From: Pseudomonas sp. 7SR1
GTDB lineage: Bacteria > Pseudomonadota > Gammaproteobacteria > Pseudomonadales > Pseudomonadaceae
Length of the DNA: 64,000 nt
Assembly: GCF_900156465.1 (NCBI RefSeq)
Contig: NZ_LT707064.1
Span: 5,223,001-5,287,000, forward strand
Direction: 5' to 3'
Shown here in pieces: positions 1-64,000 of this stretch. The notes under the pieces were generated by a model, which was not told where the DNA came from, did not search any database, and saw only the letters and a program-made list of their open reading frames with translations. The stretch's first letter is position 1. Each line of letters opens with the position of its first letter. The position numbers and the translations under genes were made by a program.

Positions 1-2
1 TG

Positions 3-278
3 CCGTTGGGTGAACCGGTAGCCCACGTATCCAGCAACGCAGTGGAACGCACCGACGGCGTCGAGGCCGGGGTGTGGGAATGCACACCCGGCCGTTGGCG
101 CCGGCAAATCGTGCAACAGGAGTTCTGCCACTTTATCCAGGGACGTTGCACCTTCACGCCGGATGAAGGCACGCCCATCGATATCCAGGCCGGCGACGCG
201 TTGATGTTCCCCGCGAACACAACGGGCATCTGGGACGTACAAGAGACCGTTCGCAAAAGCTACGTACTGATTTTCTGA
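3..278 (+). CDS. Cupin-domain protein (DUF861/Cupin_3 type), 5' end outside window
   Basis: About 90 C-terminal residues of a small cupin are visible. The reading frame is open to the window edge, so the real start lies upstream; the TTG at 6 is only the first possible in-window start. The stretch around 'GVWECTPGRW', then 'EFCHFIQGRCTFTP' and 'IQAGDALMFPAN', follows the compact Cupin_3 pattern (conserved WxCTPG-like entry, one beta-barrel, a Gly-Asp turn). Such proteins often sit beside amine or amino-acid oxidases and polyamine uptake genes. Here the next gene, 43 bp downstream on the same strand, encodes a polyamine-type binding protein, so co-transcription is likely. The substrate is unknown. 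Confidence 0.75.
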   Translation, partial: PLGEPVAHVSSNAVERTDGVEAGVWECTPGRWRRQIVQQEFCHFIQGRCTFTPDEGTPIDIQAGDALMFPANTTGIWDVQETVRKSYVLIF

Positions 279-321
279 CTGCCCCTTCCATAACGCTTAG
301 AACAAAGGTTGAGGTATCTGT

Positions 322-1395
322 ATGTTGAAAATGATCGCTCCATTGCTACTGGTCAGCGCCGCCGCACAAGCGGCGGATACCGTAAGGATCTACAACTGGA
401 GCAGCTACATCGCCCCGGATACCTTGCAAGCGTTCACGGCCAGCACCGGACATCCCACTCAGTATGACCTGTACGACAGCAACGAAATGCTCGATGCCAA
501 GTTGATGGCGGGGCACTCGGGCTACGACGTGGTGTTTCCGTCCAACCACTTCATGGCACACCAGATTACCGCGGGTGCGCTGAAGGTCCTGGATCGCAGC
601 CGCTTACCCAACTGGAACAATCTCAACCCGACACTGATGAAGGCCCTGGAAGCCAACGACCCCGGCAACCGCCACGGTTTTCCCTACCTATGGGGCAGTA
701 CCGGCATCGGTTATAACGTCGACAAAGTCAAAGCCGTACTTGGCGACACGCCCGTGGATTCCTGGGACCTGGTGTTCAAGCCGCAAAACATGAAAAAGCT
801 GGCGCAGTGCGGGGTGGCGTTCCTGGATAACGGGCCGGAAATCCTGCCGATCGCCTTGAATTACCTCGGCCTGCCGCACCACAGCCAGCAGAAAGCCGAC
901 TACGCCAAGGCCCAGGCCTTGCTGATGAGCGTGCGGCCTTACATCAGCTACTTCCACAGTTCCAAGTACACCGGCGACCTGGCCAATGGCGATGTCTGCG
1001 TGGTGGTGGGCTTTTCCGGTGACGTGATGCAGGCCGCTTCGCGCGCAGAGGAAGCTGGAAACGGCCAGAAGATTGCCTACGTGATTCCCAAGGAAGGCTC
1101 GCCCATGTGGTTCGACATGGTCGCCATGCCCGCCGATGCGCCGAACGAAGCAGCCGGATACGCTTTCTTGAATTACCTGCTGGACCCAAAAGTGATGGCC
1201 AACATCAGCAACCACGTGCACTACGCTAACGGTAACGCCGCAGCCGAGTCCCTGGTAACCCCGGCCATCAGGGAAAACCCGATGGTCTACCCGCCGCAAA
1301 GCGTGATGCAGAAACTCTTTGTACTCCAATCCGTACCGCTGCAGGTCGACCGCATGCGCACCCGCATCTGGAGCACGGTTAAAAACGGCGGTTAG
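322..1395 (+). CDS. Periplasmic polyamine-type ABC substrate-binding protein (PotF/PotD family)
   Basis: A 357-residue periplasmic binding protein. The N-terminus is a short signal peptide (hydrophobic core then AQA, cleavage near residue 17), followed by 'VRIYNWSSYIAPD', the hallmark opening of spermidine/putrescine-binding proteins. 'GYDVVFPSN' and 'GFPYLWGSTGIGYN' are further family blocks. Length fits the PotF/PotD family. It should deliver a polyamine or related amine to an ABC permease, but no permease or ATPase follows it: the next gene is convergent. The partner subunits must therefore be upstream of the window or elsewhere. Ligand specificity cannot be read by eye. Confidence 0.88.
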   Translation: MLKMIAPLLLVSAAAQAADTVRIYNWSSYIAPDTLQAFTASTGHPTQYDLYDSNEMLDAKLMAGHSGYDVVFPSNHFMAHQITAGALKVLDRSRLPNWNNLNPTLMKALEANDPGNRHGFPYLWGSTGIGYNVDKVKAVLGDTPVDSWDLVFKPQNMKKLAQCGVAFLDNGPEILPIALNYLGLPHHSQQKADYAKAQALLMSVRPYISYFHSSKYTGDLANGDVCVVVGFSGDVMQAASRAEEAGNGQKIAYVIPKEGSPMWFDMVAMPADAPNEAAGYAFLNYLLDPKVMANISNHVHYANGNAAAESLVTPAIRENPMVYPPQSVMQKLFVLQSVPLQVDRMRTRIWSTVKNGG

Positions 1396-1476
1396 TTCCG
1401 GGTCGGCAACCCAGGGACAACACTGCGACAGCGACAGGTCGGATGTTTCGGTCCGGCCTCCATTCGCGTACAGAGC

Positions 1477-4400
1477 CTAGTCCTGCGGAACATCGAGGGG
1501 GATATCGAGGATGAACGTTGCGCCGTGTCCGGCCCCCTCGCTGTGCACGGTCAAGCGGCCGCCCATTTCCTGCGCGGCGAGGGCGCAGCTGTGCAGGCCG
1601 AAACCATGGCCGTCCGGGCGCGTCGTGAAGCCATGGGAGAAGATCCGCGGCAGGTGCTCCGGCGCAATCCCATTGCCGTTGTCGGATACCGTGATACGCA
1701 AGGTCGGTCCCTCGGTGAGGCCGGCACTGAAGGTGATGCACGGCTTGCGATCGAGCACGCCGCCCAACGCCTGCCTGGCATTGCTGATCAGGTTCACCAG
1801 GATCAGCAATACCCGGTGTCGGTCCAGGGACAGCAGGGGCAGGTCGGCAATCTCCTTGACCACCGCCACCTCCTGGCGCGACCGTGACCCGGCACTCATG
1901 CGCAAGGCGTCGTCGATCAGCTGCGAGACAGGCACTGTCTCGACGATACTGACGGCAACGGCATAGGACTGCTGGGCAGCGACAATGGTTTTGATATGGT
2001 CGATGCCCTTGGTGAGCTGCCCCAGCTCCTCGATGATGCCCTGCTGCTCCACTGTCACCACGTCCGCCAACCTGATCAGGTACTCGGGCAGCAACTTTCC
2101 CTTTTGGTCCCGGGTGAGGAAATCGCCCAGGTCATCGATGTGTTCGTTCATCATCTGGGCCACCCTGGCCAATCCCTGGGCCTTGGAGGCGCGCATCTGG
2201 CTGCTGACCAGTTCCGCCGAAACGTTCACGCTGTTGAGGACATTGCCGACGTTGTGCAGCACCGTCGTGGCGATCTCGGCCATGCCTGCCTGGCGAGACT
2301 TCGCATTCAGTTCGGTCTGCACCTGGCTCATGCGCAGCGCCGCACGGACGCGGGCCTTGAGCTCCAGGGGCGAGAAAGGCTTGGCGATATAGTCGTCGGC
2401 ACCACTCTCCAGGCCGGAGACGCAGGCCTCGGCGCCGCCGCGGGCAGTCAGCAGGATCACGGGGATATGGGCGAACCCGGCGCTGGCCTTGATCCTGGCC
2501 GTCAGGCCAAAGCCGTCGAGCTCCGGCATCATCACGTCCGAGAGCACCACATCGATCGGTCGGCGCTGCAGTATCGCCCAGGCCTGTTCGCCATTGGCCG
2601 CAGTGACGATGAGGTAGTCATCGCGCAACAGTTCATGGAGGTAGCCAAGCATTTCCGGGCTGTCATCCACCACCAGCACCCTGGACTGCAAGGCGCCCTC
2701 CGGACGTTGCCCATCACCTGCGCCTTGCGCTGAAGCCCGGGCGTCGCCACTGCCATGACGACCGTCGTCGAAAAGCAGGTGGCGCTGCTCGGACGTGACC
2801 GGGGTGGTGGGCGACGGCAGCTCCTGCATGGCGCTGGCTTCGCTCGACACGCTGTCAGACTCGGCCCCCCGCGCAAATCGGACAAAGAAGCAAGAACCCC
2901 GTCCTGGCTCACTGTCGACGCCCACCTCGCCTCCCATCAGCTCGGCGAGATCCTTGACCAGGGCGAGACCGATGCCTGTGCCGCTGTAATGCCGTGTGGC
3001 GGAATTATCGATCTGGGAAAAACGCTGGAACAGCAGTGGCAGCTTGTCCGGCGCAATGCCGATGCCCGAGTCATGCACCGCGAATTCGAATCGGTCGTCA
3101 TCGAGAGCGCTTACCGCCAGATGCACGGTGCCGCCGGCGGGCGTGAACTTGATGGCATTGCTCACCAGATTGAGCAGGATTTTCTCCAGGTGTCGGGGGT
3201 CAAGGAACACCGTGCCGAGGGCAGGATCGATGTGACAGGTCAAGGTGCAGCCCTTGCCCTTGGCCACCATGGCGGCATCCTCGGCCAGCACCCCTACCAT
3301 CCTGTTCAGGTCGATGGCCTCCGGACAACATTCGAACTTGCCCGCTTCGGCCTTGGAGAAATCGAGGATATCGTTCACTCGATTCATCAGGCGCAGCGCG
3401 TTGCGTTGGGCGCGCTCGATCTGCACACGCCAGTCCGCCGGCGGGCTGCTCGCCGCCGAGAGCTCTTCCAAGGGAGCGAGAATCAGGGTCAGGGGGGTGC
3501 GCAGTTCGTGGCTGACCGTGGCCACGAAATCGCTCTTCGCCTGGTTGGCCGTCTCGGCCTGGTTGCGCGCCTGAATCAGTTCGACGGCCTGGGCCTCCAG
3601 CAACTCGGTCTGCCGATGCAGGGTGTCGGTCCGCTCGGCGACCATTCTCTCCAGCGAGGCCTGGACCTGCTGTCGCTCGGCTTCGGCCTCGGCTTCCAGT
3701 ACCCGAATGCGCAAGGCGTTCTCCTGGAATACCCGGACGGCGCGGGTCATGATCCCGATTTCATCGCCGCGTTCGGCGCTGGCGATCTCGGCATTCAGGT
3801 CACCGGCGGCCAGCCGGCGCATCACCGAGGCCAGGGCCACGATGGGCTGCGCGACGAACCGTGAGGTGCTCCAGGCGATAGCGCCGGCCAGCAGGATGGC
3901 GACGGTACCGGCGATGATTGTCGCAAGCATGCCGCGATCCTTGTGGACCTGGGCGTCCGACCGCGCCTGCCCGGCGAAGCGCGCAACCAGCAGGCCGGCG
4001 CTCCGTGCCTCGTTGCGAACCTGGTCGCGCGCATCGCTCAAGGCATTGCTCGCCTGGTGGAACCTGGCGAATGCCGCCCGGTAGCCGGCAATCTGGTCGC
4101 TGACCGTCAGCGGCGTCGCGTTGCCTTGCAGCCCCACGGAAGACGGGAGCACCCGCGAAAGACGGGAAAGTTCGTCCAGGATGAGGCCGACGGAACTGGC
4201 GACCTCGGCCGATGGCGACAGGCGAAACGACAAGGTCTGTGCCTCCAGGGTGGCAACACGCTCGGCGAAACGCTTGGACAACGCGGCTGCATTTTGCAGC
4301 AAGCCGGTGGCGGCCTGGATATCGCTGGCGTCGTGGGCAACCTGCTGGTCCGTTTCGCCCAGCATGGCTTCGAGGCGCCCGGTCGCCTCCCCGACGGCAG

Positions 4401-5193
4401 CGAGATGCCCCAAGGCCTCGCCTCCCCGGAGCCTGGGCGCATCGCCAAGCCGCTCGAGCGCCAGGCCGGCCGCGGCGACCGCCGCCGCCAGTTGCTCCAG
4501 TGCCTGTGCCTGCTGCGGCGTTCCCATCAGCTCACGCAATTGCTCGACCACCGGCGGGAGTGCGGCGCAGGCATTGCGCGCCGCCGTGGCGGCCGCCCCA
4601 TCACCGGTCGCCAGCAGCCTGGCCACATTGGCGGTGATGATCCGTTCGCCGTTGCGCAGGATATCCAGGATGCGGTGCGAGTCTTCGATGTCGCTCATCC
4701 GTGCTGCGTGATCGGCGGCACGGGTCCCAAGGGTCTTCAGGCCGTCGGCGATACCCCGCTCGACGAGGATCGTCACCTCTCGCATCCGGCCGTAGTGGGC
4801 CGTCATGTTCTCCGTTTCGCCATCCATGGTCAGGGTGGCCGCCCGCAACGCCGCGATCGCCGTGGCGAGCCGCTCCAGACTGCCCTTGAGCGATTGCGCC
4901 TCAGCCACCGGAATGGCGCCGAGGGCGGCGATAGCCTTTGCCACCATGCCTTCGGCCTGGGACAGGCTTTCCTGGTCGCGAGTGGCGATGAAGTTTTCCA
5001 CCCGCCCGGCGGCTCCGTTGACCGACGCCAGAATTTGCGCCGAATGGCTGGTCGAATCCACCGCCCGCACCATGCCTCGAAGGCCGTAGAGGTTCACCAG
5101 CGACACCGTCAGCATCAGGAACACCAGTGCGGCGACCGCCAGGCCGATCCTGACGGCGATGGGCCTGTCCGTGGCTGATTTGAATGTGAACAT
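1477..5193 (-). CDS. Large hybrid sensor kinase with two kinase-like modules (TorS-like)
   Basis: A 1238-residue membrane kinase. Order: TM1 (about 15-35); a long, helical, Ala/Leu-rich periplasmic region to about 415; TM2 (about 422-442); HAMP; coiled coil; HisKA with phospho-acceptor His562 in 'SHELRTPL'; HATPase_c with 'NLVSNAIKF' and 'GTGIGLAL'; receiver with Asp886 in 'LSDVMMPELDG' and a KP lysine. A second kinase-like module follows: H-box His980 in 'VLHNVGNVLNS', N-box 'LVNLISNARQAL', G-box 'DNGNGIAPEH'. TorS ends in an HPt domain instead, so the C-terminus is unusual. It starts 24 bp after the stop of an orphan periplasmic binding protein on the same strand, which probably senses for it as TorT does for TorS. 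No separate response regulator gene is adjacent. Confidence 0.9.
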   Translation of the reverse strand: MFTFKSATDRPIAVRIGLAVAALVFLMLTVSLVNLYGLRGMVRAVDSTSHSAQILASVNGAAGRVENFIATRDQESLSQAEGMVAKAIAALGAIPVAEAQSLKGSLERLATAIAALRAATLTMDGETENMTAHYGRMREVTILVERGIADGLKTLGTRAADHAARMSDIEDSHRILDILRNGERIITANVARLLATGDGAAATAARNACAALPPVVEQLRELMGTPQQAQALEQLAAAVAAAGLALERLGDAPRLRGGEALGHLAAVGEATGRLEAMLGETDQQVAHDASDIQAATGLLQNAAALSKRFAERVATLEAQTLSFRLSPSAEVASSVGLILDELSRLSRVLPSSVGLQGNATPLTVSDQIAGYRAAFARFHQASNALSDARDQVRNEARSAGLLVARFAGQARSDAQVHKDRGMLATIIAGTVAILLAGAIAWSTSRFVAQPIVALASVMRRLAAGDLNAEIASAERGDEIGIMTRAVRVFQENALRIRVLEAEAEAERQQVQASLERMVAERTDTLHRQTELLEAQAVELIQARNQAETANQAKSDFVATVSHELRTPLTLILAPLEELSAASSPPADWRVQIERAQRNALRLMNRVNDILDFSKAEAGKFECCPEAIDLNRMVGVLAEDAAMVAKGKGCTLTCHIDPALGTVFLDPRHLEKILLNLVSNAIKFTPAGGTVHLAVSALDDDRFEFAVHDSGIGIAPDKLPLLFQRFSQIDNSATRHYSGTGIGLALVKDLAELMGGEVGVDSEPGRGSCFFVRFARGAESDSVSSEASAMQELPSPTTPVTSEQRHLLFDDGRHGSGDARASAQGAGDGQRPEGALQSRVLVVDDSPEMLGYLHELLRDDYLIVTAANGEQAWAILQRRPIDVVLSDVMMPELDGFGLTARIKASAGFAHIPVILLTARGGAEACVSGLESGADDYIAKPFSPLELKARVRAALRMSQVQTELNAKSRQAGMAEIATTVLHNVGNVLNSVNVSAELVSSQMRASKAQGLARVAQMMNEHIDDLGDFLTRDQKGKLLPEYLIRLADVVTVEQQGIIEELGQLTKGIDHIKTIVAAQQSYAVAVSIVETVPVSQLIDDALRMSAGSRSRQEVAVVKEIADLPLLSLDRHRVLLILVNLISNARQALGGVLDRKPCITFSAGLTEGPTLRITVSDNGNGIAPEHLPRIFSHGFTTRPDGHGFGLHSCALAAQEMGGRLTVHSEGAGHGATFILDIPLDVPQD

Positions 5194-5217
5194 GGCGCCT
5201 CGCCTCCTCGCCCGCCC

Positions 5218-6318
5218 CTACTGCTTCGCGGCCTCCGGCAAAGGCGCTGGCGGCGCCGTCCTGTCGAGGGCCGCGTCGATCATCGCCGCAACGGAGGCCT
5301 GGCTATAGGAAGGGTTGGCGGCGCCGCCCACCGGCATGGTGGCGAGCCAGGTGTCCAGGTCCTTCGCATCGATACGGACCAGCGGCACCTCGACGAACTT
5401 CGGCACCTGCTTGCCCGCCAGGATCTGCTGGGCCACCCAGAAACCCACCTGGGAAACGCTCGGGGAAGCGGAGACCGAGACCGTCTCGTAGCCATTGGCA
5501 TCGCGCTCCTGTTTCCACAGGGCGAGTTCGTCCTGGCGGTTGCCCATCACGATGATCGGCAAGGGCCGTCCCGCCGCCTTGAACGCCATGGCCGCTCCAT
5601 AGCCGTCGCCCCCCTGGGTCGCGACGGCATCGATGTCGGGCAGCGACGGCAGCGCCAGCGCCACCTCCTTGCGTGCGACGGAAGCCGTCCAGTTGCCGTA
5701 CACGGTCTTGGCGAATGTCAGGCCCGGATAGTCGCTGGCAGCCTTGTGAATGCCGTCGCTGATGTTCTTGTCGGTGGCATCACCGGCAATGCCGCGGATC
5801 TCCAGCAGCGTTCCGTTGCCCTTGAGACGCTGGGCGATGTAATCGATTTCCACGCGGCCCATGGCGGACCAGTCGTAGTCCACGGTATAGACGCAGCGTT
5901 CGGTGACCAGACTGGCCATGACCACCACCACGATGCCGGCGTTGCAGGCATCGCGGATCACCCCGTTGAGTGCCGTGTCGGACGCGGCCAGGATGACAAT
6001 AGCGTTGACGCCCTGGACGATCATGTCCTGGATATGGGCCGCCTGCTCCGACGCCGAGTTGTTGGCGCTGACCACTGGCGCTTCCCGGATCAAGCCCTCC
6101 TTTTGCGCCTGGACCGCAACTTCCTGCCAGTTGCGCACCATCACCTTGCGGAAATCACTGCCCGCATAGGAGTTGCTGAAGGCAATGCTGTAGCTGGCGG
6201 TAGGGCCGCCGGCGATGCCAGCTTCGCCTGCCTGGGCTGGATGGGCGGCAAGCATCGCCAGCCCGGCCAGGCTACCGGCGAAGCGCCCCATGATCTCCTG
6301 GAACGGCTTAGTGTTCAT
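5218..6318 (-). CDS. Orphan periplasmic binding protein, sugar/autoinducer type (Peripla_BP_4; TorT-like)
   Basis: A periplasmic type-1 binding protein of 366 residues from the chosen start. An in-frame ATG lies 39 bp further upstream, but a GGAG eight bases before 6318 and the signal peptide beginning MNTKPF favour this one. The signal peptide ends near 'HPAQA'. 'SIAFSNSYAGSDFRKVMVRNW', 'IVQGVNAIVILAAS' and 'VATQGGDGYGAAMAF' match ribose-binding-protein-like folds. No permease or ATPase gene lies nearby; the next gene is the large hybrid kinase, 24 bp away. By analogy with TorT/TorS and LuxP/LuxQ I infer a ligand-binding co-receptor rather than a transporter component. The ligand is unknown. 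Confidence 0.87.
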   Translation of the reverse strand: MNTKPFQEIMGRFAGSLAGLAMLAAHPAQAGEAGIAGGPTASYSIAFSNSYAGSDFRKVMVRNWQEVAVQAQKEGLIREAPVVSANNSASEQAAHIQDMIVQGVNAIVILAASDTALNGVIRDACNAGIVVVVMASLVTERCVYTVDYDWSAMGRVEIDYIAQRLKGNGTLLEIRGIAGDATDKNISDGIHKAASDYPGLTFAKTVYGNWTASVARKEVALALPSLPDIDAVATQGGDGYGAAMAFKAAGRPLPIIVMGNRQDELALWKQERDANGYETVSVSASPSVSQVGFWVAQQILAGKQVPKFVEVPLVRIDAKDLDTWLATMPVGGAANPSYSQASVAAMIDAALDRTAPPAPLPEAAKQ

Positions 6319-6514
6319 GCGGTTCTCCATTACGCTTGGGATTCGTGCCCGAATCATCGAGGTGTTCGCTGATCGGGTCGCCGAGGGCAGTGTTGATACG
6401 GATGAAACGATCGAGTCCAGGCAATACCACCAACCGTTCGCTGGGGCGCCTGGAAAGGAAAATCGACGGGGTCAAACGGTCGCCCGATAAGGCGTCATGG
6501 GAAGAACCGAACAC
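6308..6514 (-). CDS. Possible small protein upstream of the binding protein (GTG start)
   Basis: A 68-codon frame with GTG start, preceded at seven bases by AGGAG on the minus strand. It ends in TAA overlapping the start region of the binding-protein gene, which would suit translational coupling. The product ('FLSRRPSERLVVLPGLDRF' is typical) has no signal peptide, membrane segment or family I recognise. An alternative 14-codon frame begins at an ATG overlapping the GTG (6516). Either it is a real leader or small protein of the kinase operon, or it is chance coding in the 5' region. Low confidence. Confidence 0.35.
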   Translation of the reverse strand: MFGSSHDALSGDRLTPSIFLSRRPSERLVVLPGLDRFIRINTALGDPISEHLDDSGTNPKRNGEPHEH

Positions 6515-6772
6515 ATACAGACTCCTTTCCCTGGTGGCTGATACCTGAAACCGATGGATTGCTGCAATGGCGATGAGCATAGCCCCAACACGCCCGCTTC
6601 GCCCGCAGCCGGGGAGGACTTCAGCCAACGGAGCGATACGCTCGTGACACCTGGGCGACTGAGGGGGCCTACCTTTCGGGCGGCCTGGGGAAAGCATCCG
6701 GCGGCCCGGTTGCCAATGGCTATCCAGGCGTTGTCGGCACCGGCATCCCCTCCATCCAGGAGATGCTCTATC

Positions 6773-7732
6773 ATGAGCGAACGTTCATGTCATGCCTATC
6801 TGCCGACTCGCCGGGACACTGTATTCATGAGAGACCTGCCGCCGACCGCGACACTGCGCGCCTTTGAAGTCGCCACCCGACACACGACCTTTACCTCTGC
6901 CGCCAATGAGCTGCACGTCACGCAAAGCGCGGTCAGTCACCAGCTCAAGCATCTCGAAGCGCTATGGGGGTTGCCGTTGTTTGAGCGCGGCAAGTCATTG
7001 AGCCTCACCGCAGCGGGTGCCACGCTGGCGCCCATCGTGCGGGAGTTCTTCATGAGCCTCGAAGCAACCCTGGCCGATCTGCGGGAGCAAAAAGGCAGGG
7101 TCCGGCTCGAAGTCAGCACCACGTACTCCTTCGCCCTGAAATGGCTACTGCCCCGCTTGCCGGGACTTTCTCGCCAGCATCCCGAGTTGCTGGTGTCCCT
7201 GGACACCACGGACAAGATCATCCATTTCTCCAGTGCCCAGGCGGATGTCGCGATCCGGCTCGGCAAAGGCACTTACCCGGGCCTGTATTCGGAATTCCTG
7301 TTCGGCGAGCAGGTGTTTCCGGTGGCGAGCCCCGATCTGCTGCAGCGCTTCGGGACACCGCGCAGCCCTGCCGAGCTGTTGCACTACCCGCTGCTGACCC
7401 GTGATGGCGCCGAGCTGGTACCGAAATGGGAAGCCTGGTTCGAAAAGGTCGGGCTGGAATTCCTGCCGCTCAAGGAAAGCGTCCGGTTCGGGGACACCAA
7501 CATGACGGTCGAGGCCGCTTTGCTCGGCCAGGGCGTCGCCCTGGTGCGCAGCGGACATGTTGAAAACGAAATGAGCGATGGCCGCCTGGTGCGGCTGTTC
7601 GATGTGCCGTTCCCCTCGCCACTGGCCTACTACTTCGTTTGCCCGAAAGGCACCGAATCGCAACCCCACATCATCAGCTTTCGCCAATGGCTGCTCGGTG
7701 AGGCGCTGAAATTCCAACGGGCCCATGGATGA
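6773..7732 (+). CDS. LysR-family transcriptional regulator (GcvA-like)
   Basis: A regulator of about 320 residues. The start at 6773 is chosen because AGGAG lies ten bases before it; the family's usual opening 'MRDLPPTATLRAF' begins at 6827, which has no clear Shine-Dalgarno, so the shorter form is possible. Winged helix: 'FTSAANELHVTQSAVSHQL' is the recognition helix, followed by the effector-binding domain with 'GQGVALVRSGHV'. The 'DLPP..LRAFE' opening and short helix-turn-helix place it with the GcvA/AmpR branch. It probably controls the adjacent EamA exporter and dehydrogenase genes, or the divergent binding-protein/kinase operon; the sequence does not say which. Confidence 0.9.
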   Translation: MSERSCHAYLPTRRDTVFMRDLPPTATLRAFEVATRHTTFTSAANELHVTQSAVSHQLKHLEALWGLPLFERGKSLSLTAAGATLAPIVREFFMSLEATLADLREQKGRVRLEVSTTYSFALKWLLPRLPGLSRQHPELLVSLDTTDKIIHFSSAQADVAIRLGKGTYPGLYSEFLFGEQVFPVASPDLLQRFGTPRSPAELLHYPLLTRDGAELVPKWEAWFEKVGLEFLPLKESVRFGDTNMTVEAALLGQGVALVRSGHVENEMSDGRLVRLFDVPFPSPLAYYFVCPKGTESQPHIISFRQWLLGEALKFQRAHG

Positions 7733-7807
7733 TGCATGAGAATTCATTCATGAAACGATGAGGAGACTTCGCTGTAGTTCCCGCAGACGGGCTGCCTAGA
7801 ATGGTGC

Positions 7808-8635
7808 ATGCCTATCCATATCACCTTGCTGGTTCTCTTCGCCGCGCTCCTGCATGCCAGCTGGAACGCGCTGCTGCGTGGCGGTGCCGACCGACTATGG
7901 TCGATGACGATCATGTGCGTCGCCATCGCTTCGGTCAGCCTGGTCTGCGCAGCGTGCATGGCGCCACCGGCGGCGGCCAGTTGGGGCTATGGGGTGCTGT
8001 CGGCACTGCTGCATATCGGCTACAACCTGTTTCTGGTGCGCAGCTATCGGGTTGGTGATCTGGGGCAGGTCTATCCGATCTCTCGAGGATCGTCCCCGGC
8101 GTTGATCACCCTGGGCGCCGCTGCCTTTGCCGGCGAAAGCATCGCCCCCGAGGCATTGCTGGGTATCGCCCTGGTATCGGGCGCAATCATTTCCCTGGCC
8201 TTGCGGGGGCGCAGCCTGTCGGTGCCCAGCCTTCCCTATGCGCTGGGAACGGGCTGTTTCATCGCGGCCTACAGCGTAACCGACGGCATCGGCACCCGTC
8301 TTTCCGGCGCGCCGCTCGCCTACACCGTGTGGATGTGTGCCCTGTGGGGCTTGCTGATGCCTGCGGTGTACATCGGCTTGCGTGGTGCCCGCAGCCTGTT
8401 CTCCATCAGGCCCGGCATGGGCGCCGCCCTGGTGGGCGGAGTGGTCTCCTTGCTGGCCTATGCAATAGTCATCTACGCCATGAACGAAGCCCCCATGGGC
8501 GCGGTATCGGCATTGCGCGAAACCAGCGTGCTGTTCGCCGCGCTGATCGGCTACGTGTTCCTTGGCGAGACGCTGACTGCCCGGCGGGTGCTGGCGTGCG
8601 CAGTGATCGTCAGCGGCATCCTCTTGATCGGCTGA
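7808..8635 (+). CDS. EamA-family (DMT superfamily) membrane transporter
   Basis: A 275-residue, highly hydrophobic protein with about ten predicted membrane helices in two EamA repeats. 'LLHASWNALLR' near the N-terminus and 'APMGAVSALRETSVLFAALIG' with 'LGETLTARRVLACAVIVSG' at the C-terminus are typical of EamA exporters. The family exports amino acids and other small metabolites; the substrate is not evident. It lies 75 bp after the LysR gene and 38 bp before a dehydrogenase gene, all on the plus strand, so the three may be one unit. Confidence 0.88.
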   Translation: MPIHITLLVLFAALLHASWNALLRGGADRLWSMTIMCVAIASVSLVCAACMAPPAAASWGYGVLSALLHIGYNLFLVRSYRVGDLGQVYPISRGSSPALITLGAAAFAGESIAPEALLGIALVSGAIISLALRGRSLSVPSLPYALGTGCFIAAYSVTDGIGTRLSGAPLAYTVWMCALWGLLMPAVYIGLRGARSLFSIRPGMGAALVGGVVSLLAYAIVIYAMNEAPMGAVSALRETSVLFAALIGYVFLGETLTARRVLACAVIVSGILLIG

Positions 8636-8673
8636 CACAACCGGTTTTCCTGACGCTATAGGAGGTACTTACG

Positions 8674-9435
8674 ATGAACAACGTCTCCCAGGCACCGTTG
8701 ATGCTGATAACCGGCGGCGGTCGTGGAGTGGGCGCCGCCACCGCGCGGCTGGCCGCCGCGCGGGGTTATGACGTCGCGATCAGCTATGTTGCCAACCAGG
8801 CTTCGGCACTGGCGGTGGTGGCGGATGTGCAGGCATTAGGGCGCCGGGCTCTGGCCGTGAGGGCCGACAGCGCGGACCCCGGCCAGGTGGCCGACTTGTT
8901 CACGGCCATCGACCGCTCGTTCGGCCGCCTCGATGTGCTGGTCAATAACGCCGGGGTCCTGTCCGTTCAGTCGCGCCTGGAGGATCTGGGCTTCGAGCGC
9001 ATGCAGCGCATCTTCGCGGTCAACTCAATCGGCCCGATGCTCTGCGCCCAGCAGGCAGTGAAGCGCATGGCCTACCGGCACAATGGTGCGGGCGGCGTGG
9101 TGATCAATGTCTCCTCGGCATCGGCGCGCCTCGGCAGCCCCAACGAATATGTCGACTACGCGGCATCCAAGGGAGCCCTGGAAACCTTCACCATCGGGTT
9201 GGCCAAGGAGGTCGCCCGGGAAGGCATACGCGTCAACGGCATCCGCCCCGGGCACATCTACACCGAAATGCACGCCAGCGGCGGCGAGCCGGGACGTGTC
9301 GATCGCGTCAAGGACACGATTCCCATGGGCCGCGGTGGCCAGCCGGAGGAAGTGGCGCGGGCCATCCTGTGGTTGGCCAGCGCGGAGGCATCGTTCGTTA
9401 CCGGTACGTTCCTGGATGTGACCGGGGGGAAATGA
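8674..9435 (+). CDS. Short-chain dehydrogenase/reductase (SDR) oxidoreductase
   Basis: A 253-residue classical SDR. Cofactor motif 'TGGGRGVGAA' (TGxxxGxG) at about 11-18, 'NNAGV' in strand 4, catalytic Ser in 'NVSSASARLG', YxxxK as 'YVDYAASKGAL', and the post-active-site 'RVNGIRPGHIYTEM'. An acidic residue does not clearly follow strand 2, so NADPH preference is possible. A strong AGGAGG lies nine bases before the ATG. Substrate unknown; the 3-oxoacyl-reductase/glucose-dehydrogenase-like branch is the nearest general description. It follows the EamA gene. Confidence 0.9.
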   Translation: MNNVSQAPLMLITGGGRGVGAATARLAAARGYDVAISYVANQASALAVVADVQALGRRALAVRADSADPGQVADLFTAIDRSFGRLDVLVNNAGVLSVQSRLEDLGFERMQRIFAVNSIGPMLCAQQAVKRMAYRHNGAGGVVINVSSASARLGSPNEYVDYAASKGALETFTIGLAKEVAREGIRVNGIRPGHIYTEMHASGGEPGRVDRVKDTIPMGRGGQPEEVARAILWLASAEASFVTGTFLDVTGGK

Positions 9436-9665
9436 GCGGGTAGGCCGGATCCGTCCGTCCCGCCAGGGCACTACCCACCCCGGAATTCTCCGGCCGATTG
9501 ACTGAGCGGCGCTGTCGGACGGGTCAGGTGGATTTGAACGGATCAGGCCCCTGGCGGTGGCAGATTAAAAGCTGCCCACTCCCCGGAACATCCATTGTTC
9601 GACGCGCCTCGAAGTGACGCCGTCCCTGAACCCATAACCTGATAGCCACCCTGGAGGAGATGGCT

Positions 9666-10916
9666 ATGACGCACCCCCGTTTTTTTGGACAGACCGTACT
9701 GACCTGCACGTTCATCCTGGCAATGATTGGTTGGGGAATCGGTTTCTATGGGCCGCCGATCTACATGCAAGCGGTCATGGATCGCACGGGTTGGCCAATC
9801 GCCCAGGTCTCGACTGCCGTCACCCTGCACTTGCTCAGCGGTACGATTGTCATCGCCAACCTGCCGAAGCTTTACGCACGATTCACAATCCCCGGCATCA
9901 CCCTGCTGGGCAGCATCGTCCTGGGCATCGGCGTGAATATCTGGGCTCATGCCAACCAGCCCTGGGTACTGTATGCCGGTGCCGTCTGCTCGGGTATGGG
10001 CTGGGTCACGTTGGGTGCCGTTGCCGTCAATACCCTGATCGCTCCCTGGTACGTCAAGGAAAGACCCAGGGCGTTGGGCAAGGCTTACAACGGCGCCAGC
10101 ATGGGTGGCGTGATCTTTTCGCCGTTGTGGGTGCTGCTGATCGAACGTTTCGGCTTTGCCACGGCAGCGTGGATGATCAGCACCATCGCCGTACTGCTCG
10201 TCGGTGTCTTCGCCTTCCTGGTGTTCAACAAGAGCCCACAAAGCCTGGGGCAACATCCCGATAACGCAGACCGGCCGGAACCTGTATCGATCGATGCCAG
10301 TGCAACCCCTTGGACCCTCCTGCAGACGTTCAGGTCGGCCAGTTTCCGCAGTCTGGCAGTCGGCATGTCCCTGGGGCTTTTCGCCCAGATCGGCCTGATC
10401 GCGCACTTGTATTCGATCCTGGCGGGACGCATGGGAGCCCATGACGCCTCCTTCGCCATGGGTCTGGCCACCGCCAGTGCGATGGGCGGGCGATACGTCG
10501 CCGCACGCCTCATGAGCCGAGGCATGAACCGCCGCCAGTTGGCCTGCCTCGGCTATGCCATCCAGATGCTGGGCACGCTGCTGCTTGCAGTCCTGGACCT
10601 TTATCCCATGGTGGTCTGGATAGCCGTGGTACTCATCGGCTCGGGCATTGGCAATGCCACCTCCCTGCCCCCCTTGATCGCACAAACCGAATTCAGCCGC
10701 GAACAAACAGCCAGGGTGATCGCTCTGATGGTCGCGATCAGCCAGGCCACCTACGCCTTCGCCCCGGCATTTTTCGGCGTGCTGCGCTGCGCCTTCACCG
10801 ATCCCGGTCACGCGATCCGAGCCGTGGTAACAGCCGCGGTCGTGGTGCAGGTGCTGGCCATTTTTTCGTTCTATCGGGGAGTATCCATTCGCCCTTTCAA
10901 GAAAGTCGTTTCCTGA
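9666..10916 (+). CDS. Major facilitator superfamily transporter
   Basis: About 416 residues with 12 predicted membrane helices. GGAGGAG at 9653-9659 is too close to the ATG at 9660, so the second ATG at 9666 is chosen. 'GWGIGFYGPPIYMQAVMDRTGW' near the N-terminus (helix 1 and loop) resembles the oxalate/formate-antiporter-like and monocarboxylate-type MFS branch; 'WYVKERPRALGKAYNGASMGG' forms the conserved loop 4-5 region. It probably carries an organic anion. It stands alone, about 230 bp after the SDR gene and 98 bp before the SnoaL-like gene. Confidence 0.87.
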   Translation: MTHPRFFGQTVLTCTFILAMIGWGIGFYGPPIYMQAVMDRTGWPIAQVSTAVTLHLLSGTIVIANLPKLYARFTIPGITLLGSIVLGIGVNIWAHANQPWVLYAGAVCSGMGWVTLGAVAVNTLIAPWYVKERPRALGKAYNGASMGGVIFSPLWVLLIERFGFATAAWMISTIAVLLVGVFAFLVFNKSPQSLGQHPDNADRPEPVSIDASATPWTLLQTFRSASFRSLAVGMSLGLFAQIGLIAHLYSILAGRMGAHDASFAMGLATASAMGGRYVAARLMSRGMNRRQLACLGYAIQMLGTLLLAVLDLYPMVVWIAVVLIGSGIGNATSLPPLIAQTEFSREQTARVIALMVAISQATYAFAPAFFGVLRCAFTDPGHAIRAVVTAAVVVQVLAIFSFYRGVSIRPFKKVVS

Positions 10917-11014
10917 TCTGTCGCATTCGAAGATTCAAGTACGACAGGCTCTGGATCGCATTGACTGCTGCAAGGTCATACGGTCATGGCTAACAGAACG
11001 GAGTAATCGCCCTT

Positions 11015-11407
11015 ATGACTTCGAACCTTGCAGCGCTTTATAACGCCTACATCGCCTGCCTGAATGCACAGGACTGGGAAAACCTGGGCCACTTCGTGCA
11101 CCCGGATGTGGTTCACAACGCAAGGCCACTAGGCTTGCACGGCTATCGCAGCATGCTGGAAGCCGACTATCGGAACATTCCCGACTTGCGCTTTGAAATC
11201 CAACTGCTGGTGGTCGACCCACCCCGGCTGGCAGCTCGCCTGGCATTCAATTGCACGCCGACCGGAGAGTTCCTGGGCCTTGCGGTCAACGGGACACGGA
11301 TCTGCTTCGCGGAAAACGTTTTCTACACGTTCGAGGACGGCAGGATCCGTGAGGTCTGGTCGGTCATCGACAAGGTCGCGATCGAAGCCCAGCTTCCATC
11401 GGCGTAG
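11015..11407 (+). CDS. SnoaL-like / ester cyclase family protein
   Basis: A 130-residue single-domain protein of the NTF2-like fold. 'LAALYNAYIACLNAQDWENLGHFVHPDVVHNARPLG' (start region) and 'GRIREVWSVIDKVAIEAQL' (end) match the SnoaL-like polyketide-cyclase or ester-cyclase family. These are small enzymes or ligand-binding proteins and many have no known role. Nothing in the neighbourhood points to a polyketide pathway. It could be an accessory to the upstream MFS transporter. Full length for the family. Confidence 0.8.
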   Translation: MTSNLAALYNAYIACLNAQDWENLGHFVHPDVVHNARPLGLHGYRSMLEADYRNIPDLRFEIQLLVVDPPRLAARLAFNCTPTGEFLGLAVNGTRICFAENVFYTFEDGRIREVWSVIDKVAIEAQLPSA

Positions 11408-11471
11408 CGGATACTCAAGGCCGCAGGTCGGTTGAGCATCGACCTGAGCAACCACCTCGATTTCCCGAGCC

Positions 11472-13538
<2,067 letters not shown>

Positions 13539-13819
13539 GGACACCATCACCTCCGTCAAGAAAACCGCAGGCGCCAGCTCTTCAACCGAGGCGCCGCTCG
13601 TTTCCATATGAGGCCGCTACGGGACATTCGTTGCATCGAATCAGGAGAAAGCCTGCCAGACGCAATCGGCCAGGTCGGAGCGAAGCTCGATCGGCTTGAA
13701 AGTGCGGGCTTCGGACAAAACACCAGGACGATGCCTTGCTGGGGGTGATTGCACTGCAACCTCCCATATCCCTTCGCAGCGGACGCGCAGCGTTCAGCTC
13801 GGCAGCTCTCGACGCGGCA

Positions 13820-14182
13820 TCACTCTGCAACCAGCAGCCTCTTCACCTCGGCGACAATCGAGTCTATGTCGAATGGCTTGGGCAGCACCGCATCGAACAG
13901 GTCCGATCGCGTCATGCCCAGGTGCGCCTGGGCACCGCTCATCAAGATGATGGGCAGCCCATTGACGGACGGCAAGGCTCGCACGGCCGTGGCGAACTCA
14001 AGACCATCCATGACCGGCATCATGAAGTCAGTAATGATCAGGGCTGGACGTTCTCTTTCCAGCACTTCGAGTCCTTTTTGACCATTGCTGGCCGTTACCA
14101 CCATGAAGCCCTCGTCCTCTAGCGCAAAACTGAGGATGTCAGCGATCAGATACTCGTCGTCGACGACCAGGATGGTGGTCAT
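13820..14182 (-). CDS. Single-domain response regulator (CheY-like receiver)
   Basis: A 120-residue stand-alone receiver. Acidic pair in 'LVVDDEYLIAD', phospho-acceptor Asp52 in 'IITDFMMPVMDG', conserved Ser in 'IILMSGAQ', and Lys in 'VLPKPFDIDSI'. All catalytic residues are present, and there is no output domain. It begins 23 bp after the stop of the KaiC-like gene on the same strand, so the two are almost certainly co-transcribed. Its kinase and target are unknown; no histidine kinase is adjacent, so either a distant kinase or the KaiC-like ATPase may be its partner. Confidence 0.9.
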   Translation of the reverse strand: MTTILVVDDEYLIADILSFALEDEGFMVVTASNGQKGLEVLERERPALIITDFMMPVMDGLEFATAVRALPSVNGLPIILMSGAQAHLGMTRSDLFDAVLPKPFDIDSIVAEVKRLLVAE

Positions 14183-14205
14183 GTCAATTCAACCCGCTCA
14201 AAGAC

Positions 14206-15645
14206 TTATGATATTGAACCAGGCAATGACTCAGCTGAGACTGAAGGTTCATTTCTCAAAGCCTTTTCAAGGAAAACATCTTGATCCCGGATGACCACCT
14301 CGAATCGCGACGGGTCATAAGAGCTGTCTCGTACCTTAAGAATGGAGAGCGTCCTTCTTAGTTCAGAGCGATCCTCGAGGAAGCGCATGAGCATCAGGTT
14401 GTCGACGATGCTGGACAGGTCCGAGTTCGGTGAGCTGACCTCGGAGCCGAATAGGTCACGCATCTCCCAGGAGGCGAACACCGTAACGCCCCTGGCCCTG
14501 AGCTCGTTCATGAGCGCGCTGTAGAAATCCGTAATCCGCGCGGGGTTGGTCGAAGTCCTTGTCATGCCGCTCAGGCTATCGATGAACAGGCGCTTGATAC
14601 CCTTTTCCTTCACGATGTCCAGCAGTCGTGCGCCGAGTCCGTCCAGCAGGCCTTCGGTGGTGGGCTGCCAGGCAATGCTCAATGCTCCGCTTTTTTCCAT
14701 GCCTTCGATATCGATACCCAGGGAGAGGCCTTTGAGGCGCAGTCGCTGCGGGCTTTCATAGAATCCAAAATGCAAGCCAGGGGCGTCTGCCGTCGACTGG
14801 GCGAGGAATTTGAGACCCAGCGTCGTCTTCCCGATCCCGGAAGGACCAATGACCAGGGACACACTGGAGCTGTACAAGCCTCCGCCCAATATGTCATCCA
14901 GAGAGTCGATCCCGCTGGCGATACGCGTCATGTTGGCACTGTCCGGGGCGGAAGGACGACTGTACAGGCTTTCCAGGCGCGGATAGACAACCAGGCCGTC
15001 ATCGTTGATTTCACATTCGTGAAGACCGGTCAGCGCGCTGCTGCCGCGGGTCTTGCGCAGCTGGATACGCCGTACCGAGCGCGTCCCGAACAGCTCCTCT
15101 CCCATTTCGATGACACCATCGACCATCGTGTGCTCGGGGCTGCCGTCGTCAAGCCGTGAACTGGTAAGGAACAATACGGTGCAACCGGCAAAAGCGGCAT
15201 GCCCCTGCAGCTCCGAGATGAATTTCTTGGTATCGATAGGCGAATCGGCCTTGGAACGCGCATTGAGCAGACCATCGACCACCATCACGGTCGCCTTTTG
15301 TCGGCTGATCTCGCGTCTGAGCAGCTTCACGACTTCATCCAGGCCTTCGTTTTCCAACGTATCGAATGCGCTGACAAACTGGATTTCGGCGCCGACCTTG
15401 GATGCGTCGAAAAAACTCAGCGTAGAAAGAAACTGGAAAAGTCGATCATGTGATTCGGCCAACAGCGTGGCGACTAAAACCCGGCCGCCACTGCGGGCGT
15501 GATGGAATCCAAGCTGGTTCGCCAGGATCGTCTTGCCTGACCCTGGGCGTCCCTGGATTATGTATGAAGCACCCGCGACCAACCCTCCCTGGAGCAGCGC
15601 GTCGAGTCCTTCGATTCCGCTTTCAAGGCGTTTTAGCTTTTCCAC
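14206..15645 (-). CDS. KaiC-like double-domain ATPase (RecA/RadA-KaiC superfamily)
   Basis: A 479-residue protein with two KaiC domains. Walker A: 'GRPGSGKT' (32-39) and 'GPSGIGKTT' (Lys273). Walker B-like strands: 'ATVMVVDGLL' and 'KRLFIDSLSG'. Compared by eye with cyanobacterial KaiC, the second domain has Ser411-Ser412 where KaiC carries its autophosphorylated Ser431-Thr432. In each domain only the second of the two catalytic glutamates seems kept ('LLAESHD', 'GFYESPQ'). No kaiA or kaiB homologue is nearby. Bacterial relatives outside cyanobacteria are linked to stress or signalling, not necessarily to a clock. It pairs with a receiver gene 23 bp downstream. Confidence 0.87.
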   Translation of the reverse strand: MEKLKRLESGIEGLDALLQGGLVAGASYIIQGRPGSGKTILANQLGFHHARSGGRVLVATLLAESHDRLFQFLSTLSFFDASKVGAEIQFVSAFDTLENEGLDEVVKLLRREISRQKATVMVVDGLLNARSKADSPIDTKKFISELQGHAAFAGCTVLFLTSSRLDDGSPEHTMVDGVIEMGEELFGTRSVRRIQLRKTRGSSALTGLHECEINDDGLVVYPRLESLYSRPSAPDSANMTRIASGIDSLDDILGGGLYSSSVSLVIGPSGIGKTTLGLKFLAQSTADAPGLHFGFYESPQRLRLKGLSLGIDIEGMEKSGALSIAWQPTTEGLLDGLGARLLDIVKEKGIKRLFIDSLSGMTRTSTNPARITDFYSALMNELRARGVTVFASWEMRDLFGSEVSSPNSDLSSIVDNLMLMRFLEDRSELRRTLSILKVRDSSYDPSRFEVVIRDQDVFLEKALRNEPSVSAESLPGSIS

Positions 15646-15824
15646 AATGCGACCCTGATCTGAAAAAACAGGCTGTTCAAGCCCAATGAAGGGGATGCTA
15701 ACGCCATTTCCGCTTCGGAGCCATTCAGGTCGAGCGTAAAGTTGGATTGGGGATCGCTCGCCTTGAGCCGATACGCCCTCACGGACACCGCCTGGCCGAT
15801 GCCCGCCGTTTCTTCAATCAGTGC

Positions 15825-17114
15825 TCAGAACAAGGCATCCAATAACCGGTAATAGCCGATTCCGGCCGCCAGATACAACCGCTGCAACCCGTGAAATGGA
15901 ATTCGACGCAGCGGCATGACCGGGAACGGGAACGCCTGGGTCGCCCCCGACAGCTTCGCGGCCAGGTGCTTGCCTAACGCCGTGGACAGGGCGATGCCGC
16001 GACCGTTGTAACCAAGCAGGACGCACAGCCCCGGCGCCGGCTCATGGACATGCGGAAGAAAACTCTGGGTCAGCGCCACCCGACCACTCCACCGATACTC
16101 GACAGGCACCTGCGCCGCTTGCGGAAACAGCGCCGCCAGGGAACGCTCCAGGTGCGCCCAGTCGCGGGGCTGGGATGGCTCCGAAAACGGCCCACGTCCT
16201 CCCAGGAGCAAACGCCCCTGGGCATCCAGCTTGAAGTACAGCAGCAAGCGTCGAGAGTCCGAACAGACCTCGCCACCGGGCAGGATGCTCTTGCGGATCG
16301 CCGATGGCAGCGGACGGGTCGCAATGATGAAGCTGTTGGCTGCAACGACAGTCTGGCGCAAGCCGGGCCACAGGTCGTCGGTATAGCCATCCGTGGCCAA
16401 TAGCACCCGTTGCGCACTGACCCTGGCCCCTTGCACGGTGGACAACGTCCAGCCCGACGGCTGTCGCTGCAACCGCGTGACACGGCTGTGGCCGTGGATC
16501 ATCGCGCCCTGCCCCAATGCGGCCTTTGCCAGGCCACGGGCGTAACTCAGCGGATGCAAGCTGCCGGCCCGCGGATCAACCCAGCCACCCAGATAGTTGT
16601 CGGTACCGATGCGTTGGCTGACGGCAGTCCGGTCCAGCAGCTCCACCTGGACTCCACGGCGTTGCCACTGCCCGGCGCGCTGCTCGATGACTTTCATCGC
16701 GGCGGACGAACAAGCGGGTTGAATCCAGCCTTTCTGGGTCGCATCACAGTCGATTGCATACCGGCGGACCAACGAAAACACTTCGTCGGCGGCGCAACCG
16801 GCTACATCGAGCATCGCTTCGGCACGGGCCGCACCGAATTTGGCGTGCAATTGATCGGGATCGAACTTCAGCCCGGGAATCACCTGGCCGCCGTTGCGTC
16901 CCGAAGCCCCCCAGCCGGGCTCCCCGGCATCCAGCACACAGACATCGACCCCCGCCTCGGCCAATCGCAAGGCCGTGACCAAACCGGTGTAGCCGGCCCC
17001 CACGATGGCGATATCCACCTGTTTGTCTTCAGCCAGCGCCGGCGTTTGCACCGCCGGCGCAGCAGTCGCGGCCCAGAGCGAGGCCGGCAGTTGCGGTGCG
17101 AAAGGGGCATTCAT
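15825..17114 (-). CDS. FAD-dependent amine/amino-acid oxidase (DAO family, PuuB-like)
   Basis: A 429-residue flavoprotein. Rossmann motif 'IVGAGYTGLVTALRLAEAG' at about 38-56, then 'GWGASGRNGGQVIPGLKF', the signature of the gamma-glutamylputrescine oxidoreductase / glycine oxidase-like DAO family; the C-terminal 'GYNGRGIALSTALGKHLA' is the second flavin-contacting block. It probably oxidises an amine or amino-acid substrate with release of H2O2 or via the respiratory chain. It overlaps by four bases the upstream ATPase gene of an amino-acid ABC importer, so uptake and oxidation of one substrate is the simplest reading. The substrate is unknown. Confidence 0.88.
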   Translation of the reverse strand: MNAPFAPQLPASLWAATAAPAVQTPALAEDKQVDIAIVGAGYTGLVTALRLAEAGVDVCVLDAGEPGWGASGRNGGQVIPGLKFDPDQLHAKFGAARAEAMLDVAGCAADEVFSLVRRYAIDCDATQKGWIQPACSSAAMKVIEQRAGQWQRRGVQVELLDRTAVSQRIGTDNYLGGWVDPRAGSLHPLSYARGLAKAALGQGAMIHGHSRVTRLQRQPSGWTLSTVQGARVSAQRVLLATDGYTDDLWPGLRQTVVAANSFIIATRPLPSAIRKSILPGGEVCSDSRRLLLYFKLDAQGRLLLGGRGPFSEPSQPRDWAHLERSLAALFPQAAQVPVEYRWSGRVALTQSFLPHVHEPAPGLCVLLGYNGRGIALSTALGKHLAAKLSGATQAFPFPVMPLRRIPFHGLQRLYLAAGIGYYRLLDALF

Positions 17115-17857
17115 GCCTGCACCTGCGCGCTGTGGTCGAGCAACCGGCGAAGAAAATCCTGGGTGCGTGGGTGGGTCGGGGTGCTCAATACTTCTCGGGC
17201 CGGCCCTGACTCGACGATCTTGCCGCCGTGAAGGAAGCAGACCTTGTCGGCCACGTCCCGAGCGAACGCCATTTCGTGTGTCACCACGATCATGGTCATG
17301 CCCTCGTTGGCCAGGTTGCGCATCACCGTCAACACCTCGCCCACCAGCTCTGGATCCAGGGCCGAGGTCGGTTCGTCGAAGAGAATCGCCTGGGGGTTCA
17401 TCGCCAGTGCCCGGGCAATGGCGACACGTTGCTGCTGCCCACCGGACAGTTCGTCCGGGTAGGCATTCATCCGATGGGACAAGCCGACCTTATCCATCAG
17501 CGCCTCGGCATTTCTGCGGGCGACCTGAGGTTTTTCCTTCTTCACGTAGATGGGCCCCTCCATGACATTTTCCAGGGCCGTACGGTGCGGGAACAGGTTG
17601 AAACGCTGGAAAACCATCGCCACCCGGGTGCGAATGTCGTGGATGCTCCTGGCGTTGCGATCAACCCGTTCTTGGCTGACCAGAACGTCGCCCTGGTCAT
17701 AACTCTCCAGGCCGTTGATACAACGCAGCAACGTAGACTTTCCCGACCCCGATGGGCCGATCAGGCACACCACTTCACCGCTCTTGACCTGCAAGTCGAT
17801 GCCTTCGAGGACCGGCACGCTGCCGTAACGCTTGTGAATGCCCTTGATCTCGATCAT
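17111..17857 (-). CDS. Amino-acid ABC transporter ATP-binding protein
   Basis: 248 residues, full length for the polar-amino-acid-transport ATPase (GlnQ/HisP) family. Walker A '[13 protein letters not shown]', Q-loop '[11 protein letters not shown]', signature '[15 protein letters not shown]', Walker B '[13 protein letters not shown]', and the H-loop in 'VVTHEMAFA'. It overlaps the permease gene upstream and the oxidase gene downstream by four bases each, giving a tightly coupled unit of binding protein, permease, ATPase and oxidase. Confidence 0.93.
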   Translation of the reverse strand: MIEIKGIHKRYGSVPVLEGIDLQVKSGEVVCLIGPSGSGKSTLLRCINGLESYDQGDVLVSQERVDRNARSIHDIRTRVAMVFQRFNLFPHRTALENVMEGPIYVKKEKPQVARRNAEALMDKVGLSHRMNAYPDELSGGQQQRVAIARALAMNPQAILFDEPTSALDPELVGEVLTVMRNLANEGMTMIVVTHEMAFARDVADKVCFLHGGKIVESGPAREVLSTPTHPRTQDFLRRLLDHSAQVQA

Positions 17858-18522
17858 GACGTTCTCCGGGTGCTGAAGCGTGCTTCCAGACGACGCAGCG
17901 CAAAGGACAGCGGCAGGCTCATCGCCAGGTAGAGCAATGCCACCAGGGTGTAGACCGTCATGTTCTCGAAGGTCGAAGAAGCGATCAATTGCCCCGCACG
18001 CGTCATCTCGGCCACGGTGATAGTGGAGACCAGCGACGAGTCCTTGAGCATCATGACCAGGGTGTTGCCGTAGGGCGGCAAGGCAATGCGCAATGCCTGG
18101 GGCAGCACCACTCGCCGCATCACCATCGCACCGCGCATGCCCAGGGATTCGGCCGCCTCGATCTGCCCTTGCTGGATCGCCTGGATACCGGCCCGGAAGT
18201 TCTCGGCCTGATACGCCGAATAAGCGATCCCCAGGCCAATGATGCCGGCCTGCATTGCAGTCAGCTGGATGCCGAATTCCGGCAGGACGAAATAGATATA
18301 GAACAGCTGCACAATGATCGGCAGCCCGCGGATGACGTTCACCACGCTGATGGCGAACAAGGCGATCGCCCTTATCCTGGAAACCATCATCAGGGCCAGG
18401 ACCAACCCGATCAGCGAGCTGAGTACAAACGACCCGGCCGTCACCTGAAGAGTGACCACCGCCCCTTTGAGCAGGATTGGAAGGAAGTCCAAGGCATTCT
18501 GGAGAAACATAAGGCTACCCAC
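17854..18522 (-). CDS. Amino-acid ABC transporter permease (HisM/GlnP family)
   Basis: 222 residues with five to six membrane helices. The ATPase-contact EAA loop is 'EAAESLGMRGAMVMRRVVLPQAL', and 'GLPIIVQLFYIYFVLPEFGI' is the usual sequence in polar-amino-acid permeases. Only one permease gene is present, so it presumably forms a homodimer. It lies between the binding-protein gene (48 bp upstream) and the ATPase gene (four-base overlap). Confidence 0.92.
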   Translation of the reverse strand: MGSLMFLQNALDFLPILLKGAVVTLQVTAGSFVLSSLIGLVLALMMVSRIRAIALFAISVVNVIRGLPIIVQLFYIYFVLPEFGIQLTAMQAGIIGLGIAYSAYQAENFRAGIQAIQQGQIEAAESLGMRGAMVMRRVVLPQALRIALPPYGNTLVMMLKDSSLVSTITVAEMTRAGQLIASSTFENMTVYTLVALLYLAMSLPLSFALRRLEARFSTRRTS

Positions 18523-18570
18523 GAAACAATGAGTGGACCCGCCCGCCGTTGCGGGCGGTCGACAAAACCG

Positions 18571-19329
18571 TCAGTTGAGCTTCCACTTCCTGATGATCTG
18601 GTCGAGGGAACCATCGGCCTTGATAGCGGCGATGCCTTTGTTGACCTGCGCAAGCTTCGCACTGTCTCCCTTGCGCATGATCAGGCAGACATCCCCCATC
18701 ACCACGGGCTGATAGCTCTGGACCAGATGCACCTTGTTCTGCGTGCCTTGAGCCAACTGGTAGGCGACCACCGGACGATCGGCAAAGCCTGCCTTGATCC
18801 GACCAAGCGCCAGGTCGCGCATCAGGTCGGGAATCGAGTCGTAGCCACGCACTTCCTTGAAGACACCGCGCTTGTTCAGCTCATCGATGAACACCGTGCC
18901 GACCTGGGCGCCGACCACCTCACCGGCAAAATCCTCCATGCGGGTGTACGGGGTCTGGTCGTCGGCCTTGACGATCAGACCCTCGCCATAGCTGAAGACC
19001 GGGTCGGAATACTGCACCACCTTTTCCCGCGCCGGCGTGCGAAGCATGGCGGCGGAAATCAGGTCGATCTTGTTTGAAGTCAGGGAGGGAATCAGCGAAG
19101 CGAAGGTGGTCTGCTGGATCTCCACCTCGAAGCCGCCAGCCTTGGCCACTGCCTGCGCGGCGTCGACCATCATGCCCTGGATACTCTGGCTCTTGACGTC
19201 GAGGAAGGTGAAGGGAATACCCGTCGCGGTTGCGCCAACCTTGTAGACGGGTTCGGCGGCGACGCTGGCCGAAGCGATGCCGCAGGCCAGAGCGACAACG
19301 AGCGTGAGTGCACGAAAGCGAGTAAGCAT
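18571..19329 (-). CDS. Periplasmic amino-acid ABC substrate-binding protein
   Basis: 252 residues: a signal peptide (hydrophobic stretch to 'ASASVAA', cleavage near 25), then the type-2 binding-protein fold. 'GATATGIPFTFLDVKSQSIQGMMVD' replaces the usual 'YPPFE' pocket entry, so the ligand may not be a standard polar amino acid. 'MLRTPAREKVVQYSDPVFSYGEGLIV' is the conserved hinge region. First gene of the operon, transcribed away from the IclR regulator. With the downstream oxidase it suggests an amine or unusual amino acid as substrate. Confidence 0.9.
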   Translation of the reverse strand: MLTRFRALTLVVALACGIASASVAAEPVYKVGATATGIPFTFLDVKSQSIQGMMVDAAQAVAKAGGFEVEIQQTTFASLIPSLTSNKIDLISAAMLRTPAREKVVQYSDPVFSYGEGLIVKADDQTPYTRMEDFAGEVVGAQVGTVFIDELNKRGVFKEVRGYDSIPDLMRDLALGRIKAGFADRPVVAYQLAQGTQNKVHLVQSYQPVVMGDVCLIMRKGDSAKLAQVNKGIAAIKADGSLDQIIRKWKLN

Positions 19330-19448
19330 GGCGTATCTCCCAATGGACGCTTTTATTTGTCTTAAGTCCGGTAAGGGTGCCCCAGGTGTATGGCAGGAGG
19401 CTCAAAATGAATATAAACGATTTACTTGAATCGTAAAGAGATTTATAA

Positions 19449-19465
19449 GTATCGAATATCGATAC
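19449..19465. promoter_or_regulatory. Candidate IclR-type operator (perfect inverted repeat)
   Basis: A perfect 7-bp inverted repeat GTATCGA-ATA-TCGATAC in the 163-bp divergent region between the ABC importer operon (minus) and the IclR regulator (plus), 27 bp before the regulator's start. The size and spacing suit IclR-family sites, which are about 15-bp palindromes, and the region is AT-rich like a promoter. Assignment to the adjacent regulator is inference. Confidence 0.5.
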
Positions 19466-19492
19466 GCATGAAGCAAAAACAAGGAATTCCAC

Positions 19493-20269
19493 ATGAGCGA
19501 AACCCCTCACCCTCTGTTCAATCAGTCACTGGAGAAAGGCCTGGCGGTGCTGCGAGCCTTCAACGCATCCCGGCGCACGATGAATCTGGCGGATATCGCG
19601 CAAGCGGCGGATATCAATAAAAGCTCCGCGCAACGCATGATCCACACCCTTGAAGAGCTTGGTTACGTGCGCAAGCATCCGCAGACCAAACGCTTCCAGC
19701 TGACCCCGAAGGTCATGGAGATCGGCTACAACTACCTGGCCGCCGATACGCTGGTCGACGTGGCCAACCCGTTCCTTGCCGAGCTGGCCCAGGCTACCGG
19801 GGAGACGACCAACCTGACCGAACCCGACGGACTGGACATGGTGTACGTGGCACGCTTCGTGGCACCGAAATTCATCCCGATCCACATGCCCATCGGCAGC
19901 CGGATACCAATGTACTGCACCGGTTCCGGACGGGCCTTGCTGAGCGCCCTGCCCGACGACGAACTCACTGCCGTACTGCACGCCAGCGAGCGCAAACGCC
20001 ATACCCAGTACACCCTGACCGCGGTCGACGACATCATCGAGCAGATCGAGACCACGCGGCGCAGAGGCTACGCCACGAACAAGGAAGAGTTGTTCCTGGG
20101 CGACATGTCCATCGCTGCGCCAATCATCGGCAGCCAGGGCCTGCCGGTAGCGGCCGTGCATGTGGTGGTGCCCAGCAGCCGCTGGACCATGGAGGAAGCC
20201 GAGCGCAAGCTGGCACCCGCGGTCATCGAATGTGCACGGGCGATTCGTTCGTCGATACGGACCCTTTAG
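19493..20269 (+). CDS. IclR-family transcriptional regulator
   Basis: 258 residues. N-terminal winged helix ('MNLADIAQAADINKSSAQRMIHTLEELGYV', about 23-52, recognition helix in the middle) and C-terminal effector-binding domain with 'IGSRIPMYCTGSGRALLSAL' and 'GYATNKEELFLGDMSIAAPI', both family hallmarks. Divergent from the ABC importer/oxidase operon, with a palindrome between them. It most likely represses or activates that operon in response to the imported compound. A Shine-Dalgarno (AAGGAA) precedes the ATG. Confidence 0.93.
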   Translation: MSETPHPLFNQSLEKGLAVLRAFNASRRTMNLADIAQAADINKSSAQRMIHTLEELGYVRKHPQTKRFQLTPKVMEIGYNYLAADTLVDVANPFLAELAQATGETTNLTEPDGLDMVYVARFVAPKFIPIHMPIGSRIPMYCTGSGRALLSALPDDELTAVLHASERKRHTQYTLTAVDDIIEQIETTRRRGYATNKEELFLGDMSIAAPIIGSQGLPVAAVHVVVPSSRWTMEEAERKLAPAVIECARAIRSSIRTL

Positions 20270-20520
20270 CAGATTGCTCCAGTGGACAGACACCCTGTCC
20301 CTTGCACAAATCCAATTATTACCACCGTCGCTTAGAGGGTGGACTGCGCATACAGGATAGGGTGATTGAGCCCTGGGCTAGTTCAACTGGGAGCCCTTCC
20401 AACGAAACACGCCGGGGCAGGTAGCAGTATTTGAACGAGAACAGCACCAACGGTTTGATGGTGCAACTTACCTATCACTCCGGTTGCCGCCAAGGCTCGT
20501 GAGTGACTCACACAGAAACA

Positions 20521-21486
20521 TCAAACCGAAGCCTTCAGATCCACCCCCAGCGCCCGGGCAAAGGCCTTGACCAAGGGGCTGCGTACAGTGTTGTGACGCA
20601 GTATCAGACTGAACGGCGTGACGATGTTGATCAGGTCTGGACATACTGCGCGAAACTCTCCCCGCGCCACCATCGATGCGGCGTAATGCTGGGGCAGGAA
20701 CCCGAGGAAACGCCCCGTCTTGATCAGCAGCGCCACGGCTTCCACTTGGGTGGCTGAGGCGGAGAAGCTGTCGTAGTGCGCAAACTTCAGTTTGTCGCGA
20801 TGAATCGCGTAGCGATGGTTGACGCATTCGTACTCCTTGAGCACATGTGCGCCAATGTCCTCGTCCGCCATGGAGAACAGCGGGTGGCCAAGTGCGCAAT
20901 AGACCTGCGAACGTTCTTCATAGAGTTCGTAGTAATCGAACTCTTCGCGTTTTTGATAAATCGGTACGATTCCCGCTACCAACCGCCCTTCGACGACACC
21001 TCTTTCGACTTCATCGAGTTGTGAAGCATGAAGTTGAAACCGGACTTTGGGCGACTGTTCATTCATTTGCCTGAGCGCAGCAACTAACGGGGAGTTATCA
21101 TCCGAGATAGTATTATCAATAACCCCCACACCAAGATCACCAACAAGTTCGTTCTGCGCTGAACTAAGTCGGTCACGGAAGTTGTCGACCGAGGCAAATA
21201 AGTCTATCGATGCCTGATACACCAGACGCCCTTCTTCCGTCAGGTGAAAGCCCTCGCGCCCACGCGTACAAAGGCGCATCCCGATACGGATTTCCAAGTC
21301 GGAAATCTGTTTGCTGATGGCTGCCAGCCCCACGTTCAGCTCATTTTGTGCGGCACTAAAGCCTCCCGCCTCGACCACCGCCTTGAACACTTTGAGCAAT
21401 TTGAAGTCCAGCCCGCTGAGGGCCAACGGTGCCCTTTGCGGGGTTCTTGGCGGCGGGTTTCCGGAATTGGAAAGTGGGGTTTCCAT
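20521..21486 (-). CDS. LysR-family transcriptional regulator
   Basis: 321 residues. The N-terminal DNA-binding part 'LDFKLLKVFKAVVEAGGFSAAQNELNVGLAAISKQISDLE' is a LysR helix-turn-helix, with the effector domain behind. The recognition helix is atypical (GLAAISKQI instead of TQPAVSRQI). Divergently oriented 295 bp from the ArgH-like lyase gene, which heads a plus-strand catabolic block, so it is the likely regulator of that block. Confidence 0.9.
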   Translation of the reverse strand: METPLSNSGNPPPRTPQRAPLALSGLDFKLLKVFKAVVEAGGFSAAQNELNVGLAAISKQISDLEIRIGMRLCTRGREGFHLTEEGRLVYQASIDLFASVDNFRDRLSSAQNELVGDLGVGVIDNTISDDNSPLVAALRQMNEQSPKVRFQLHASQLDEVERGVVEGRLVAGIVPIYQKREEFDYYELYEERSQVYCALGHPLFSMADEDIGAHVLKEYECVNHRYAIHRDKLKFAHYDSFSASATQVEAVALLIKTGRFLGFLPQHYAASMVARGEFRAVCPDLINIVTPFSLILRHNTVRSPLVKAFARALGVDLKASV

Positions 21487-21781
21487 AATGCTTATTTACC
21501 TCTGGCGCTCTATTCAACAACCTGTGCCCAACAACAAGAACAAGCTGGCCCAATAATAATGAACACAGAAAACCAAGCTTGGCAACCGCCAATAAATTCC
21601 GAACATCAGCGCCAAAACGCTGGTCGCGAAACATCAAAAGCTGACAGTTCGATCAGCGCTCGCACCGATGCAACTGCCCTCTTGAAAACTGCTCTGGCCT
21701 GACTTCGCTCGCTGATTTTCGTAGCGACGTCGTGGCCTGGAGTACCCGTTTCAGTTCGCGAAACCGACGAGGAAAACAACA

Positions 21782-23209
21782 ATGTCTCAAACCACCGACC
21801 GACTCTGGGGAGCTCGCTTCAAATGCGGCCCTTCCGAAGCCTTGGCGGCCCTGTCCCGTTGCCCTGAGCGCTACTTCCGGCTCACCCCGTACGACCTCGC
21901 CGGCTCCAAGGCCCATGCCCGGGAATTGCAGCGCGCCGGACTGCTGAACGAGCAAGAAACCCTGACCATGCTCGACGCCCTGGAACGCATCGGCGCGGAC
22001 TATCGCGCCGGCAGCATCGCCCCGACCCTGGATGATGAAGACGTCCACACCTTCATCGAGCGCCTGCTGACCGAACGGCTTGGCGCCTTGGGTGGCAAGC
22101 TGCGGGCCGGTCGTTCGCGCAACGACCAGACCGCCAACGATCTGCGGCTGTTCCTGCGTGACCACGTACGCACCGTGGCCGTTGAAGTGCTGGCCCTGCA
22201 GCAGGCGTTGGTGGAACAGGCCGAGCAACACATCGAAAGCATCTGCCCCGGCTTCACCCATCTGCAGCAGGCGCAACCGATCGTGTTTGCTCACCACCTG
22301 CTGGCCCACGCCCAGTCGATGCTGCGCGACGTACAACGGTTGGTGGACTGGGACGCACGGACGTCGCTGTCGCCACTCGGTGCGGCGGCCATGGCGGGCT
22401 CGGCGATCGCTCGCCTACCTCAGCAATCGGCAAAGGAAATGGGCTACAGCGGCGTTTGCGAAAACTCCATCGACGCCGTGGCCAGCCGCGATCACGTCGC
22501 CGAGTTCCTGTTCATCGCCAGCATGCTCGGCATCAATATCTCGCGCCTTGCCGAAGAGTTCTGCCTGTGGTCATCGCGGCAATTTCGCTGGGTCGCACTG
22601 GACGATGCCTACGCCACCGGCAGCTCGATCATGCCCCAGAAGAAGAATCCGGACATCGCCGAACTGGCGCGAGGCAAGGCCGGTCGCCTGATCGGCAACC
22701 TGACCGGCCTGCTCTCCACGCTCAAATCCCTGCCCCTGTCCTACAACCGCGACCTGAGCGAAGACAAGAACGGTGTGCTCGACAGCGTCGACACGCTGCT
22801 ACTGGTATTGCCCGCCATGGCGGGAATGGTGGCGACCATGAAAGTCAATGTCGAGGAGTTGCGCCGCCAGGCACCGCTGGGCTTCACCCTCGCCACCGAA
22901 GTTGCCGATTGGCTGGCGGTGCGCGGCGTACCGTTCAAGGAAGCTCACGAAATCACCGGTGCTCTGGTCCAGGCGTGCGAGAAACACGACATCGAACTGT
23001 GGGAGGCCTCCCCCGCTCTGCTGGCGGAAGTCGATCCTCGCCTCACCCCGGAGGTACGCGAAAGCCTGACCCTCGAAGCCGCCATCGCTGCCCGCAATGG
23101 CTGGGGTGGGACCGCGCCACAACAGGTACGCGAACAGATCGGACGCTTGAAAGCCGCCCTCGCCACCCAGCAGCAATGGACCGAGGACTATCAGGGCTTG
23201 CGCCTCTGA
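21782..23209 (+). CDS. ArgH-like lyase of the aspartase/fumarase superfamily (substrate probably not argininosuccinate)
   Basis: 475 residues. Superfamily motifs are intact: 'GRSRNDQTAND', 'THLQQAQPI', the signature loop 'GSSIMPQKKNPD' with the catalytic Ser, and 'YNRDLSEDK'. These enzymes eliminate fumarate from N-substituted aspartates. The N-terminal substrate loop differs from housekeeping ArgH: the usual SIxFDxRL before 'LAGSKAHA' is here 'LSRCPERYFRLTPYD'. The gene is followed at once by an amino-acid ABC importer and has its own LysR regulator, instead of standing with arginine-biosynthesis genes. I infer a catabolic C-N lyase acting on an imported N-substituted aspartate (EDDS-lyase-type chemistry is one known example). 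The substrate is unproven. Confidence 0.82.
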   Translation: MSQTTDRLWGARFKCGPSEALAALSRCPERYFRLTPYDLAGSKAHARELQRAGLLNEQETLTMLDALERIGADYRAGSIAPTLDDEDVHTFIERLLTERLGALGGKLRAGRSRNDQTANDLRLFLRDHVRTVAVEVLALQQALVEQAEQHIESICPGFTHLQQAQPIVFAHHLLAHAQSMLRDVQRLVDWDARTSLSPLGAAAMAGSAIARLPQQSAKEMGYSGVCENSIDAVASRDHVAEFLFIASMLGINISRLAEEFCLWSSRQFRWVALDDAYATGSSIMPQKKNPDIAELARGKAGRLIGNLTGLLSTLKSLPLSYNRDLSEDKNGVLDSVDTLLLVLPAMAGMVATMKVNVEELRRQAPLGFTLATEVADWLAVRGVPFKEAHEITGALVQACEKHDIELWEASPALLAEVDPRLTPEVRESLTLEAAIAARNGWGGTAPQQVREQIGRLKAALATQQQWTEDYQGLRL

Positions 23210-23223
23210 GCAACACACCGGAC

Positions 23224-23249
23224 CTGTGGGAGCGAGCTTGCTCCCACAG
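23224..23249. repeat. Short palindrome CTGTGGGAGC...GCTCCCACAG
   Basis: A perfect 10-bp inverted repeat with a six-base loop, 15 bp after the lyase stop codon and 33 bp before the permease start. The same arm sequence recurs at 33382-33407. Such palindromes are common between Pseudomonas genes and may stabilise or attenuate transcripts. No T-run follows, so it is not a canonical terminator. Confidence 0.75.
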
Positions 23250-23282
23250 CGATAGCGCTGCAACCGAGTACGGAGAAACAAC

Positions 23283-24161
23283 ATGAGCCAGACACAGGCA
23301 GAACGACTCCAGGCGGAGCGCAAGCTGGCGGAAAACCAGTTCGACATCACCCAGTACGATCATGTGCCCCGGCGCTACTACGGGCGTATCTTCTTCGCCA
23401 CGCTGATCGTCATCGCCCTTGTTGGCCTGGTGCGTGCCTTCGCCGAAGGCAAGATCGAATGGTCGTACATCGGCCAGTTCCTGACCTCCGAGGCGATCAT
23501 GTGGGGCTTGCTCAACACCATCGTCATGGCGGTATTGGCCATGGCGCTGGGCATCGTGTTCGGCGTGATCACCGCGATCATGCGCATGTCGGCCAACCCG
23601 ATCCTGCGCTATGTGGCCGTGACCTACACCTGGCTGTTTCGCGGCACGCCGTTGATCCTGCAACTGCTCCTGTGGTTCAACCTGGCGCTGATCTTCCCCA
23701 CCATCGGCATTCCCGGCCTGTTCGAAATGGACACCGTGAGCCTGATGACTCCGTTCGCGGCGGCCTTGCTGGGCTTGAGCATCAACCAGGGTGCCTACAC
23801 CGCCGAAGTGGTGCGCGCCGGCCTGCTGTCGGTGGACACCGGGCAATATGAGGCTGCCAAATCGATCGGCATGCCACGCCTGCAAGCGCTGCGCCGGATC
23901 ATCCTGCCCCAGGCCATGCGGATCATTATTCCGCCGGTAGGCAACGAGTTCATCGGCATGGTGAAGATGACCTCGCTGGCGAGCGTGATCCAATACTCGG
24001 AATTGCTCTACAACGCCCAGAACATCTACTACGCCAACGCCCGCGTGATGGAGCTGCTGATCGTTGCCGGCATCTGGTACCTGGCCACCGTCACCGTCCT
24101 GTCCTTTGGTCAGAGTCGCCTGGAGCGTCGTTTCGCCCGCGGCGCCGGCAAGCGTTCCTGA
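23283..24161 (+). CDS. Amino-acid ABC transporter permease
   Basis: 292 residues. A cytoplasmic N-terminal extension of about 35 residues, charged and helical ('[18 protein letters not shown]'), precedes the first membrane helix, longer than usual for this family. '[20 protein letters not shown]' and the EAA loop '[23 protein letters not shown]' are typical. Transcribed with the downstream ATPase (10 bp) and binding protein, and downstream of the ArgH-like lyase. A GGAG Shine-Dalgarno precedes the ATG. Confidence 0.92.
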
Positions 24162-24171
24162 GGAGTTCCAC

Positions 24172-24936
24172 ATGAGAAGCATCGTCAAGGCCGTGAGCCT
24201 GAATAAATATTACGACCAGTTCCACGCGCTCAAGGACATCGACATCGAAGTCGAGCAAGGCGAAGTGCTGTGCATCATCGGCCCGTCCGGATCGGGAAAA
24301 AGCACCTTGCTGCGCTGCGTCAACCAGTTGGAAAAAATCGACAAGGGCGGCCTGTGGGTCGACGGCGAACTGGTGGGCTACCGGATCGTCGGCAACAAGT
24401 TGCACGAACTCAACGAAACCCAGATCGCCCGCCAGCGGCTGTCCACCGGCATGGTGTTTCAACGGTTCAACCTGTTCCCTCACATGACCGTGTTGCAGAA
24501 CATCATCGAAGGACCGTGCCAGGTACTCAAGCGCTCCCCCAAAGAAGCGAATGAGGAGGCCCTGGAATTGCTCGCCCGTGTCGGCCTGGCGGACAAATGC
24601 AACAGCTACCCGATCGAGCTTTCGGGCGGCCAGCAGCAACGTGTGGCCATCGCTCGTGCATTGGCCATGCGTCCCAAGCTGATGCTGTTCGATGAACCCA
24701 CTTCGGCACTCGACCCGGAACTGGTCGGTGAGGTGCTGTCGGTGATGCGCGATCTTGCGCAGACCGGCATGACCATGATCGTCGTCACCCATGAACTGGG
24801 CTTCGCTCGCGAAGTTTCCAATCGCATGGTGTTCATGGACGACGGGCAGATCGTGGAGGCTGGAAGCCCCGAAGAAATACTAATAAGTCCACAGAACCCT
24901 CGCACCCAAAGCTTCATTTCTGCCGTTCGAACCTAA
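24172..24936 (+). CDS. Amino-acid ABC transporter ATP-binding protein
   Basis: 254 residues from the start at 24172, chosen because GAGGAG precedes it; in-frame codons upstream overlap the permease gene. Walker A '[13 protein letters not shown]', an insert after it ('[20 protein letters not shown]') found in a subset of polar-amino-acid ATPases, signature '[15 protein letters not shown]', Walker B '[13 protein letters not shown]'. Part of the importer encoded from 23283 to 25800. Confidence 0.93.
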
Positions 24937-24975
24937 GCGTCCGTTGACGCTCACAACACTCATAAGAGAACGACC

Positions 24976-25800
24976 ATGAAGAACTTCTTTATCCCCGCAG
25001 TACTCGCTGGCGTCATGGCTTGCGGCTTCACCTTCGCGGCCGAATTGCCGGCAAGCATCAAGGCCAAGGGCGAAATCGTCGTGGCGATCATGCCGAACTA
25101 CCCGCCGATGGACTTCAAGGACCCGGCCACCAACACCCTCACCGGCTTTGACTATGACCTGGGCAACGCCCTGGCCGAGCGCCTGGGTGTGAAGATCAAG
25201 TGGCAGGAAACAGGCTTTGAACAAATGATCAACGCCCTGACCACCGACCGCGTCGACATGGTGCTGTCGGGCATGACCGACACCGCCGAACGCCAGGCCA
25301 GCGTGACCTTCATCGACTACTTCACCAGTGGTCCGCAGTTCTACACCTTGCAGAAAAACAAGGACACCAACGAAATTCTCGACCTGTGCGGCAAGAAAGT
25401 CGGCACCAGCCGCCGCACCACCTTTCCAGCGGAAATCGCCGAGTGGAGCAAGGCCAACTGTGAGGCCGCCGGCAAGCCGGGGATCAACGTGGTCGGCACC
25501 GAAGGCTCGGCCGATGCCCGGGCGCAACTGCGCCAGAGCCGCATCGATGCAGCCATGCAGGGCAGCGAAACCCTGCCTTACCTCAAGACCCAGGAAAAGG
25601 ACATGTACAAGACCGTGGGCCTGCCGATCTCCGAGCAGTACACCGGCATGGGCGTGAGCAAGAAGAAACCTGAGCTCAGCGAAGCGGTGAAGGTCGCGCT
25701 GCAAAGCATGATCGATGACGGCAGCTACCAGGCGATCCTGAAGAAGTGGGATCTGGAACTGGGAGCGATCAAGACCGCGACCATCAACGCCGGGAAGTGA
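24976..25800 (+). CDS. Periplasmic amino-acid ABC substrate-binding protein
   Basis: 274 residues with a signal peptide (to about residue 22). 'IVVAIMPNYPPMDFKDPATN' is the usual pocket entry, 'SGMTDTAERQASVTFIDYF' the hinge; two cysteines (in 'DLCGKKVG' and 'KANCEAAG') probably form the family disulphide. Third gene of the importer that follows the ArgH-like lyase. The presumed ligand is the lyase substrate or a related amino acid; this is inference. Confidence 0.92.
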   Translation: MKNFFIPAVLAGVMACGFTFAAELPASIKAKGEIVVAIMPNYPPMDFKDPATNTLTGFDYDLGNALAERLGVKIKWQETGFEQMINALTTDRVDMVLSGMTDTAERQASVTFIDYFTSGPQFYTLQKNKDTNEILDLCGKKVGTSRRTTFPAEIAEWSKANCEAAGKPGINVVGTEGSADARAQLRQSRIDAAMQGSETLPYLKTQEKDMYKTVGLPISEQYTGMGVSKKKPELSEAVKVALQSMIDDGSYQAILKKWDLELGAIKTATINAGK

Positions 25801-25824
25801 TCGCACAGGCCATTTGATTCCGAT

Positions 25825-25901
25825 GTGGCTGCGGGCTTGCTTGTGAGTGTTCCAACGTCAATGTTGCTTCACTCGACGCCATCGCGAGCAAGCCCCGCCA
25901 C
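25825..25901. repeat. Imperfect REP-like inverted repeat
   Basis: Arms GTGGC(T)GCGGGCTTGCT and AGCAAGCCCCGCCAC separated by about 40 bases, between the binding-protein stop and the first deacetylase-family gene. The 'GCGAGCAAGCCCCGCC' core is a frequent Pseudomonas intergenic element. It could reduce read-through or stabilise the upstream transporter mRNA, so genes from 25942 on may be expressed separately. Confidence 0.6.
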
Positions 25902-25941
25902 AAAGGGTCTGGTGTCTACGAATAAAGATGGAGCACTACCG

Positions 25942-26784
25942 ATGCCCTCCTCACCCACCTGGCCCGCGCCGCACAAGGCTTGCCTGGCCCTGGCCTTCGA
26001 CCTCGATGGCCCGACCGGTGATGCCATGCTCAACGGCTCGATCTGGCGTAAGCCCGAGTACTTCGGGTTCGGCGGCTATGGCCCTTACCGTGCACTACCG
26101 CGCCTGCTCGATGTGCTCGACGAATTCCGGATCCCGACGACATTCTTCGTCCCCGCCTGGGTCGTGGAGAACTGGCCGAGACAATGCCAGGCGATTGTCG
26201 AGCGTGGGCATGAGGTGGCTTATCACGGCTACAAACACGAATCCTTTTATGCCCTGACACTGGATCGGCAAAAGGAAGTCATGCAGATCTGCCGCGAGGT
26301 GTTCTGGAAACACCTGCACATCCGCGCAGAAGGCTTCCGCACGCCGTCCGGCGACTGGCGCGCCGAGACCCCGGCCATGCTGGTGGAAGCCGGGGTGATC
26401 TATTCCAGCAGCATGCGCGGCGACGACCGACCGTACCTGATGGAGGTAGCGGGTTTCGATACGCCGCTGGTGGAAATTCCAGGCCGATGGGAAATGGACG
26501 ATTACGCGTCCCTCGCCTACACCCGCGCGCCGAACTTTCCTTCCGGGTTGGACCGTACGGCCAGTTACGCGCTGACCCTGGACAACTGGTGCCGCGAATA
26601 TGACGGCGCGATGGACGAAGGGTTGTGCCTGACCACCCTCTTGCACCCGAAAATCATCGGTAAGCCGGGACGCCTCCTGCTGCTGGAAAAGCTTTTCGAA
26701 CACATGCGTCGGCGCGATGACGTGTGGTTCGCCACCTGCCGCGACGTCGCCCACTTCTGGTTGAAGGAGCACCGCCATGGCTGA
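25942..26784 (+). CDS. Polysaccharide-deacetylase-family amidohydrolase, paralogue A (PuuE/HpPgdA-like)
   Basis: 280 residues from the ATG at 25942, which has GGAG eight bases upstream; 39 in-frame codons before it lie in the repeat region. NodB fold: motif 1 'LAFDLDG', motif 2 'VAYHGYKHES' with both metal-ligand candidates His95 and His99, and C-terminal 'LTTLLHPKIIG'. The short HGxKH form resembles the PuuE allantoinase / cyclic-imide-hydrolase branch rather than peptidoglycan deacetylases, and there is no signal peptide, so it acts in the cytosol. I infer hydrolysis of a cyclic amide or similar C-N bond. It overlaps the next gene, a paralogue, by eight bases. Confidence 0.84.
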   Translation: MPSSPTWPAPHKACLALAFDLDGPTGDAMLNGSIWRKPEYFGFGGYGPYRALPRLLDVLDEFRIPTTFFVPAWVVENWPRQCQAIVERGHEVAYHGYKHESFYALTLDRQKEVMQICREVFWKHLHIRAEGFRTPSGDWRAETPAMLVEAGVIYSSSMRGDDRPYLMEVAGFDTPLVEIPGRWEMDDYASLAYTRAPNFPSGLDRTASYALTLDNWCREYDGAMDEGLCLTTLLHPKIIGKPGRLLLLEKLFEHMRRRDDVWFATCRDVAHFWLKEHRHG

Positions 26785-27658
26785 TTCCATCTGGCCGGAA
26801 GGCTATCGCTGCGCTGTGGTACTGACCGTCGATTACAACGACATCCATGGCATCCTCACACAAGCCCCGGAAGTGGCCGGGCGTGACAAGACCTTATCGG
26901 TATGGCGCTACGGTACCCAACGCGGCGTGGCGCGCTTGCTCGGCCTGTTCAAGGAACTCGGGGTCTGCAGCAGTTGGTTCGTCCCCGGCATCATGGCCGA
27001 GGAAAACCCAGCGCTCATCCAGACGATCCAGGACGACGGTCATGAGATCGCCTGCGCCGGCTACCGTCATCAGGATTACGATGCGCTAGACCTGGACGCC
27101 CAGGGCGCCGATGTCGTCAGGGGCTGCGAGACCCTGGCCAGGCTGACCGGCAAGCGCCCGGTCGGCTTTCGAATCCCGGCAGGCAATGGTGCGCCGGGAT
27201 TCATCGGCGCATTGAAGGACCAAGGCATCCGCTGGTCCTCGTCGTGGCGCGGCGACGACTTGCCATTCGCTCACCCGACTGCGCCCGGTGTCATTGAAGT
27301 GCCGCTGCATTATGAGCTGGAAGACGAGCCTTACTTCGCCTTCAACTTGAGCCCGGCGGTGCCACCGGGACAATCACGGATCGCCTCCTACAGCCACACC
27401 CTGGGCAACCTGCAAATGGATTTCGCCGGGTTTCACCGTTTTGGCCTGTGCTATGTACTTCGCCTGCACCCGGAAATCATCGCCACGCCGGGACGGATAG
27501 GCGTGTTGCGCGAGTTGATCGAGGGCATTCAACGGCACGACGACGTGTGGATCGCCACCGGCGCCGAGGTCGCGCAATGGTGGGCAAACAGCGCAGCGCC
27601 GGCGGCCGAGGATCATCCCGCCTCGGTATACGAGCGCCATTACCGGGATTACGTCTGA
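26777..27658 (+). CDS. Polysaccharide-deacetylase-family protein, paralogue B (first metal His replaced)
   Basis: 293 residues, same family as the upstream gene and about as long, so tandem paralogues. 'VVLTVDYND' is motif 1; motif 2 reads 'IACAGYRHQDYD', with Ala94 where paralogue A has His95, while His98 is kept. Loss of one metal ligand suggests a non-catalytic or altered subunit, perhaps a partner of paralogue A. Other shared blocks are 'WSSSWRGDDLPF' and 'YVLRLHPEIIATPGR'. It overlaps paralogue A by eight bases, and its stop codon shares a base with the start of the PrpD-like gene, so the three are translationally coupled. Confidence 0.84.
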   Translation: MADSIWPEGYRCAVVLTVDYNDIHGILTQAPEVAGRDKTLSVWRYGTQRGVARLLGLFKELGVCSSWFVPGIMAEENPALIQTIQDDGHEIACAGYRHQDYDALDLDAQGADVVRGCETLARLTGKRPVGFRIPAGNGAPGFIGALKDQGIRWSSSWRGDDLPFAHPTAPGVIEVPLHYELEDEPYFAFNLSPAVPPGQSRIASYSHTLGNLQMDFAGFHRFGLCYVLRLHPEIIATPGRIGVLRELIEGIQRHDDVWIATGAEVAQWWANSAAPAAEDHPASVYERHYRDYV

Positions 27659-29007
27659 TGAGCGAACGTTTGCAACGGTTGGCGCAATTCTGTGTCGATC
27701 TGCGGTTTGAAGATCTCTCGCCTGGGTTGATAGCCCAAACCAAGCGACACATTGTCGATACGTTCGGCGCAACCCTGGTCGGCGCCGAGAGTGAGATCGC
27801 CAAACAGGCACATAAAGTATTCGCCGGTGACGCGGGCGAGGTTCCGGTTTGGGGAACCGCTCTGCAGGTCGGCGCGGGCCCGGCGGCGATGTTGAACGGC
27901 ATCGCCGCCCATGCGCTGGAGCTGGACGATACCGGTGGTTGCGATCACTCCGGGGCCGTCGTGCTGCCAGCGGCGATGGCGGCGGTTTCGCTGCGCGCAC
28001 GGCCCGTGAGTGGTCGTGAATTCATCAGCGCCGTCGTGATCGGTTATGAGGTTGGCCGTCGAGTCCTCGAAGCCTGCGGCGGCTATAGTGCCCACAATGG
28101 CGCCGGCTGGCACTCCACCGCGACCTGCGGGGTGTTCGGCGCAGCCGCCGCCAGTGCGCGCATCCTGGGTCTGGATACCCGGCAAACCCTGGCCGCACTG
28201 GGCATTGCCGGCAGCTTCAGCGGTGGCCTGTGGGCCTTCATTCACGATGGCTCGCACAGCAAGAAACTGCACAGCGGGCGCGCCGCAGAAGGGGGTCTGC
28301 TGGCTGCGCGGTTCACCCAACAAGGCATCAGCGGGCCGACGCAGTTATTCGATGACGTCTGGGGCGGTTTTCTGAACACCCTTGCCCCAGCGACTTCAAG
28401 ACCCGAAGCCCTCGATGCAGAGCTCGGCGTGAACTGGAAGCTCGCCCGCTGCTCGATCAAACCCTATGCCTCCTGTCGCGGCACCCATTCGGCCATCGAC
28501 GCCCTCGGCCAGCTGTTGGAGCAGTTGAAGGTATCCGTTGACCAGGTCGAAAACCTGCACGTCGGGTTGAGCGGTTTTCTTCACGGCATGTGTGGCGGCC
28601 GGGATATCGCCCACCTCGCGGCCGCACAAATGAGCCTGCCGTATGCCCTCGCCGCGCGGTTGGTGCATGGGCATTGCCAACTGCACGCTTATGACGATCG
28701 GCAACGCAACGATCCTTTGGTGACTCAGTGCATGTCGCGCATCCAGCTTGAAGTGGACCCGCGACTGGATGAGGATGGCGAGCCTGTGGTGACCCTGCGG
28801 ACCGTGGACGGTCGGCAGGCAAGCCTGTGTGTGGAAGTGCCCTTGGGAGCGCCGGGCAATCCACTTGCCGATGAGGCCCTGGATGAGAAGTTCTTCAGTT
28901 TGACGACGCGGGTAATGCCCCAGGAACGGGCTGCGGAACTACTGAAGCAACTGCGACGCATGGAAGACCTGGAATCGATACGTACGCTGGAACGGTGGCT
29001 GGGGTGA
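27658..29007 (+). CDS. MmgE/PrpD-family protein
   Basis: 449 residues. 'FVDTFGATLVGAES'-like opening (here 'HIVDTFGATLVGAESE'), 'GIAAHALELDDTGGCDHSGAVVLPA' with the HxLxxDD motif, 'WHSTATCGVFGAAAASA', and 'KPYASCRGTHSAIDAL' are MmgE/PrpD signatures. Family members include 2-methylcitrate dehydratase, cis-aconitate decarboxylase and iminodisuccinate epimerase. The last acts on an N-substituted bis-aspartate, which is intriguing beside an ArgH-like lyase. Start chosen at 27658: its ATG overlaps the previous TGA. Substrate unproven. Confidence 0.86.
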   Translation: MSERLQRLAQFCVDLRFEDLSPGLIAQTKRHIVDTFGATLVGAESEIAKQAHKVFAGDAGEVPVWGTALQVGAGPAAMLNGIAAHALELDDTGGCDHSGAVVLPAAMAAVSLRARPVSGREFISAVVIGYEVGRRVLEACGGYSAHNGAGWHSTATCGVFGAAAASARILGLDTRQTLAALGIAGSFSGGLWAFIHDGSHSKKLHSGRAAEGGLLAARFTQQGISGPTQLFDDVWGGFLNTLAPATSRPEALDAELGVNWKLARCSIKPYASCRGTHSAIDALGQLLEQLKVSVDQVENLHVGLSGFLHGMCGGRDIAHLAAAQMSLPYALAARLVHGHCQLHAYDDRQRNDPLVTQCMSRIQLEVDPRLDEDGEPVVTLRTVDGRQASLCVEVPLGAPGNPLADEALDEKFFSLTTRVMPQERAAELLKQLRRMEDLESIRTLERWLG

Positions 29008-29067
29008 TCAGGGTATCGACGGCTCGGGCGTCATCGCGGTGCACGCCAACAATCTGAATAAGGACAT

Positions 29068-30255
29068 TTGCACCTCGTGGCCACTTACTCCCTCGTCATT
29101 CGACGCTTGATGATCGTTTCGCTGACCATTGTGGTGAGCCGCGCCATCACCAGCCCGTTGCTTACGCTGTTTCTGAGCAACAAGCTGGGCCTCAATCAAC
29201 AAGATGTCGGCTTGCTGCTGGGCATCGCGGTGTTCATCGCCACCCTGCTGGCCTTGTACGGTGGCTACATCATCGACCGCCTGGAGAAGCGCCGGCTGCT
29301 GATCCTGGCGATGCTCTCCAGCGCCGTGGGTTTCGTCCTGCTGACCTTTGCCGAAAACCTTTACCTGACTACCTTGACCGTGGTGATCACCGAGACCGCG
29401 TCAGCCCTGTTTCTGATCGGCTCCAAAGCGATCCTCAGCGAAAACCTGCCCATCGGCCAGCGCGCCAAAGCGTTTTCCCTGCGCTACACCCTGACCAACA
29501 TCGGCTACGCCACCGGTCCCATGCTCGGCGTGGTGATTGCGGGGGTCTACCCGATTGCGCCATTCCTGATCGCCGCAGGCATCGCGTTCTTCAGCGTCTT
29601 TCTGATGATGGGAATCCCCAGCGATGGAACGCCGACAGCGGCCCTTGGCCCACCGCCCAGCTTTCTCAAGACGTTGAAGACCCTGAAGAACGACCGCACG
29701 CTGATCATGTTCACCTGCGGCTGCCTGCTCAGCACCGTGGTGCACGGGCGCTTCACGCTCTATCTGTCGCAATACCTGCTGGTCACTCACGACGCCAAGC
29801 GTGCACTGGAGATCATGGCCGCCCTGCTCGCCTGCAACGCAATCACGGTGATTGTGCTGCAATACCAGATCGGCCGGTTCCTCGACCGCGAGAAGCTGCG
29901 CTACTGGATCGCTGCGGGCACCAGCCTGTTCATGCTTGGCCTGATCGGATTCAGCCTGGCGGACGACATGCTGAGTTGGTGCGTGGCGATGTTCATTTTC
30001 ACGCTCGGTGAAATGATCATCTACCCGGCCGAATTTCTCTTCGTCGATACCCTGGCCCCGGAAGAACTGCGCGGCAGCTACTACGGCGCCCAGAACCTGG
30101 CCGCCCTGGGCGGCGCCCTGAGCCCGGTGATCTGCGGGTACCTGCTGATACAAACCCCGGCACCGACGATGTTCTATGCCTTGAGCGCCTTGACTGCGAT
30201 GGGCGGGCTGCTGTGTTTCATGAGCGGGCGTCGGGTAGCGGCCGTGCAGAAGTGA
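29068..30255 (+). CDS. Major facilitator superfamily transporter
   Basis: 395 residues if the TTG start is used; the GTG three codons on or the ATG at codon 15 are alternatives and no Shine-Dalgarno is decisive. About 12 membrane helices. 'LGIAVFIATLLALYGGYIIDRLEKRRLLILAML' includes the motif A loop, and 'LGEMIIYPAEFLFVDTLAPEELRGSYYGAQNLAALGGAL' resembles the drug/dipeptide exporter branch (YdeE/MdtH-like). It could export or import an intermediate of the catabolic block. It is 60 bp after the PrpD-like gene. Confidence 0.85.
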   Translation: MHLVATYSLVIRRLMIVSLTIVVSRAITSPLLTLFLSNKLGLNQQDVGLLLGIAVFIATLLALYGGYIIDRLEKRRLLILAMLSSAVGFVLLTFAENLYLTTLTVVITETASALFLIGSKAILSENLPIGQRAKAFSLRYTLTNIGYATGPMLGVVIAGVYPIAPFLIAAGIAFFSVFLMMGIPSDGTPTAALGPPPSFLKTLKTLKNDRTLIMFTCGCLLSTVVHGRFTLYLSQYLLVTHDAKRALEIMAALLACNAITVIVLQYQIGRFLDREKLRYWIAAGTSLFMLGLIGFSLADDMLSWCVAMFIFTLGEMIIYPAEFLFVDTLAPEELRGSYYGAQNLAALGGALSPVICGYLLIQTPAPTMFYALSALTAMGGLLCFMSGRRVAAVQK

Positions 30256-30572
30256 TTCATGGAACGGCATTCTTGCTGTAAGACGGCTCGGCGGCGTGAG
30301 CAACGCCAGGTTCCGGAACATCGGATCCATGACTGACGATCAGGGCAGCGACCAGTGATCAATAGTTTAGAAATCTCTGAACTATCTTTTTGTGCTTCCC
30401 TATTTTTTCCGCCAACCGCCCCTCCCTACTATTGATGGCAACAAAGGAGCCTTCCATAGAGATCCGGCCCGAAGATTGCCTTTCCTGATTGTCACTGCCG
30501 TTCGTTGTGCGTTTCGGTTAGCGCCGCAACGTCGCCGTGTCAATCATGCGAAGGAAACTTTGGAGCAGATCG
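30256..30572. other. Intergenic region with a possible operator
   Basis: 317 bp without a supported gene. It is AT-richer in its middle (30355-30410), holds a 10-bp imperfect inverted repeat at 30362-30385, and ends in the Shine-Dalgarno of the isomerase gene. Probably the promoter of a second transcription unit (30573-34984). Confidence 0.5.
30362..30385. promoter_or_regulatory. Candidate operator: inverted repeat ATAGTTTAGA-N4-TCTGAACTAT
   Basis: Ten-base arms with one mismatch around AATC, in an AT-rich stretch 187 bp before the isomerase gene. The layout suits binding of a dimeric regulator such as the LysR protein encoded at 20521-21486 or an unlinked one. No experimental or family match is claimed. 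Confidence 0.4.
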
Positions 30573-31424
30573 ATGAAGTTGGAAATATTCCGAACGTTGT
30601 GGGGCTACACCGCAAGCAAGGCACAAGCGCTCGACGAGTTGCTTGAAGCCGGGTTCGATGGCATGGAAGCCCGCCTGCCCATGACCGCCAGCGAACGTGC
30701 CGAGTTCGCAGCCTTTCTACGCATCAACAAAGTCAGTTATATCAGCACCGTCTTCAGCGCCTACGACGTTCTGCCGGAGCAGTCGGCAACTCCCGACGAA
30801 CACCTTCTGGACCTCGACAAGAAACTCGGTTGGGCGGCTGAGTTGGCACCGCGCTTCATCAATCTGCTGGCTGGCAACGATCGCTGGCCCCTGGCACAGC
30901 AAGTCGACTTCTTTGGCCGCGCGATGGACCTCGCGCGCAAGCATGGCCAGGTGTGCGCCTTCGAAACCCATCGCGCTCGCTCGTTATTCAATCCCTGGGT
31001 CACCCTCGAGTTGATTCGTCAACTGCCGGACCTGCGCTTCACCAGCGACATCAGTCATTGGGTCGTCACCTGCGAGCGCCTGCTCAACGATTCGGAAGAC
31101 GATCTCAGCACCTTCGTCGAACGCGTTCACCATATTCAAGCCCGAGTCGGATACGACCAGGGACCGCAAGTGCCCCACCCCGCCGCTCCCGAGTACAGCC
31201 AAGCGCTTGCCTTCCATCAACAACATTGGGAGGCCATCTGGCGATCCCAGGAAAAACGCGGGTATCAGGTCAGCACGCTGACACCGGAGTTCGGCGCCGA
31301 CGGCTACCTGCATCACCTGCCCTTCACCAACGTGCCGGTGGCTGATCTGTGGTCGCTGAACGTGTGGATGGCAAACACCGAGCGCGAGCATTTTCGGCGT
31401 TTCGCCTGCACCTCAACCCGATAA
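30573..31424 (+). CDS. Sugar-phosphate isomerase/epimerase-like TIM-barrel protein
   Basis: 283 residues from the ATG at 30573, with GGAG seven bases before it; 12 in-frame codons upstream are ignored. '[13 protein letters not shown]', '[15 protein letters not shown]', '[18 protein letters not shown]' and '[23 protein letters not shown]' give the metal-site residues (Glu, Asp-His, His) of the xylose-isomerase-like AP-endonuclease-2 superfamily. The reaction (isomerisation or epimerisation) cannot be assigned. It begins a second unit with the oxygenase, a binding protein and the fused transporter. Confidence 0.83.
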
Positions 31425-31437
31425 GGAGCGCCCACTC

Positions 31438-32490
31438 ATGCCTGACAAAACGCCAACGACTGCCAACTTCAGCCGCATTCCGGTGGTGGATATCGCCGGG
31501 CTGTACAGCGACGACCTCACCCAGCGACAGGCGGTGGCCGAAGAACTGGGTAACGCCGCCCGCGCAGTCGGTTTCCTGTACATCAAGAACCACGGCATCG
31601 AGTCGTCACTGATCGACGGCTTGCGTCAAGCGGCGAAGAACCTGTTTGCCCAATCGCTTGAATACAAAATGCAGCATTACATCGGCACTTCACGCAGCCA
31701 CAAGGGTTTTGTGCCTGAAGGTGAAGAGGTCTATGCCAAAGGCAAACCCGATCACAAGGAAGCTTTCGATATCGGTTTCGAAGTGAGCGAAGACGATCCG
31801 CTGGTGATTGCCGGCACGCCACTGATCGGGGCCAACGAATGGCCGGACCTGCCAGGTTTCCGTCCCGCCGTCGAAGCCTACTACGCCGCGGTGTTTGCAT
31901 TAGGTCGGCGCTTGTTCAAGGGGTTCGCGCTCGCTTTGGGCCTGGAGGAGGACTATTTCGAGGCAATGGTGACTCGCCCACCGTCGAAACTGCGGCTGAT
32001 CCACTACCCATTTGACCTGGCGGCTCAAGACGCGCCCGGCATTGGTGCGCATACCGACTACGAATGCTTCACCATTTTGCTTGCCGACAAGCCAGGCCTC
32101 GAGGTGATGAACGATCAGGGGCAATGGATTGATGCGCCGCCCATGGACGGTACGTTTGTGGTCAACATCGGCGACATGCTGGAGGTCATGACCGCGGGCA
32201 CATTCGTTGCTACGGCTCACCGAGTGCGAACCGTCAGCGAAGAGCGCTACTCGTTCCCACTCTTCTATGCCTGCGACTTCCATACGCAAATCAAGCCACT
32301 GCCGCAGTTTCTTGAAGGCGGTAAGGATTACGAGGAAATCACCATCGGTGAGCACATGTTTGGCCAAGCGTTGCAAACCTATCAATACCTGCGCCGCAAA
32401 GTCGAACGCGGCGAACTCAAACTGTATGAGCGCGCACGCAAGCCTTCGAGCTTCGGTCACTTGAAGAACCAGACGCAGGAAGCGTCCTGA
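31438..32490 (+). CDS. Fe(II)/2-oxoglutarate-type oxygenase, isopenicillin-N-synthase-like family
   Basis: 350 residues. The N-terminal 'IPVVDIAGL' and '[10 protein letters not shown]' are the DIOX_N block. The iron site is His205-x-Asp207 in 'GAHTDYECF' with distal His261 in 'TATAHRV'; Arg270-x-Ser272 in 'RYSFP' would bind the 2-oxoglutarate carboxylate (or, in IPNS, the substrate). It hydroxylates or oxidises a small molecule in the cytosol. 13 bp after the isomerase gene and followed by an ABC importer, so it probably modifies the imported compound. Substrate unknown. Confidence 0.9.
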
Positions 32491-32562
32491 TGCCCCCCGA
32501 CCGTTCCAAGACAACCCTGTTTCAAACCAGTCCAATCCTACTTTTTCGACGTGGAGTCACCG

Positions 32563-33369
32563 ATGATGCGCAATCCAATGAATATTGCTGTCCGCTTGTC
32601 CCTGCTGGCCTTCGCGATCCTCGGTGCGGCAGGAGCCCACGCAGCCACGACGGTGACACCCGGCGTCCTCAAGGTCGGCATGGAAATCACCTATCCGCCC
32701 TTCGAATCTTACGACGAACAAAAGAATGTCGTCGGCTCCGACCCCGAACTGGCGCGATTACTCGCCAAACATCTGGACCTCAAGGCCGACTTCGTTGACA
32801 CCAAATTTCCCAACCTGCTTCTGAGCCTGAACGCCGGTCACTATGACGCGATCATCTCGGGCATGTACATCACCCCCCAACGGCAGACTCAGGCGCAAAC
32901 CATCCCATACGCCAAGACCGGCGCAGCGATCATGGTGCTCAAGGACAGCCCGCTGAAACCGAAAGTACCGCAAGACCTCTGCGGCCTGAAAGTCGGCCTG
33001 GAAAAAGGCACCACTTGGGTCACGCAATTCAACAAACTCTCGACCGATTACTGCGTCCCGAATAACAAGGGCGTGGTCATGGTCAGCGAATTCCCGTCCG
33101 CCCCTGAAGTGACCCAGGCGCTGCTCTCCGGCAACGTGCAGGCTCAGGTGGAGATCGACGGCGCCGCCGGCATGATCGCAGAACGCACCAAAGGCCGGGT
33201 TGTGATCAGCACCGATCACTCGATCTATCAACAGACGCTGGGGATCTACGTCAAAAAGGACAACGACGCGCTCTATCAGGCGCTGCTCAAGGCTTTTGAC
33301 GCGACGAAAGCGTCGGGTGAATACGCCGCCCTGTTGAAGAAATACAACCTGGAAGAACCGACTAACTGA
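32563..33369 (+). CDS. Periplasmic amino-acid ABC substrate-binding protein
   Basis: 268 residues from the ATG at 32563 (GGAG seven bases upstream; a GTG four codons earlier is rejected). Signal peptide to 'AGAHA'. 'LKVGMEITYPPFESYDE' is the pocket entry, 'DAIISGMYITPQRQTQAQTIPYAKTG' the hinge; two cysteines in 'DLCGLKVG' and 'DYCVPNN' probably form the disulphide. Partner of the fused permease-ATPase gene 106 bp downstream. Second such importer within 10 kb, with a different binding protein, so a related but distinct ligand is likely. Confidence 0.92.
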   Translation: MMRNPMNIAVRLSLLAFAILGAAGAHAATTVTPGVLKVGMEITYPPFESYDEQKNVVGSDPELARLLAKHLDLKADFVDTKFPNLLLSLNAGHYDAIISGMYITPQRQTQAQTIPYAKTGAAIMVLKDSPLKPKVPQDLCGLKVGLEKGTTWVTQFNKLSTDYCVPNNKGVVMVSEFPSAPEVTQALLSGNVQAQVEIDGAAGMIAERTKGRVVISTDHSIYQQTLGIYVKKDNDALYQALLKAFDATKASGEYAALLKKYNLEEPTN

Positions 33370-33381
33370 CTCAATGCAGCC

Positions 33382-33407
33382 CTGTGGGAGCGAGGCCGCT
33401 CCCACAG
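33382..33407. repeat. Short palindrome CTGTGGGAGC...GCTCCCACAG (second copy)
   Basis: Same 10-bp arms as at 23224-23249, with loop GAGGCC, 13 bp after the binding-protein stop and before the fused permease-ATPase gene. Its position between a binding-protein gene and a membrane-component gene suits differential expression by mRNA stabilisation. No T-run follows. Confidence 0.75.
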
Positions 33408-33475
33408 TCGGCGGCGTTCGCTTGACTGCCCGGCATAGGTGAAGCCTCCGTCGACGCCAGCAGTTGGAGGTACAC

Positions 33476-34984
33476 ATGCAATTTGAATGGCCCTACTTCT
33501 TTTCTCTGTTTTCGGTCTCGGACTTCTGGAAAGCCTGCATTACGGTGGTGGAACTCAGCACGCTGGCCTGGTTCATCGGCATGCTGCTGGGCTTCCTGCT
33601 GGCGTCGGCCAAGCTTTCGGCCACGCGTTGGATCAGCGTGCCGGCGTCGGTTTATATCTGGTTCTTTCGCAGCGTGCCGCTGCTCGTACTGGTGGTGTTC
33701 GTCTATAACCTGCCGCAGATGTTCCCGGTCACCCGTGGCGTACTGTCCAACCCGTTCTATTCCGGCCTGTTCGCGCTGGTGGTGACCGAGGCGGCGTACA
33801 TGTCGGAAATTCATCGGGGCGGCTTGATATCCGTTGCCAAAGGCCAGAAAGAAGCCGGCCGTGCACTGGGCATCGGCCTGATCGGTCTGCAGCGCCTGAT
33901 CGTGATCCCGCAGGCGTTCCGCATTTCCCTGCCGACCCTGATCAATGAATACATCACAGTGGTGAAGCTGACCTCGCTGGTCTCGGTGATTTCCTTGACC
34001 GAACTGTTGACCGTGGGCCAGCGCCTTTACGCGCAAAACTTCCTGGTCATGGAAACCCTGTCGGCTGTGGCGGTGTATTACGTGCTGATCGTGACCGTGC
34101 TCGGCTGGCTGTTTCATTGGCTGGAGCAACACCTGGAGCTCAACAACCGCAAACCACAGACGCTGGATGACATCAGCCTGCGGCGTCTTCGCGCGGTACG
34201 GGCGGTGACCTCTCCGGCAGACGCTCGTACAGCGCCAGGGCCTGGTTCGGCACCCGCCCTGCAGCTGGTTGACATTCACAAGCGCTACGGCCAGCACGTC
34301 GTGCTCAAGGGCATCAACCTTGATGTCAACGTGGGCCAGGTGATCTCCATTATCGGTCCGTCGGGATCGGGGAAAACCTCACTGATTCGGACCATCAACG
34401 CCTTGGAAAACATCGACCAGGGCGAGATCATTCTATTCGGCGAAAGCTATATCAACGCCGGTGACAACACCAACACGCACCCAGTACGCCGTGGGATACA
34501 GCGCATCGGCATGGTGTTCCAGAGCTTCAACCTGTTTCCCCATCGCACCATTCTCGACAATGTCACCCTCGCCCCGCGTTATCACGGCCGCGACAAGTCC
34601 ATCAGCGAGCAGCGCGCCTACGCTCTGCTGGACAAAGTAGGGTTGCTGGCTCACGCGCAAAAGTATCCGCATCAGTTGTCAGGCGGTCAGCAACAACGGG
34701 TGGCAATCGCCCGCGCATTGGCGATGGATCCCCACATCATGCTGTTCGATGAACCTACTTCAGCCCTTGACCCGGAACTGGTCGGCGATGTGCTCAAGGT
34801 GATCAGCGACCTGGCAAAAGAAGGCATGACCATGTTGATCGTGACCCATGAAATGGACTTCGCCATGTCAATTTCCGACAGGGTGGTTTTCATGGAGGAC
34901 GGCCTGGTCAAACTGGATGCGGAGCCTGGGATGATCCGAGCTGACCAGTGCGGCGAGAGAATCAGGAAATTCATGAGGGTTTGA
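33476..34984 (+). CDS. Amino-acid ABC transporter: permease fused to ATP-binding protein
   Basis: 502 residues from the ATG at 33476 (GGAGG just upstream). Residues 1 to about 215 are a polar-amino-acid permease ('YIWFFRSVPLLVLVVFVYNL'; EAA loop 'EAGRALGIGLIGLQRLIVIPQAF'). A linker of about 40 residues, rich in Arg, Ala and Pro, leads to a full ATPase with Walker A 'GPSGSGKTSLIRT', signature '[15 protein letters not shown]' and Walker B '[13 protein letters not shown]'. In most importers these are separate genes; the fusion would make a dimeric transporter with fixed 1:1 subunits. Works with the binding protein at 32563-33369. Confidence 0.93.
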   Translation: MQFEWPYFFSLFSVSDFWKACITVVELSTLAWFIGMLLGFLLASAKLSATRWISVPASVYIWFFRSVPLLVLVVFVYNLPQMFPVTRGVLSNPFYSGLFALVVTEAAYMSEIHRGGLISVAKGQKEAGRALGIGLIGLQRLIVIPQAFRISLPTLINEYITVVKLTSLVSVISLTELLTVGQRLYAQNFLVMETLSAVAVYYVLIVTVLGWLFHWLEQHLELNNRKPQTLDDISLRRLRAVRAVTSPADARTAPGPGSAPALQLVDIHKRYGQHVVLKGINLDVNVGQVISIIGPSGSGKTSLIRTINALENIDQGEIILFGESYINAGDNTNTHPVRRGIQRIGMVFQSFNLFPHRTILDNVTLAPRYHGRDKSISEQRAYALLDKVGLLAHAQKYPHQLSGGQQQRVAIARALAMDPHIMLFDEPTSALDPELVGDVLKVISDLAKEGMTMLIVTHEMDFAMSISDRVVFMEDGLVKLDAEPGMIRADQCGERIRKFMRV

Positions 34985-35093
34985 ACTCGGTGTGATTGGC
35001 TCCTGGCACTCGAGATGGAAAATTCGTCAAGCACGCCGATTCCCACCCACGTTATGCGTTGCGAAGCTGCTGGCGAGTCATTCTGATGAGGAC

Positions 35094-35177
35094 TCATCCG
35101 GATCTCGGATCATTGGCCCCGATGGCAAACCGTATGCGCACGCGACAACCACCTGCCTGATCTTCGATCATCCCGCA
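35094..35177 (+). pseudogene. Possible remnant of a PaaI-like thioesterase C-terminus
   Basis: Within a 328-bp stretch (34985-35312) that has no intact gene, one frame gives 'SRIIGPDGKPYAHATTTCLIF', which reads like the final strand of a 4HBT/PaaI-type thioesterase. Nothing before or after continues the family. If right, it is debris from the same decay that left the broken aldo/keto reductase next to it. Weak evidence. Confidence 0.25.
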
Positions 35178-35312
35178 ATCACACAGGGGATCTCTCATGG
35201 CCAAGACCGAGACCGATCCTGGCCCACCCGTTATCCGCGTAAAACTGCGACGCCAAGGCCTTTGCGCCGACACTGTCTGACAATATCGCTGCGACTTGAT
35301 CAATGGTGAACC

Positions 35313-35840
35313 ATGAAATATGCATCCTTCAGAACCGATCGCATCGATCTCTATTGGTCACATTGGCCGGATAATGTCACGCCTGGCGAGGAAATTGTCC
35401 GTGGGTTCGAGGCTGATCTGTTCCCGGCTTCGCATGCGTTGGGATTGGGTATCGTCACTTGGTCGCCACTCGGCGCAGGCATGCTGACCGGTAAGTACCG
35501 CAAGGGCGAGAAAGGACGCGCCGAGGGCCTCGGTGGCAAGGTGTTCCAGGCAGAGAATAGCGAGCAGCGCACACCGGTCCTCGACACGGTGATCGCCATC
35601 GCCAACGAACTGGGCGTCAGCCCCGGTCAGATCGCCATCGCCTGGTCCGGCACGCACGGGTCGTTGCCCATCATCGGCCCGCGCTCGGTTGAGCAGTTGG
35701 CCGACAACCTCGCAGCCCTGTCGGTTGAACTGTCAGCCGAGCAGATTCATCGGCTCGACACCGTTAGCAGTTTGTCTGCTTCGATGCCAGCAAGGACAGC
35801 GGCCCCTTGGGCTCGCGCAGCAGCGCAGATCGTGGCTTGA
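35313..35840 (+). pseudogene. Aldo/keto reductase, truncated and internally deleted
   Basis: 175 codons that match only parts of an aldo/keto reductase of about 330 residues. The start falls at 'RTDRIDLYWSHWPDN', which is mid-barrel, so the N-terminal third with the catalytic Asp, Tyr and Lys is missing. After 'EEIVRGF' the sequence jumps straight to 'PASHALGLGIVTWSPLGAGML', losing roughly 90-100 residues around strands 5-6. The C-terminal NADPH-binding part ('SPGQIAIAW', 'PIIGPRSVEQLADNL') is intact. The frame is open, but the product cannot be a working enzyme. Confidence 0.85.
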
Positions 35841-36010
35841 ACGTGGGTGGGTGATGCAAGCCGACGACAAGAAAGCCAGACTCAACTGTATGCATCACCT
35901 GCCCTGCCCCCCTTATCGCCTGACATGTTCCTGTCAGCCTCCCGTCACCCTGACGTCAGATCGTTGCGCCTAAAGTAATGCCAGGATTGCTCCTGCGGCG
36001 CCATCGTGAA

Positions 36011-36042
36011 CCTGCGGGAGCGAGCCTGCCCGCTCCCGCAGG
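36011..36042. repeat. Palindrome CCTGCGGGAGCG...CGCTCCCGCAGG
   Basis: Perfect 12-bp arms with an 8-base loop, in the 282-bp gap between the aldo/keto reductase remnant and the next gene. A relative of the CTGTGGGAGC palindromes at 23224 and 33382. No T-run follows. Confidence 0.75.
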
Positions 36043-36122
36043 AACCTGGCTTAACCAGAGATTCCGCCCCCTTGGTTGCTTTTTGCCGGAGCTCTTGTCA
36101 TCAGCCGGAAGGAGAAACGCAA

Positions 36123-36878
36123 ATGAACCACCCTGACGGGCACGACAGCGCACTTGATCAATTCATCTGGCCATCGCCAGACGGTATCCTGGACCGGAAG
36201 GACCTGTTGCTTCGCCTGCGCGCCGAACAGCGGTTCATGGCCGCACAGGACCCTGCATGCAGGCTCGATCAACAAGACTACCTGCTTTCCCTGATCGATT
36301 CGGTATCAGCACGGGCCGACGGTGCCGCGCAACGCTCAGGTTTCGATGCCAGGCGAATGCGTAGCGTCATCACCGAAGCGGCCATGAGAAGCCATTGGGG
36401 CAAGCCCTCAGGCGGTCGCCGAACCCAGGGCATCGCCGCACATTACGATGCGCAGACTTGCATGGCCGCGGTACTCGATGTCGAGCTGAGCGACGAGGGG
36501 CGCTTGATTGTGCATGACACGGTGTTTGTCGCTGACCTGGGCACTGTAGAAAAACCCGGTCGCCTACGCGCCCAGCTGGAAGGCGCATGCATGATGGGGG
36601 TCGCACTCGTGGCATCTTCTGAATTTGGTGTGACGGCGGCGGATCTGTGCCCGACGATCGCCCAACGCTCCCGCTGGCCACTCGTCTCATGGCTGCCAGG
36701 GCACATCGCGGTACATTTGATCAACCCAACGGGTGCGCTCCAGGCCTGCCAGCCCAGCCAGCTGAGCTATGTCCCCATCGTCCGGGCCTTGTGCGATGCG
36801 ATTCGCAAAGCCTCGGACAAGCGTACCAGCGATTTGCCGCTCAAAAGCCAGTCGCTCGAAAGAGTGGGCGGACGTTAA
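36123..36878 (+). CDS. Stand-alone protein related to the C-terminus of IorB-type molybdopterin subunits
   Basis: 251 residues from the ATG at 36123, preceded by AAGGAG. The last 150 or so residues follow the C-terminal pattern of isoquinoline-1-oxidoreductase beta subunits: 'GRRTQGIAAHYDA', 'DEGRLIVHDTVFVADLGTV', 'PGRLRAQLEGACMMGVALVAS', then a PI..AL block. Compare 'VTAVDVGQIVNPDGLRNQVEGG' in the complete IorB at 45301. The molybdopterin-binding N-terminal three quarters are absent, and the usual catalytic Glu region reads 'ALQACQPSQLSYVPI' without Glu. The first 90 residues are unfamiliar. Either a domain-only protein with a new role or an old fragment; the good Shine-Dalgarno favours expression. 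Confidence 0.6.
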   Translation: MNHPDGHDSALDQFIWPSPDGILDRKDLLLRLRAEQRFMAAQDPACRLDQQDYLLSLIDSVSARADGAAQRSGFDARRMRSVITEAAMRSHWGKPSGGRRTQGIAAHYDAQTCMAAVLDVELSDEGRLIVHDTVFVADLGTVEKPGRLRAQLEGACMMGVALVASSEFGVTAADLCPTIAQRSRWPLVSWLPGHIAVHLINPTGALQACQPSQLSYVPIVRALCDAIRKASDKRTSDLPLKSQSLERVGGR

Positions 36879-37019
36879 ATCCACTGACGGGCTTCAAATC
36901 AAACCCGGCACCAGGGCTTTCAGCGTCGCCGCCACACCAGTGGTGCACTGCCATTTGGCAATCCGATAGCCACGAAAGCAGGGTAGATTATCTCTTCCAG
37001 ACAAGTGAGGTTGCGCGCC

Positions 37020-38711
37020 ATGCCTTCAACTCCCTGTGTCCCGTCCAGCCTCCGTGGGCAACGCGGCGCGAACCTGTTCGTGGAAGTACTGCGCAGGGAA
37101 GGCGTTCGCCACGTCTTCGGCAATCCGGGAACAACGGAACTGCCTTTGCTCGATGCACTCTTGGGCGTCTGCGACATGCACTACGTGCTCGGCCTCCAGG
37201 AGGCCTGCGTCGTGGCGATGGCCGACGGTTATGCGCAGGCATCCGGCCGCCCCGGTTTCGTGAATCTCCATACAGCAGGAGGCCTTGGCAATGCAATGGG
37301 CGCCATCCTGAACGCAAAGATGGCGAATACGCCGCTGGTGATCACCGCGGGCCAACAGGATACCCGCCATGGCGTGACCGACCCGCTGCTTCATGGTGAT
37401 CTGGTCAGCCTGGCCCGACCGAGCGTCAAATGGGCGGAGGAAATCCAGCACCCCGAGCATATCCCGATGCTGCTGCGTCGCGCTCTTCAGGACTGCCGCA
37501 CGGGGCCGACCGGCCCGGTTTTCCTTTCGCTGCCGATCAACGTGATGGAGCAGCACACCGATGCCGATGCTGGCCAGCCGTCGCGAATCGAACGAGGTGT
37601 GGTGACCGCGGCGATTGACCCGTTGGCTGAGGACTTAGCGACGGTTGCTCCGGGCCGTCTGGCGATTATCGTCGGGGAGGAGGTCTTCCAGTCGAATGCG
37701 CAAGTGGAAGCGGTGAGACTCGCCGAAGCACTCGGCGCGCCGGTCTTCGGGCCATCCTGGCCCGGGCATATCCCCTTCCCCACCGCTCATCCTCAATGGC
37801 GCGGAGCCTTGTCGCCCAAAGCTGCCGATATCCGCGAAACGTTCGCTGACTTCGATGCGGTCTTGCTTCTCGGCGGTCATTCGCTGATCAGCTACCAATA
37901 CTCGCAAGGCCCGGCGATTCCCCCTCATTGCCGTCTCATTCAATTGACCGGCGATGGCCACCAACTGGGTAGAGTGCATGGAACGACACTGGGATTGATA
38001 GGCGACATAAAGCTGTCGTTGCAGTTGTTGCTGCCGTTACTGGATCAGATGCTGGCCCCACACAGCCAGGCCATCGCGACGCTGCGAAATGTCGCCGCGC
38101 ACGAGCGCAGTACCCGCCGAATCGAAGTGGCCGAGCGCGCGAAGCGCGAATTCCATACGCCCGTGACAACGCCTTTCGTTGCGGCCCATGAAGCTGTCCG
38201 GGCAATCGGCCCTGATGTGTGGATCGTCGACGAAGCGCCGGTCACCATCGCTCATGTGCGTGCTTGCCTGGATTCGCACTCGGCCCGCCAGTACCTGTTT
38301 ACACGCAGCGCCATCCTTGGATGGGGCATGCCGGCGGCTGTCGGTACATCCCTTGGCCTGGACCGCGCCCCGGTGGTCTGCCTGGTCGGCGATGGCTCGG
38401 CGATGTACTCCCCCCAAGCGCTTTGGACAGCGGCACACGAGCGTTTGCCCGTCACCTTTGTGGTCATGAACAATGGCGAATACAACATCCTGAAAAACTA
38501 CGCGCGTAGCCAGGCGCACTACCGAAGTGCCGGTACGAACCAGTTCATCGGCATGGACATCCGGGACCCGGCCATCGACTTCCAGGCCCTCGCCTCCTCC
38601 CTGGGGGTCGCTTCGCGCAGGGTCGAGCGCGCCGGCGATATCGCTGAAGCGGTCGAGGATGGCATTCGCTCAGGCCGTCCCAACCTCATCGAATTACCGA
38701 TCATGGCTTGA
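37020..38711 (+). CDS. Thiamine-diphosphate-dependent decarboxylase, benzoylformate-decarboxylase-like
   Basis: 563 residues. ThDP-enzyme layout: PYR domain with 'GNPGTTELPLLDAL' and Glu61 in 'LQEACVVAMADGYAQ'; His84 in 'NLHTAGGLGN'; middle domain with His287 in 'LGGHSLISYQY'; PP domain with Gly457-Asp-Gly ('VGDGSAMYS') and 'VVMNNGEYNILKN'. His84 and His287 correspond to the catalytic His70 and His281 of Pseudomonas putida benzoylformate decarboxylase; its Ser26 is Thr here. It decarboxylates a 2-keto acid, probably aromatic. No mandelate genes are adjacent. Start at 37020 follows a GAGG; five in-frame codons earlier are possible. Confidence 0.87.
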   Translation: MPSTPCVPSSLRGQRGANLFVEVLRREGVRHVFGNPGTTELPLLDALLGVCDMHYVLGLQEACVVAMADGYAQASGRPGFVNLHTAGGLGNAMGAILNAKMANTPLVITAGQQDTRHGVTDPLLHGDLVSLARPSVKWAEEIQHPEHIPMLLRRALQDCRTGPTGPVFLSLPINVMEQHTDADAGQPSRIERGVVTAAIDPLAEDLATVAPGRLAIIVGEEVFQSNAQVEAVRLAEALGAPVFGPSWPGHIPFPTAHPQWRGALSPKAADIRETFADFDAVLLLGGHSLISYQYSQGPAIPPHCRLIQLTGDGHQLGRVHGTTLGLIGDIKLSLQLLLPLLDQMLAPHSQAIATLRNVAAHERSTRRIEVAERAKREFHTPVTTPFVAAHEAVRAIGPDVWIVDEAPVTIAHVRACLDSHSARQYLFTRSAILGWGMPAAVGTSLGLDRAPVVCLVGDGSAMYSPQALWTAAHERLPVTFVVMNNGEYNILKNYARSQAHYRSAGTNQFIGMDIRDPAIDFQALASSLGVASRRVERAGDIAEAVEDGIRSGRPNLIELPIMA

Positions 38712-39098
38712 AGCTAACGGCCGTTCACCTTTGGCGCGGCCCCATGAAAACTGCAGCCCTGCATCAGCGACCGCGATCGACATCATGGATGTTGAGCTTG
38801 CACCGGGCCTTCGCAGCTATCACCTTATCTATTCACGCCAGCCTTCCTCATGGGACGATCAAAAGCCCACGCCCTATCGTGTTCGGATAACCGTCAGCGT
38901 GTCCGTATGAATCGGGCCTTGTATTCCTTCGAAAACTGCTCACAAGCCTTGCCAAGCTCATCTGAGCTTTCATCGGTTGATCTTGATCAGGTTGAAGAGG
39001 TGCAATTATTCCCAATCTGTAGACGTTCGATCCACCAAGCTTCGTGGTTGCCTTGGTCAGCACAATAGCTGTAGCTTTGATCTTCAATAAGCGAGGAT
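38712..39098. other. Intergenic region without a supported gene
   Basis: 387 bp. One plus-strand frame near 38790-38908 ('DVELAPGLRSYHLIYSRQP') vaguely recalls the N-terminal beta-strand of ferredoxin-reductase-type oxidoreductases but is too short to claim. Otherwise I see nothing; the last 60 bases are AT-rich and carry the promoter and Shine-Dalgarno of the NADAR gene. Confidence 0.4.
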
Positions 39099-39668
39099 AT
39101 GTCATTGGACGACTCTGAACATCTGAAACAACTGTGCGCTCGTTTCAACTCTGGAGAATGTCTGAGCTTTACGTTTTTCTGGGGGCACCAGCGTAGTAAA
39201 ACTGGCGTCACGGCTTCGTGCTTCAGCCAATGGTTCGAGGCCGGGTTCATTGTCGACGGGCAACATTACCCGACAGCCGAACACTACATGATGGCCGAGA
39301 AAGCGGCCTTGTTCGACGATCAGGATATTCGTGCGCAGGTGCTCCAAACGCCTACTCCAAATGCCGCCAAAGCGCTTGGCCGCAACGTGCGCGGGTTCAA
39401 TGATAAGGTTTGGCTGCAACACCGATACGACATCGTCGTTCGAGCGAACCAGGCCAAGTTCTCCCAGAATCCGCAGTTGAACGATTTTCTTCTACAAACC
39501 GGTTCGCGGGTTATTGTCGAAGCCAGCCCGGTTGATAACATCTGGGGTATAGGGCTCGCACAGGACAGCGCGGATGCGAACAATCCGAATCTGTGGAAAG
39601 GCTTGAATCTGCTGGGATTTGCGCTGATGCAGGTGCGGGACGGGACTGATATGCCTGCTCCAAGGTAG
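39099..39668 (+). CDS. NADAR-family protein (YbiA-like, DUF1768)
   Basis: 189 residues. 'LSFTFFWGH', 'SQWFEAGFIVDGQHYPTAEHYMMAEKAALF', 'VRGFNDKVWLQHRYDIVVRAN' and 'IVEASPVDNIWGIGLA' with a final Leu-rich helix are the full set of NADAR motifs (cf. YbiA). Known family members hydrolyse the N-glycosidic bond of riboflavin-biosynthesis intermediates or act on ADP-ribosyl groups, some in anti-phage contexts. It stands alone among accessory-looking genes, so a damage-control or defence role is open. Full length; ATG at 39099 with GAGGA upstream. Confidence 0.9.
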   Translation: MSLDDSEHLKQLCARFNSGECLSFTFFWGHQRSKTGVTASCFSQWFEAGFIVDGQHYPTAEHYMMAEKAALFDDQDIRAQVLQTPTPNAAKALGRNVRGFNDKVWLQHRYDIVVRANQAKFSQNPQLNDFLLQTGSRVIVEASPVDNIWGIGLAQDSADANNPNLWKGLNLLGFALMQVRDGTDMPAPR

Positions 39669-39804
39669 TGTCCTGACCTTGCTCACGAAAAGCGCAAAAG
39701 CCTTGGCGAACGACAGGGCTTATTGCATGCGACCTTATCAAGAAAGCGCGTCAACCAACAGAAGCTGAGTCGCCCGAATTTTTGTCGACACCTTCAGGCG
39801 GCTG

Positions 39805-39852
39805 CTTCTGGCCGTTTTCTGCCTGTCGCCACCGGCAGAAATCGGCCAGAAG
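39805..39852. repeat. Long palindrome with 19-bp arms
   Basis: CTTCTGGCCGTTTTCTGCC and GGCAGAAATCGGCCAGAAG are 19-base arms with one mismatch around a ten-base loop. No T-tract follows, so not a simple terminator; it lies 137 bp after the NADAR gene. I believe this element recurs in Pseudomonas genomes near regulators and mobile genes, but cannot check it here. Confidence 0.75.
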
Positions 39853-39947
39853 CGGTCATTCTGATTCATCTAGAAAATCAGAGGCGATTCAGGCCGAGCT
39901 GTACCCGTCCTTTAACTACCTGCCCAGAAGTTCGCTTGAGGTAAGGA

Positions 39948-40301
39948 CTAAATCGTGTTGCTGCCCTCAACGAATGTGCCGCCGACGTGCAACTGCTCAA
40001 TGATTCTGAAGGCCAAGAGGCCATAGACTACTTCAGGTTTGGTGTCATTTCGGACGTACCGGATGTGCGTTACGACATGTGCGGTGCCGAAGCGTCGATT
40101 CGCCTCCGATGTTCCTTCGAGTACGCTTGCAACGATATCGGCCTCAATCAATGGCTCGTGATTACATGCCCCCTGCGGCGGTAGACACTCGCAGATCGGC
40201 TCATGCTGCTCACCAACTTCTAGGCGCAGTTGCAGGAGATTATGCCGAGGCCCGGTAATACGTGAAGCGGCAAGGTACTCTCCGAGGCGGACGAAATGCA
40301 T
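39948..40301 (-). CDS. Hypothetical protein, 117 residues
   Basis: An unrecognised 117-residue protein with no signal peptide or membrane helix. AGAGG lies eight bases before the ATG on the minus strand and composition is ordinary, so I think it is real. It has helical stretches ('LIEADIVASVLEGTSEANRR') and mixed strands ('HVVTHIRYVRNDTKPEVVYG'), and three cysteines grouped in 'CECLPPQGACNH'. Neighbours are the NADAR gene (convergent) and unrecognised sequence. No function proposed. Confidence 0.5.
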   Translation of the reverse strand: MHFVRLGEYLAASRITGPRHNLLQLRLEVGEQHEPICECLPPQGACNHEPLIEADIVASVLEGTSEANRRFGTAHVVTHIRYVRNDTKPEVVYGLLAFRIIEQLHVGGTFVEGSNTI

Positions 40302-40643
40302 GTAATTTGCCTCTACTGTTTGGTTAAAGGATGCACTCTAGCCCTTCTTGAGGGACTCAATCAGGCCTGTCGAATAGAGCTGAATCGGTCCTTCTTCTGT
40401 AGACGCTTTCAAAGGACCGCTCCTTGGCGGAATTCTGCCTGCAAGGCAGCAGCCGACCATAGTGGTCTGTTGGCAATGAAAGGGACCGGCAATGAAGGGG
40501 CCAGATTTATTTACTGGAAATACTGTCCACTTTTTTATGAGGTTCGCCACTCCTTGGCTTGGCGCGGTTGAACCGCCGACGTTGGGAACACCCGCTGTGC
40601 CTGTAAGTCTACCTGTAACCAATCATTGGTAAGGTACAGCGCA
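40302..40643. other. Intergenic region without a supported gene
   Basis: 342 bp in which I see no gene with a ribosome-binding site, no repeat and no RNA gene. Short frames on both strands have no family resemblance. Confidence 0.4.
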
Positions 40644-40943
40644 ATGGATAAGACAATTACCGTGGATCAACTGGCGACCACTGACCTCAGATCAATCAAC
40701 GAGATATGGCTCGGCGGGACTCATACCCAGCTATGCCTCTGGCGTGGCGCACAAGTCTTCACCCACGAAATGCTCAGCGAAGGCACCCACGATCAGAATG
40801 TCCAACGCCTGTGCCTGCAGTTGGTCAACCCTGACGATCAGGCCGCAGTGGCCCATGTTGAGCGGATCGCGCGCGAACGACTGACAAAGATGGGCAAGGA
40901 AGGCGAGTTTTATCCGGCTGAGGAAGCGGACACCCATCAATAG
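40644..40943 (+). CDS. Hypothetical protein, 99 residues
   Basis: 99 residues from the ATG at 40644, with AAGG 12 bases before it; a longer in-frame start six codons earlier is possible. 'TQLCLWRGAQVFTHEML' and 'VAHVERIARERLTKMGKEG' suggest a small alpha/beta cytosolic protein. I do not recognise the family. It precedes the LysR gene on the opposite strand. Confidence 0.5.
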   Translation: MDKTITVDQLATTDLRSINEIWLGGTHTQLCLWRGAQVFTHEMLSEGTHDQNVQRLCLQLVNPDDQAAVAHVERIARERLTKMGKEGEFYPAEEADTHQ

Positions 40944-41042
40944 TCGCTCTGCAGCGGTGATAAAAAGAGGAATATCGGCCAGTCATTAAGGTCCTCAGTA
41001 CGTCACTTGAGGATCTGGCGCTACACATCTCGGCGATATCCC

Positions 41043-41957
41043 TTATTGGGCCATTCGATCAGAGGCGAGAATCTCCGCAAGAAAATCGATGAACACATTG
41101 ATGCGGCTGGAGCCGCGGTGATTGGGCAAATACAGCGCATTGATGCAGCTGCTCGCACTGCCCGGATTGACTTCGTAATGCTCCAGCAACCGTGTCAGTC
41201 GACCTGCGGCGACGTCATCGCGCACCAGCCAGTCGGCCAGCAGAGCCACCCCGCCGCCCGCGATTGCGGCCTCGCGCAAGATGTCGGCGTTGTTGCTTTG
41301 CAACCGGCCATGCACGTTGAGCTGAAGGGGTTGCTCGTCGCCCTGAAACGTCCAGTGATGATGCGATCCACCGTAATCGAAGCGCAGGCACTGGTGCCCC
41401 AGCAAGTCATTAGGATGACTCAGCGCCGCGTGACGGCCCAGGTAATCCGGGCTGGCGACGACCCAGCGCTGGAAGCCCCCTACCCGTTTGCTGACGATGT
41501 CCTCGCTGACCACCGACGAGCCGAGGCGCACGGACACATCGATCTGCTCGCTCAACAGGTCACCAACCTGATCGCTCAATGACACGCTGATTTCCAGTCC
41601 CGGATGACGGTCGAGCAGTCGGCCCAGATGTGGCGCGATGATTCGCCGGCCAAACTCGACGGGGACACTGATCCGCAGGCGCCCTTGCGCCTCGCTGCCG
41701 CGGTCGGCGACCACGGCATCGGCTTCATCGATGGCCTCCAGAATAGCCACGGCTTTTTCAAAATAGGCTTGCCCGGCGACGGTCACGCTGGTGTTGCGGG
41801 TCGTGCGGTTAAGCAGGCTGGCGCCCAGCTCGCTTTCCAGGCCCGCCACCTGGCGTGTCACCGAAGAGGTGGAGATTCCAAGTTTGCGCGCCGCAGAGGA
41901 ATAACCGCCGCAACGCACGGTTTCAACAAACATCTTCAACGCCAGCAATTTGTCCAT
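41043..41957 (-). CDS. LysR-family transcriptional regulator
   Basis: 304 residues from the ATG at 41957, where the standard family opening 'MDKLLALKMFVETVRCGGYSSAARKLG' begins; 36 in-frame upstream codons have no family support. Recognition helix 'ISTSSVTRQVAGLE', effector domain with 'GLEISVSLSDQVGDLLSEQIDVSVRLG', typical of the DsdC/YafC-like (CrgA-type) branch. It follows an MFS gene on the same strand and may be co-transcribed with it or control it. Confidence 0.9.
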   Translation of the reverse strand: MDKLLALKMFVETVRCGGYSSAARKLGISTSSVTRQVAGLESELGASLLNRTTRNTSVTVAGQAYFEKAVAILEAIDEADAVVADRGSEAQGRLRISVPVEFGRRIIAPHLGRLLDRHPGLEISVSLSDQVGDLLSEQIDVSVRLGSSVVSEDIVSKRVGGFQRWVVASPDYLGRHAALSHPNDLLGHQCLRFDYGGSHHHWTFQGDEQPLQLNVHGRLQSNNADILREAAIAGGGVALLADWLVRDDVAAGRLTRLLEHYEVNPGSASSCINALYLPNHRGSSRINVFIDFLAEILASDRMAQ

Positions 41958-42057
41958 CAGCGGAGTCCGGTCGAAAGGGAACGGAGCTGATTGTGCATGA
42001 CCGTTCGCCCGCCGTCTTGCAGGACTGTGCTTCGCCGCGCTCCTCGATGCCTGTTGG

Positions 42058-43257
42058 TCAGACATCTGCCTTGCGACTCATGAATATCACCAGGGCCAAG
42101 GCAGGCAGCAACGCGATCGCCACCGCAGAGAGGCTCCAGCCGAAATGCTCATAGAGCGGGCTGGCCACCAGCGATCCCAAGGCGCCGCCGACGAAGATGC
42201 TGGTCATGTACACGGCATTCAATCGAGCCCGGCTGTGCGGGTCGATGGAATACACCTCGCGTTGGCCCAGCACCATGTTCAGTTGCACGGCAAAATCCAG
42301 CAGCACCGCGCACACGACAAGCCAGATGTAACCACTGCCGGGCAGCGCTGCAATCAACAAGGAGACCGGAGCCAACAGCAGCGCAACGAGTGTCCCGCGA
42401 CGGCCATGACCTGCATCGGCCAAGCGTCCGGCAATGGGCGCGGCCACGGCACCGACGGCGCCTACCAGCGCAAAGATCGCGATCTGCACCTGGCTGAAAC
42501 CGTGGTGGCGCATCAGCTCGATGGGCGCCAGGGTCCAGAACAGGCTGAAGCTGGCGAACAACAATCCCTGATACAACGAACGTTGGCGCAGGACCGAATG
42601 GCGCCGGGCCAGCGCAAACACCGAGCCGATCAATGCGGCATAAGTCGCCCGATGCGTCGGTACGCGACGCGGCAGCGCAATGGCGGTGATCAGGGCGATA
42701 ACAGCCATCAGCGCCGCCGCACTGAAGAAGACACCGCGCCAGCCGAACACGTCCACCAACAGGCTCGACAGCGGACGCGACAGCAGGATGCCCAGCAACA
42801 GGCCGCTCATGATGTTGCCCACCACCCGGCCTCGTGTTGCTTCCGGAGCCAGGTGTGCGGCCAGGGGCACCAGGATCTGCACCGCTACCGATGTGAGGCC
42901 GATCAGCAGCGACAAGACGAGGAATATCGACGGCGAGTGCGTCAGCCCGGCACACAACAGGGTAACGCCCGACGCGAGGGTGAGGCCCACCACCAGGCGC
43001 CGGTTCTCCGCAAGGTCAGCCAATGGCACCAGCAGCAATAAACCCAGGGCGTAGCCCAATTGCGTCAGCGACACGATCAGGCTCGCATTGGTGCTGGACA
43101 GGCCAATTTGCGGCGCGATCAATTCGACAATCGGCTGAGCGTAATAAAGATTGGCCACGACCGCGCCGCAGCAGAACGCCAGGAACGCGACCATCAGGCC
43201 GGAAAGTGAAGCGTGTTGTTCGGCCTTGGCCGTCGCGGCGGGATTGCCCATGAACAT
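42058..43257 (-). CDS. Major facilitator superfamily exporter (YgaY/bicyclomycin-resistance-like)
   Basis: 399 residues with about 12 membrane helices. 'GAVVANLYYAQPIVELIAPQIG' with 'VSLTQLGYALGLLLLVPLADLAENR' and 'QRSLYQGLLFASFSLFWTLAPIEL' are characteristic of a widespread exporter branch in Pseudomonas. It may export drugs or sugars; the substrate is unknown. Followed on the minus strand, 100 bp later, by the LysR gene. Confidence 0.88.
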   Translation of the reverse strand: MFMGNPAATAKAEQHASLSGLMVAFLAFCCGAVVANLYYAQPIVELIAPQIGLSSTNASLIVSLTQLGYALGLLLLVPLADLAENRRLVVGLTLASGVTLLCAGLTHSPSIFLVLSLLIGLTSVAVQILVPLAAHLAPEATRGRVVGNIMSGLLLGILLSRPLSSLLVDVFGWRGVFFSAAALMAVIALITAIALPRRVPTHRATYAALIGSVFALARRHSVLRQRSLYQGLLFASFSLFWTLAPIELMRHHGFSQVQIAIFALVGAVGAVAAPIAGRLADAGHGRRGTLVALLLAPVSLLIAALPGSGYIWLVVCAVLLDFAVQLNMVLGQREVYSIDPHSRARLNAVYMTSIFVGGALGSLVASPLYEHFGWSLSAVAIALLPALALVIFMSRKADV

Positions 43258-43497
43258 GATGACACCTCGGTAGGTTTGGGGAAGTGATCGTCAGGCTAAG
43301 GGCAGCGGTCTGCCCGGAGAACCCATTGATCGGGCAATGAAGTGATGCGCGACACGCAACGCCAGCGGTGTTGCGGTTGGCGCAACAGGCTTTTGCGTGA
43401 TCCGCTGATACTCCGGCGCATGGGCCTTCTCTACCCTTGGGCACTCGGCGCAGGACTCTCCATCGGCGCCCTTTTCCGGTTGATCAAGGAGACGTCA

Positions 43498-43557
43498 ATG
43501 ACCTCGAATCCATCCTCAATGTCCAGCGCGCGTGCCTCAGGCTTGGGATGCCCATGA
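43498..43557 (+). CDS. Possible 19-residue leader peptide ahead of the cytochrome gene
   Basis: AAGGAG at 43486-43491 is followed at six bases by an ATG opening a frame of 19 codons (MTSNPSSMSS...GLGCP). Its TGA overlaps the ATG at 43554 of the cytochrome gene as ATGA, the same arrangement as at the next two junctions of the operon. The cytochrome start has no Shine-Dalgarno of its own, so translational coupling through this short frame is plausible. It could also be the residue of a shifted upstream gene. Confidence 0.4.
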   Translation: MTSNPSSMSSARASGLGCP

Positions 43558-44834
43558 TCGGCATTTCCATGAGGTCCAGACCGTTTTGGATCGGCGCCGC
43601 GGTCCTGGCTTCGATAGGTGCGATCGCTGCTACCCTGCTGATGTGGCGTCCGGCGATTGCACCTATCGAGCGGCCGCGAACCTTCGATTCGGCGCAGTTG
43701 CAACGCGGCGCGCGCGTCGTCGAAGCAGGCGACTGCGCGGTATGCCACACGAGACCCGGCGGCCCTTACCTGGCAGGGGGACTGCCGCTGGTGACGCCGT
43801 TTGGCACGCTCTACAGCACGAACATCACACCCGATCCGCAGACTGGCATTGGTCAGTGGTCGCTGCCGGCGTTCGAGCGGGCGATGCGTGAAGGGATCGC
43901 CCGCGATGGGCACTTCCTGTATCCGGCCTTCCCGTACGTGCATTACCGGCGCATGACGGCAGGCGATATAGAAGACGCCTATGCGTACTTGATGAGTGGC
44001 CCTGCCGTGCACGCTCCAGCCCGGCAAAACCGCATGAGCTTCCCGATGAACCTCCGGCCGCTAGTGGCGTTCTGGAATTTACTGTTCCTGCAGGGCGAGC
44101 CACTGACTCCCGTGGCGCAGCAATCCGATGCATGGAATCGCGGGCGCTACCTGGTCGAAGGCCCCGGCCACTGCGCAGGCTGTCATTCTCCGCTGAACCT
44201 GATCGGCGCCGAGACGTCCGGCGCAAGCCTGGCCGGCGGTACCGTGGATGGTTGGGAAGCGCCTTCGCTGCTGGGCATGGGCCGTCGTGCAAATGCCTGG
44301 CGCTACGATCAGTTGGTGAGCTACCTGCGAGGAGAAGTGGTGGACGGCCATGGAACTGCCGCCGGCCCGATGCGCCCGGTCAGTCTCGGCCTGGCGCGCT
44401 TGCCAGTCGGCGACGCACAGGCGATCGCCGAGTACCTGCTGAGCTTGCCCGCCAGAACGGTCACCACCGAGGTCCCAGCCGCAGATGCTAATGCCGGGGC
44501 CTCCGATCAGACCATTGGCGCCCTGCTGTTCGCCAGCGCCTGTGCCGGCTGCCATGGGCCAGCTGCACCGATGCGTGAAATCGACGAGCGTCCTTCGCTG
44601 GACCGTACGTCATCGTTGCAAGCCCCGAACCCGCGCAATTTCCTGAAAACCGTGTTCGAAGGCGTCCCGGCAACGCCGGGCATGCCGGGACCGATGATGC
44701 CGCCGTTTGCCGCCAGCCTCGACAACGATCAACTCATCGCACTCGCTTCGTACCTGCGCCGACAAGCCAGACCCGACCAACCCTGGACAGACCTTTCTTC
44801 AACCCTTGAAGCGATACGTCAGGAGACGAAATGA
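43554..44834 (+). CDS. Membrane-anchored tri-haem cytochrome c subunit of an isoquinoline-oxidoreductase-type dehydrogenase
   Basis: 426 residues from the ATG at 43554, whose ATGA overlap with a short upstream frame is the best start evidence; ATGs at 43548 and 43569 are alternatives. An N-terminal membrane anchor ('FWIGAAVLASIGAIAATLL') is followed by three CxxCH haem sites: Cys61-x2-Cys64-His, Cys207-x2-Cys210-His and Cys330-x2-Cys333-His. It resembles the cytochrome subunits of alcohol and nicotinate/isoquinoline dehydrogenases and would pass electrons from the Mo/Fe-S subunits to the respiratory chain. The ATGA overlap to the 2Fe-2S gene supports one complex. Confidence 0.9.
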   Translation: MIGISMRSRPFWIGAAVLASIGAIAATLLMWRPAIAPIERPRTFDSAQLQRGARVVEAGDCAVCHTRPGGPYLAGGLPLVTPFGTLYSTNITPDPQTGIGQWSLPAFERAMREGIARDGHFLYPAFPYVHYRRMTAGDIEDAYAYLMSGPAVHAPARQNRMSFPMNLRPLVAFWNLLFLQGEPLTPVAQQSDAWNRGRYLVEGPGHCAGCHSPLNLIGAETSGASLAGGTVDGWEAPSLLGMGRRANAWRYDQLVSYLRGEVVDGHGTAAGPMRPVSLGLARLPVGDAQAIAEYLLSLPARTVTTEVPAADANAGASDQTIGALLFASACAGCHGPAAPMREIDERPSLDRTSSLQAPNPRNFLKTVFEGVPATPGMPGPMMPPFAASLDNDQLIALASYLRRQARPDQPWTDLSSTLEAIRQETK

Positions 44835-45304
44835 CTCAAGTCACGCTTAACGTCAACGGCTCGGCCCGGACATTGGACCTCGAACCTGACATGCCGCTGC
44901 TCTACGCGCTGCGTAATCATCTGGGGCTCAACGGCGCCAAGTACGGGTGTGGCTTGGGGCAGTGTGGCGCCTGCACGGTCATCGTCGATGACAAGCCTGT
45001 ATTTTCCTGCGTGACACCCTGCGCCGGACTTGAAGGCAAGCGGGTTCGAACGGTGGAAAGTCTTGGTACCGCCGAACAACCCGGTCCTTTGCAAAAGGCA
45101 TTTATCGACAAACAGGCGGCCCAATGCGGCTATTGCATCGCCGGTATGTTGATGCGCGCGCAGTCACTGCTGGAGAGCAACCCGCAGCCGGATGAACAGA
45201 CCATTCGTGAGTACATGGCCGGCAACCTGTGTCGATGCGGCACCCACTTGCGAATCATCGACGCGATCAGCCTTGCCGCCAGGCAAAACGGGAGCGCGCC
45301 ATGA
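44831..45304 (+). CDS. iorA: 2Fe-2S subunit of isoquinoline 1-oxidoreductase-type dehydrogenase (alpha)
   Basis: 157 residues, full length. N-terminal plant-type cluster: Cys40, Cys45, Cys48 in 'YGCGLGQCGACTV' and Cys60 in 'VFSC'. C-terminal cluster in 'CGYCIAGMLM' and 'NLCRCGTH'. This is the small subunit of the xanthine-dehydrogenase family that relays electrons from molybdopterin to the cytochrome. Coupled by ATGA overlaps to the genes on both sides. The gene symbol is by family; the substrate need not be isoquinoline. Confidence 0.92.
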   Translation: MTQVTLNVNGSARTLDLEPDMPLLYALRNHLGLNGAKYGCGLGQCGACTVIVDDKPVFSCVTPCAGLEGKRVRTVESLGTAEQPGPLQKAFIDKQAAQCGYCIAGMLMRAQSLLESNPQPDEQTIREYMAGNLCRCGTHLRIIDAISLAARQNGSAP

Positions 45305-47538
45305 CAGTGGTCAACGAGGTCAATCACAGCCGTCGCGCATTCTTGCGTGGGGGCGCCTTGCTGATGGCGTTTACCCTGGTACCGGTGCCGCGACGTGCGT
45401 GGGCGGACACCGAAGTCGACACGCTGGGCACGGTGGTATTGGCACCGGATCTGCCCGGCAGCCTGCGCACCAATCCCTATCTTGATGCCTGGATCCGCGT
45501 CGGTCATGAAGGCATCACCGTCTATACCGGCAAGGTTGAATTGGGCACTGGGGTCAAGACTGCCTTGCTGCAAATTGCCGCTGAACGCCTGGAGGTTTCT
45601 CCATCAGCGATCAACCTGCTCACCGCCGACACGGCGCTGACGCCCAACGAAGGTTACACCGCTGGCAGCCACAGTATTTTCGACAGCGGGACCGCGCTGT
45701 TCAACGCAGCGGCGCAGGTACGTGGGCTGCTGCTGGAGTCGGCTGGACGTAGCTGGGCGGTTGCGCCAGCACTGTTGACGACCCGGGAGGGCATCATTCA
45801 CGGTCCCAACGGACAACGAATGGCCTACGCCGACGCTGTCAAAAACGTCGATCTGCACCGGTATGCACAGTCCGATTCGCCAGCACTGCCCGCGGCGCCA
45901 TTCAAGTTGATCGGCCATTCGCTGCAACGGCTGGATATTCCGGCAAAAGTCAGTGGTGGCGCCGCGTTTGTCCAGGACATCCGCCTGCCGGGCATGCTGC
46001 ACGCTCGGGTGATTCGCCCACCCCGCCCTGGCTGCACACTACAGGCCCTTGATGCAGCATCGATAGAGGCGCTGTCCGGGGTTGTGCAGGTGATTCGCGA
46101 CGGCAATTATCTTGCGGTGGTCGCGCGGGATGAATGGCAAGCGATCAAAGCGATGCGCAGCGGATACGAAACGGCGCGCTGGAGCGGTGGCCAGGCAATC
46201 CCCGAATCCGCGGACATTCATGCATTACTCAAACGCCTTCCTTCACGCCCCTACCCGATCAGCCATGAAGGCACTGCCCAGGGTGCGACCGACAACAGCT
46301 ATCAGGCCCGCGTGACCAAGCAATACCTGATGCATGGCTCCATTGGCCCGTCCTGCGCCGTGGCCTGGTTCAAGGACGGCACCCTCACCGTCTGGACCCA
46401 CACCCAGGGCGTGTATCCCCTGCGGGCCGGGATCGCCGAAATGGTGCAGCTACCCCCCGAACGCGTTCGCTGTATCCACACCGAAGGGTCCGGTTGTTAT
46501 GGCCATAACGGCGCGGACGATGCGGCAGCCGACGCGGCGTTGATTGCCATGCGCATACCCGGCACACCGGTCCGGGTCCAATGGATGCGCGAGCAGGAAA
46601 ATCTCTGGGAGCCCTACAGCTCGGCGATGGTAACCGAAGTCAAAGCCAACCTGAACGCCCAAGGTCGGTTGCAGGACTGGAACTATGAACTGTGGACGAC
46701 GCCGCACAACGAACGCATCGTCAACGCCGGCCGGCTGCTGCCGGCGCGATTGCTGGCTCGACCGTTCGCCTCCGCACCTTCGGTGCCCATCGCTCAACCT
46801 GAAGGCGATGGCGATCGCAACGCCGTGCCGCTGTACACGCTGGCCTCTACACGCATCAACATGAACTTTGTCACCCAGATGCCCTTTCGCACTTCGGCCA
46901 TGCGTTCACTGGGTGCGCACATCAACATTTTTGCGATCGAAGCGTGCATGGATGAGCTTGCGTCCAGGGCCAGGGTCGATCCGATAGCCTTGCGCCTGGC
47001 TCATCTGGAAGATCCCCGGGCGCGGGCCGTGGTGGAGCGGGTTCGCGACGGCATTGGCTGGCAGCAAAAAAGCAATGAGCCTGGCGCAGGCATCGGCTTT
47101 GCCTTTGCCCGGTACAAAAACATCATGGGTTACTGCGCAATCGCGGTAAGACTGCAGGTACATCCGCTGACCGGTGAAATACAGATCGAGCATGTGGTCA
47201 CGGCGGTGGACGTCGGACAGATCGTCAATCCCGATGGCCTGCGCAATCAGGTGGAGGGCGGGATCGTCCAGTCCACCAGTTGGACGCTGTATGAACAGGT
47301 CGCCTATGACGCCGGGGGTATACGCAGCTACGACTGGAGTGGTTACCCGATCCTGCGCTTTTCGCAGGTGCCCAGGAAGGTCGATGTTTATCTACTCGAC
47401 CAACCGGGACAACCGTTTCTCGGCGCCGCCGAAATCGTCCAGGGTCCCATGGCCGCCGCCATCGGCAACGCCGTGGCGAACGCCACCGGCCGACGCTGGT
47501 TGAACCTGCCCCTGACCCGCTCGGAGCAGCCGTCCTGA
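45301..47538 (+). CDS. iorB: Molybdopterin-binding subunit of isoquinoline 1-oxidoreductase-type dehydrogenase (beta)
   Basis: 745 residues from the ATG at 45301, which overlaps the 2Fe-2S stop as ATGA. A twin-arginine signal ('NHSRRAFLRGGALL') sends the folded complex to the periplasm, matching the cytochrome partner. 'VYTGKVELGTGVKTALLQIAAERL' and 'FNFVTQMPFRTSAMRSLGAHINIFAIE'-type blocks, and 'DVGQIVNPDGLRNQVEGGIVQS', are IorB signatures; the catalytic Glu is in 'FLGAAEIVQGP'. It hydroxylates N-heteroaromatics or aldehydes with water as oxygen source. No Mo-cofactor insertion chaperone gene (XdhC-type) is visible here. Confidence 0.92.
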   Translation: MTVVNEVNHSRRAFLRGGALLMAFTLVPVPRRAWADTEVDTLGTVVLAPDLPGSLRTNPYLDAWIRVGHEGITVYTGKVELGTGVKTALLQIAAERLEVSPSAINLLTADTALTPNEGYTAGSHSIFDSGTALFNAAAQVRGLLLESAGRSWAVAPALLTTREGIIHGPNGQRMAYADAVKNVDLHRYAQSDSPALPAAPFKLIGHSLQRLDIPAKVSGGAAFVQDIRLPGMLHARVIRPPRPGCTLQALDAASIEALSGVVQVIRDGNYLAVVARDEWQAIKAMRSGYETARWSGGQAIPESADIHALLKRLPSRPYPISHEGTAQGATDNSYQARVTKQYLMHGSIGPSCAVAWFKDGTLTVWTHTQGVYPLRAGIAEMVQLPPERVRCIHTEGSGCYGHNGADDAAADAALIAMRIPGTPVRVQWMREQENLWEPYSSAMVTEVKANLNAQGRLQDWNYELWTTPHNERIVNAGRLLPARLLARPFASAPSVPIAQPEGDGDRNAVPLYTLASTRINMNFVTQMPFRTSAMRSLGAHINIFAIEACMDELASRARVDPIALRLAHLEDPRARAVVERVRDGIGWQQKSNEPGAGIGFAFARYKNIMGYCAIAVRLQVHPLTGEIQIEHVVTAVDVGQIVNPDGLRNQVEGGIVQSTSWTLYEQVAYDAGGIRSYDWSGYPILRFSQVPRKVDVYLLDQPGQPFLGAAEIVQGPMAAAIGNAVANATGRRWLNLPLTRSEQPS

Positions 47539-47686
47539 CCCGCATTGCGTTGCGTTTCACGCAATGCAGTGTTGGGCGTTCCTCGGATTATCAAGCGCCC
47601 GCCCGCCGATTAACTTAAAGCCATCCGGTGCCTGACCCAACGTCCGCCGCAACCCTGCTTTCTGTACCGCTATTGGAGAACACCCC

Positions 47687-48799
47687 ATGACGCAGCACCT
47701 GTTCCAACCCATCGCATTGGGCCCCTACACACTCCCTCACCGCGTGGCGATGGCGCCTTTGACACGCTCTCGCGCCGGGCAACCGGGCGACGTGCCAACG
47801 GCCATGAACGCCGAGTATTACCGCCAGCGTGCGAGCGCCGCGTTGATCATTACCGAAGCAACGCAAATTTCCCGGCAAGGCCAAGGCTATGCCTGGACAC
47901 CGGGCATCTACAACGCTGAACAGGTGCAAGCCTGGCGTGCAGTCAGCACCCAGGTGCATGAGAGCGGCGGCCTGATCTTCATGCAGCTCTGGCATGTGGG
48001 CCGCGTGTCCCACCCGAGCTTTCAGCCTGACAACGCGCGCCCGGTTGCCCCGAGCGCGTTACCCGTGCCGGGCAAGACGTTCATCGTCGACGCGGATGGC
48101 AACGGTGTCTGGAGCGATGTACCGGTGCCGCGTGCTCTGCAGGCTCCAGAGATCACCGACATCATCGACGACTACCGCCGCGCCGCGCGCAATGCACTGG
48201 ACTCTGGAATGGACGGCGTGGAAATTCATGCGGGCAATGGTTATCTGCTGGACCAGTTCATCAACAGTAACAGTAACCAGCGCGAGGATGCTTACGGTGG
48301 AAGCCTGGAAAACCGTGCACGGCTGTTATTGGAAGTGGTCGCCGCCGTAGTCGACGAAGTGGGCGCAGAGCGCGTAGGCGTACGCTTGACGCCGATGGGA
48401 CGGTTCATGGGCATGGGCGATGAGACACCGCAGGCGACATTCGGCTACATCGTGCGCTCGTTGAACCAATGGACGCTGGCCTATCTGCACCTCGTCGAGC
48501 CCGCCGTGGTTGGCACCGTCAAGGACGAGCACTTCGATCCGCGATGGGATGAAATCATCGGTCAATTACGTGCGGCATGGGACGGCGTGTTGATGATCGC
48601 CGGTGGCTACGATCCCAAGACGGCGGAACAGGCCTTGATCGACGGCCGCGCGGACATCATTGCGTTCGGCAGAGCCTTCCTGGCAAACCCGGATCTGCCC
48701 CGGCGAATTCGTGAAGGGTTACCGCTCAATGCACCAGACCCGAGCACCTTCTTCGGTGGCGATCAGCGTGGCTACGTGGATTATCCGACTCATCCCTGA
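47687..48799 (+). CDS. Old Yellow Enzyme-family alkene reductase (NemA/XenA-like)
   Basis: 370 residues, FMN-binding TIM barrel. 'LFQPIALGPYTLPHRVAMAPLTRSRA' is the FMN-binding start; 'DGVEIHAGNGYLLDQFINSNSNQRED' carries the His-x2-Asn substrate pair typical of OYE; 'NRARLLLEVVAAVVDEVG' and 'AFGRAFLANPDLPRRI' complete the set. NADPH-dependent reduction of activated alkenes, enones or nitroesters in the cytosol. It stands 148 bp after the iorB gene and may be induced with it by electrophilic compounds, but this is inference. Confidence 0.92.
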   Translation: MTQHLFQPIALGPYTLPHRVAMAPLTRSRAGQPGDVPTAMNAEYYRQRASAALIITEATQISRQGQGYAWTPGIYNAEQVQAWRAVSTQVHESGGLIFMQLWHVGRVSHPSFQPDNARPVAPSALPVPGKTFIVDADGNGVWSDVPVPRALQAPEITDIIDDYRRAARNALDSGMDGVEIHAGNGYLLDQFINSNSNQREDAYGGSLENRARLLLEVVAAVVDEVGAERVGVRLTPMGRFMGMGDETPQATFGYIVRSLNQWTLAYLHLVEPAVVGTVKDEHFDPRWDEIIGQLRAAWDGVLMIAGGYDPKTAEQALIDGRADIIAFGRAFLANPDLPRRIREGLPLNAPDPSTFFGGDQRGYVDYPTHP

Positions 48800-48858
48800 G
48801 CTGGGCTTAACGCAGTTGACCGGTCCGAAAGGCGGCCGGCGCGGATTGTTTGGGATTA

Positions 48859-49427
48859 TCACTCCACATAACGCAGCCAAAGATGAATCCGACCCGAGAC
48901 CGCCTGAGCGACTGCAAAAATGCGTGCTTGTAGTTTTTCAACGCTCGTGTTGTAGAGCGCGCAAAAGTCTTTCGCAACGAGATTGGCCAGAGATAGATCA
49001 GGCGGCTCAGCACGAATGAAGCCGATGTAAGAGGCACCTACGCCCATTAGCTCATAGCCATGCGCTTCTGAAAAATGACGCGCAACCGCAAAATTTTTCG
49101 CAGGGTCTAAATCGGAAGTGAAATAGCCGTTGGGAAAAGCAGCGAGTGCCTGGTAAGACTCCTGAACGGGTACCAAAGCGCTGACATTGGCTGGTCGATT
49201 ATCGATACAGGTTTTTCCTGATAACCAATCCACTCCTGCAGGGCCTGCTCATCAAGCGTCAAACCATGAGCACAAGCATCTTCGAAAGACGTAGCTGCTA
49301 CCAGGTTCGTGAAATTGCGAAAGCAAATTGCGAACTCCGCTTTCGTGATCGAATAACCTACATATTCATCGTTCTCAAAACATTCTTGAGGCAGCCCCGC
49401 GATGTCCTCCTCGGTGGCGTCATCCAT
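48859..49427 (-). pseudogene. Unrecognised gene broken by an apparent one-base deletion
   Basis: Two minus-strand frames overlap: one starts at 49427 ('MDDATEEDIAGLPQECF', acidic) and runs into unrelated-looking residues after 'WIGYQEK'; the other continues sensibly from 'TCIDNRPANVSALVPVQES' to a stop at 48859. Adding one base in the A-tract opposite 49212-49216 joins them into about 189 residues ('GYFTSDLDPAKNFAVARHF', 'GYELMGVGASYIGFIR'). Family unknown; the acidic first half recalls immunity-type proteins only loosely. The area is richer in A+T than its surroundings, which suggests transfer. Sequencing error is an alternative to decay. Confidence 0.55.
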
Positions 49428-49460
49428 TCCTGAATTACTGCGAGCATGGCCCGACGTGTA

Positions 49461-49640
49461 TCAAGCCTGGTGCAGATCATCGAGCGAGAACAGAGGTTTA
49501 AAGCCTGGGTGCGACTCAGCAATCTTACGACGAGCCTCGGTCAGATCGTCAAAGCTGGTAATCCCGCTCACACCGTACTCATCGCAGGTCCCTACAGACG
49601 GGTTCTCACGCATGCCATTACCGCGAAATTCGATATCCAT
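49461..49640 (-). CDS. Small hypothetical protein, 59 residues, possibly a fragment
   Basis: A 59-codon frame starting ATG at 49640 ('MDIEFRGNGMRENPSVGTCD'), ending TGA at 49461, 33 bp before the broken gene on the same strand. 'GITSFDDLTEARRKIAESH' is a plausible helix. I do not recognise it. It may be the C-terminal leftover of a larger gene or the first member of a small two-gene module with the following frame. Confidence 0.35.
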   Translation of the reverse strand: MDIEFRGNGMRENPSVGTCDEYGVSGITSFDDLTEARRKIAESHPGFKPLFSLDDLHQA

Positions 49641-49846
49641 AAAGCGTGGCTTGCTCCATGTTGTTACTGAATTGAGGGAGTAATCCTAAGCGCTCCCAGA
49701 TCATCATAGAAACAAGCTACAACAGGACCCGTAGCATGCAACACACACTGCATGTGGCCGCTGCCAATTCCTGCCGCAAGTTCAATCAAAGCGCCACTGG
49801 CGTAGAGATACCAAAGCTGAACACTCATAGGACAACATCAGCCCTC

Positions 49847-50899
49847 TCATACATCGGGCAACCGCAAGCGATCTACTTCGTCAAAGAGATTACAAAAGAC
49901 GTCCACCAGGGAAGGGTCGAACTGGGTACCGGCCTGATCGGTGATGAAACGCCTCGAGCGCTCGACATCCCAGGCCTGTTTGTAGGCTCGAGGCATTCTT
50001 ATGGCGTCATACACATCGCATATCGACACAATCCTTGCCGATAACGGAATTTCCTTGCCCCGCAACCCCTTGGGATAGCCGGTACCGTCCCAACGTTCGT
50101 GATGCGCCAGGGCAATTTCCGCTGCGAGATCCGTCAAGGGAGAACCGTCCGGGTCATGCAGGATTTCATAACCGATGCGGGCATGTTCCTGCATGACTTC
50201 CCTTTCCTGCGGCGTCAACGCTCCCGGTTTCTGCAGAATCGCATCGGCAATGCCGATTTTCCCGATATCGTGCATCGGAGCCGCCATTTTCAGGAGTTCG
50301 CACCATTGAGAAGGCATGCCGATTGCCTTGGCCAACAAAGCGGAGGACTCGCCGATACGAACAATGTGTTGCCCCGTGTCATCATCGCGATAGCTGGCTG
50401 CTCGACTCAAGCTGCTGCTGATCGCCTTGTAGCTGGAAGCCAGTTGGACCGTGCGCAACTCGACTTTGCGCTCAAGCTCGGCATTGACATCGCGTAGCAG
50501 CTTCGCCGCCTGCGCCAGCTCCAGGCAATTGCGTACCCGCAGTAGCACCTCAGGCAGGTCAATGGGCTTGGAGATGAAGTCGTTGGCGCCTTTTTCCAGG
50601 CCTTTTCGTCTGTTCTGCTGGTCATTCAAGGCCGTTACGATGATGACCGGTGACTCGGTGCGGTCCCGCTTATTGAGACGATCGAGGATCTCAAAGCCGT
50701 CAGGCGCGGGCATATCCAGGTCCAGCAACACCAGGTCCCAGGCGTTCGAAAGCAGCCAATCCAGTCCTTGGGCCGAGTCGTTGAAGGTGGTGATGTTGCG
50801 CAGGCCCACGGCTCGCAGGCATGAATCCAGAAGCCGGAGGTTGGTGGGCACATCGTCGATAATGACGATCCTGCTTTCAGCATTTACTTTGGTGAACAT
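49847..50899 (-). CDS. Response regulator with HD-GYP output (predicted cyclic-di-GMP phosphodiesterase)
   Basis: 350 residues. Receiver with acidic pair in 'IVIIDDVPTN', phospho-acceptor Asp60 in 'LVLLDLDMPAPDG' and Lys in 'FISKPIDLPE'. A coiled linker leads to the HD-GYP domain: His210-Asp211 in 'APMHDIGKIGI', 'LAHHERWDGTGYPKGL' with GYP, and 'VSICDVYDAI'. The residues needed for cyclic-di-GMP hydrolysis appear present. Its start overlaps the end of the upstream sensor kinase gene by 16 bases, so the kinase is its cognate partner. Likely effects on motility or biofilm formation. Confidence 0.93.
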   Translation of the reverse strand: MFTKVNAESRIVIIDDVPTNLRLLDSCLRAVGLRNITTFNDSAQGLDWLLSNAWDLVLLDLDMPAPDGFEILDRLNKRDRTESPVIIVTALNDQQNRRKGLEKGANDFISKPIDLPEVLLRVRNCLELAQAAKLLRDVNAELERKVELRTVQLASSYKAISSSLSRAASYRDDDTGQHIVRIGESSALLAKAIGMPSQWCELLKMAAPMHDIGKIGIADAILQKPGALTPQEREVMQEHARIGYEILHDPDGSPLTDLAAEIALAHHERWDGTGYPKGLRGKEIPLSARIVSICDVYDAIRMPRAYKQAWDVERSRRFITDQAGTQFDPSLVDVFCNLFDEVDRLRLPDV

Positions 50900-53820
50900 G
50901 CATCTGCCCTCTTCGCAGCGAGCGTCAATACGAGGTGACGGATACTCTGGCTATCCAACGGAGAGGGCACGATGGCCTGGCACGCCAATCGGTCGACCGA
51001 AGCGTGATCATCGGCCGCACGAACCACGATGATCGACATCTGCGCCTCGCCGATCCTCGTGCGTAAACCGCGAAAAAAAGTATCCAGCACAGGCACACGG
51101 TCCGCGGTGGCGACGATCAATACGCTGACTGTCGTGGTTTCGAGCACGAGGCTGGCATCAGGCAACGTATCGACGCGTTGCAACTCGAAATCACCGGCCA
51201 ACGCCTCCCGAACCACCTGGGCATCCCGGGGGTTGTCGCTCACCAACAGCACGCGTGGCAAGCCAATCGCTGACGCTGTGCAATCGCTTGCCGGCGCTGG
51301 AAAATCCGAAGAGCACATGTCGATCCAGAAGGTGGTTCCCACGCCGACCTGGCTTTCAAAGCCCATGGTGCCATGCATCAGGACCGCCAGGTCCCGGCAC
51401 AACGCCAAGCCAATGCCGGTGCCCTGGATGGAAGAGTTCTCCTTACCCAAGCGCTGGAAGGGCCGGAAAAGCTCTTGCTGCACATCCGGGGAAATGCCCA
51501 TCCCGGTATCCGTCACGTAAAGACGCAACCGGGCTCCCGTCTCGACAACCATGGCCCCCAGCGTGATATTGCCACCGGGTCGGTTGTACTTGATTGCGTT
51601 GGACAACAGATTGATCAGGACCTGCTTGAGGCGACGCTTGTCCGCCCAGACATGCCATGTATCCGGAGGAGCCTTGATGTGCAAGGTCTGGCCGTGCGCA
51701 GAGACCTGCTGCAAAACCATGTCAGCGCAGTTGGATAGCAGGCTTGCCACAGGCACCGGCTTGAGATCCAGCAGTGGCTTCTCAGCCTGCAGGCTGGAGA
51801 GATCAAGCAGATCGTCCACCAATTGCATGAGGTGTTCACTGGCCTTGATGATTTCCTGCAGGTTGGCTGTCTGTTGCGACGCGTCGTCAGGCGGTTGCAT
51901 GAGCCCCAGTTGGGCAAACCCGTAGATGGCATTCAATGGGGTTCGCAACTCATGGCTCATGCTGGAGATGAACTTGGATTTGGCCGTACTGGCCGCCTCT
52001 GCCTCCAGGGTTTTCTCCCGCAGATCCAACTGAGTCTGCTTGAGCGTCGTGATGTCGACACACGCCACGACCACGACACTGGACTCATCGAGCCGCGAGG
52101 GCTCCAGAGTGCGGCCTCGGCAAAGGATCCAGATCAACTTGCCATGCACGTCCCTGATGCGGAATTCCGCTTCCGGCGCCACGCTGGCACTGCCCCTGGC
52201 CTCTTCCAGGAACTGCGTGAAGGTCTGCCGATCTTCAACGGGAATGTTCTGCAGCAGGGTCTCCATCGGCACTTCATTGGCGGCAAAACCGAAACGCTGG
52301 CACAAGGCACCCTTGAGGATGAAACGGTGCCGCTGGGGGTAATACTCCCACAGCCCTTCGGCGAAGCTCTCCATGACCAACTCAAGACGCTGCTGCGTGG
52401 CGTTGCGAACGGACTCTGCCTGGGCCAACTGCCTGCCCATTCCCAGTGCCTGGTTGGACATTGACCACAGTTCGGTGATATCGGAAGGGCTTGCCGCCGG
52501 TTGCCAGTGGCCCCGACCGATCTCCCGCATCATTTGGGAGACCCCTTGGACCGGTGTGCTCAATTGGCGGCTGAGATCACGCGTGCGCCACCACATGAAG
52601 GCAAAGAACAAGGTGTAGAACAGCACCAGCCCCGCGACCAACAGATAACCCACTTCGCGGTAATGACTGGCGAGCAGATTGGTTTCGTGCATGACTGCCG
52701 CTTCGTCCACCACCGCCAGCAGGAACCAGCCGGTGGAGGGAATCTCGTCCCAGGCGACCAGGTGAGGCCGTCCATTCAACGTCAGCGCAACGATACCTTG
52801 TGAATGGTCGGGCAAGTTCTTGTTGAGGCTGGCAAGGTCCGGATGACGAGCGAGGTTCAAATCCGGCGATTGCAAGCGCTCGCGATCGACAGGTTCTCCA
52901 GCGGGCTGGTTCTCGACGTGCAGGGAAAAATCACGTTGGCCTGCCTTGGGGACGGCCATGACATCGAGCTTGTCGTTGACCAGCATCAGGTAGCCATCCC
53001 ACGGCATCTGCAACTGCTCGATTCGCTTCAAGATGCCGTCGACCGTGACATCGACGCCGGCCACGCCCTCAAGAAAGTCGCCTCTGTAGACCGGCGCGAT
53101 GGCAGACATCATCCATCCCTGGCCGGCAGGGTCCAGGTAGACATCCGTCCAGACGACTTTTCTCTCCGGGTTGTGCTGGGCATCGGCCAGGTAATAAAAG
53201 TTGTACTGGGGGATGTCCATATCATGGGGATACTGTTCGAGCGTATTGAACCAGGGATAAATCCGGTTATAGCTGTCCCAACTATTGAAATAGATGCTGG
53301 CAATCAACGGATCCCCATCCTTCAACTGCTTCATCATGAAATCCTGGTTTGCCAGGAGAGAAACCTTGTAGAGATCCTGTTTTTGCGGCGCAGTGACATT
53401 CGAATAGAACGAGGCGGACGCTCCGTCGTTTACCGCGCTGTAACGGACACCGTCGGCACTCAATGAAAGCGATGCCGCCGTGAGATTCTGGTTTTCGGTG
53501 AGTTCATGCTCGGTGGACTTGGCATAAAGGCCGATCGCCTTGTGGATCTGCTCCAACTGTCCCTGCACCAACAATGCATTCTGCTGAACCGATACCTGGA
53601 TGTCTCGTGTCGCACTCTGATGCAGATATTCGATCTGGGAATTGCGTATGGACTGGTTCGTGATGAAATAAGTCGTGATCAGCACGCCTTCCACCAGGAC
53701 AAGTGGCAACAGGCTGGTACTGGCAAACGCCCGCCAGATCCATCTGCGAAGGCTGACCCTCTGTGTTGAAGCTGCTTGCATAGGCACGCTCGTTGCGTCG
53801 GCGGCACACACTGATATCAT
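50884..53820 (-). CDS. dCache-type sensor histidine kinase with a degenerate receiver
   Basis: About 978 residues from the ATG at 53820; ATG 53781 is an alternative and no Shine-Dalgarno decides. Domains: TM1 near 30-55; periplasmic dCache region ('IYFNSWDSYNRIYPW', 'WTDVYLDPAGQGWMMSAIAPV'); TM2 ('VGYLLVAGLVLFYTLFFAFMWW'); HAMP-like helix; PAS; HisKA with His623 in 'SSMSHELRTPLN'; HATPase ('NLLSNAIKY', 'GTGIGLAL'); C-terminal receiver-like domain 'PRVLLVSDNPRDAQVVREAL'. That last domain lacks the phospho-acceptor Asp ('SVLIVATADRVP') and the Lys ('AIVPSPLDS'), so it cannot be phosphorylated normally. Overlaps the HD-GYP regulator gene. Confidence 0.9.
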   Translation of the reverse strand: MISVCAADATSVPMQAASTQRVSLRRWIWRAFASTSLLPLVLVEGVLITTYFITNQSIRNSQIEYLHQSATRDIQVSVQQNALLVQGQLEQIHKAIGLYAKSTEHELTENQNLTAASLSLSADGVRYSAVNDGASASFYSNVTAPQKQDLYKVSLLANQDFMMKQLKDGDPLIASIYFNSWDSYNRIYPWFNTLEQYPHDMDIPQYNFYYLADAQHNPERKVVWTDVYLDPAGQGWMMSAIAPVYRGDFLEGVAGVDVTVDGILKRIEQLQMPWDGYLMLVNDKLDVMAVPKAGQRDFSLHVENQPAGEPVDRERLQSPDLNLARHPDLASLNKNLPDHSQGIVALTLNGRPHLVAWDEIPSTGWFLLAVVDEAAVMHETNLLASHYREVGYLLVAGLVLFYTLFFAFMWWRTRDLSRQLSTPVQGVSQMMREIGRGHWQPAASPSDITELWSMSNQALGMGRQLAQAESVRNATQQRLELVMESFAEGLWEYYPQRHRFILKGALCQRFGFAANEVPMETLLQNIPVEDRQTFTQFLEEARGSASVAPEAEFRIRDVHGKLIWILCRGRTLEPSRLDESSVVVVACVDITTLKQTQLDLREKTLEAEAASTAKSKFISSMSHELRTPLNAIYGFAQLGLMQPPDDASQQTANLQEIIKASEHLMQLVDDLLDLSSLQAEKPLLDLKPVPVASLLSNCADMVLQQVSAHGQTLHIKAPPDTWHVWADKRRLKQVLINLLSNAIKYNRPGGNITLGAMVVETGARLRLYVTDTGMGISPDVQQELFRPFQRLGKENSSIQGTGIGLALCRDLAVLMHGTMGFESQVGVGTTFWIDMCSSDFPAPASDCTASAIGLPRVLLVSDNPRDAQVVREALAGDFELQRVDTLPDASLVLETTTVSVLIVATADRVPVLDTFFRGLRTRIGEAQMSIIVVRAADDHASVDRLACQAIVPSPLDSQSIRHLVLTLAAKRADACSPK

Positions 53821-54018
53821 AATGACACCATTGTGGTCGCATCCCTGGTTTCTGTCCAACAGGACTCTCGTCCTTTCGTCTGCCTGCCCACCCCATCCGG
53901 CAAGTACACCAGCATCGATCAAAAGCCCGTGTGCAACCTTATGACCATAGTCGAACACCCGATTTTGGTCGCAAGACTTAAGCTATGCTCTAGATCGGAT
54001 CACTAGAGGACGGGGCGA

Positions 54019-57015
54019 ATGGACTCAGCCATGGCGATTGCAACACCGTCCACGCAGGATGCCGAGGATGTGGGGGTCCTGTTGCTGGATGCACAGGGGG
54101 CGCTGCTGATCATGGATGACAGCGCCAGCCAGCTGCTGGGCCTAAGCGAGAGCGTCGCCGCCCTGATGCCCTCGCCCGGGCTTTTTTCCCTCAGACCGCT
54201 GACATTTGACCAGCACCTGACCCATGCGCGACTCAAGGGGAACTGGTATTTCCAGAGTACGTCGGCCAACGGCGACACGCTGAGCGTGACCCTTGACTAC
54301 AAGGCCCGACAATCCACCTATCTGGTGAAAGTCCGCCGCGCCGAACCCGTTCACGTTGCCGAACAGGATTACCGCCTGGCGTTCCATTCTGCCGGCACCG
54401 GCCTGGCGTTGTTGCGAATGAGCGGTGAGTGGATCGCCGCCAACCGAAGGCTATGCCAGATGCTTGGCTACACCGAAGAAGAACTTCGTGCCACCTCCTT
54501 CCAGCGTCTGACGCACCCGGACGACGCCGATATCAGCAAGGATGAATTGCAAAGGCTCATCCAGGGGCACCGCACCAGCCTGACCCTGGAAAAACGCTAC
54601 ATCCGTAAAGATGGCAGCACGCTGTGGGCACGCCTGACCCTGGGCATCGCCCGTAACGCTGATGCCCAAGCGCTTTACTTCGTATCGCAGCTGGAAGACA
54701 TCAGTGAGCACCTCGCCTTGCGCCAGGCATTGTTCAATAACGAACAGAAGTACCTCTCGCTGGCCCAAAGCTCACAAAACATCATCCTTCGCTACAATCG
54801 GCTGGGACAGCAGATCTATGCCAATCCCGAGCTTGAACGCGCCCGAGGTTTTCCCAACACTCACATCACCGAACGCGTCTCGACGCCCAATCAGCTCGAT
54901 GAGTACTTTCGCACGCAGGTAGAGCTCACGTTATCGACCGGCGTAGCGAACACGTTCCTGCTGGAAAACAAGGACACGCATTCCCGTCGATCCATGGATT
55001 TCCTGTGCAACCTGACCCCGGAGCATGACGAAACAGGGGAGCTGTGTGGGGTGCTGGTCACCGCCCAGGACATCAGCGCATTACGCCGCCAGGAACGCGC
55101 CGAGAATGCGCGCTCCGCCATTTTCCAGAAGATGGTCACCCACGACACGCTCCTTGAGGTGCTGCCCCTGCTCGGCGCCTACCTGGATATTCTGACCCCC
55201 GAGTTGCACAACGCCATGGCGTTCAAGGCTGTACCTGGCGACGATTCCGCTGGCACGCCTCCTACGGATACGTCCTCGATCGTAAGCTGCCTGGCCGACG
55301 ATCTTGATCGACGTCCCGAGCTGTTCGGGCACCACCACTTCATTGCTGACTTGAAAAGCGATGCCCTGGGCCTCGCGTTCAGCCGGCCCGCCTTGAAGGC
55401 AGGCTATCGAGGTTGCTGGGTTGAGCCGGTGATCAACAAGACCGGCGGCACCATGGGCGTCATCCTGTTGTTCGTCGTTGGCGACATCCAACTGAGCGAG
55501 CAGGACCGCAAACATGCACGAATGGCCAGTCATATCGCTGCCATCGCCTGGGAGCGCTGCTCGGCCCACAGCCACCTGGCGCAGAGCGAACGCCGTTACC
55601 GCGAAGTCTTCGACCATTCGCAAGACATGCTTTGCCTGCTCGCCGTGGATGCCGAGCAGCAACTCAGTTGCCTGGAGGCCAATCCAAAGCTGTGCGAAAT
55701 GCTCGGCAAAAATCATTCGGACATGATCGGCCAGTCGTTGGGCCAGTGCCTGGAAAAAGAAGCCGCAAGCATTGTCGAGGCGATCTGCCTGCACTGCATC
55801 GCCGTGGGAGCCCCCATCGAGCTGGATGCCCACCTGCCCTGCGGCCAGCGCTCACTCGTCGTCCACTTCAACCTGGTCCCCGTAGCCGATTCAAATGGGC
55901 GCTTGCATCGCCTGGTGTGCATCGCTCGCAACATTACCGACATCCTGGAGGCCCAGCGCAACGAACTGGCCCGGCAGCAGGAGATCGGCACGCTGGTCGA
56001 GAACTCTCCGGATGGTATTGCACGACTGAGTCGAACCGGAGAATTGCTGTTCGTCAATCCCGCCCTGGAAGCCTGGCTGGATCGCCCGCAAATCGACTTG
56101 CTGCGCAAGGATCTGCTCGAGATCCTGCCGAAGAACCTGCAAAGCCAGTTATTCCATGCAGCCGTGATCGAGGCCGTGGAAAAGGGCCAGCCCCTGGAGC
56201 ATGAATTTGTGCTCACCGAGCAGCATCGACTGCAGCGCGTCTATCACATCAGTCTCGTACCCGAGCAGGACATCCAGGGAAAGATCGCCACCGTGCTGGC
56301 AGTCGTTCGCGACATATCGCAGTTGCGCCTGGCTGAAATGCGCCTGGCATCGCTCAACAAGCAACTGCGCCAGTTGATGTCCAGTCGGGAAAGTGCGCGG
56401 GAAGAGGAGCGCAAGCTCATTGCGCAGGAAATCCACGATGAGCTCGGACAACATCTGACGGCAATACGCATGGGCACTTCGCTGCTGCGCTTCCAGTACG
56501 GCGAGCAATTGCCCCAGCTCAGCGAACAAGTGGCACGCCTGCTGCAACTGATCGACCAAACGGTGCAGGTGGTCAGGAACATTTCCACCAGCCTGCGCCC
56601 CTCCATCCTCAACATGGGCATCGTCGCGTCATTGGAATGGCTGACCGACACGTTCAAGCAGCAATGGGGCATCGACTGCAACCTGCAGGTTCCTGCGCAA
56701 AAAATCCATCTGGACGATGCCAGCGCAACCGCTGCATTTCGGATCGCCCAGGAGTCGCTGACCAATATCGCCCGACACGCCGAAGCCACTCGGGTCGATA
56801 TCACGTTCGAGCAAGGCGAGAACGGCTGGTCACTGGAGATCACCGACAACGGCAAAGGCTTCGAGCAACGCGAACAATCAACCCGGACCCTCGGCTTGCT
56901 GGGAATGCGCGAACGCGGCCTGACCCTGGGAGGCACTACCACCATATCCAGCAGCCCGGGCAGCGGTACCACTGTCCAACTGCGCGTACCTGATTCAAGG
57001 AGTCACGACTCATGA
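54019..57015 (+). CDS. Multi-PAS histidine kinase of the NarX/DegS (HisKA_3) type
   Basis: 998 residues, without obvious membrane helices. Several PAS modules: around 10-110, about 120-240 ('ANRRLCQMLGYTEEELRATSFQRL'), about 245-365, a GAF-like region near 375-515, and PAS again near 520-770 ('VENSPDGIARLSRTGELLFVNPALEAWL'). Then HisKA_3 with His806 in 'IAQEIHDELGQHLTAIRMG' and HATPase ('FRIAQESLTNIARHAEATRV', 'GLLGMRERGLTLGG'). Cytosolic sensing of redox, small ligand or stress is likely. The stop overlaps the start of the LuxR-type regulator as ATGA, so the pair is cognate. Confidence 0.92.
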   Translation: MDSAMAIATPSTQDAEDVGVLLLDAQGALLIMDDSASQLLGLSESVAALMPSPGLFSLRPLTFDQHLTHARLKGNWYFQSTSANGDTLSVTLDYKARQSTYLVKVRRAEPVHVAEQDYRLAFHSAGTGLALLRMSGEWIAANRRLCQMLGYTEEELRATSFQRLTHPDDADISKDELQRLIQGHRTSLTLEKRYIRKDGSTLWARLTLGIARNADAQALYFVSQLEDISEHLALRQALFNNEQKYLSLAQSSQNIILRYNRLGQQIYANPELERARGFPNTHITERVSTPNQLDEYFRTQVELTLSTGVANTFLLENKDTHSRRSMDFLCNLTPEHDETGELCGVLVTAQDISALRRQERAENARSAIFQKMVTHDTLLEVLPLLGAYLDILTPELHNAMAFKAVPGDDSAGTPPTDTSSIVSCLADDLDRRPELFGHHHFIADLKSDALGLAFSRPALKAGYRGCWVEPVINKTGGTMGVILLFVVGDIQLSEQDRKHARMASHIAAIAWERCSAHSHLAQSERRYREVFDHSQDMLCLLAVDAEQQLSCLEANPKLCEMLGKNHSDMIGQSLGQCLEKEAASIVEAICLHCIAVGAPIELDAHLPCGQRSLVVHFNLVPVADSNGRLHRLVCIARNITDILEAQRNELARQQEIGTLVENSPDGIARLSRTGELLFVNPALEAWLDRPQIDLLRKDLLEILPKNLQSQLFHAAVIEAVEKGQPLEHEFVLTEQHRLQRVYHISLVPEQDIQGKIATVLAVVRDISQLRLAEMRLASLNKQLRQLMSSRESAREEERKLIAQEIHDELGQHLTAIRMGTSLLRFQYGEQLPQLSEQVARLLQLIDQTVQVVRNISTSLRPSILNMGIVASLEWLTDTFKQQWGIDCNLQVPAQKIHLDDASATAAFRIAQESLTNIARHAEATRVDITFEQGENGWSLEITDNGKGFEQREQSTRTLGLLGMRERGLTLGGTTTISSSPGSGTTVQLRVPDSRSHDS

Positions 57016-57641
57016 TCCGTTTAATGGTGGCCGACGATCACACGATCATGCGCGAAGGCCTCAAGCAATTGTTCGCGCTGGTAAAGGACATCTGCGTGGT
57101 GGCGGAAGCGGAGAACGGAGCCCAGGTCCTGGAGCTGTTGCGCCATACCGAGATCGATGTGCTCCTGCTCGACATGACCATGCCCGGTTCGAGTGGCGAG
57201 GATCTGATCAGCCGTATCCATGCCCATTACCCCAAACTGCCGATGCTCATCCTGAGCATGCACAATGAAGCCCACATCGCCCAACGTGCCCTGCGTGCCG
57301 GCGCCTCGGGCTACATGACCAAGGACCGCGACCCGGAAGCGCTGTTGGCCGCGATCCGCAAGGTGAGCACCGGCGCACGTTACCTCGACCCACAACTGGC
57401 CGAGCAGATCGCACTGCAAAGCAGTGGCGTGACACCCGAGAACGCCTCGCAGAGCCTGACCTCGCGTGAGTTCCAGATCCTGCGCATGCTGGCCCAAGGA
57501 CTGAGCGTCAACCAGATCGCCGAACAGCTGGTGATCAGCAACAAGACCGTCAGCACCCACAAGACTCGGCTGATGGAAAAGATGTGCTTTGCCACCAGCA
57601 CCGACCTGGTGCGCTACGCCTTGAATGAAGGGCTGGTCTGA
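57012..57641 (+). CDS. NarL/LuxR-family response regulator
   Basis: 209 residues. Receiver: 'LMVADDHTIMREGLKQL', phospho-acceptor Asp54 in 'VLLLDMTMPGSSGED', Lys in 'GYMTKDRDPEALL'. C-terminal LuxR helix-turn-helix: 'LTSREFQILRMLAQGLSVNQIAEQLVISNKTVSTHKTRLMEKM'-type block (residues about 145-190). Controls transcription when phosphorylated by the upstream PAS kinase, with which it overlaps by four bases. Targets unknown. It converges with cheB, nine bases apart. Confidence 0.94.
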   Translation: MIRLMVADDHTIMREGLKQLFALVKDICVVAEAENGAQVLELLRHTEIDVLLLDMTMPGSSGEDLISRIHAHYPKLPMLILSMHNEAHIAQRALRAGASGYMTKDRDPEALLAAIRKVSTGARYLDPQLAEQIALQSSGVTPENASQSLTSREFQILRMLAQGLSVNQIAEQLVISNKTVSTHKTRLMEKMCFATSTDLVRYALNEGLV

Positions 57642-57650
57642 ACACCTTGA

Positions 57651-58727
57651 TCAGGGCTGATGGCCGCGGACGCCAAGGATGGCCGAAGCGATCTGTTCCA
57701 GGGGCAGCTCGCGCTCGACCGCGCCCAGCTTGAACGCCTCGCGCGGCATTCCATACACCACACAAGACTCTTCGTCCTGGCCCAGGGTCCTGGCGCCGGC
57801 ATCGCGCATTTCCTTGAGGCCACGAGCGCCATCGTCCCCCATGCCTGTCATGATGATGCCCAGGGCGTTGCTACCTGCGCTGCGTGCGACCGAACGGAAG
57901 AGTACATCCACCGAAGGTCGATGCCGGCTGACGGGAGGCCCCTGGACAATATCCACCTGGTACTGGGCACCGCTGCGCTTGACCAGCATGTGAGTGCCTC
58001 CCGGCGCAATCAGCGCACGCCCGGGGATGATGCGGTCGCCCTGTACCGCCTCGCGGACCTCGATCTCGCAAACATGATCGAGGCGTTCGGCGAAGGCGGC
58101 GGTAAACTTCTCCGGCATGTGCTGCACCACGACAATGCCTGGACAGACCCGCGACAGCCCCTGGAGAACCTGTTCCAGGGCCTGGGTGCCGCCGGTGGAA
58201 GTACCGATGGCCACGATGCTTTCAGTCGTGCGCGCCATGGCCACGGCCCCAGGGGACAGGATAGCGTCAGCACTGAGCCGAGGCGGTACGTCGGCAGGCG
58301 TCCGTGCACCCACCCTGCGCCGCAGGTTGGCCTTCGCTGCGCCCCTGACGGCCTGGACCAGTTCATCCGCACTCTCAGTCAGGAACTGTCGCAGGTTGGA
58401 CTGTGGCTTGGTGACGATACTGACTGCACCGGCCGCCAATGCCTGCAAGGTGGTCTTGGCGCCCTTCTCTGTGAGCGTCGAACAGATCACCACCGGCGTA
58501 GGCTTCTGCGCCATCAGCTTTTTCAGGAAGGTAATACCGTCCATTCGTGGCATCTCGACGTCCAATACGATGACATCAGGCCATTGCCTGTTCATCTTCT
58601 CCATGGCGTACACCGGATCGACGGCAACGTCGATAACCTGTATCCCGCTGGCCTGGTTCAAGGTCGCACTCAACACCTGGCGCACCACTGCGGAATCATC
58701 AATGATCAAGACCTTGATAGCCGTCAT
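57651..58727 (-). CDS. cheB: Chemotaxis protein-glutamate methylesterase/deamidase CheB
   Basis: 358 residues. Receiver with Asp56 in '[13 protein letters not shown]', linker, then the methylesterase with Ser177 in '[11 protein letters not shown]', His in 'VVQHMPEKF' and Asp in '[13 protein letters not shown]' forming the triad. It demethylates receptor glutamates after phosphorylation by CheA. Last gene of the minus-strand chemosensory operon; it overlaps cheD by four bases. Confidence 0.95.
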
Positions 58728-59236
58728 CTGAGATTACTCTTGGGCGATTCGAATACCTTGCGTACCGAGTCGGCATGATGGAGTTGGAGGCGTCCGCTGC
58801 CCACATCGAACACCAGGTGGCGATACCCTCGGCCACCTACGTGATAGGCCCGGCACTGCAATCCATGGTCCTGGATCAAGCGCCTGGCGGCATTGACGTT
58901 CTGCTGGCCGATCCCGGTAGCGTCACCGCGCTCTACTCCGGGAAACATGTCGGCCCCGCCGAAAAGACTCACTTCGAACTGCTCGGGCCGGGCCCCCGCC
59001 CGATGGATGCATTCGAGCAACAGCACCAAGGCATCCGTAGCGTAACGGCCGTTCAGGTGTCCGGCGCCGCGGCCGCCCCGACGAGGCAACATGAAATGAC
59101 ACATGCCGCCCAACAAGCGGTGCGGGTGCCAGAACACCAGGGCCACACAGGACCCCAGCACCGTACACAAGCGCATCTGGCGTCCTCCGAACGCCACGTC
59201 GCCGGGCTGCAGGAAATACTCGATCACCTGAACCAT
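58724..59236 (-). CDS. cheD: Chemoreceptor glutamine deamidase CheD
   Basis: 170 residues from the ATG at 59236; in-frame codons upstream overlap cheR and are unlikely. The catalytic core '[16 protein letters not shown]' (Cys) with 'GGMCHFMLP' (His) and '[19 protein letters not shown]' is typical. Deamidates receptor glutamines and may tune CheA. The start lies just two bases beyond the cheR stop codon, giving an overlap, and cheB follows with a four-base overlap. Confidence 0.93.
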
Positions 59237-59237
59237 C

Positions 59238-60041
59238 TCAAGCGTCCGGCTTGCGGTAGATCGAGGGTTTGACCAGGTGCAATTCGTCGCTGATGCCATT
59301 CAGGCTTTCCGAGTGACTCACGATGAAATAACCCCCTGGCCGCAGATGCTTGCTCAAGCGCTTGACCACCTCGGACTTGGTCTGGTTATCGAAATAGATC
59401 ATCACATTGCGCAGGAAGATCAAGTCGAACTGCCCCACCGAAGGCAGTGGGTTGTTCAAGTTGATCGACGTGAAGGTAATCCGTGACGCCAACGCGCGGT
59501 CGACCATGAAGATGCCATTGTTGCTGCCCACGCCCTTCAGGCAGTACTTGTTCAGCAGCGGCTCGGGAATACCGCGGATACCATCCAGTGGGTAGCGTCC
59601 GCTCCGGGCTTTTTCCAGTACCCGGCTGCTGATATCGGAAGCGAGGATCTCCCATGGCCGGGTGCCCAGACTGTCAGCCAGCACCATGGCCAGGGTGTAG
59701 GGTTCTTCCCCCGTGGAGCAGGCACCACTCCAGATGCGCACCGGGCCATTGCCACGCAGCTCGGCGAGCACCACGTTGCGCAGAAAATCGAAATGCTTGG
59801 GTTCTCGAAAAAAATAGGTCTCGTTGGTGGTCAGCAGGTCCACCGCCATTTGCAACTCGGCCTGGTCCTTCATCAGCAAACGGTAATAGCTGCCGTAGGT
59901 GGTCAAGTTGAAAAACTGCAGGCGCTTGGCCAAACGGCCGCTGACCAGCTGCTTCTTGGCAACGGACAGGCTGATTCCGGCAATCTCGTGAATCATCGCC
60001 CGAAACTGCTGGAACTCGTTGTCTGATAGGACGGCATTCAT
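59238..60041 (-). CDS. cheR: Chemotaxis protein methyltransferase CheR
   Basis: 267 residues. N-terminal helical domain, then the SAM-binding fold with 'VRIWSGACSTGEEPYTLAMVL' and 'DLIFLRNVMIYFDNQTKSEVVKRLSKHLRPGG'-type motifs, all normal for CheR. It methylates glutamates of the operon's receptor. Overlaps the preceding cheW gene by four bases. Confidence 0.95.
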   Translation of the reverse strand: MNAVLSDNEFQQFRAMIHEIAGISLSVAKKQLVSGRLAKRLQFFNLTTYGSYYRLLMKDQAELQMAVDLLTTNETYFFREPKHFDFLRNVVLAELRGNGPVRIWSGACSTGEEPYTLAMVLADSLGTRPWEILASDISSRVLEKARSGRYPLDGIRGIPEPLLNKYCLKGVGSNNGIFMVDRALASRITFTSINLNNPLPSVGQFDLIFLRNVMIYFDNQTKSEVVKRLSKHLRPGGYFIVSHSESLNGISDELHLVKPSIYRKPDA

Positions 60042-60562
60042 GCTTTCAACCCGCCTTCATCGATGCTCGAAGCAAGGAGTGCCGACCAGTCATTGCGACT
60101 GAGCAGATGCTCGATGTCCAGCAACAACACAAAACGATCACTGAGCTTGCCGACCCCCACTACGAATTCAGGACTAAGGCGTCCCTGGAGCGCCGGCGCC
60201 GGCTCGATCTGTTCGGCCGGGATCTCCAGCACTTCGCTGACGGCGTCCACGATGATGCCCACCAGGCCGGCGCCACTGCTGCCGTGGATCTCCAGCATGA
60301 CGATGCAGGTGCGCGGATTTTCCAAGGTCTGGGCCCCGCCGAAACACAGGCCGAGATCCAGCACCGCAATGGCCGCCCCGCGCAGATTGATGATGCCGCG
60401 AACCTTCTGCGGCGCCATCGGCAACGGGGTGATCGGACCGTATTCGACAATCTCCCGGACGCATGGGGTACCGACCGCAAACATCTCCTGGCCGACGCTG
60501 AAGGTCAGGTACTGCTGGGCTGCCGTCCCTTGGGCCGATGGGCGCGACGCAGATATGGACAT
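60038..60562 (-). CDS. cheW: CheW-like coupling protein (second copy)
   Basis: 174 residues. The CheW fold is shown by 'QQYLTFSVGQEMFAVGTPCVREIVEY', 'KVRGIINLRGAAIAVLDLGLCFG' and 'GIIVDAVSEVLEIPAEQIEP'. Couples CheA to the receptor. A second cheW gene lies 74 bp upstream. Overlaps cheR by four bases. Confidence 0.93.
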   Translation of the reverse strand: MSISASRPSAQGTAAQQYLTFSVGQEMFAVGTPCVREIVEYGPITPLPMAPQKVRGIINLRGAAIAVLDLGLCFGGAQTLENPRTCIVMLEIHGSSGAGLVGIIVDAVSEVLEIPAEQIEPAPALQGRLSPEFVVGVGKLSDRFVLLLDIEHLLSRNDWSALLASSIDEGGLKA

Positions 60563-60636
60563 GGTTCACTCCTCGGGGCCCACCGCAGGCGGCAGCCCCC
60601 TCTCAAGACAACGTAGGCACGCCTGAGCACGACGGC

Positions 60637-61149
60637 TCAATGCAATTGGCTGGCGATCTCACGGACACACAGCACCTGGTCGATCTGAAGCACAGTCAGG
60701 AACGCCCCTCGTACCTTGACCATCCCTCGAATGAAGTCTTCACGGATCCGGTTTCCGATCGCCGGCGCGGCCTTGACGTCCGCCAGTTCGATTTCGATCA
60801 CCTCGCTCACCGAGTCGACGACAATGCCCAGTACGTGGGGTTCGCCTTCCTGGGTCAGTTCCAGGATAACGATGCAGGTCCTGCTGCCTCGCTGCGTGGC
60901 GCCCTTGCTGAAGCGCGCCTGCAGATCGATCACCGGGACCACCGAACCGCGGAGATTGATCACCCCGCGGATGAAATCGGGCATCATCGGTACGCTCGTC
61001 ACCTGGCCGTATTCGATGATCTCGCGCACGCACAAGGTATCGATTGCATAGACCTCCCTGGCGGACACGAACGTCAGCAATTGCAGGAGTTCGCTGTCGC
61101 ACGGACTCTGCGGCACGTACTCGAAATGGCTCAAGGCTGCAGCGTCCAT
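60637..61149 (-). CDS. cheW: CheW-like coupling protein (first copy)
   Basis: 170 residues. 'LLTFVSAREVYAIDTLCVREIIEYGQV', 'FIRGVINLRGSVVPVIDLQARF' and 'GIVVDSVSEVIEIELADVKAAP' are CheW motifs. It differs clearly from the next CheW, so the two are not recent duplicates and may serve different receptor arrays. Starts three bases after the mcp stop codon. Confidence 0.93.
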   Translation of the reverse strand: MDAAALSHFEYVPQSPCDSELLQLLTFVSAREVYAIDTLCVREIIEYGQVTSVPMMPDFIRGVINLRGSVVPVIDLQARFSKGATQRGSRTCIVILELTQEGEPHVLGIVVDSVSEVIEIELADVKAAPAIGNRIREDFIRGMVKVRGAFLTVLQIDQVLCVREIASQLH

Positions 61150-61152
61150 GTC

Positions 61153-63543
61153 TCAACTCCCGAAGCGAATGAAACCGCCTTCCTGGGCATGCTCGCTGCT
61201 TTGCAGGCCGCCCAGACCGGTAGCAGAGGCCCGTGGTACGGCAGACACCGCCACCCGCCCCTGCAAGGTGAAAAAGCCCATCAACTCCTGTAGCTGTTCG
61301 GCCTGGCTGCTCATTTCCTCGGCGGTGGCGGCCAGCTCTTCGGAGGCCGAGGCGTTTTGCTGAGTGATCTGGCTCATCTGCGACATGGCGGTATTGATCT
61401 GCTCGGAGCCGATGGATTGCTCTTCGGATGCCGCCGCGATCTCCTGGACCAGATCGGAGGTCTTGGTGATCGAGGGCACGATCTCATCCAGCAGGTTGCC
61501 GGCCCGTTCAGCCAGGGCAACACTGCTTTTGGCCACCTGGCCGATTTCCTGCGCCGCGACCTGGCTGCGTTCGGCGAGCTTGCGCACCTCAGCGGCGACA
61601 ACCGCGAAGCCCTTGCCATGCTCGCCGGCACGGGCCGCTTCGATGGCCGCGTTGAGCGCCAGCAGATTGGTCTGATAGGCAATCGAATCGACGATCCCGA
61701 TCTTCTCCGCGATGGTTTTCATGGCCGAGACGGTGTCCTTGACGGCCTGCCCACCCTCGCTCGCTTCCTTGCTCGCCTTGCCGGCCATGCCATCGGTCAC
61801 TTTGGCGTTCTCGGTGTTCTGCGAGATCGACGCCGACATCTGTTCCATCGACGCTGACGTTTCTTCGACCGACGCCGCCTGCACCGAAGCCGATTGGCTG
61901 ATGCTCTGGGCCGTGGCGGAGATCTCTTCCGAAGCGCTGGACAGCGAATCGGCGGAACTGCGAACCTCGCCAATGATCTGCGAGAGTTTGCTCACCGTTT
62001 CGTTGACCGCATTCTTCAGGTCTTGCAGGCTGCCCTGGTAATCACCCTTGACGCTGCGGGTCAGGTCACCACCGGACAGGGCCATCATGACCTCCATCGC
62101 CTCGCTGAGGGGCGCGACGATCGAGTCCAGCGTGCTGTTGATCCCCGCCACGATGCGGCGGAAATCCCCTTGGTGGCGAGTACTGTCCGCACGGGTATCG
62201 AGCCGACCGACTACCGCATTCTCGCTGAGCATCTGGGTGTCTTCGATCAGCGCCTGGATGTTGCTGCGCAGTTGCTCGATATTGTCGTTGATAAAGGCTT
62301 TTTTGCCGGGGAACTGGGCCAGGGGCGCCGACAGGTCGCCTTCGCCGAAAGAGCGTATGCAAGCCATGGCCTGTTTTTTCACGCTGATATGGCCATCGAC
62401 CATGTCGTTGATGCCTTGGGCGATCTGACGGTAGGAGCCTTGGAATCGCTGTACGTCGATGTGCACATCGATGTCGCCTTTCTCATGCTCGTCCGACATG
62501 TGACGCATCTCTTCGATCAACGCCATGATGGTGCTGCGCAGATGTTCGACGGTGACGTTAATGAACGCCTTCTTGCCGGGGAAGGCTTGCAGGGGCGCCT
62601 GCAGATCGCCCTCGCTGATCGATTTGATGCAGGCCATGGCTTGCTTCTTGACGTTGATATGCCCGGCGACCATATCGTTGATGCCTTGGGCCATCAGCCC
62701 ATAGCTGCCAGCGAAGCGTGCCGCATCGATCTGCACGTCGATGTCGCCTTTGTCGTGCTCCGCGGACATGCTGTTCATATCGCTGATCAACTGGTTCAAG
62801 GTCCCGCTCAGGCGGTCCATGGACCCCATCAGTCCGGTACGCTCAAGGCCGTTGCCACTGCCTTGCACATCCAGCTGCCCGGCCACGAACCGCTCCGCCA
62901 GCCGGCGTACATCGTCGGGCTCGCCACCCAATGTGTGAAGCAGCCGGCGCACCAGGAAGAAGCCGATCAAGCCGATGGCCAGCAAGGTAGCACCACCGAC
63001 CAAGGCAATGCTGTAGATCGCCGTCTGTTCGGTCGATGCCGCAATCGCTGCATTTTTTTCCCCCAGGTCCAGGTTGTGCTGGCGGATATCGCCCAGGGCC
63101 GAAGTCACCTTTTCACGTGTCACGTCCAGGTCGAGCAGCAGACTACGGGCTTCAGGGGCCGCGCTCCTGAGGGCATTGTCGAAACGTTCCGCCCCCCGGT
63201 TGTATTCGTTGACTGTGCTGCGCAAGGCGCTGAGCAGCGTGGCGTCACGATCGTCGGAGACGAACTCTTTCTGGTACCGATCGAGTGCCTGGAGTACCGA
63301 CTCCCTGTCACTTTGCTGGGAACCGCCGACAGGTCCGGACAGGCTCTGCCATTGGCGACTGTGGCTCTGCGCCAGGGCCAGGGCCACATGATCCAGCAAC
63401 TGCAGGCTGGGCACAGTGTTGACTTGTGCATAGCTGGCGGTGCTCCTGACCCCACCCATCAGATAGAGACTGAGACTGACGAGGATCAGGATGCCCAACA
63501 GAGCTGAGGCGACCAGCAGCGAGATATTCTTTTTAACGGTCAT
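61153..63543 (-). CDS. Methyl-accepting chemotaxis protein with a duplicated HAMP-like module
   Basis: 796 residues from the ATG at 63543, with GGAG about nine bases upstream. TM1 (8-30), a four-helix-bundle-type periplasmic domain (about 31-185), TM2 (186-206), HAMP, then two 90-residue repeats (259-348 and 349-438; each opens 'MS.EH.KGDIDV' and contains '[20 protein letters not shown]'), and the signalling domain with hairpin tip '[21 protein letters not shown]'. The C-terminus 'GGFIRFGS' is not the usual CheR-binding pentapeptide. Receptor of the adjacent chemosensory array. Confidence 0.93.
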
Positions 63544-63563
63544 GAGCTGTACTCCAGGGAACA

Positions 63564-64000
63564 CTATTGAGTCAATTCAGGGCTGAGGGTCGTACCGTGC
63601 TTCTGCTGGCTGGCGACTTGCCCGAGTAGTTTGGGAATATCCAGGATCAACGCTACCGCTCCGTTCCCCAGGATGGTGAAGCCGCCCAGTCCGTGAGCTG
63701 TACCGAAAATCTTGCCCAGCGGCTTGATCACCGTCTGGAACTCCCCCAGCAATTGATCGACGACCAGGCCTACCCGCATCCCCGCGTAATGCACCACCAC
63801 GATGTTTTCACGGCCATGGTTGGGCTCATCGATGGCGAACATCTCGCGCAGACGCAGCACCGGAAGCACCGCACCTCGCAGGTCGAGGAATTCCTGGTTG
63901 TCGCCGTCATCGGTCGACAGCTCGATGCACTCCTCGACCAGGTCCAGGGGCACGACGTAAGAAGCGTTGCCGACTCCGATCAGAAAACCATCGATGATGG
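63564..64000 (-). CDS. cheA: Chemotaxis histidine kinase CheA, C-terminal regulatory domain (partial)
   Basis: The last 145 or so residues of a protein whose 5' end is beyond the window edge. '[21 protein letters not shown]', '[18 protein letters not shown]', '[30 protein letters not shown]' and '[19 protein letters not shown]' form the CheW-like domain at the end of CheA ('[11 protein letters not shown]' is CheA-specific, where CheW differs). First visible gene of the operon, 20 bp before mcp. The P1 and kinase domains are not visible. Confidence 0.92.

Follow-up and report, generated by a model that had tools for sequence, protein, structure and literature searches.

Which compound is broken down by the enzymes encoded at positions 20521-34984 of the window, the 64,000-nucleotide stretch of contig NZ_LT707064.1 of Pseudomonas sp. 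7SR1 analysed here? Public records name the lyase of this block argininosuccinate lyase, whereas we find a catabolic-looking paralogue of that enzyme, carried by 46 of 149 Pseudomonas genomes. The original prediction had taken the whole block as one pathway for an imported N-substituted amino acid, possibly an aspartate derivative. We divide it into two units and propose, as a reading with an even chance of being correct, that Unit 1 is an importer-coupled pathway scavenging nitrogen from argininosuccinate-class guanidino-succinate compounds. The gene set of Unit 1 appears to be widely shared among bacteria and uncharacterised so far, and no description of the operon was found in the open-licence PubMed Central literature.

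Gene content and division of the block

As listed in Table 1, all genes named in the original prediction were present where it had placed them, with the families given for them. Unit 1 was found again in Pseudomonas, Enterobacterales, and Burkholderiales and, rearranged, in Alphaproteobacteria. Among the 80 genome loci retained from a scan with PrpD, PDA1, PDA2, and PrpD were all present in 80, and their order was upheld in 79 by a stricter recount, the exception (L066) having lost PDA2 solely to the overlap filter. The lyase and importer were present in 74 loci, the remaining six starting at a contig end, and the LysR gene was in its place next to the operon in 70. An MFS gene followed PrpD in 53 of the 54 Pseudomonas loci (L006-L059). 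In the survey of 149 Pseudomonas genomes (thresholds E<=1e-100 for PDA1 and E<=1e-180 for the lyase), all 32 genomes bearing PDA1 also had the lyase, compared with 9.9 expected. The two genes were 2.6-3.3 kb apart in 31 of these genomes and on different contigs in the 32nd.

Table 1. Features of the block, comprising Unit 1 (20521-30255) and Unit 2 (30537-34984)
Unit	Feature	Position	Strand	Remarks
1	LysR-type regulator	20521..21486	-	Pfam PF00126/PF03466; divergent from operon
1	ArgH-family C-N lyase, argininosuccinate lyase paralogue	21782..23209	+	TIGR00838, 527.5 bits
1	Polar-amino-acid ABC permease	23283..24161	+	
1	ABC ATPase	24172..24936	+	ORF listed from TTG 24064; ATG at 24172 gives 254 aa
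1	Periplasmic amino-acid binding protein	24976..25800	+	Top model Lys/Arg/Orn, 138 bits, cut-off 256 unreached
1	PDA1, PuuE/NodB-type hydrolase	25942..26784	+	D-x-D and HG(Y/H)xH motifs; ORF open from GTG 25825
1	PDA2, second PuuE/NodB-type hydrolase	26777..27658	+	First His of motif 2 replaced
1	MmgE/PrpD family protein, putative epimerase	27658..29007	+	PF03972/PF19305; ORF open from 27448, start checked
1	MFS transporter, YdeE-like	29068..30255	+	224.6 bits, cut-off 582 unreached
2	TIM-barrel isomerase, first gene of Unit 2	30537..31424	+	Outside conserved operon
2	2OG-Fe(II) oxygenase	31438..32490	+	
2	Second binding protein	32551..33369	+	
2	Fused permease-ATPase	33464..34984	+	

Unit 2 is an operon separate from Unit 1 and seldom close by. 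Close copies of its genes were absent from the fetched flanks (<=10 kb) of the 80 loci, save for a TIM gene 7.4 kb from the MFS gene in L008; weak matches were the 2OG gene in L063 (32%) and the permease-ATPase in L055 (29%). The 2OG gene occurred in 37 of the 149 Pseudomonas genomes and shared 17 of them with the lyase (expected 11.4, P=0.02). The two genes lay <=10 kb apart in the window genome and in G020, G068, and G085, and in the latter three the importer, hydrolase, and PrpD genes of Unit 1 were not recognised. A single 14-kb pathway was rejected because Unit 2 does not generally accompany Unit 1, although a loose link between the units could exist, given their proximity in the window, in L008, and in the three Pseudomonas genomes.

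Ancestry and active site of the lyase

The lyase scored 502 bits to the argininosuccinate lyase (ASL) of M. tuberculosis (6iem) and 206 bits to EDDS lyase (6g3d). EDDS lyase belongs to the same superfamily and acts on N-substituted aspartates, but on this sequence distance an EDDS lyase identity was rejected. Judged from its sequence, the lyase is a paralogue of ASL, much nearer to ASL than to EDDS lyase. In the window genome the biosynthetic argH is a separate gene (G000:C1:1826440), 44% identical to the lyase, and of 11 further genomes searched, all 8 that bear the lyase also had a separate argH. In a homologue search, the best 120 of 7999 matches were relatives with 74-96% identity and gave no clue to the substrate.

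We compared residues in 88 lyase sequences out of 94 loci with ASL as the reference, using duck numbering. Fifteen active-site positions were the same as in ASL in 88/88, including positions 116, 161, 162, 281, 283, 289, 291, and 296, which we take to be catalytic and fumarate-side residues. By contrast, D33 was replaced by Y, F, or H and Q328 by S, I, A, G, or V in 88/88; both are presumably arginine-end positions of ASL. The window lyase is like ArgH in its family and in its catalytic and fumarate-side residues, and unlike it in being an extra paralogue beside argH, in a catabolic context, with positions 33 and 328 replaced. This loss suggests that the enzyme may act on something other than plain argininosuccinate.

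The lyases of the Ensifer type retain D33 and Q328. In a tree whose Mtb and duck rows were flagged as long branches, the window-type lyase grouped with Mtb ArgH (100/100), and the Ensifer/Rhizobium/Ochrobactrum-type lyase fell within proteobacterial ArgH (98/98). From these placements, the cassette of hydrolases, PrpD, and importer apparently gained an ArgH-family lyase twice.

The replaced positions are also what would be expected if the amine half were not arginine, and the unit might then degrade N-(1,2-dicarboxyethyl) amino acids that lack a guanidine group, such as chelators of the EDDS/IDS type, aspergillomarasmine/toxin A, or opines of the succinopine type. The hydrolases would open lactams, PrpD would epimerise, and the lyase would yield fumarate and an amino acid. 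EDDS lyase accepts many amines, according to PMC12363623, and the best PDB match of PrpD is an IDS epimerase. However, the lyase is far nearer to ArgH, the cassette is found elsewhere with another lyase of ArgH descent that keeps D33 and Q328, and arginine/guanidino neighbours occur in 7/16 lineage groups. We regard this explanation as quite unlikely.

Genes neighbouring the unit in other lineages

Genes for arginine/guanidino catabolism were found near 34/107 loci, in 7/16 lineage groups, compared with 1/60 random 20-kb control regions; both the queries and the groups were picked after the neighbours had been seen. No such neighbour was found in 9/16 groups, and none was recognised by profile matches in Unit 1 of the window. 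The Paracoccus cluster lacks the lyase but has an arginase and an ornithine cyclodeaminase, both exceeding curated cut-offs. In Prodigiosinella, astCADBE follows PrpD by ~100 bp on the same strand. The Pantoea/Erwinia group has, next to the unit, a ureohydrolase resembling guanidinobutyrase (520 bits to 3nio), and a related one (64%) adjoins it in Variovorax. In Agrobacterium, a ureohydrolase gene lies 30 bp downstream, with similar arrangements in Rhizobium CCGE532 and Microvirga. Among the Pseudomonas loci, CtlX was near 17 and AstA near 16. Across the 149 Pseudomonas genomes, CtlX and the lyase occurred together in 19 (expected 12.7, P=0.011), and co-occurrence of CtlX with PDA1 was no more than chance (11, expected 8.8, P=0.22). 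These neighbours point to arginine or a guanidino partner rather than a metallophore. The predicted substrate class, an N-substituted aspartate that is possibly cyclic, was retained, and its metallophore-like variant became less likely.

A GNAT acetyltransferase gene lay <=3 kb from the unit in 39/107 loci (7/16 groups), mostly just upstream of LysR, compared with 12/420 overlapping 7-kb control windows; this query, too, was picked after seeing neighbours, and the genes found are diverse. No GNAT gene was found within that distance in 68/107 loci, and the ORF list of the window unit contains no acetyltransferase or deacetylase gene. The recurrence of such a gene is a hint that the pathway may begin by blocking the amino group. 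In the window binding protein, Gly occupies the position of an Asp that presumably binds the amino group in related proteins.

The guanidino half freed by the lyase may be an arginine derivative whose alpha-amino group is not free, either N-acetylated by the linked GNAT (acetylated, split, and deacetylated, as in scm/yxe) or deaminated (4-guanidinobutyrate or 2-ketoarginine). The loss of D33 in 88/88 lyases, the Gly in the binding protein, and the GNAT association argue for it, as do the M20-family hydrolase genes near the Bosea and Microvirga copies and the guanidinobutyrase-like enzyme of the Pantoea group and Variovorax. Yet the GNAT genes are diverse, missing from the window unit and most loci, and came from a post hoc query; the Ensifer-type lyases keep both arginine-end residues; and arginase with ornithine cyclodeaminase, like the AST operon, uses arginine itself. 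The GNAT association raised our estimate of this explanation, which we still hold to be unlikely, and lowered that of the chelator-type substrates.

The same GNAT genes call to mind the acetylation step of the scm/yxe pathway with 2SL lyase, which handles S-(2-succino)cysteine and in which YxeQ is, we assume, an MmgE/PrpD family protein. Unit 1 could by analogy salvage a thiol adduct arising from fumarate damage, which we consider very improbable. According to PMC9706529, the yxe locus joins a class-I lyase, an amino-acid ABC importer, and YxeQ, whose function is given as not known. Unlike that locus, the window unit has no acetylation or deacetylation genes, its lyase is a paralogue of ArgH, and the genes that recur beside it are of the arginine/guanidino kind.

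Proposed pathway and its possible counterpart in Sinorhizobium meliloti

PDA1 and PDA2 are of the same family as PuuE allantoinase, an enzyme that cleaves a cyclic amide with a related ring, but they scored 81.7 and 88.1 bits against the PuuE equivalog TIGR03212, under its cut-off of 424.6. The top PDB match of PrpD was the IDS epimerase 2hp3 (123.7 bits), with 'Bacillus subtilis IRG1' (7bra) close at 122.8 bits. Iminodisuccinate degradation in Agrobacterium BY6 reportedly combines an epimerase with a stereoselective C-N lyase. The activities predicted for Unit 1 are alike in pairing a PrpD-type epimerase with a fumarate-releasing lyase, and differ in that Unit 1 also encodes an importer and a pair of ring-type hydrolases, and that its lyase is ArgH-derived.

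From gene order, linkage, lyase ancestry, the residue pattern, and neighbour genes, we infer the following reactions, step order, and substrate. The ABC importer would take up a guanidino-succinate compound, and the two PuuE-type hydrolases would act on forms closed into cyclic amides, for example the rings that argininosuccinate makes spontaneously, and open them. PrpD would invert the stereocentre in the succinyl (aspartate) half, making the substrate fit for a stereospecific lyase. The lyase would then eliminate fumarate and release either arginine itself or a guanidino acid closely derived from it, and each lineage would pass this product into its own arginine route. Import, an ArgH-type lyase, ring-opening hydrolases, and a PrpD like IDS epimerase fit the predicted breakdown of an N-substituted aspartate; the oxygenase, TIM-barrel isomerase, and second importer, also assigned to it, lie outside the conserved unit.

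This argininosuccinate-class reading draws on the ASL-identical lyase residues, the two lyase origins, the arginine/guanidino neighbours, the lyase-CtlX overlap, the Paracoccus arginase and ornithine cyclodeaminase, the PrpD match, argininosuccinate ring closure (documented in PMC6918381), and S. meliloti argH2 expression. Counted against it are the D33/Q328 loss, the binding protein lacking the usual Asp, the inactivity of guanidinobutyrase on arginine, the post hoc queries, the nine groups without a neighbour, CtlX-PDA1 co-occurrence at chance, the missing sigma-54 site, and the long-branch tree rows. More tentatively, the pathway may be dedicated to a damaged metabolite, scavenging argininosuccinate after its racemisation and its spontaneous closure into five- and six-membered 'anhydrides'. 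The form cleavable by the ArgH paralogue would then be regenerated by PrpD, acting as an argininosuccinate epimerase, and by the two PuuE-type hydrolases, both ring-specific.

If the argininosuccinate-class reading is true, the operon would reveal a nitrogen source new for root-associated bacteria, S. meliloti among them, and functions could be assigned to PuuE-like and PrpD-like families as well as to the S. meliloti importer; with so few candidate substrates, the reading is directly testable. NtrC/sigma-54 control, prompted by the S. meliloti data, was rejected: an upstream sigma-54 site at score >=10/12 was found in 0/95 loci, with start codons approximate in the scan. In PMC2912261, the importer is reported without a known function, and argH2 and the importer genes were down together 10- to 21-fold in a tolC mutant, other nitrogen-scavenging genes falling alongside argH2.

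Two gene units and their conservation

All genes named by the original prediction were found in the window, which lies in a 6.09-Mb genome assembled as one contig, and their spacing is operon-like. The overlap between the genes for the two PuuE/NodB-type hydrolases (PDA1 and PDA2) is 8 bases long, those for PDA2 and the MmgE/PrpD protein (PrpD) share 1 base, and a gap of ~280 bp lies between the MFS gene and the gene for the TIM-barrel isomerase. The proposal of a single catabolic block was not borne out, as Unit 1 (LysR, ArgH-like lyase, three-gene importer, PDA1, PDA2, PrpD, and MFS) and Unit 2 (30537-34984; TIM-barrel isomerase, 2-oxoglutarate [2OG] oxygenase, binding protein, and fused permease-ATPase) seldom occurred together in the flanks of relatives.

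Unit 1 is a real, widespread operon, for which no published function was found in the open-licence PubMed Central literature. A genome scan with PrpD gave 201 stretches encoding a relative, and the best 80 loci were retained. PDA1, PDA2, and PrpD were together in all 80 (order re-checked in 79), preceded by the lyase and importer in 74, with the remaining 6 beginning at a contig end; LysR was present in 70. The hosts among these best 80 of 201 were mostly Pseudomonas, with Pantoea, Erwinia, Rahnella, Rouxiella, Serratia, Prodigiosinella, and Variovorax also represented. The MFS gene was downstream in 53 of the 54 loci L006 to L059, the exception (L024) being truncated by a contig end. At least 3.5 kb was available past this gene in 52 of the 54. 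No close copy of the TIM-2OG-importer genes was detected in the flanks of the retained loci, save a TIM gene in L008. Of 149 Pseudomonas genomes, 46 carried the lyase and 32 carried PDA1, each of the 32 together with the lyase. The 2OG gene was found in 37, 17 of which also carried the lyase, and in seven fetched Pseudomonas regions it formed its own operon with the TIM and fused permease-ATPase genes. The top PDB match of this oxygenase was labelled ethylene/succinate-forming enzyme (220.8 bits).

Ancestry and active site of the lyase

The window lyase scored 527.5 bits against the argH model, and 502 bits to Mycobacterium tuberculosis argininosuccinate lyase (ASL) versus 206 to EDDS lyase. 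Among the matches listed, the nearest named lyase (96% identity) was labelled P. frederiksbergensis. A separate argH, 44% identical to the window lyase, is present in the window genome, as one is in all eight other lyase-bearing genomes (11 genomes searched). In a tree of 33 rows, in which the M. tuberculosis and duck rows were flagged by the tool as long branches, the operon lyases clustered with M. tuberculosis ArgH (100/100), and Ensifer-type lyases fell inside proteobacterial ArgH (98/98).

Residues were surveyed, in duck numbering, in 88 lyases from 94 loci and in those of L130 to L132, which show the same pattern. Fifteen active-site positions (89, 115, 116, 161, 162, 238, 281, 283, 289, 291, 293, 296, 323, 330, and 331) were identical to ASL in all 88, and K325 was replaced by Arg throughout, as in M. 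tuberculosis ASL. Position 33, Asp in ASL, was Tyr in 83, Phe in 4, and His in 1; position 328, Gln in ASL, was Ser in 71, Ile in 8, Ala in 6, Gly in 2, and Val in 1; and the Glu of position 332 was found in none. We read this sequence pattern as C-N lyase chemistry probably retained with the amine half altered, and it is this pattern that argues most strongly against plain argininosuccinate being the substrate of the window enzyme. Ensifer-type lyases keep D33 and Q328 and are changed at 323, 330, and 332.

Operon variants and neighboring genes

Five Pseudomonas regions (L099 to L103) contained only LysR and a lyase-importer-MFS set, and a Burkholderiales genome has two copies, one of which (L127) comprises only lyase and importer. 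Importer and lyase may thus work alone, and the hydrolases and PrpD look like a widening of substrate range. S. meliloti, Agrobacterium, Rhizobium, and Neorhizobium carried lyase, importer, PrpD, and one hydrolase. In Ensifer, another Rhizobium, and Ochrobactrum, importer-PDA1-PDA2-PrpD precedes an ArgH-type lyase of another kind, which shares 52% identity with the ArgH of the window genome and 39 to 41% with the window lyase. The Paracoccus cluster had importer-PDA1-PDA2-PrpD without a lyase, adjoined by arginase and ornithine cyclodeaminase genes, both above NCBI curated cut-offs. In three Pseudomonas genomes (L096 to L098), a lone operon-type lyase, with no importer or hydrolases recognised beside it, may represent a decayed or alternative state; a pair read from sequence as MmsA/MmsB-like and Unit 2 lie nearby.

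Arginine- or guanidino-related genes recurred beside the operon. The AST operon astCADBE followed PrpD on the same strand in Prodigiosinella, and a guanidinobutyrase-like gene and an Fe-ADH adjoined Unit 1 in the Pantoea/Erwinia group, the Fe-ADH occupying three different positions among Enterobacterales. A ureohydrolase related to the guanidinobutyrase-like one lay upstream in Variovorax; ureohydrolase genes also stood immediately after the hydrolase gene in Agrobacterium and Rhizobium CCGE532 and after PrpD in Microvirga. In Pseudomonas, CtlX was near 17 loci, 16 of which also had AstA. Nine query proteins matched 34 of 107 operon loci (excluding the lone-lyase L096 to L098, L123, L137, L138, and L141) in 7 of 16 lineage groups, with no match in the other 9, versus 1 of 60 random 20-kb regions from seven control genomes, all within the window's order. 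Because queries and groups were chosen after the neighbors had been seen, this enrichment is supportive rather than a clean test. CtlX and lyase co-occurred in 19 of the 149 Pseudomonas genomes (expected 12.7, P = 0.011), and CtlX and PDA1 in 11 (expected 8.8, P = 0.22). In the window genome, CtlX was not detected at the cut-off, and a guanidinobutyrase-like gene lies 0.7 Mb distant.

The one lyase place found on pSymB of S. meliloti 1021 at the cut-off used was equated with argH2 (SMb21094). According to PMC2912261, a tolC mutant shows argH2 down 20.7-fold and SMb21095-97, a transporter its authors describe as of unknown function, down 10.3- to 17.5-fold, alongside nitrate, histidine, and other nitrogen-scavenging genes; lowered NtrC expression was suggested there. 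No sigma-54 site was detected upstream in 95 loci.

Predicted substrate and route

The operon class is well supported as a predicted importer-coupled C-N lyase system acting on an N-substituted aspartate. The recurrent neighbors and the two separate origins of the ArgH-family lyases support a guanidino/arginine partner of this substrate. The compound would be imported, its ring opened, the product epimerised, and fumarate released, with arginine-type catabolism of the remaining part. Argininosuccinate closes into a ring (PMC6918381). A five-membered ring of this type would be chemically close to the hydantoin ring opened by allantoinase. PDA1 and PDA2 both scored far under the allantoinase cut-off. 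The D-x-D and HG(Y/H)xH motifs of PDA1 were conserved in 85 of 85 relatives; in PDA2, the first histidine was absent from all 68 patterns listed (84 relatives), and the aligned PuuE has HGYRW at this motif. PrpD matched IDS epimerase and "Bacillus subtilis IRG1" nearly equally.

GNAT genes, which are diverse, were detected within 3 kb of Unit 1 at 39 of the 107 loci, spread over 7 of the 16 groups, with a model made from seven of them, mainly just upstream of LysR, versus 12 of 420 overlapping 7-kb control windows. They accompanied 19 of 58 Pseudomonas loci, 11 of 12 in the Pantoea group, all five Agrobacterium/Rhizobium/Neorhizobium/Shinella loci, and one each in Burkholderiales, Sinorhizobium, Microvirga, and Chelatococcus; Unit 1 of the window has none. 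This recurrence is compatible with the amino group being blocked, as happens in the scm/yxe pathway, and such blocking would explain the loss of D33. The binding protein has Gly in at least 83 of 86 relatives at what we take to be the amino-binding Asp site of related proteins. In Chelatococcus, the operon copy has a gene of the Asp/Glu-racemase family nearby.

Coordinates of additional features in the window and in related loci of other genomes (L numbers)
Feature	Location	Coordinates
Amino-acid oxidase-like protein, third importer, and IclR regulator (further unit upstream)	Window	15825-20269
Short aldo-keto reductase-like ORF, 175 aa, apparently a fragment	Window	35313-35840
NADAR-family protein (riboflavin-intermediate N-glycosidase model)	Window	39099-39668
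GNAT gene just upstream of operon LysR	L057	2121-2786
GNAT gene just upstream of operon LysR	L066	2129-2662
GNAT gene just upstream of operon LysR	L143	3017-3487
GNAT gene just upstream of operon LysR	L131	6506-7015
GNAT gene just upstream of operon LysR	L126	8130-8744
Asp/Glu-racemase family gene	L131 (Chelatococcus)	5654-6319
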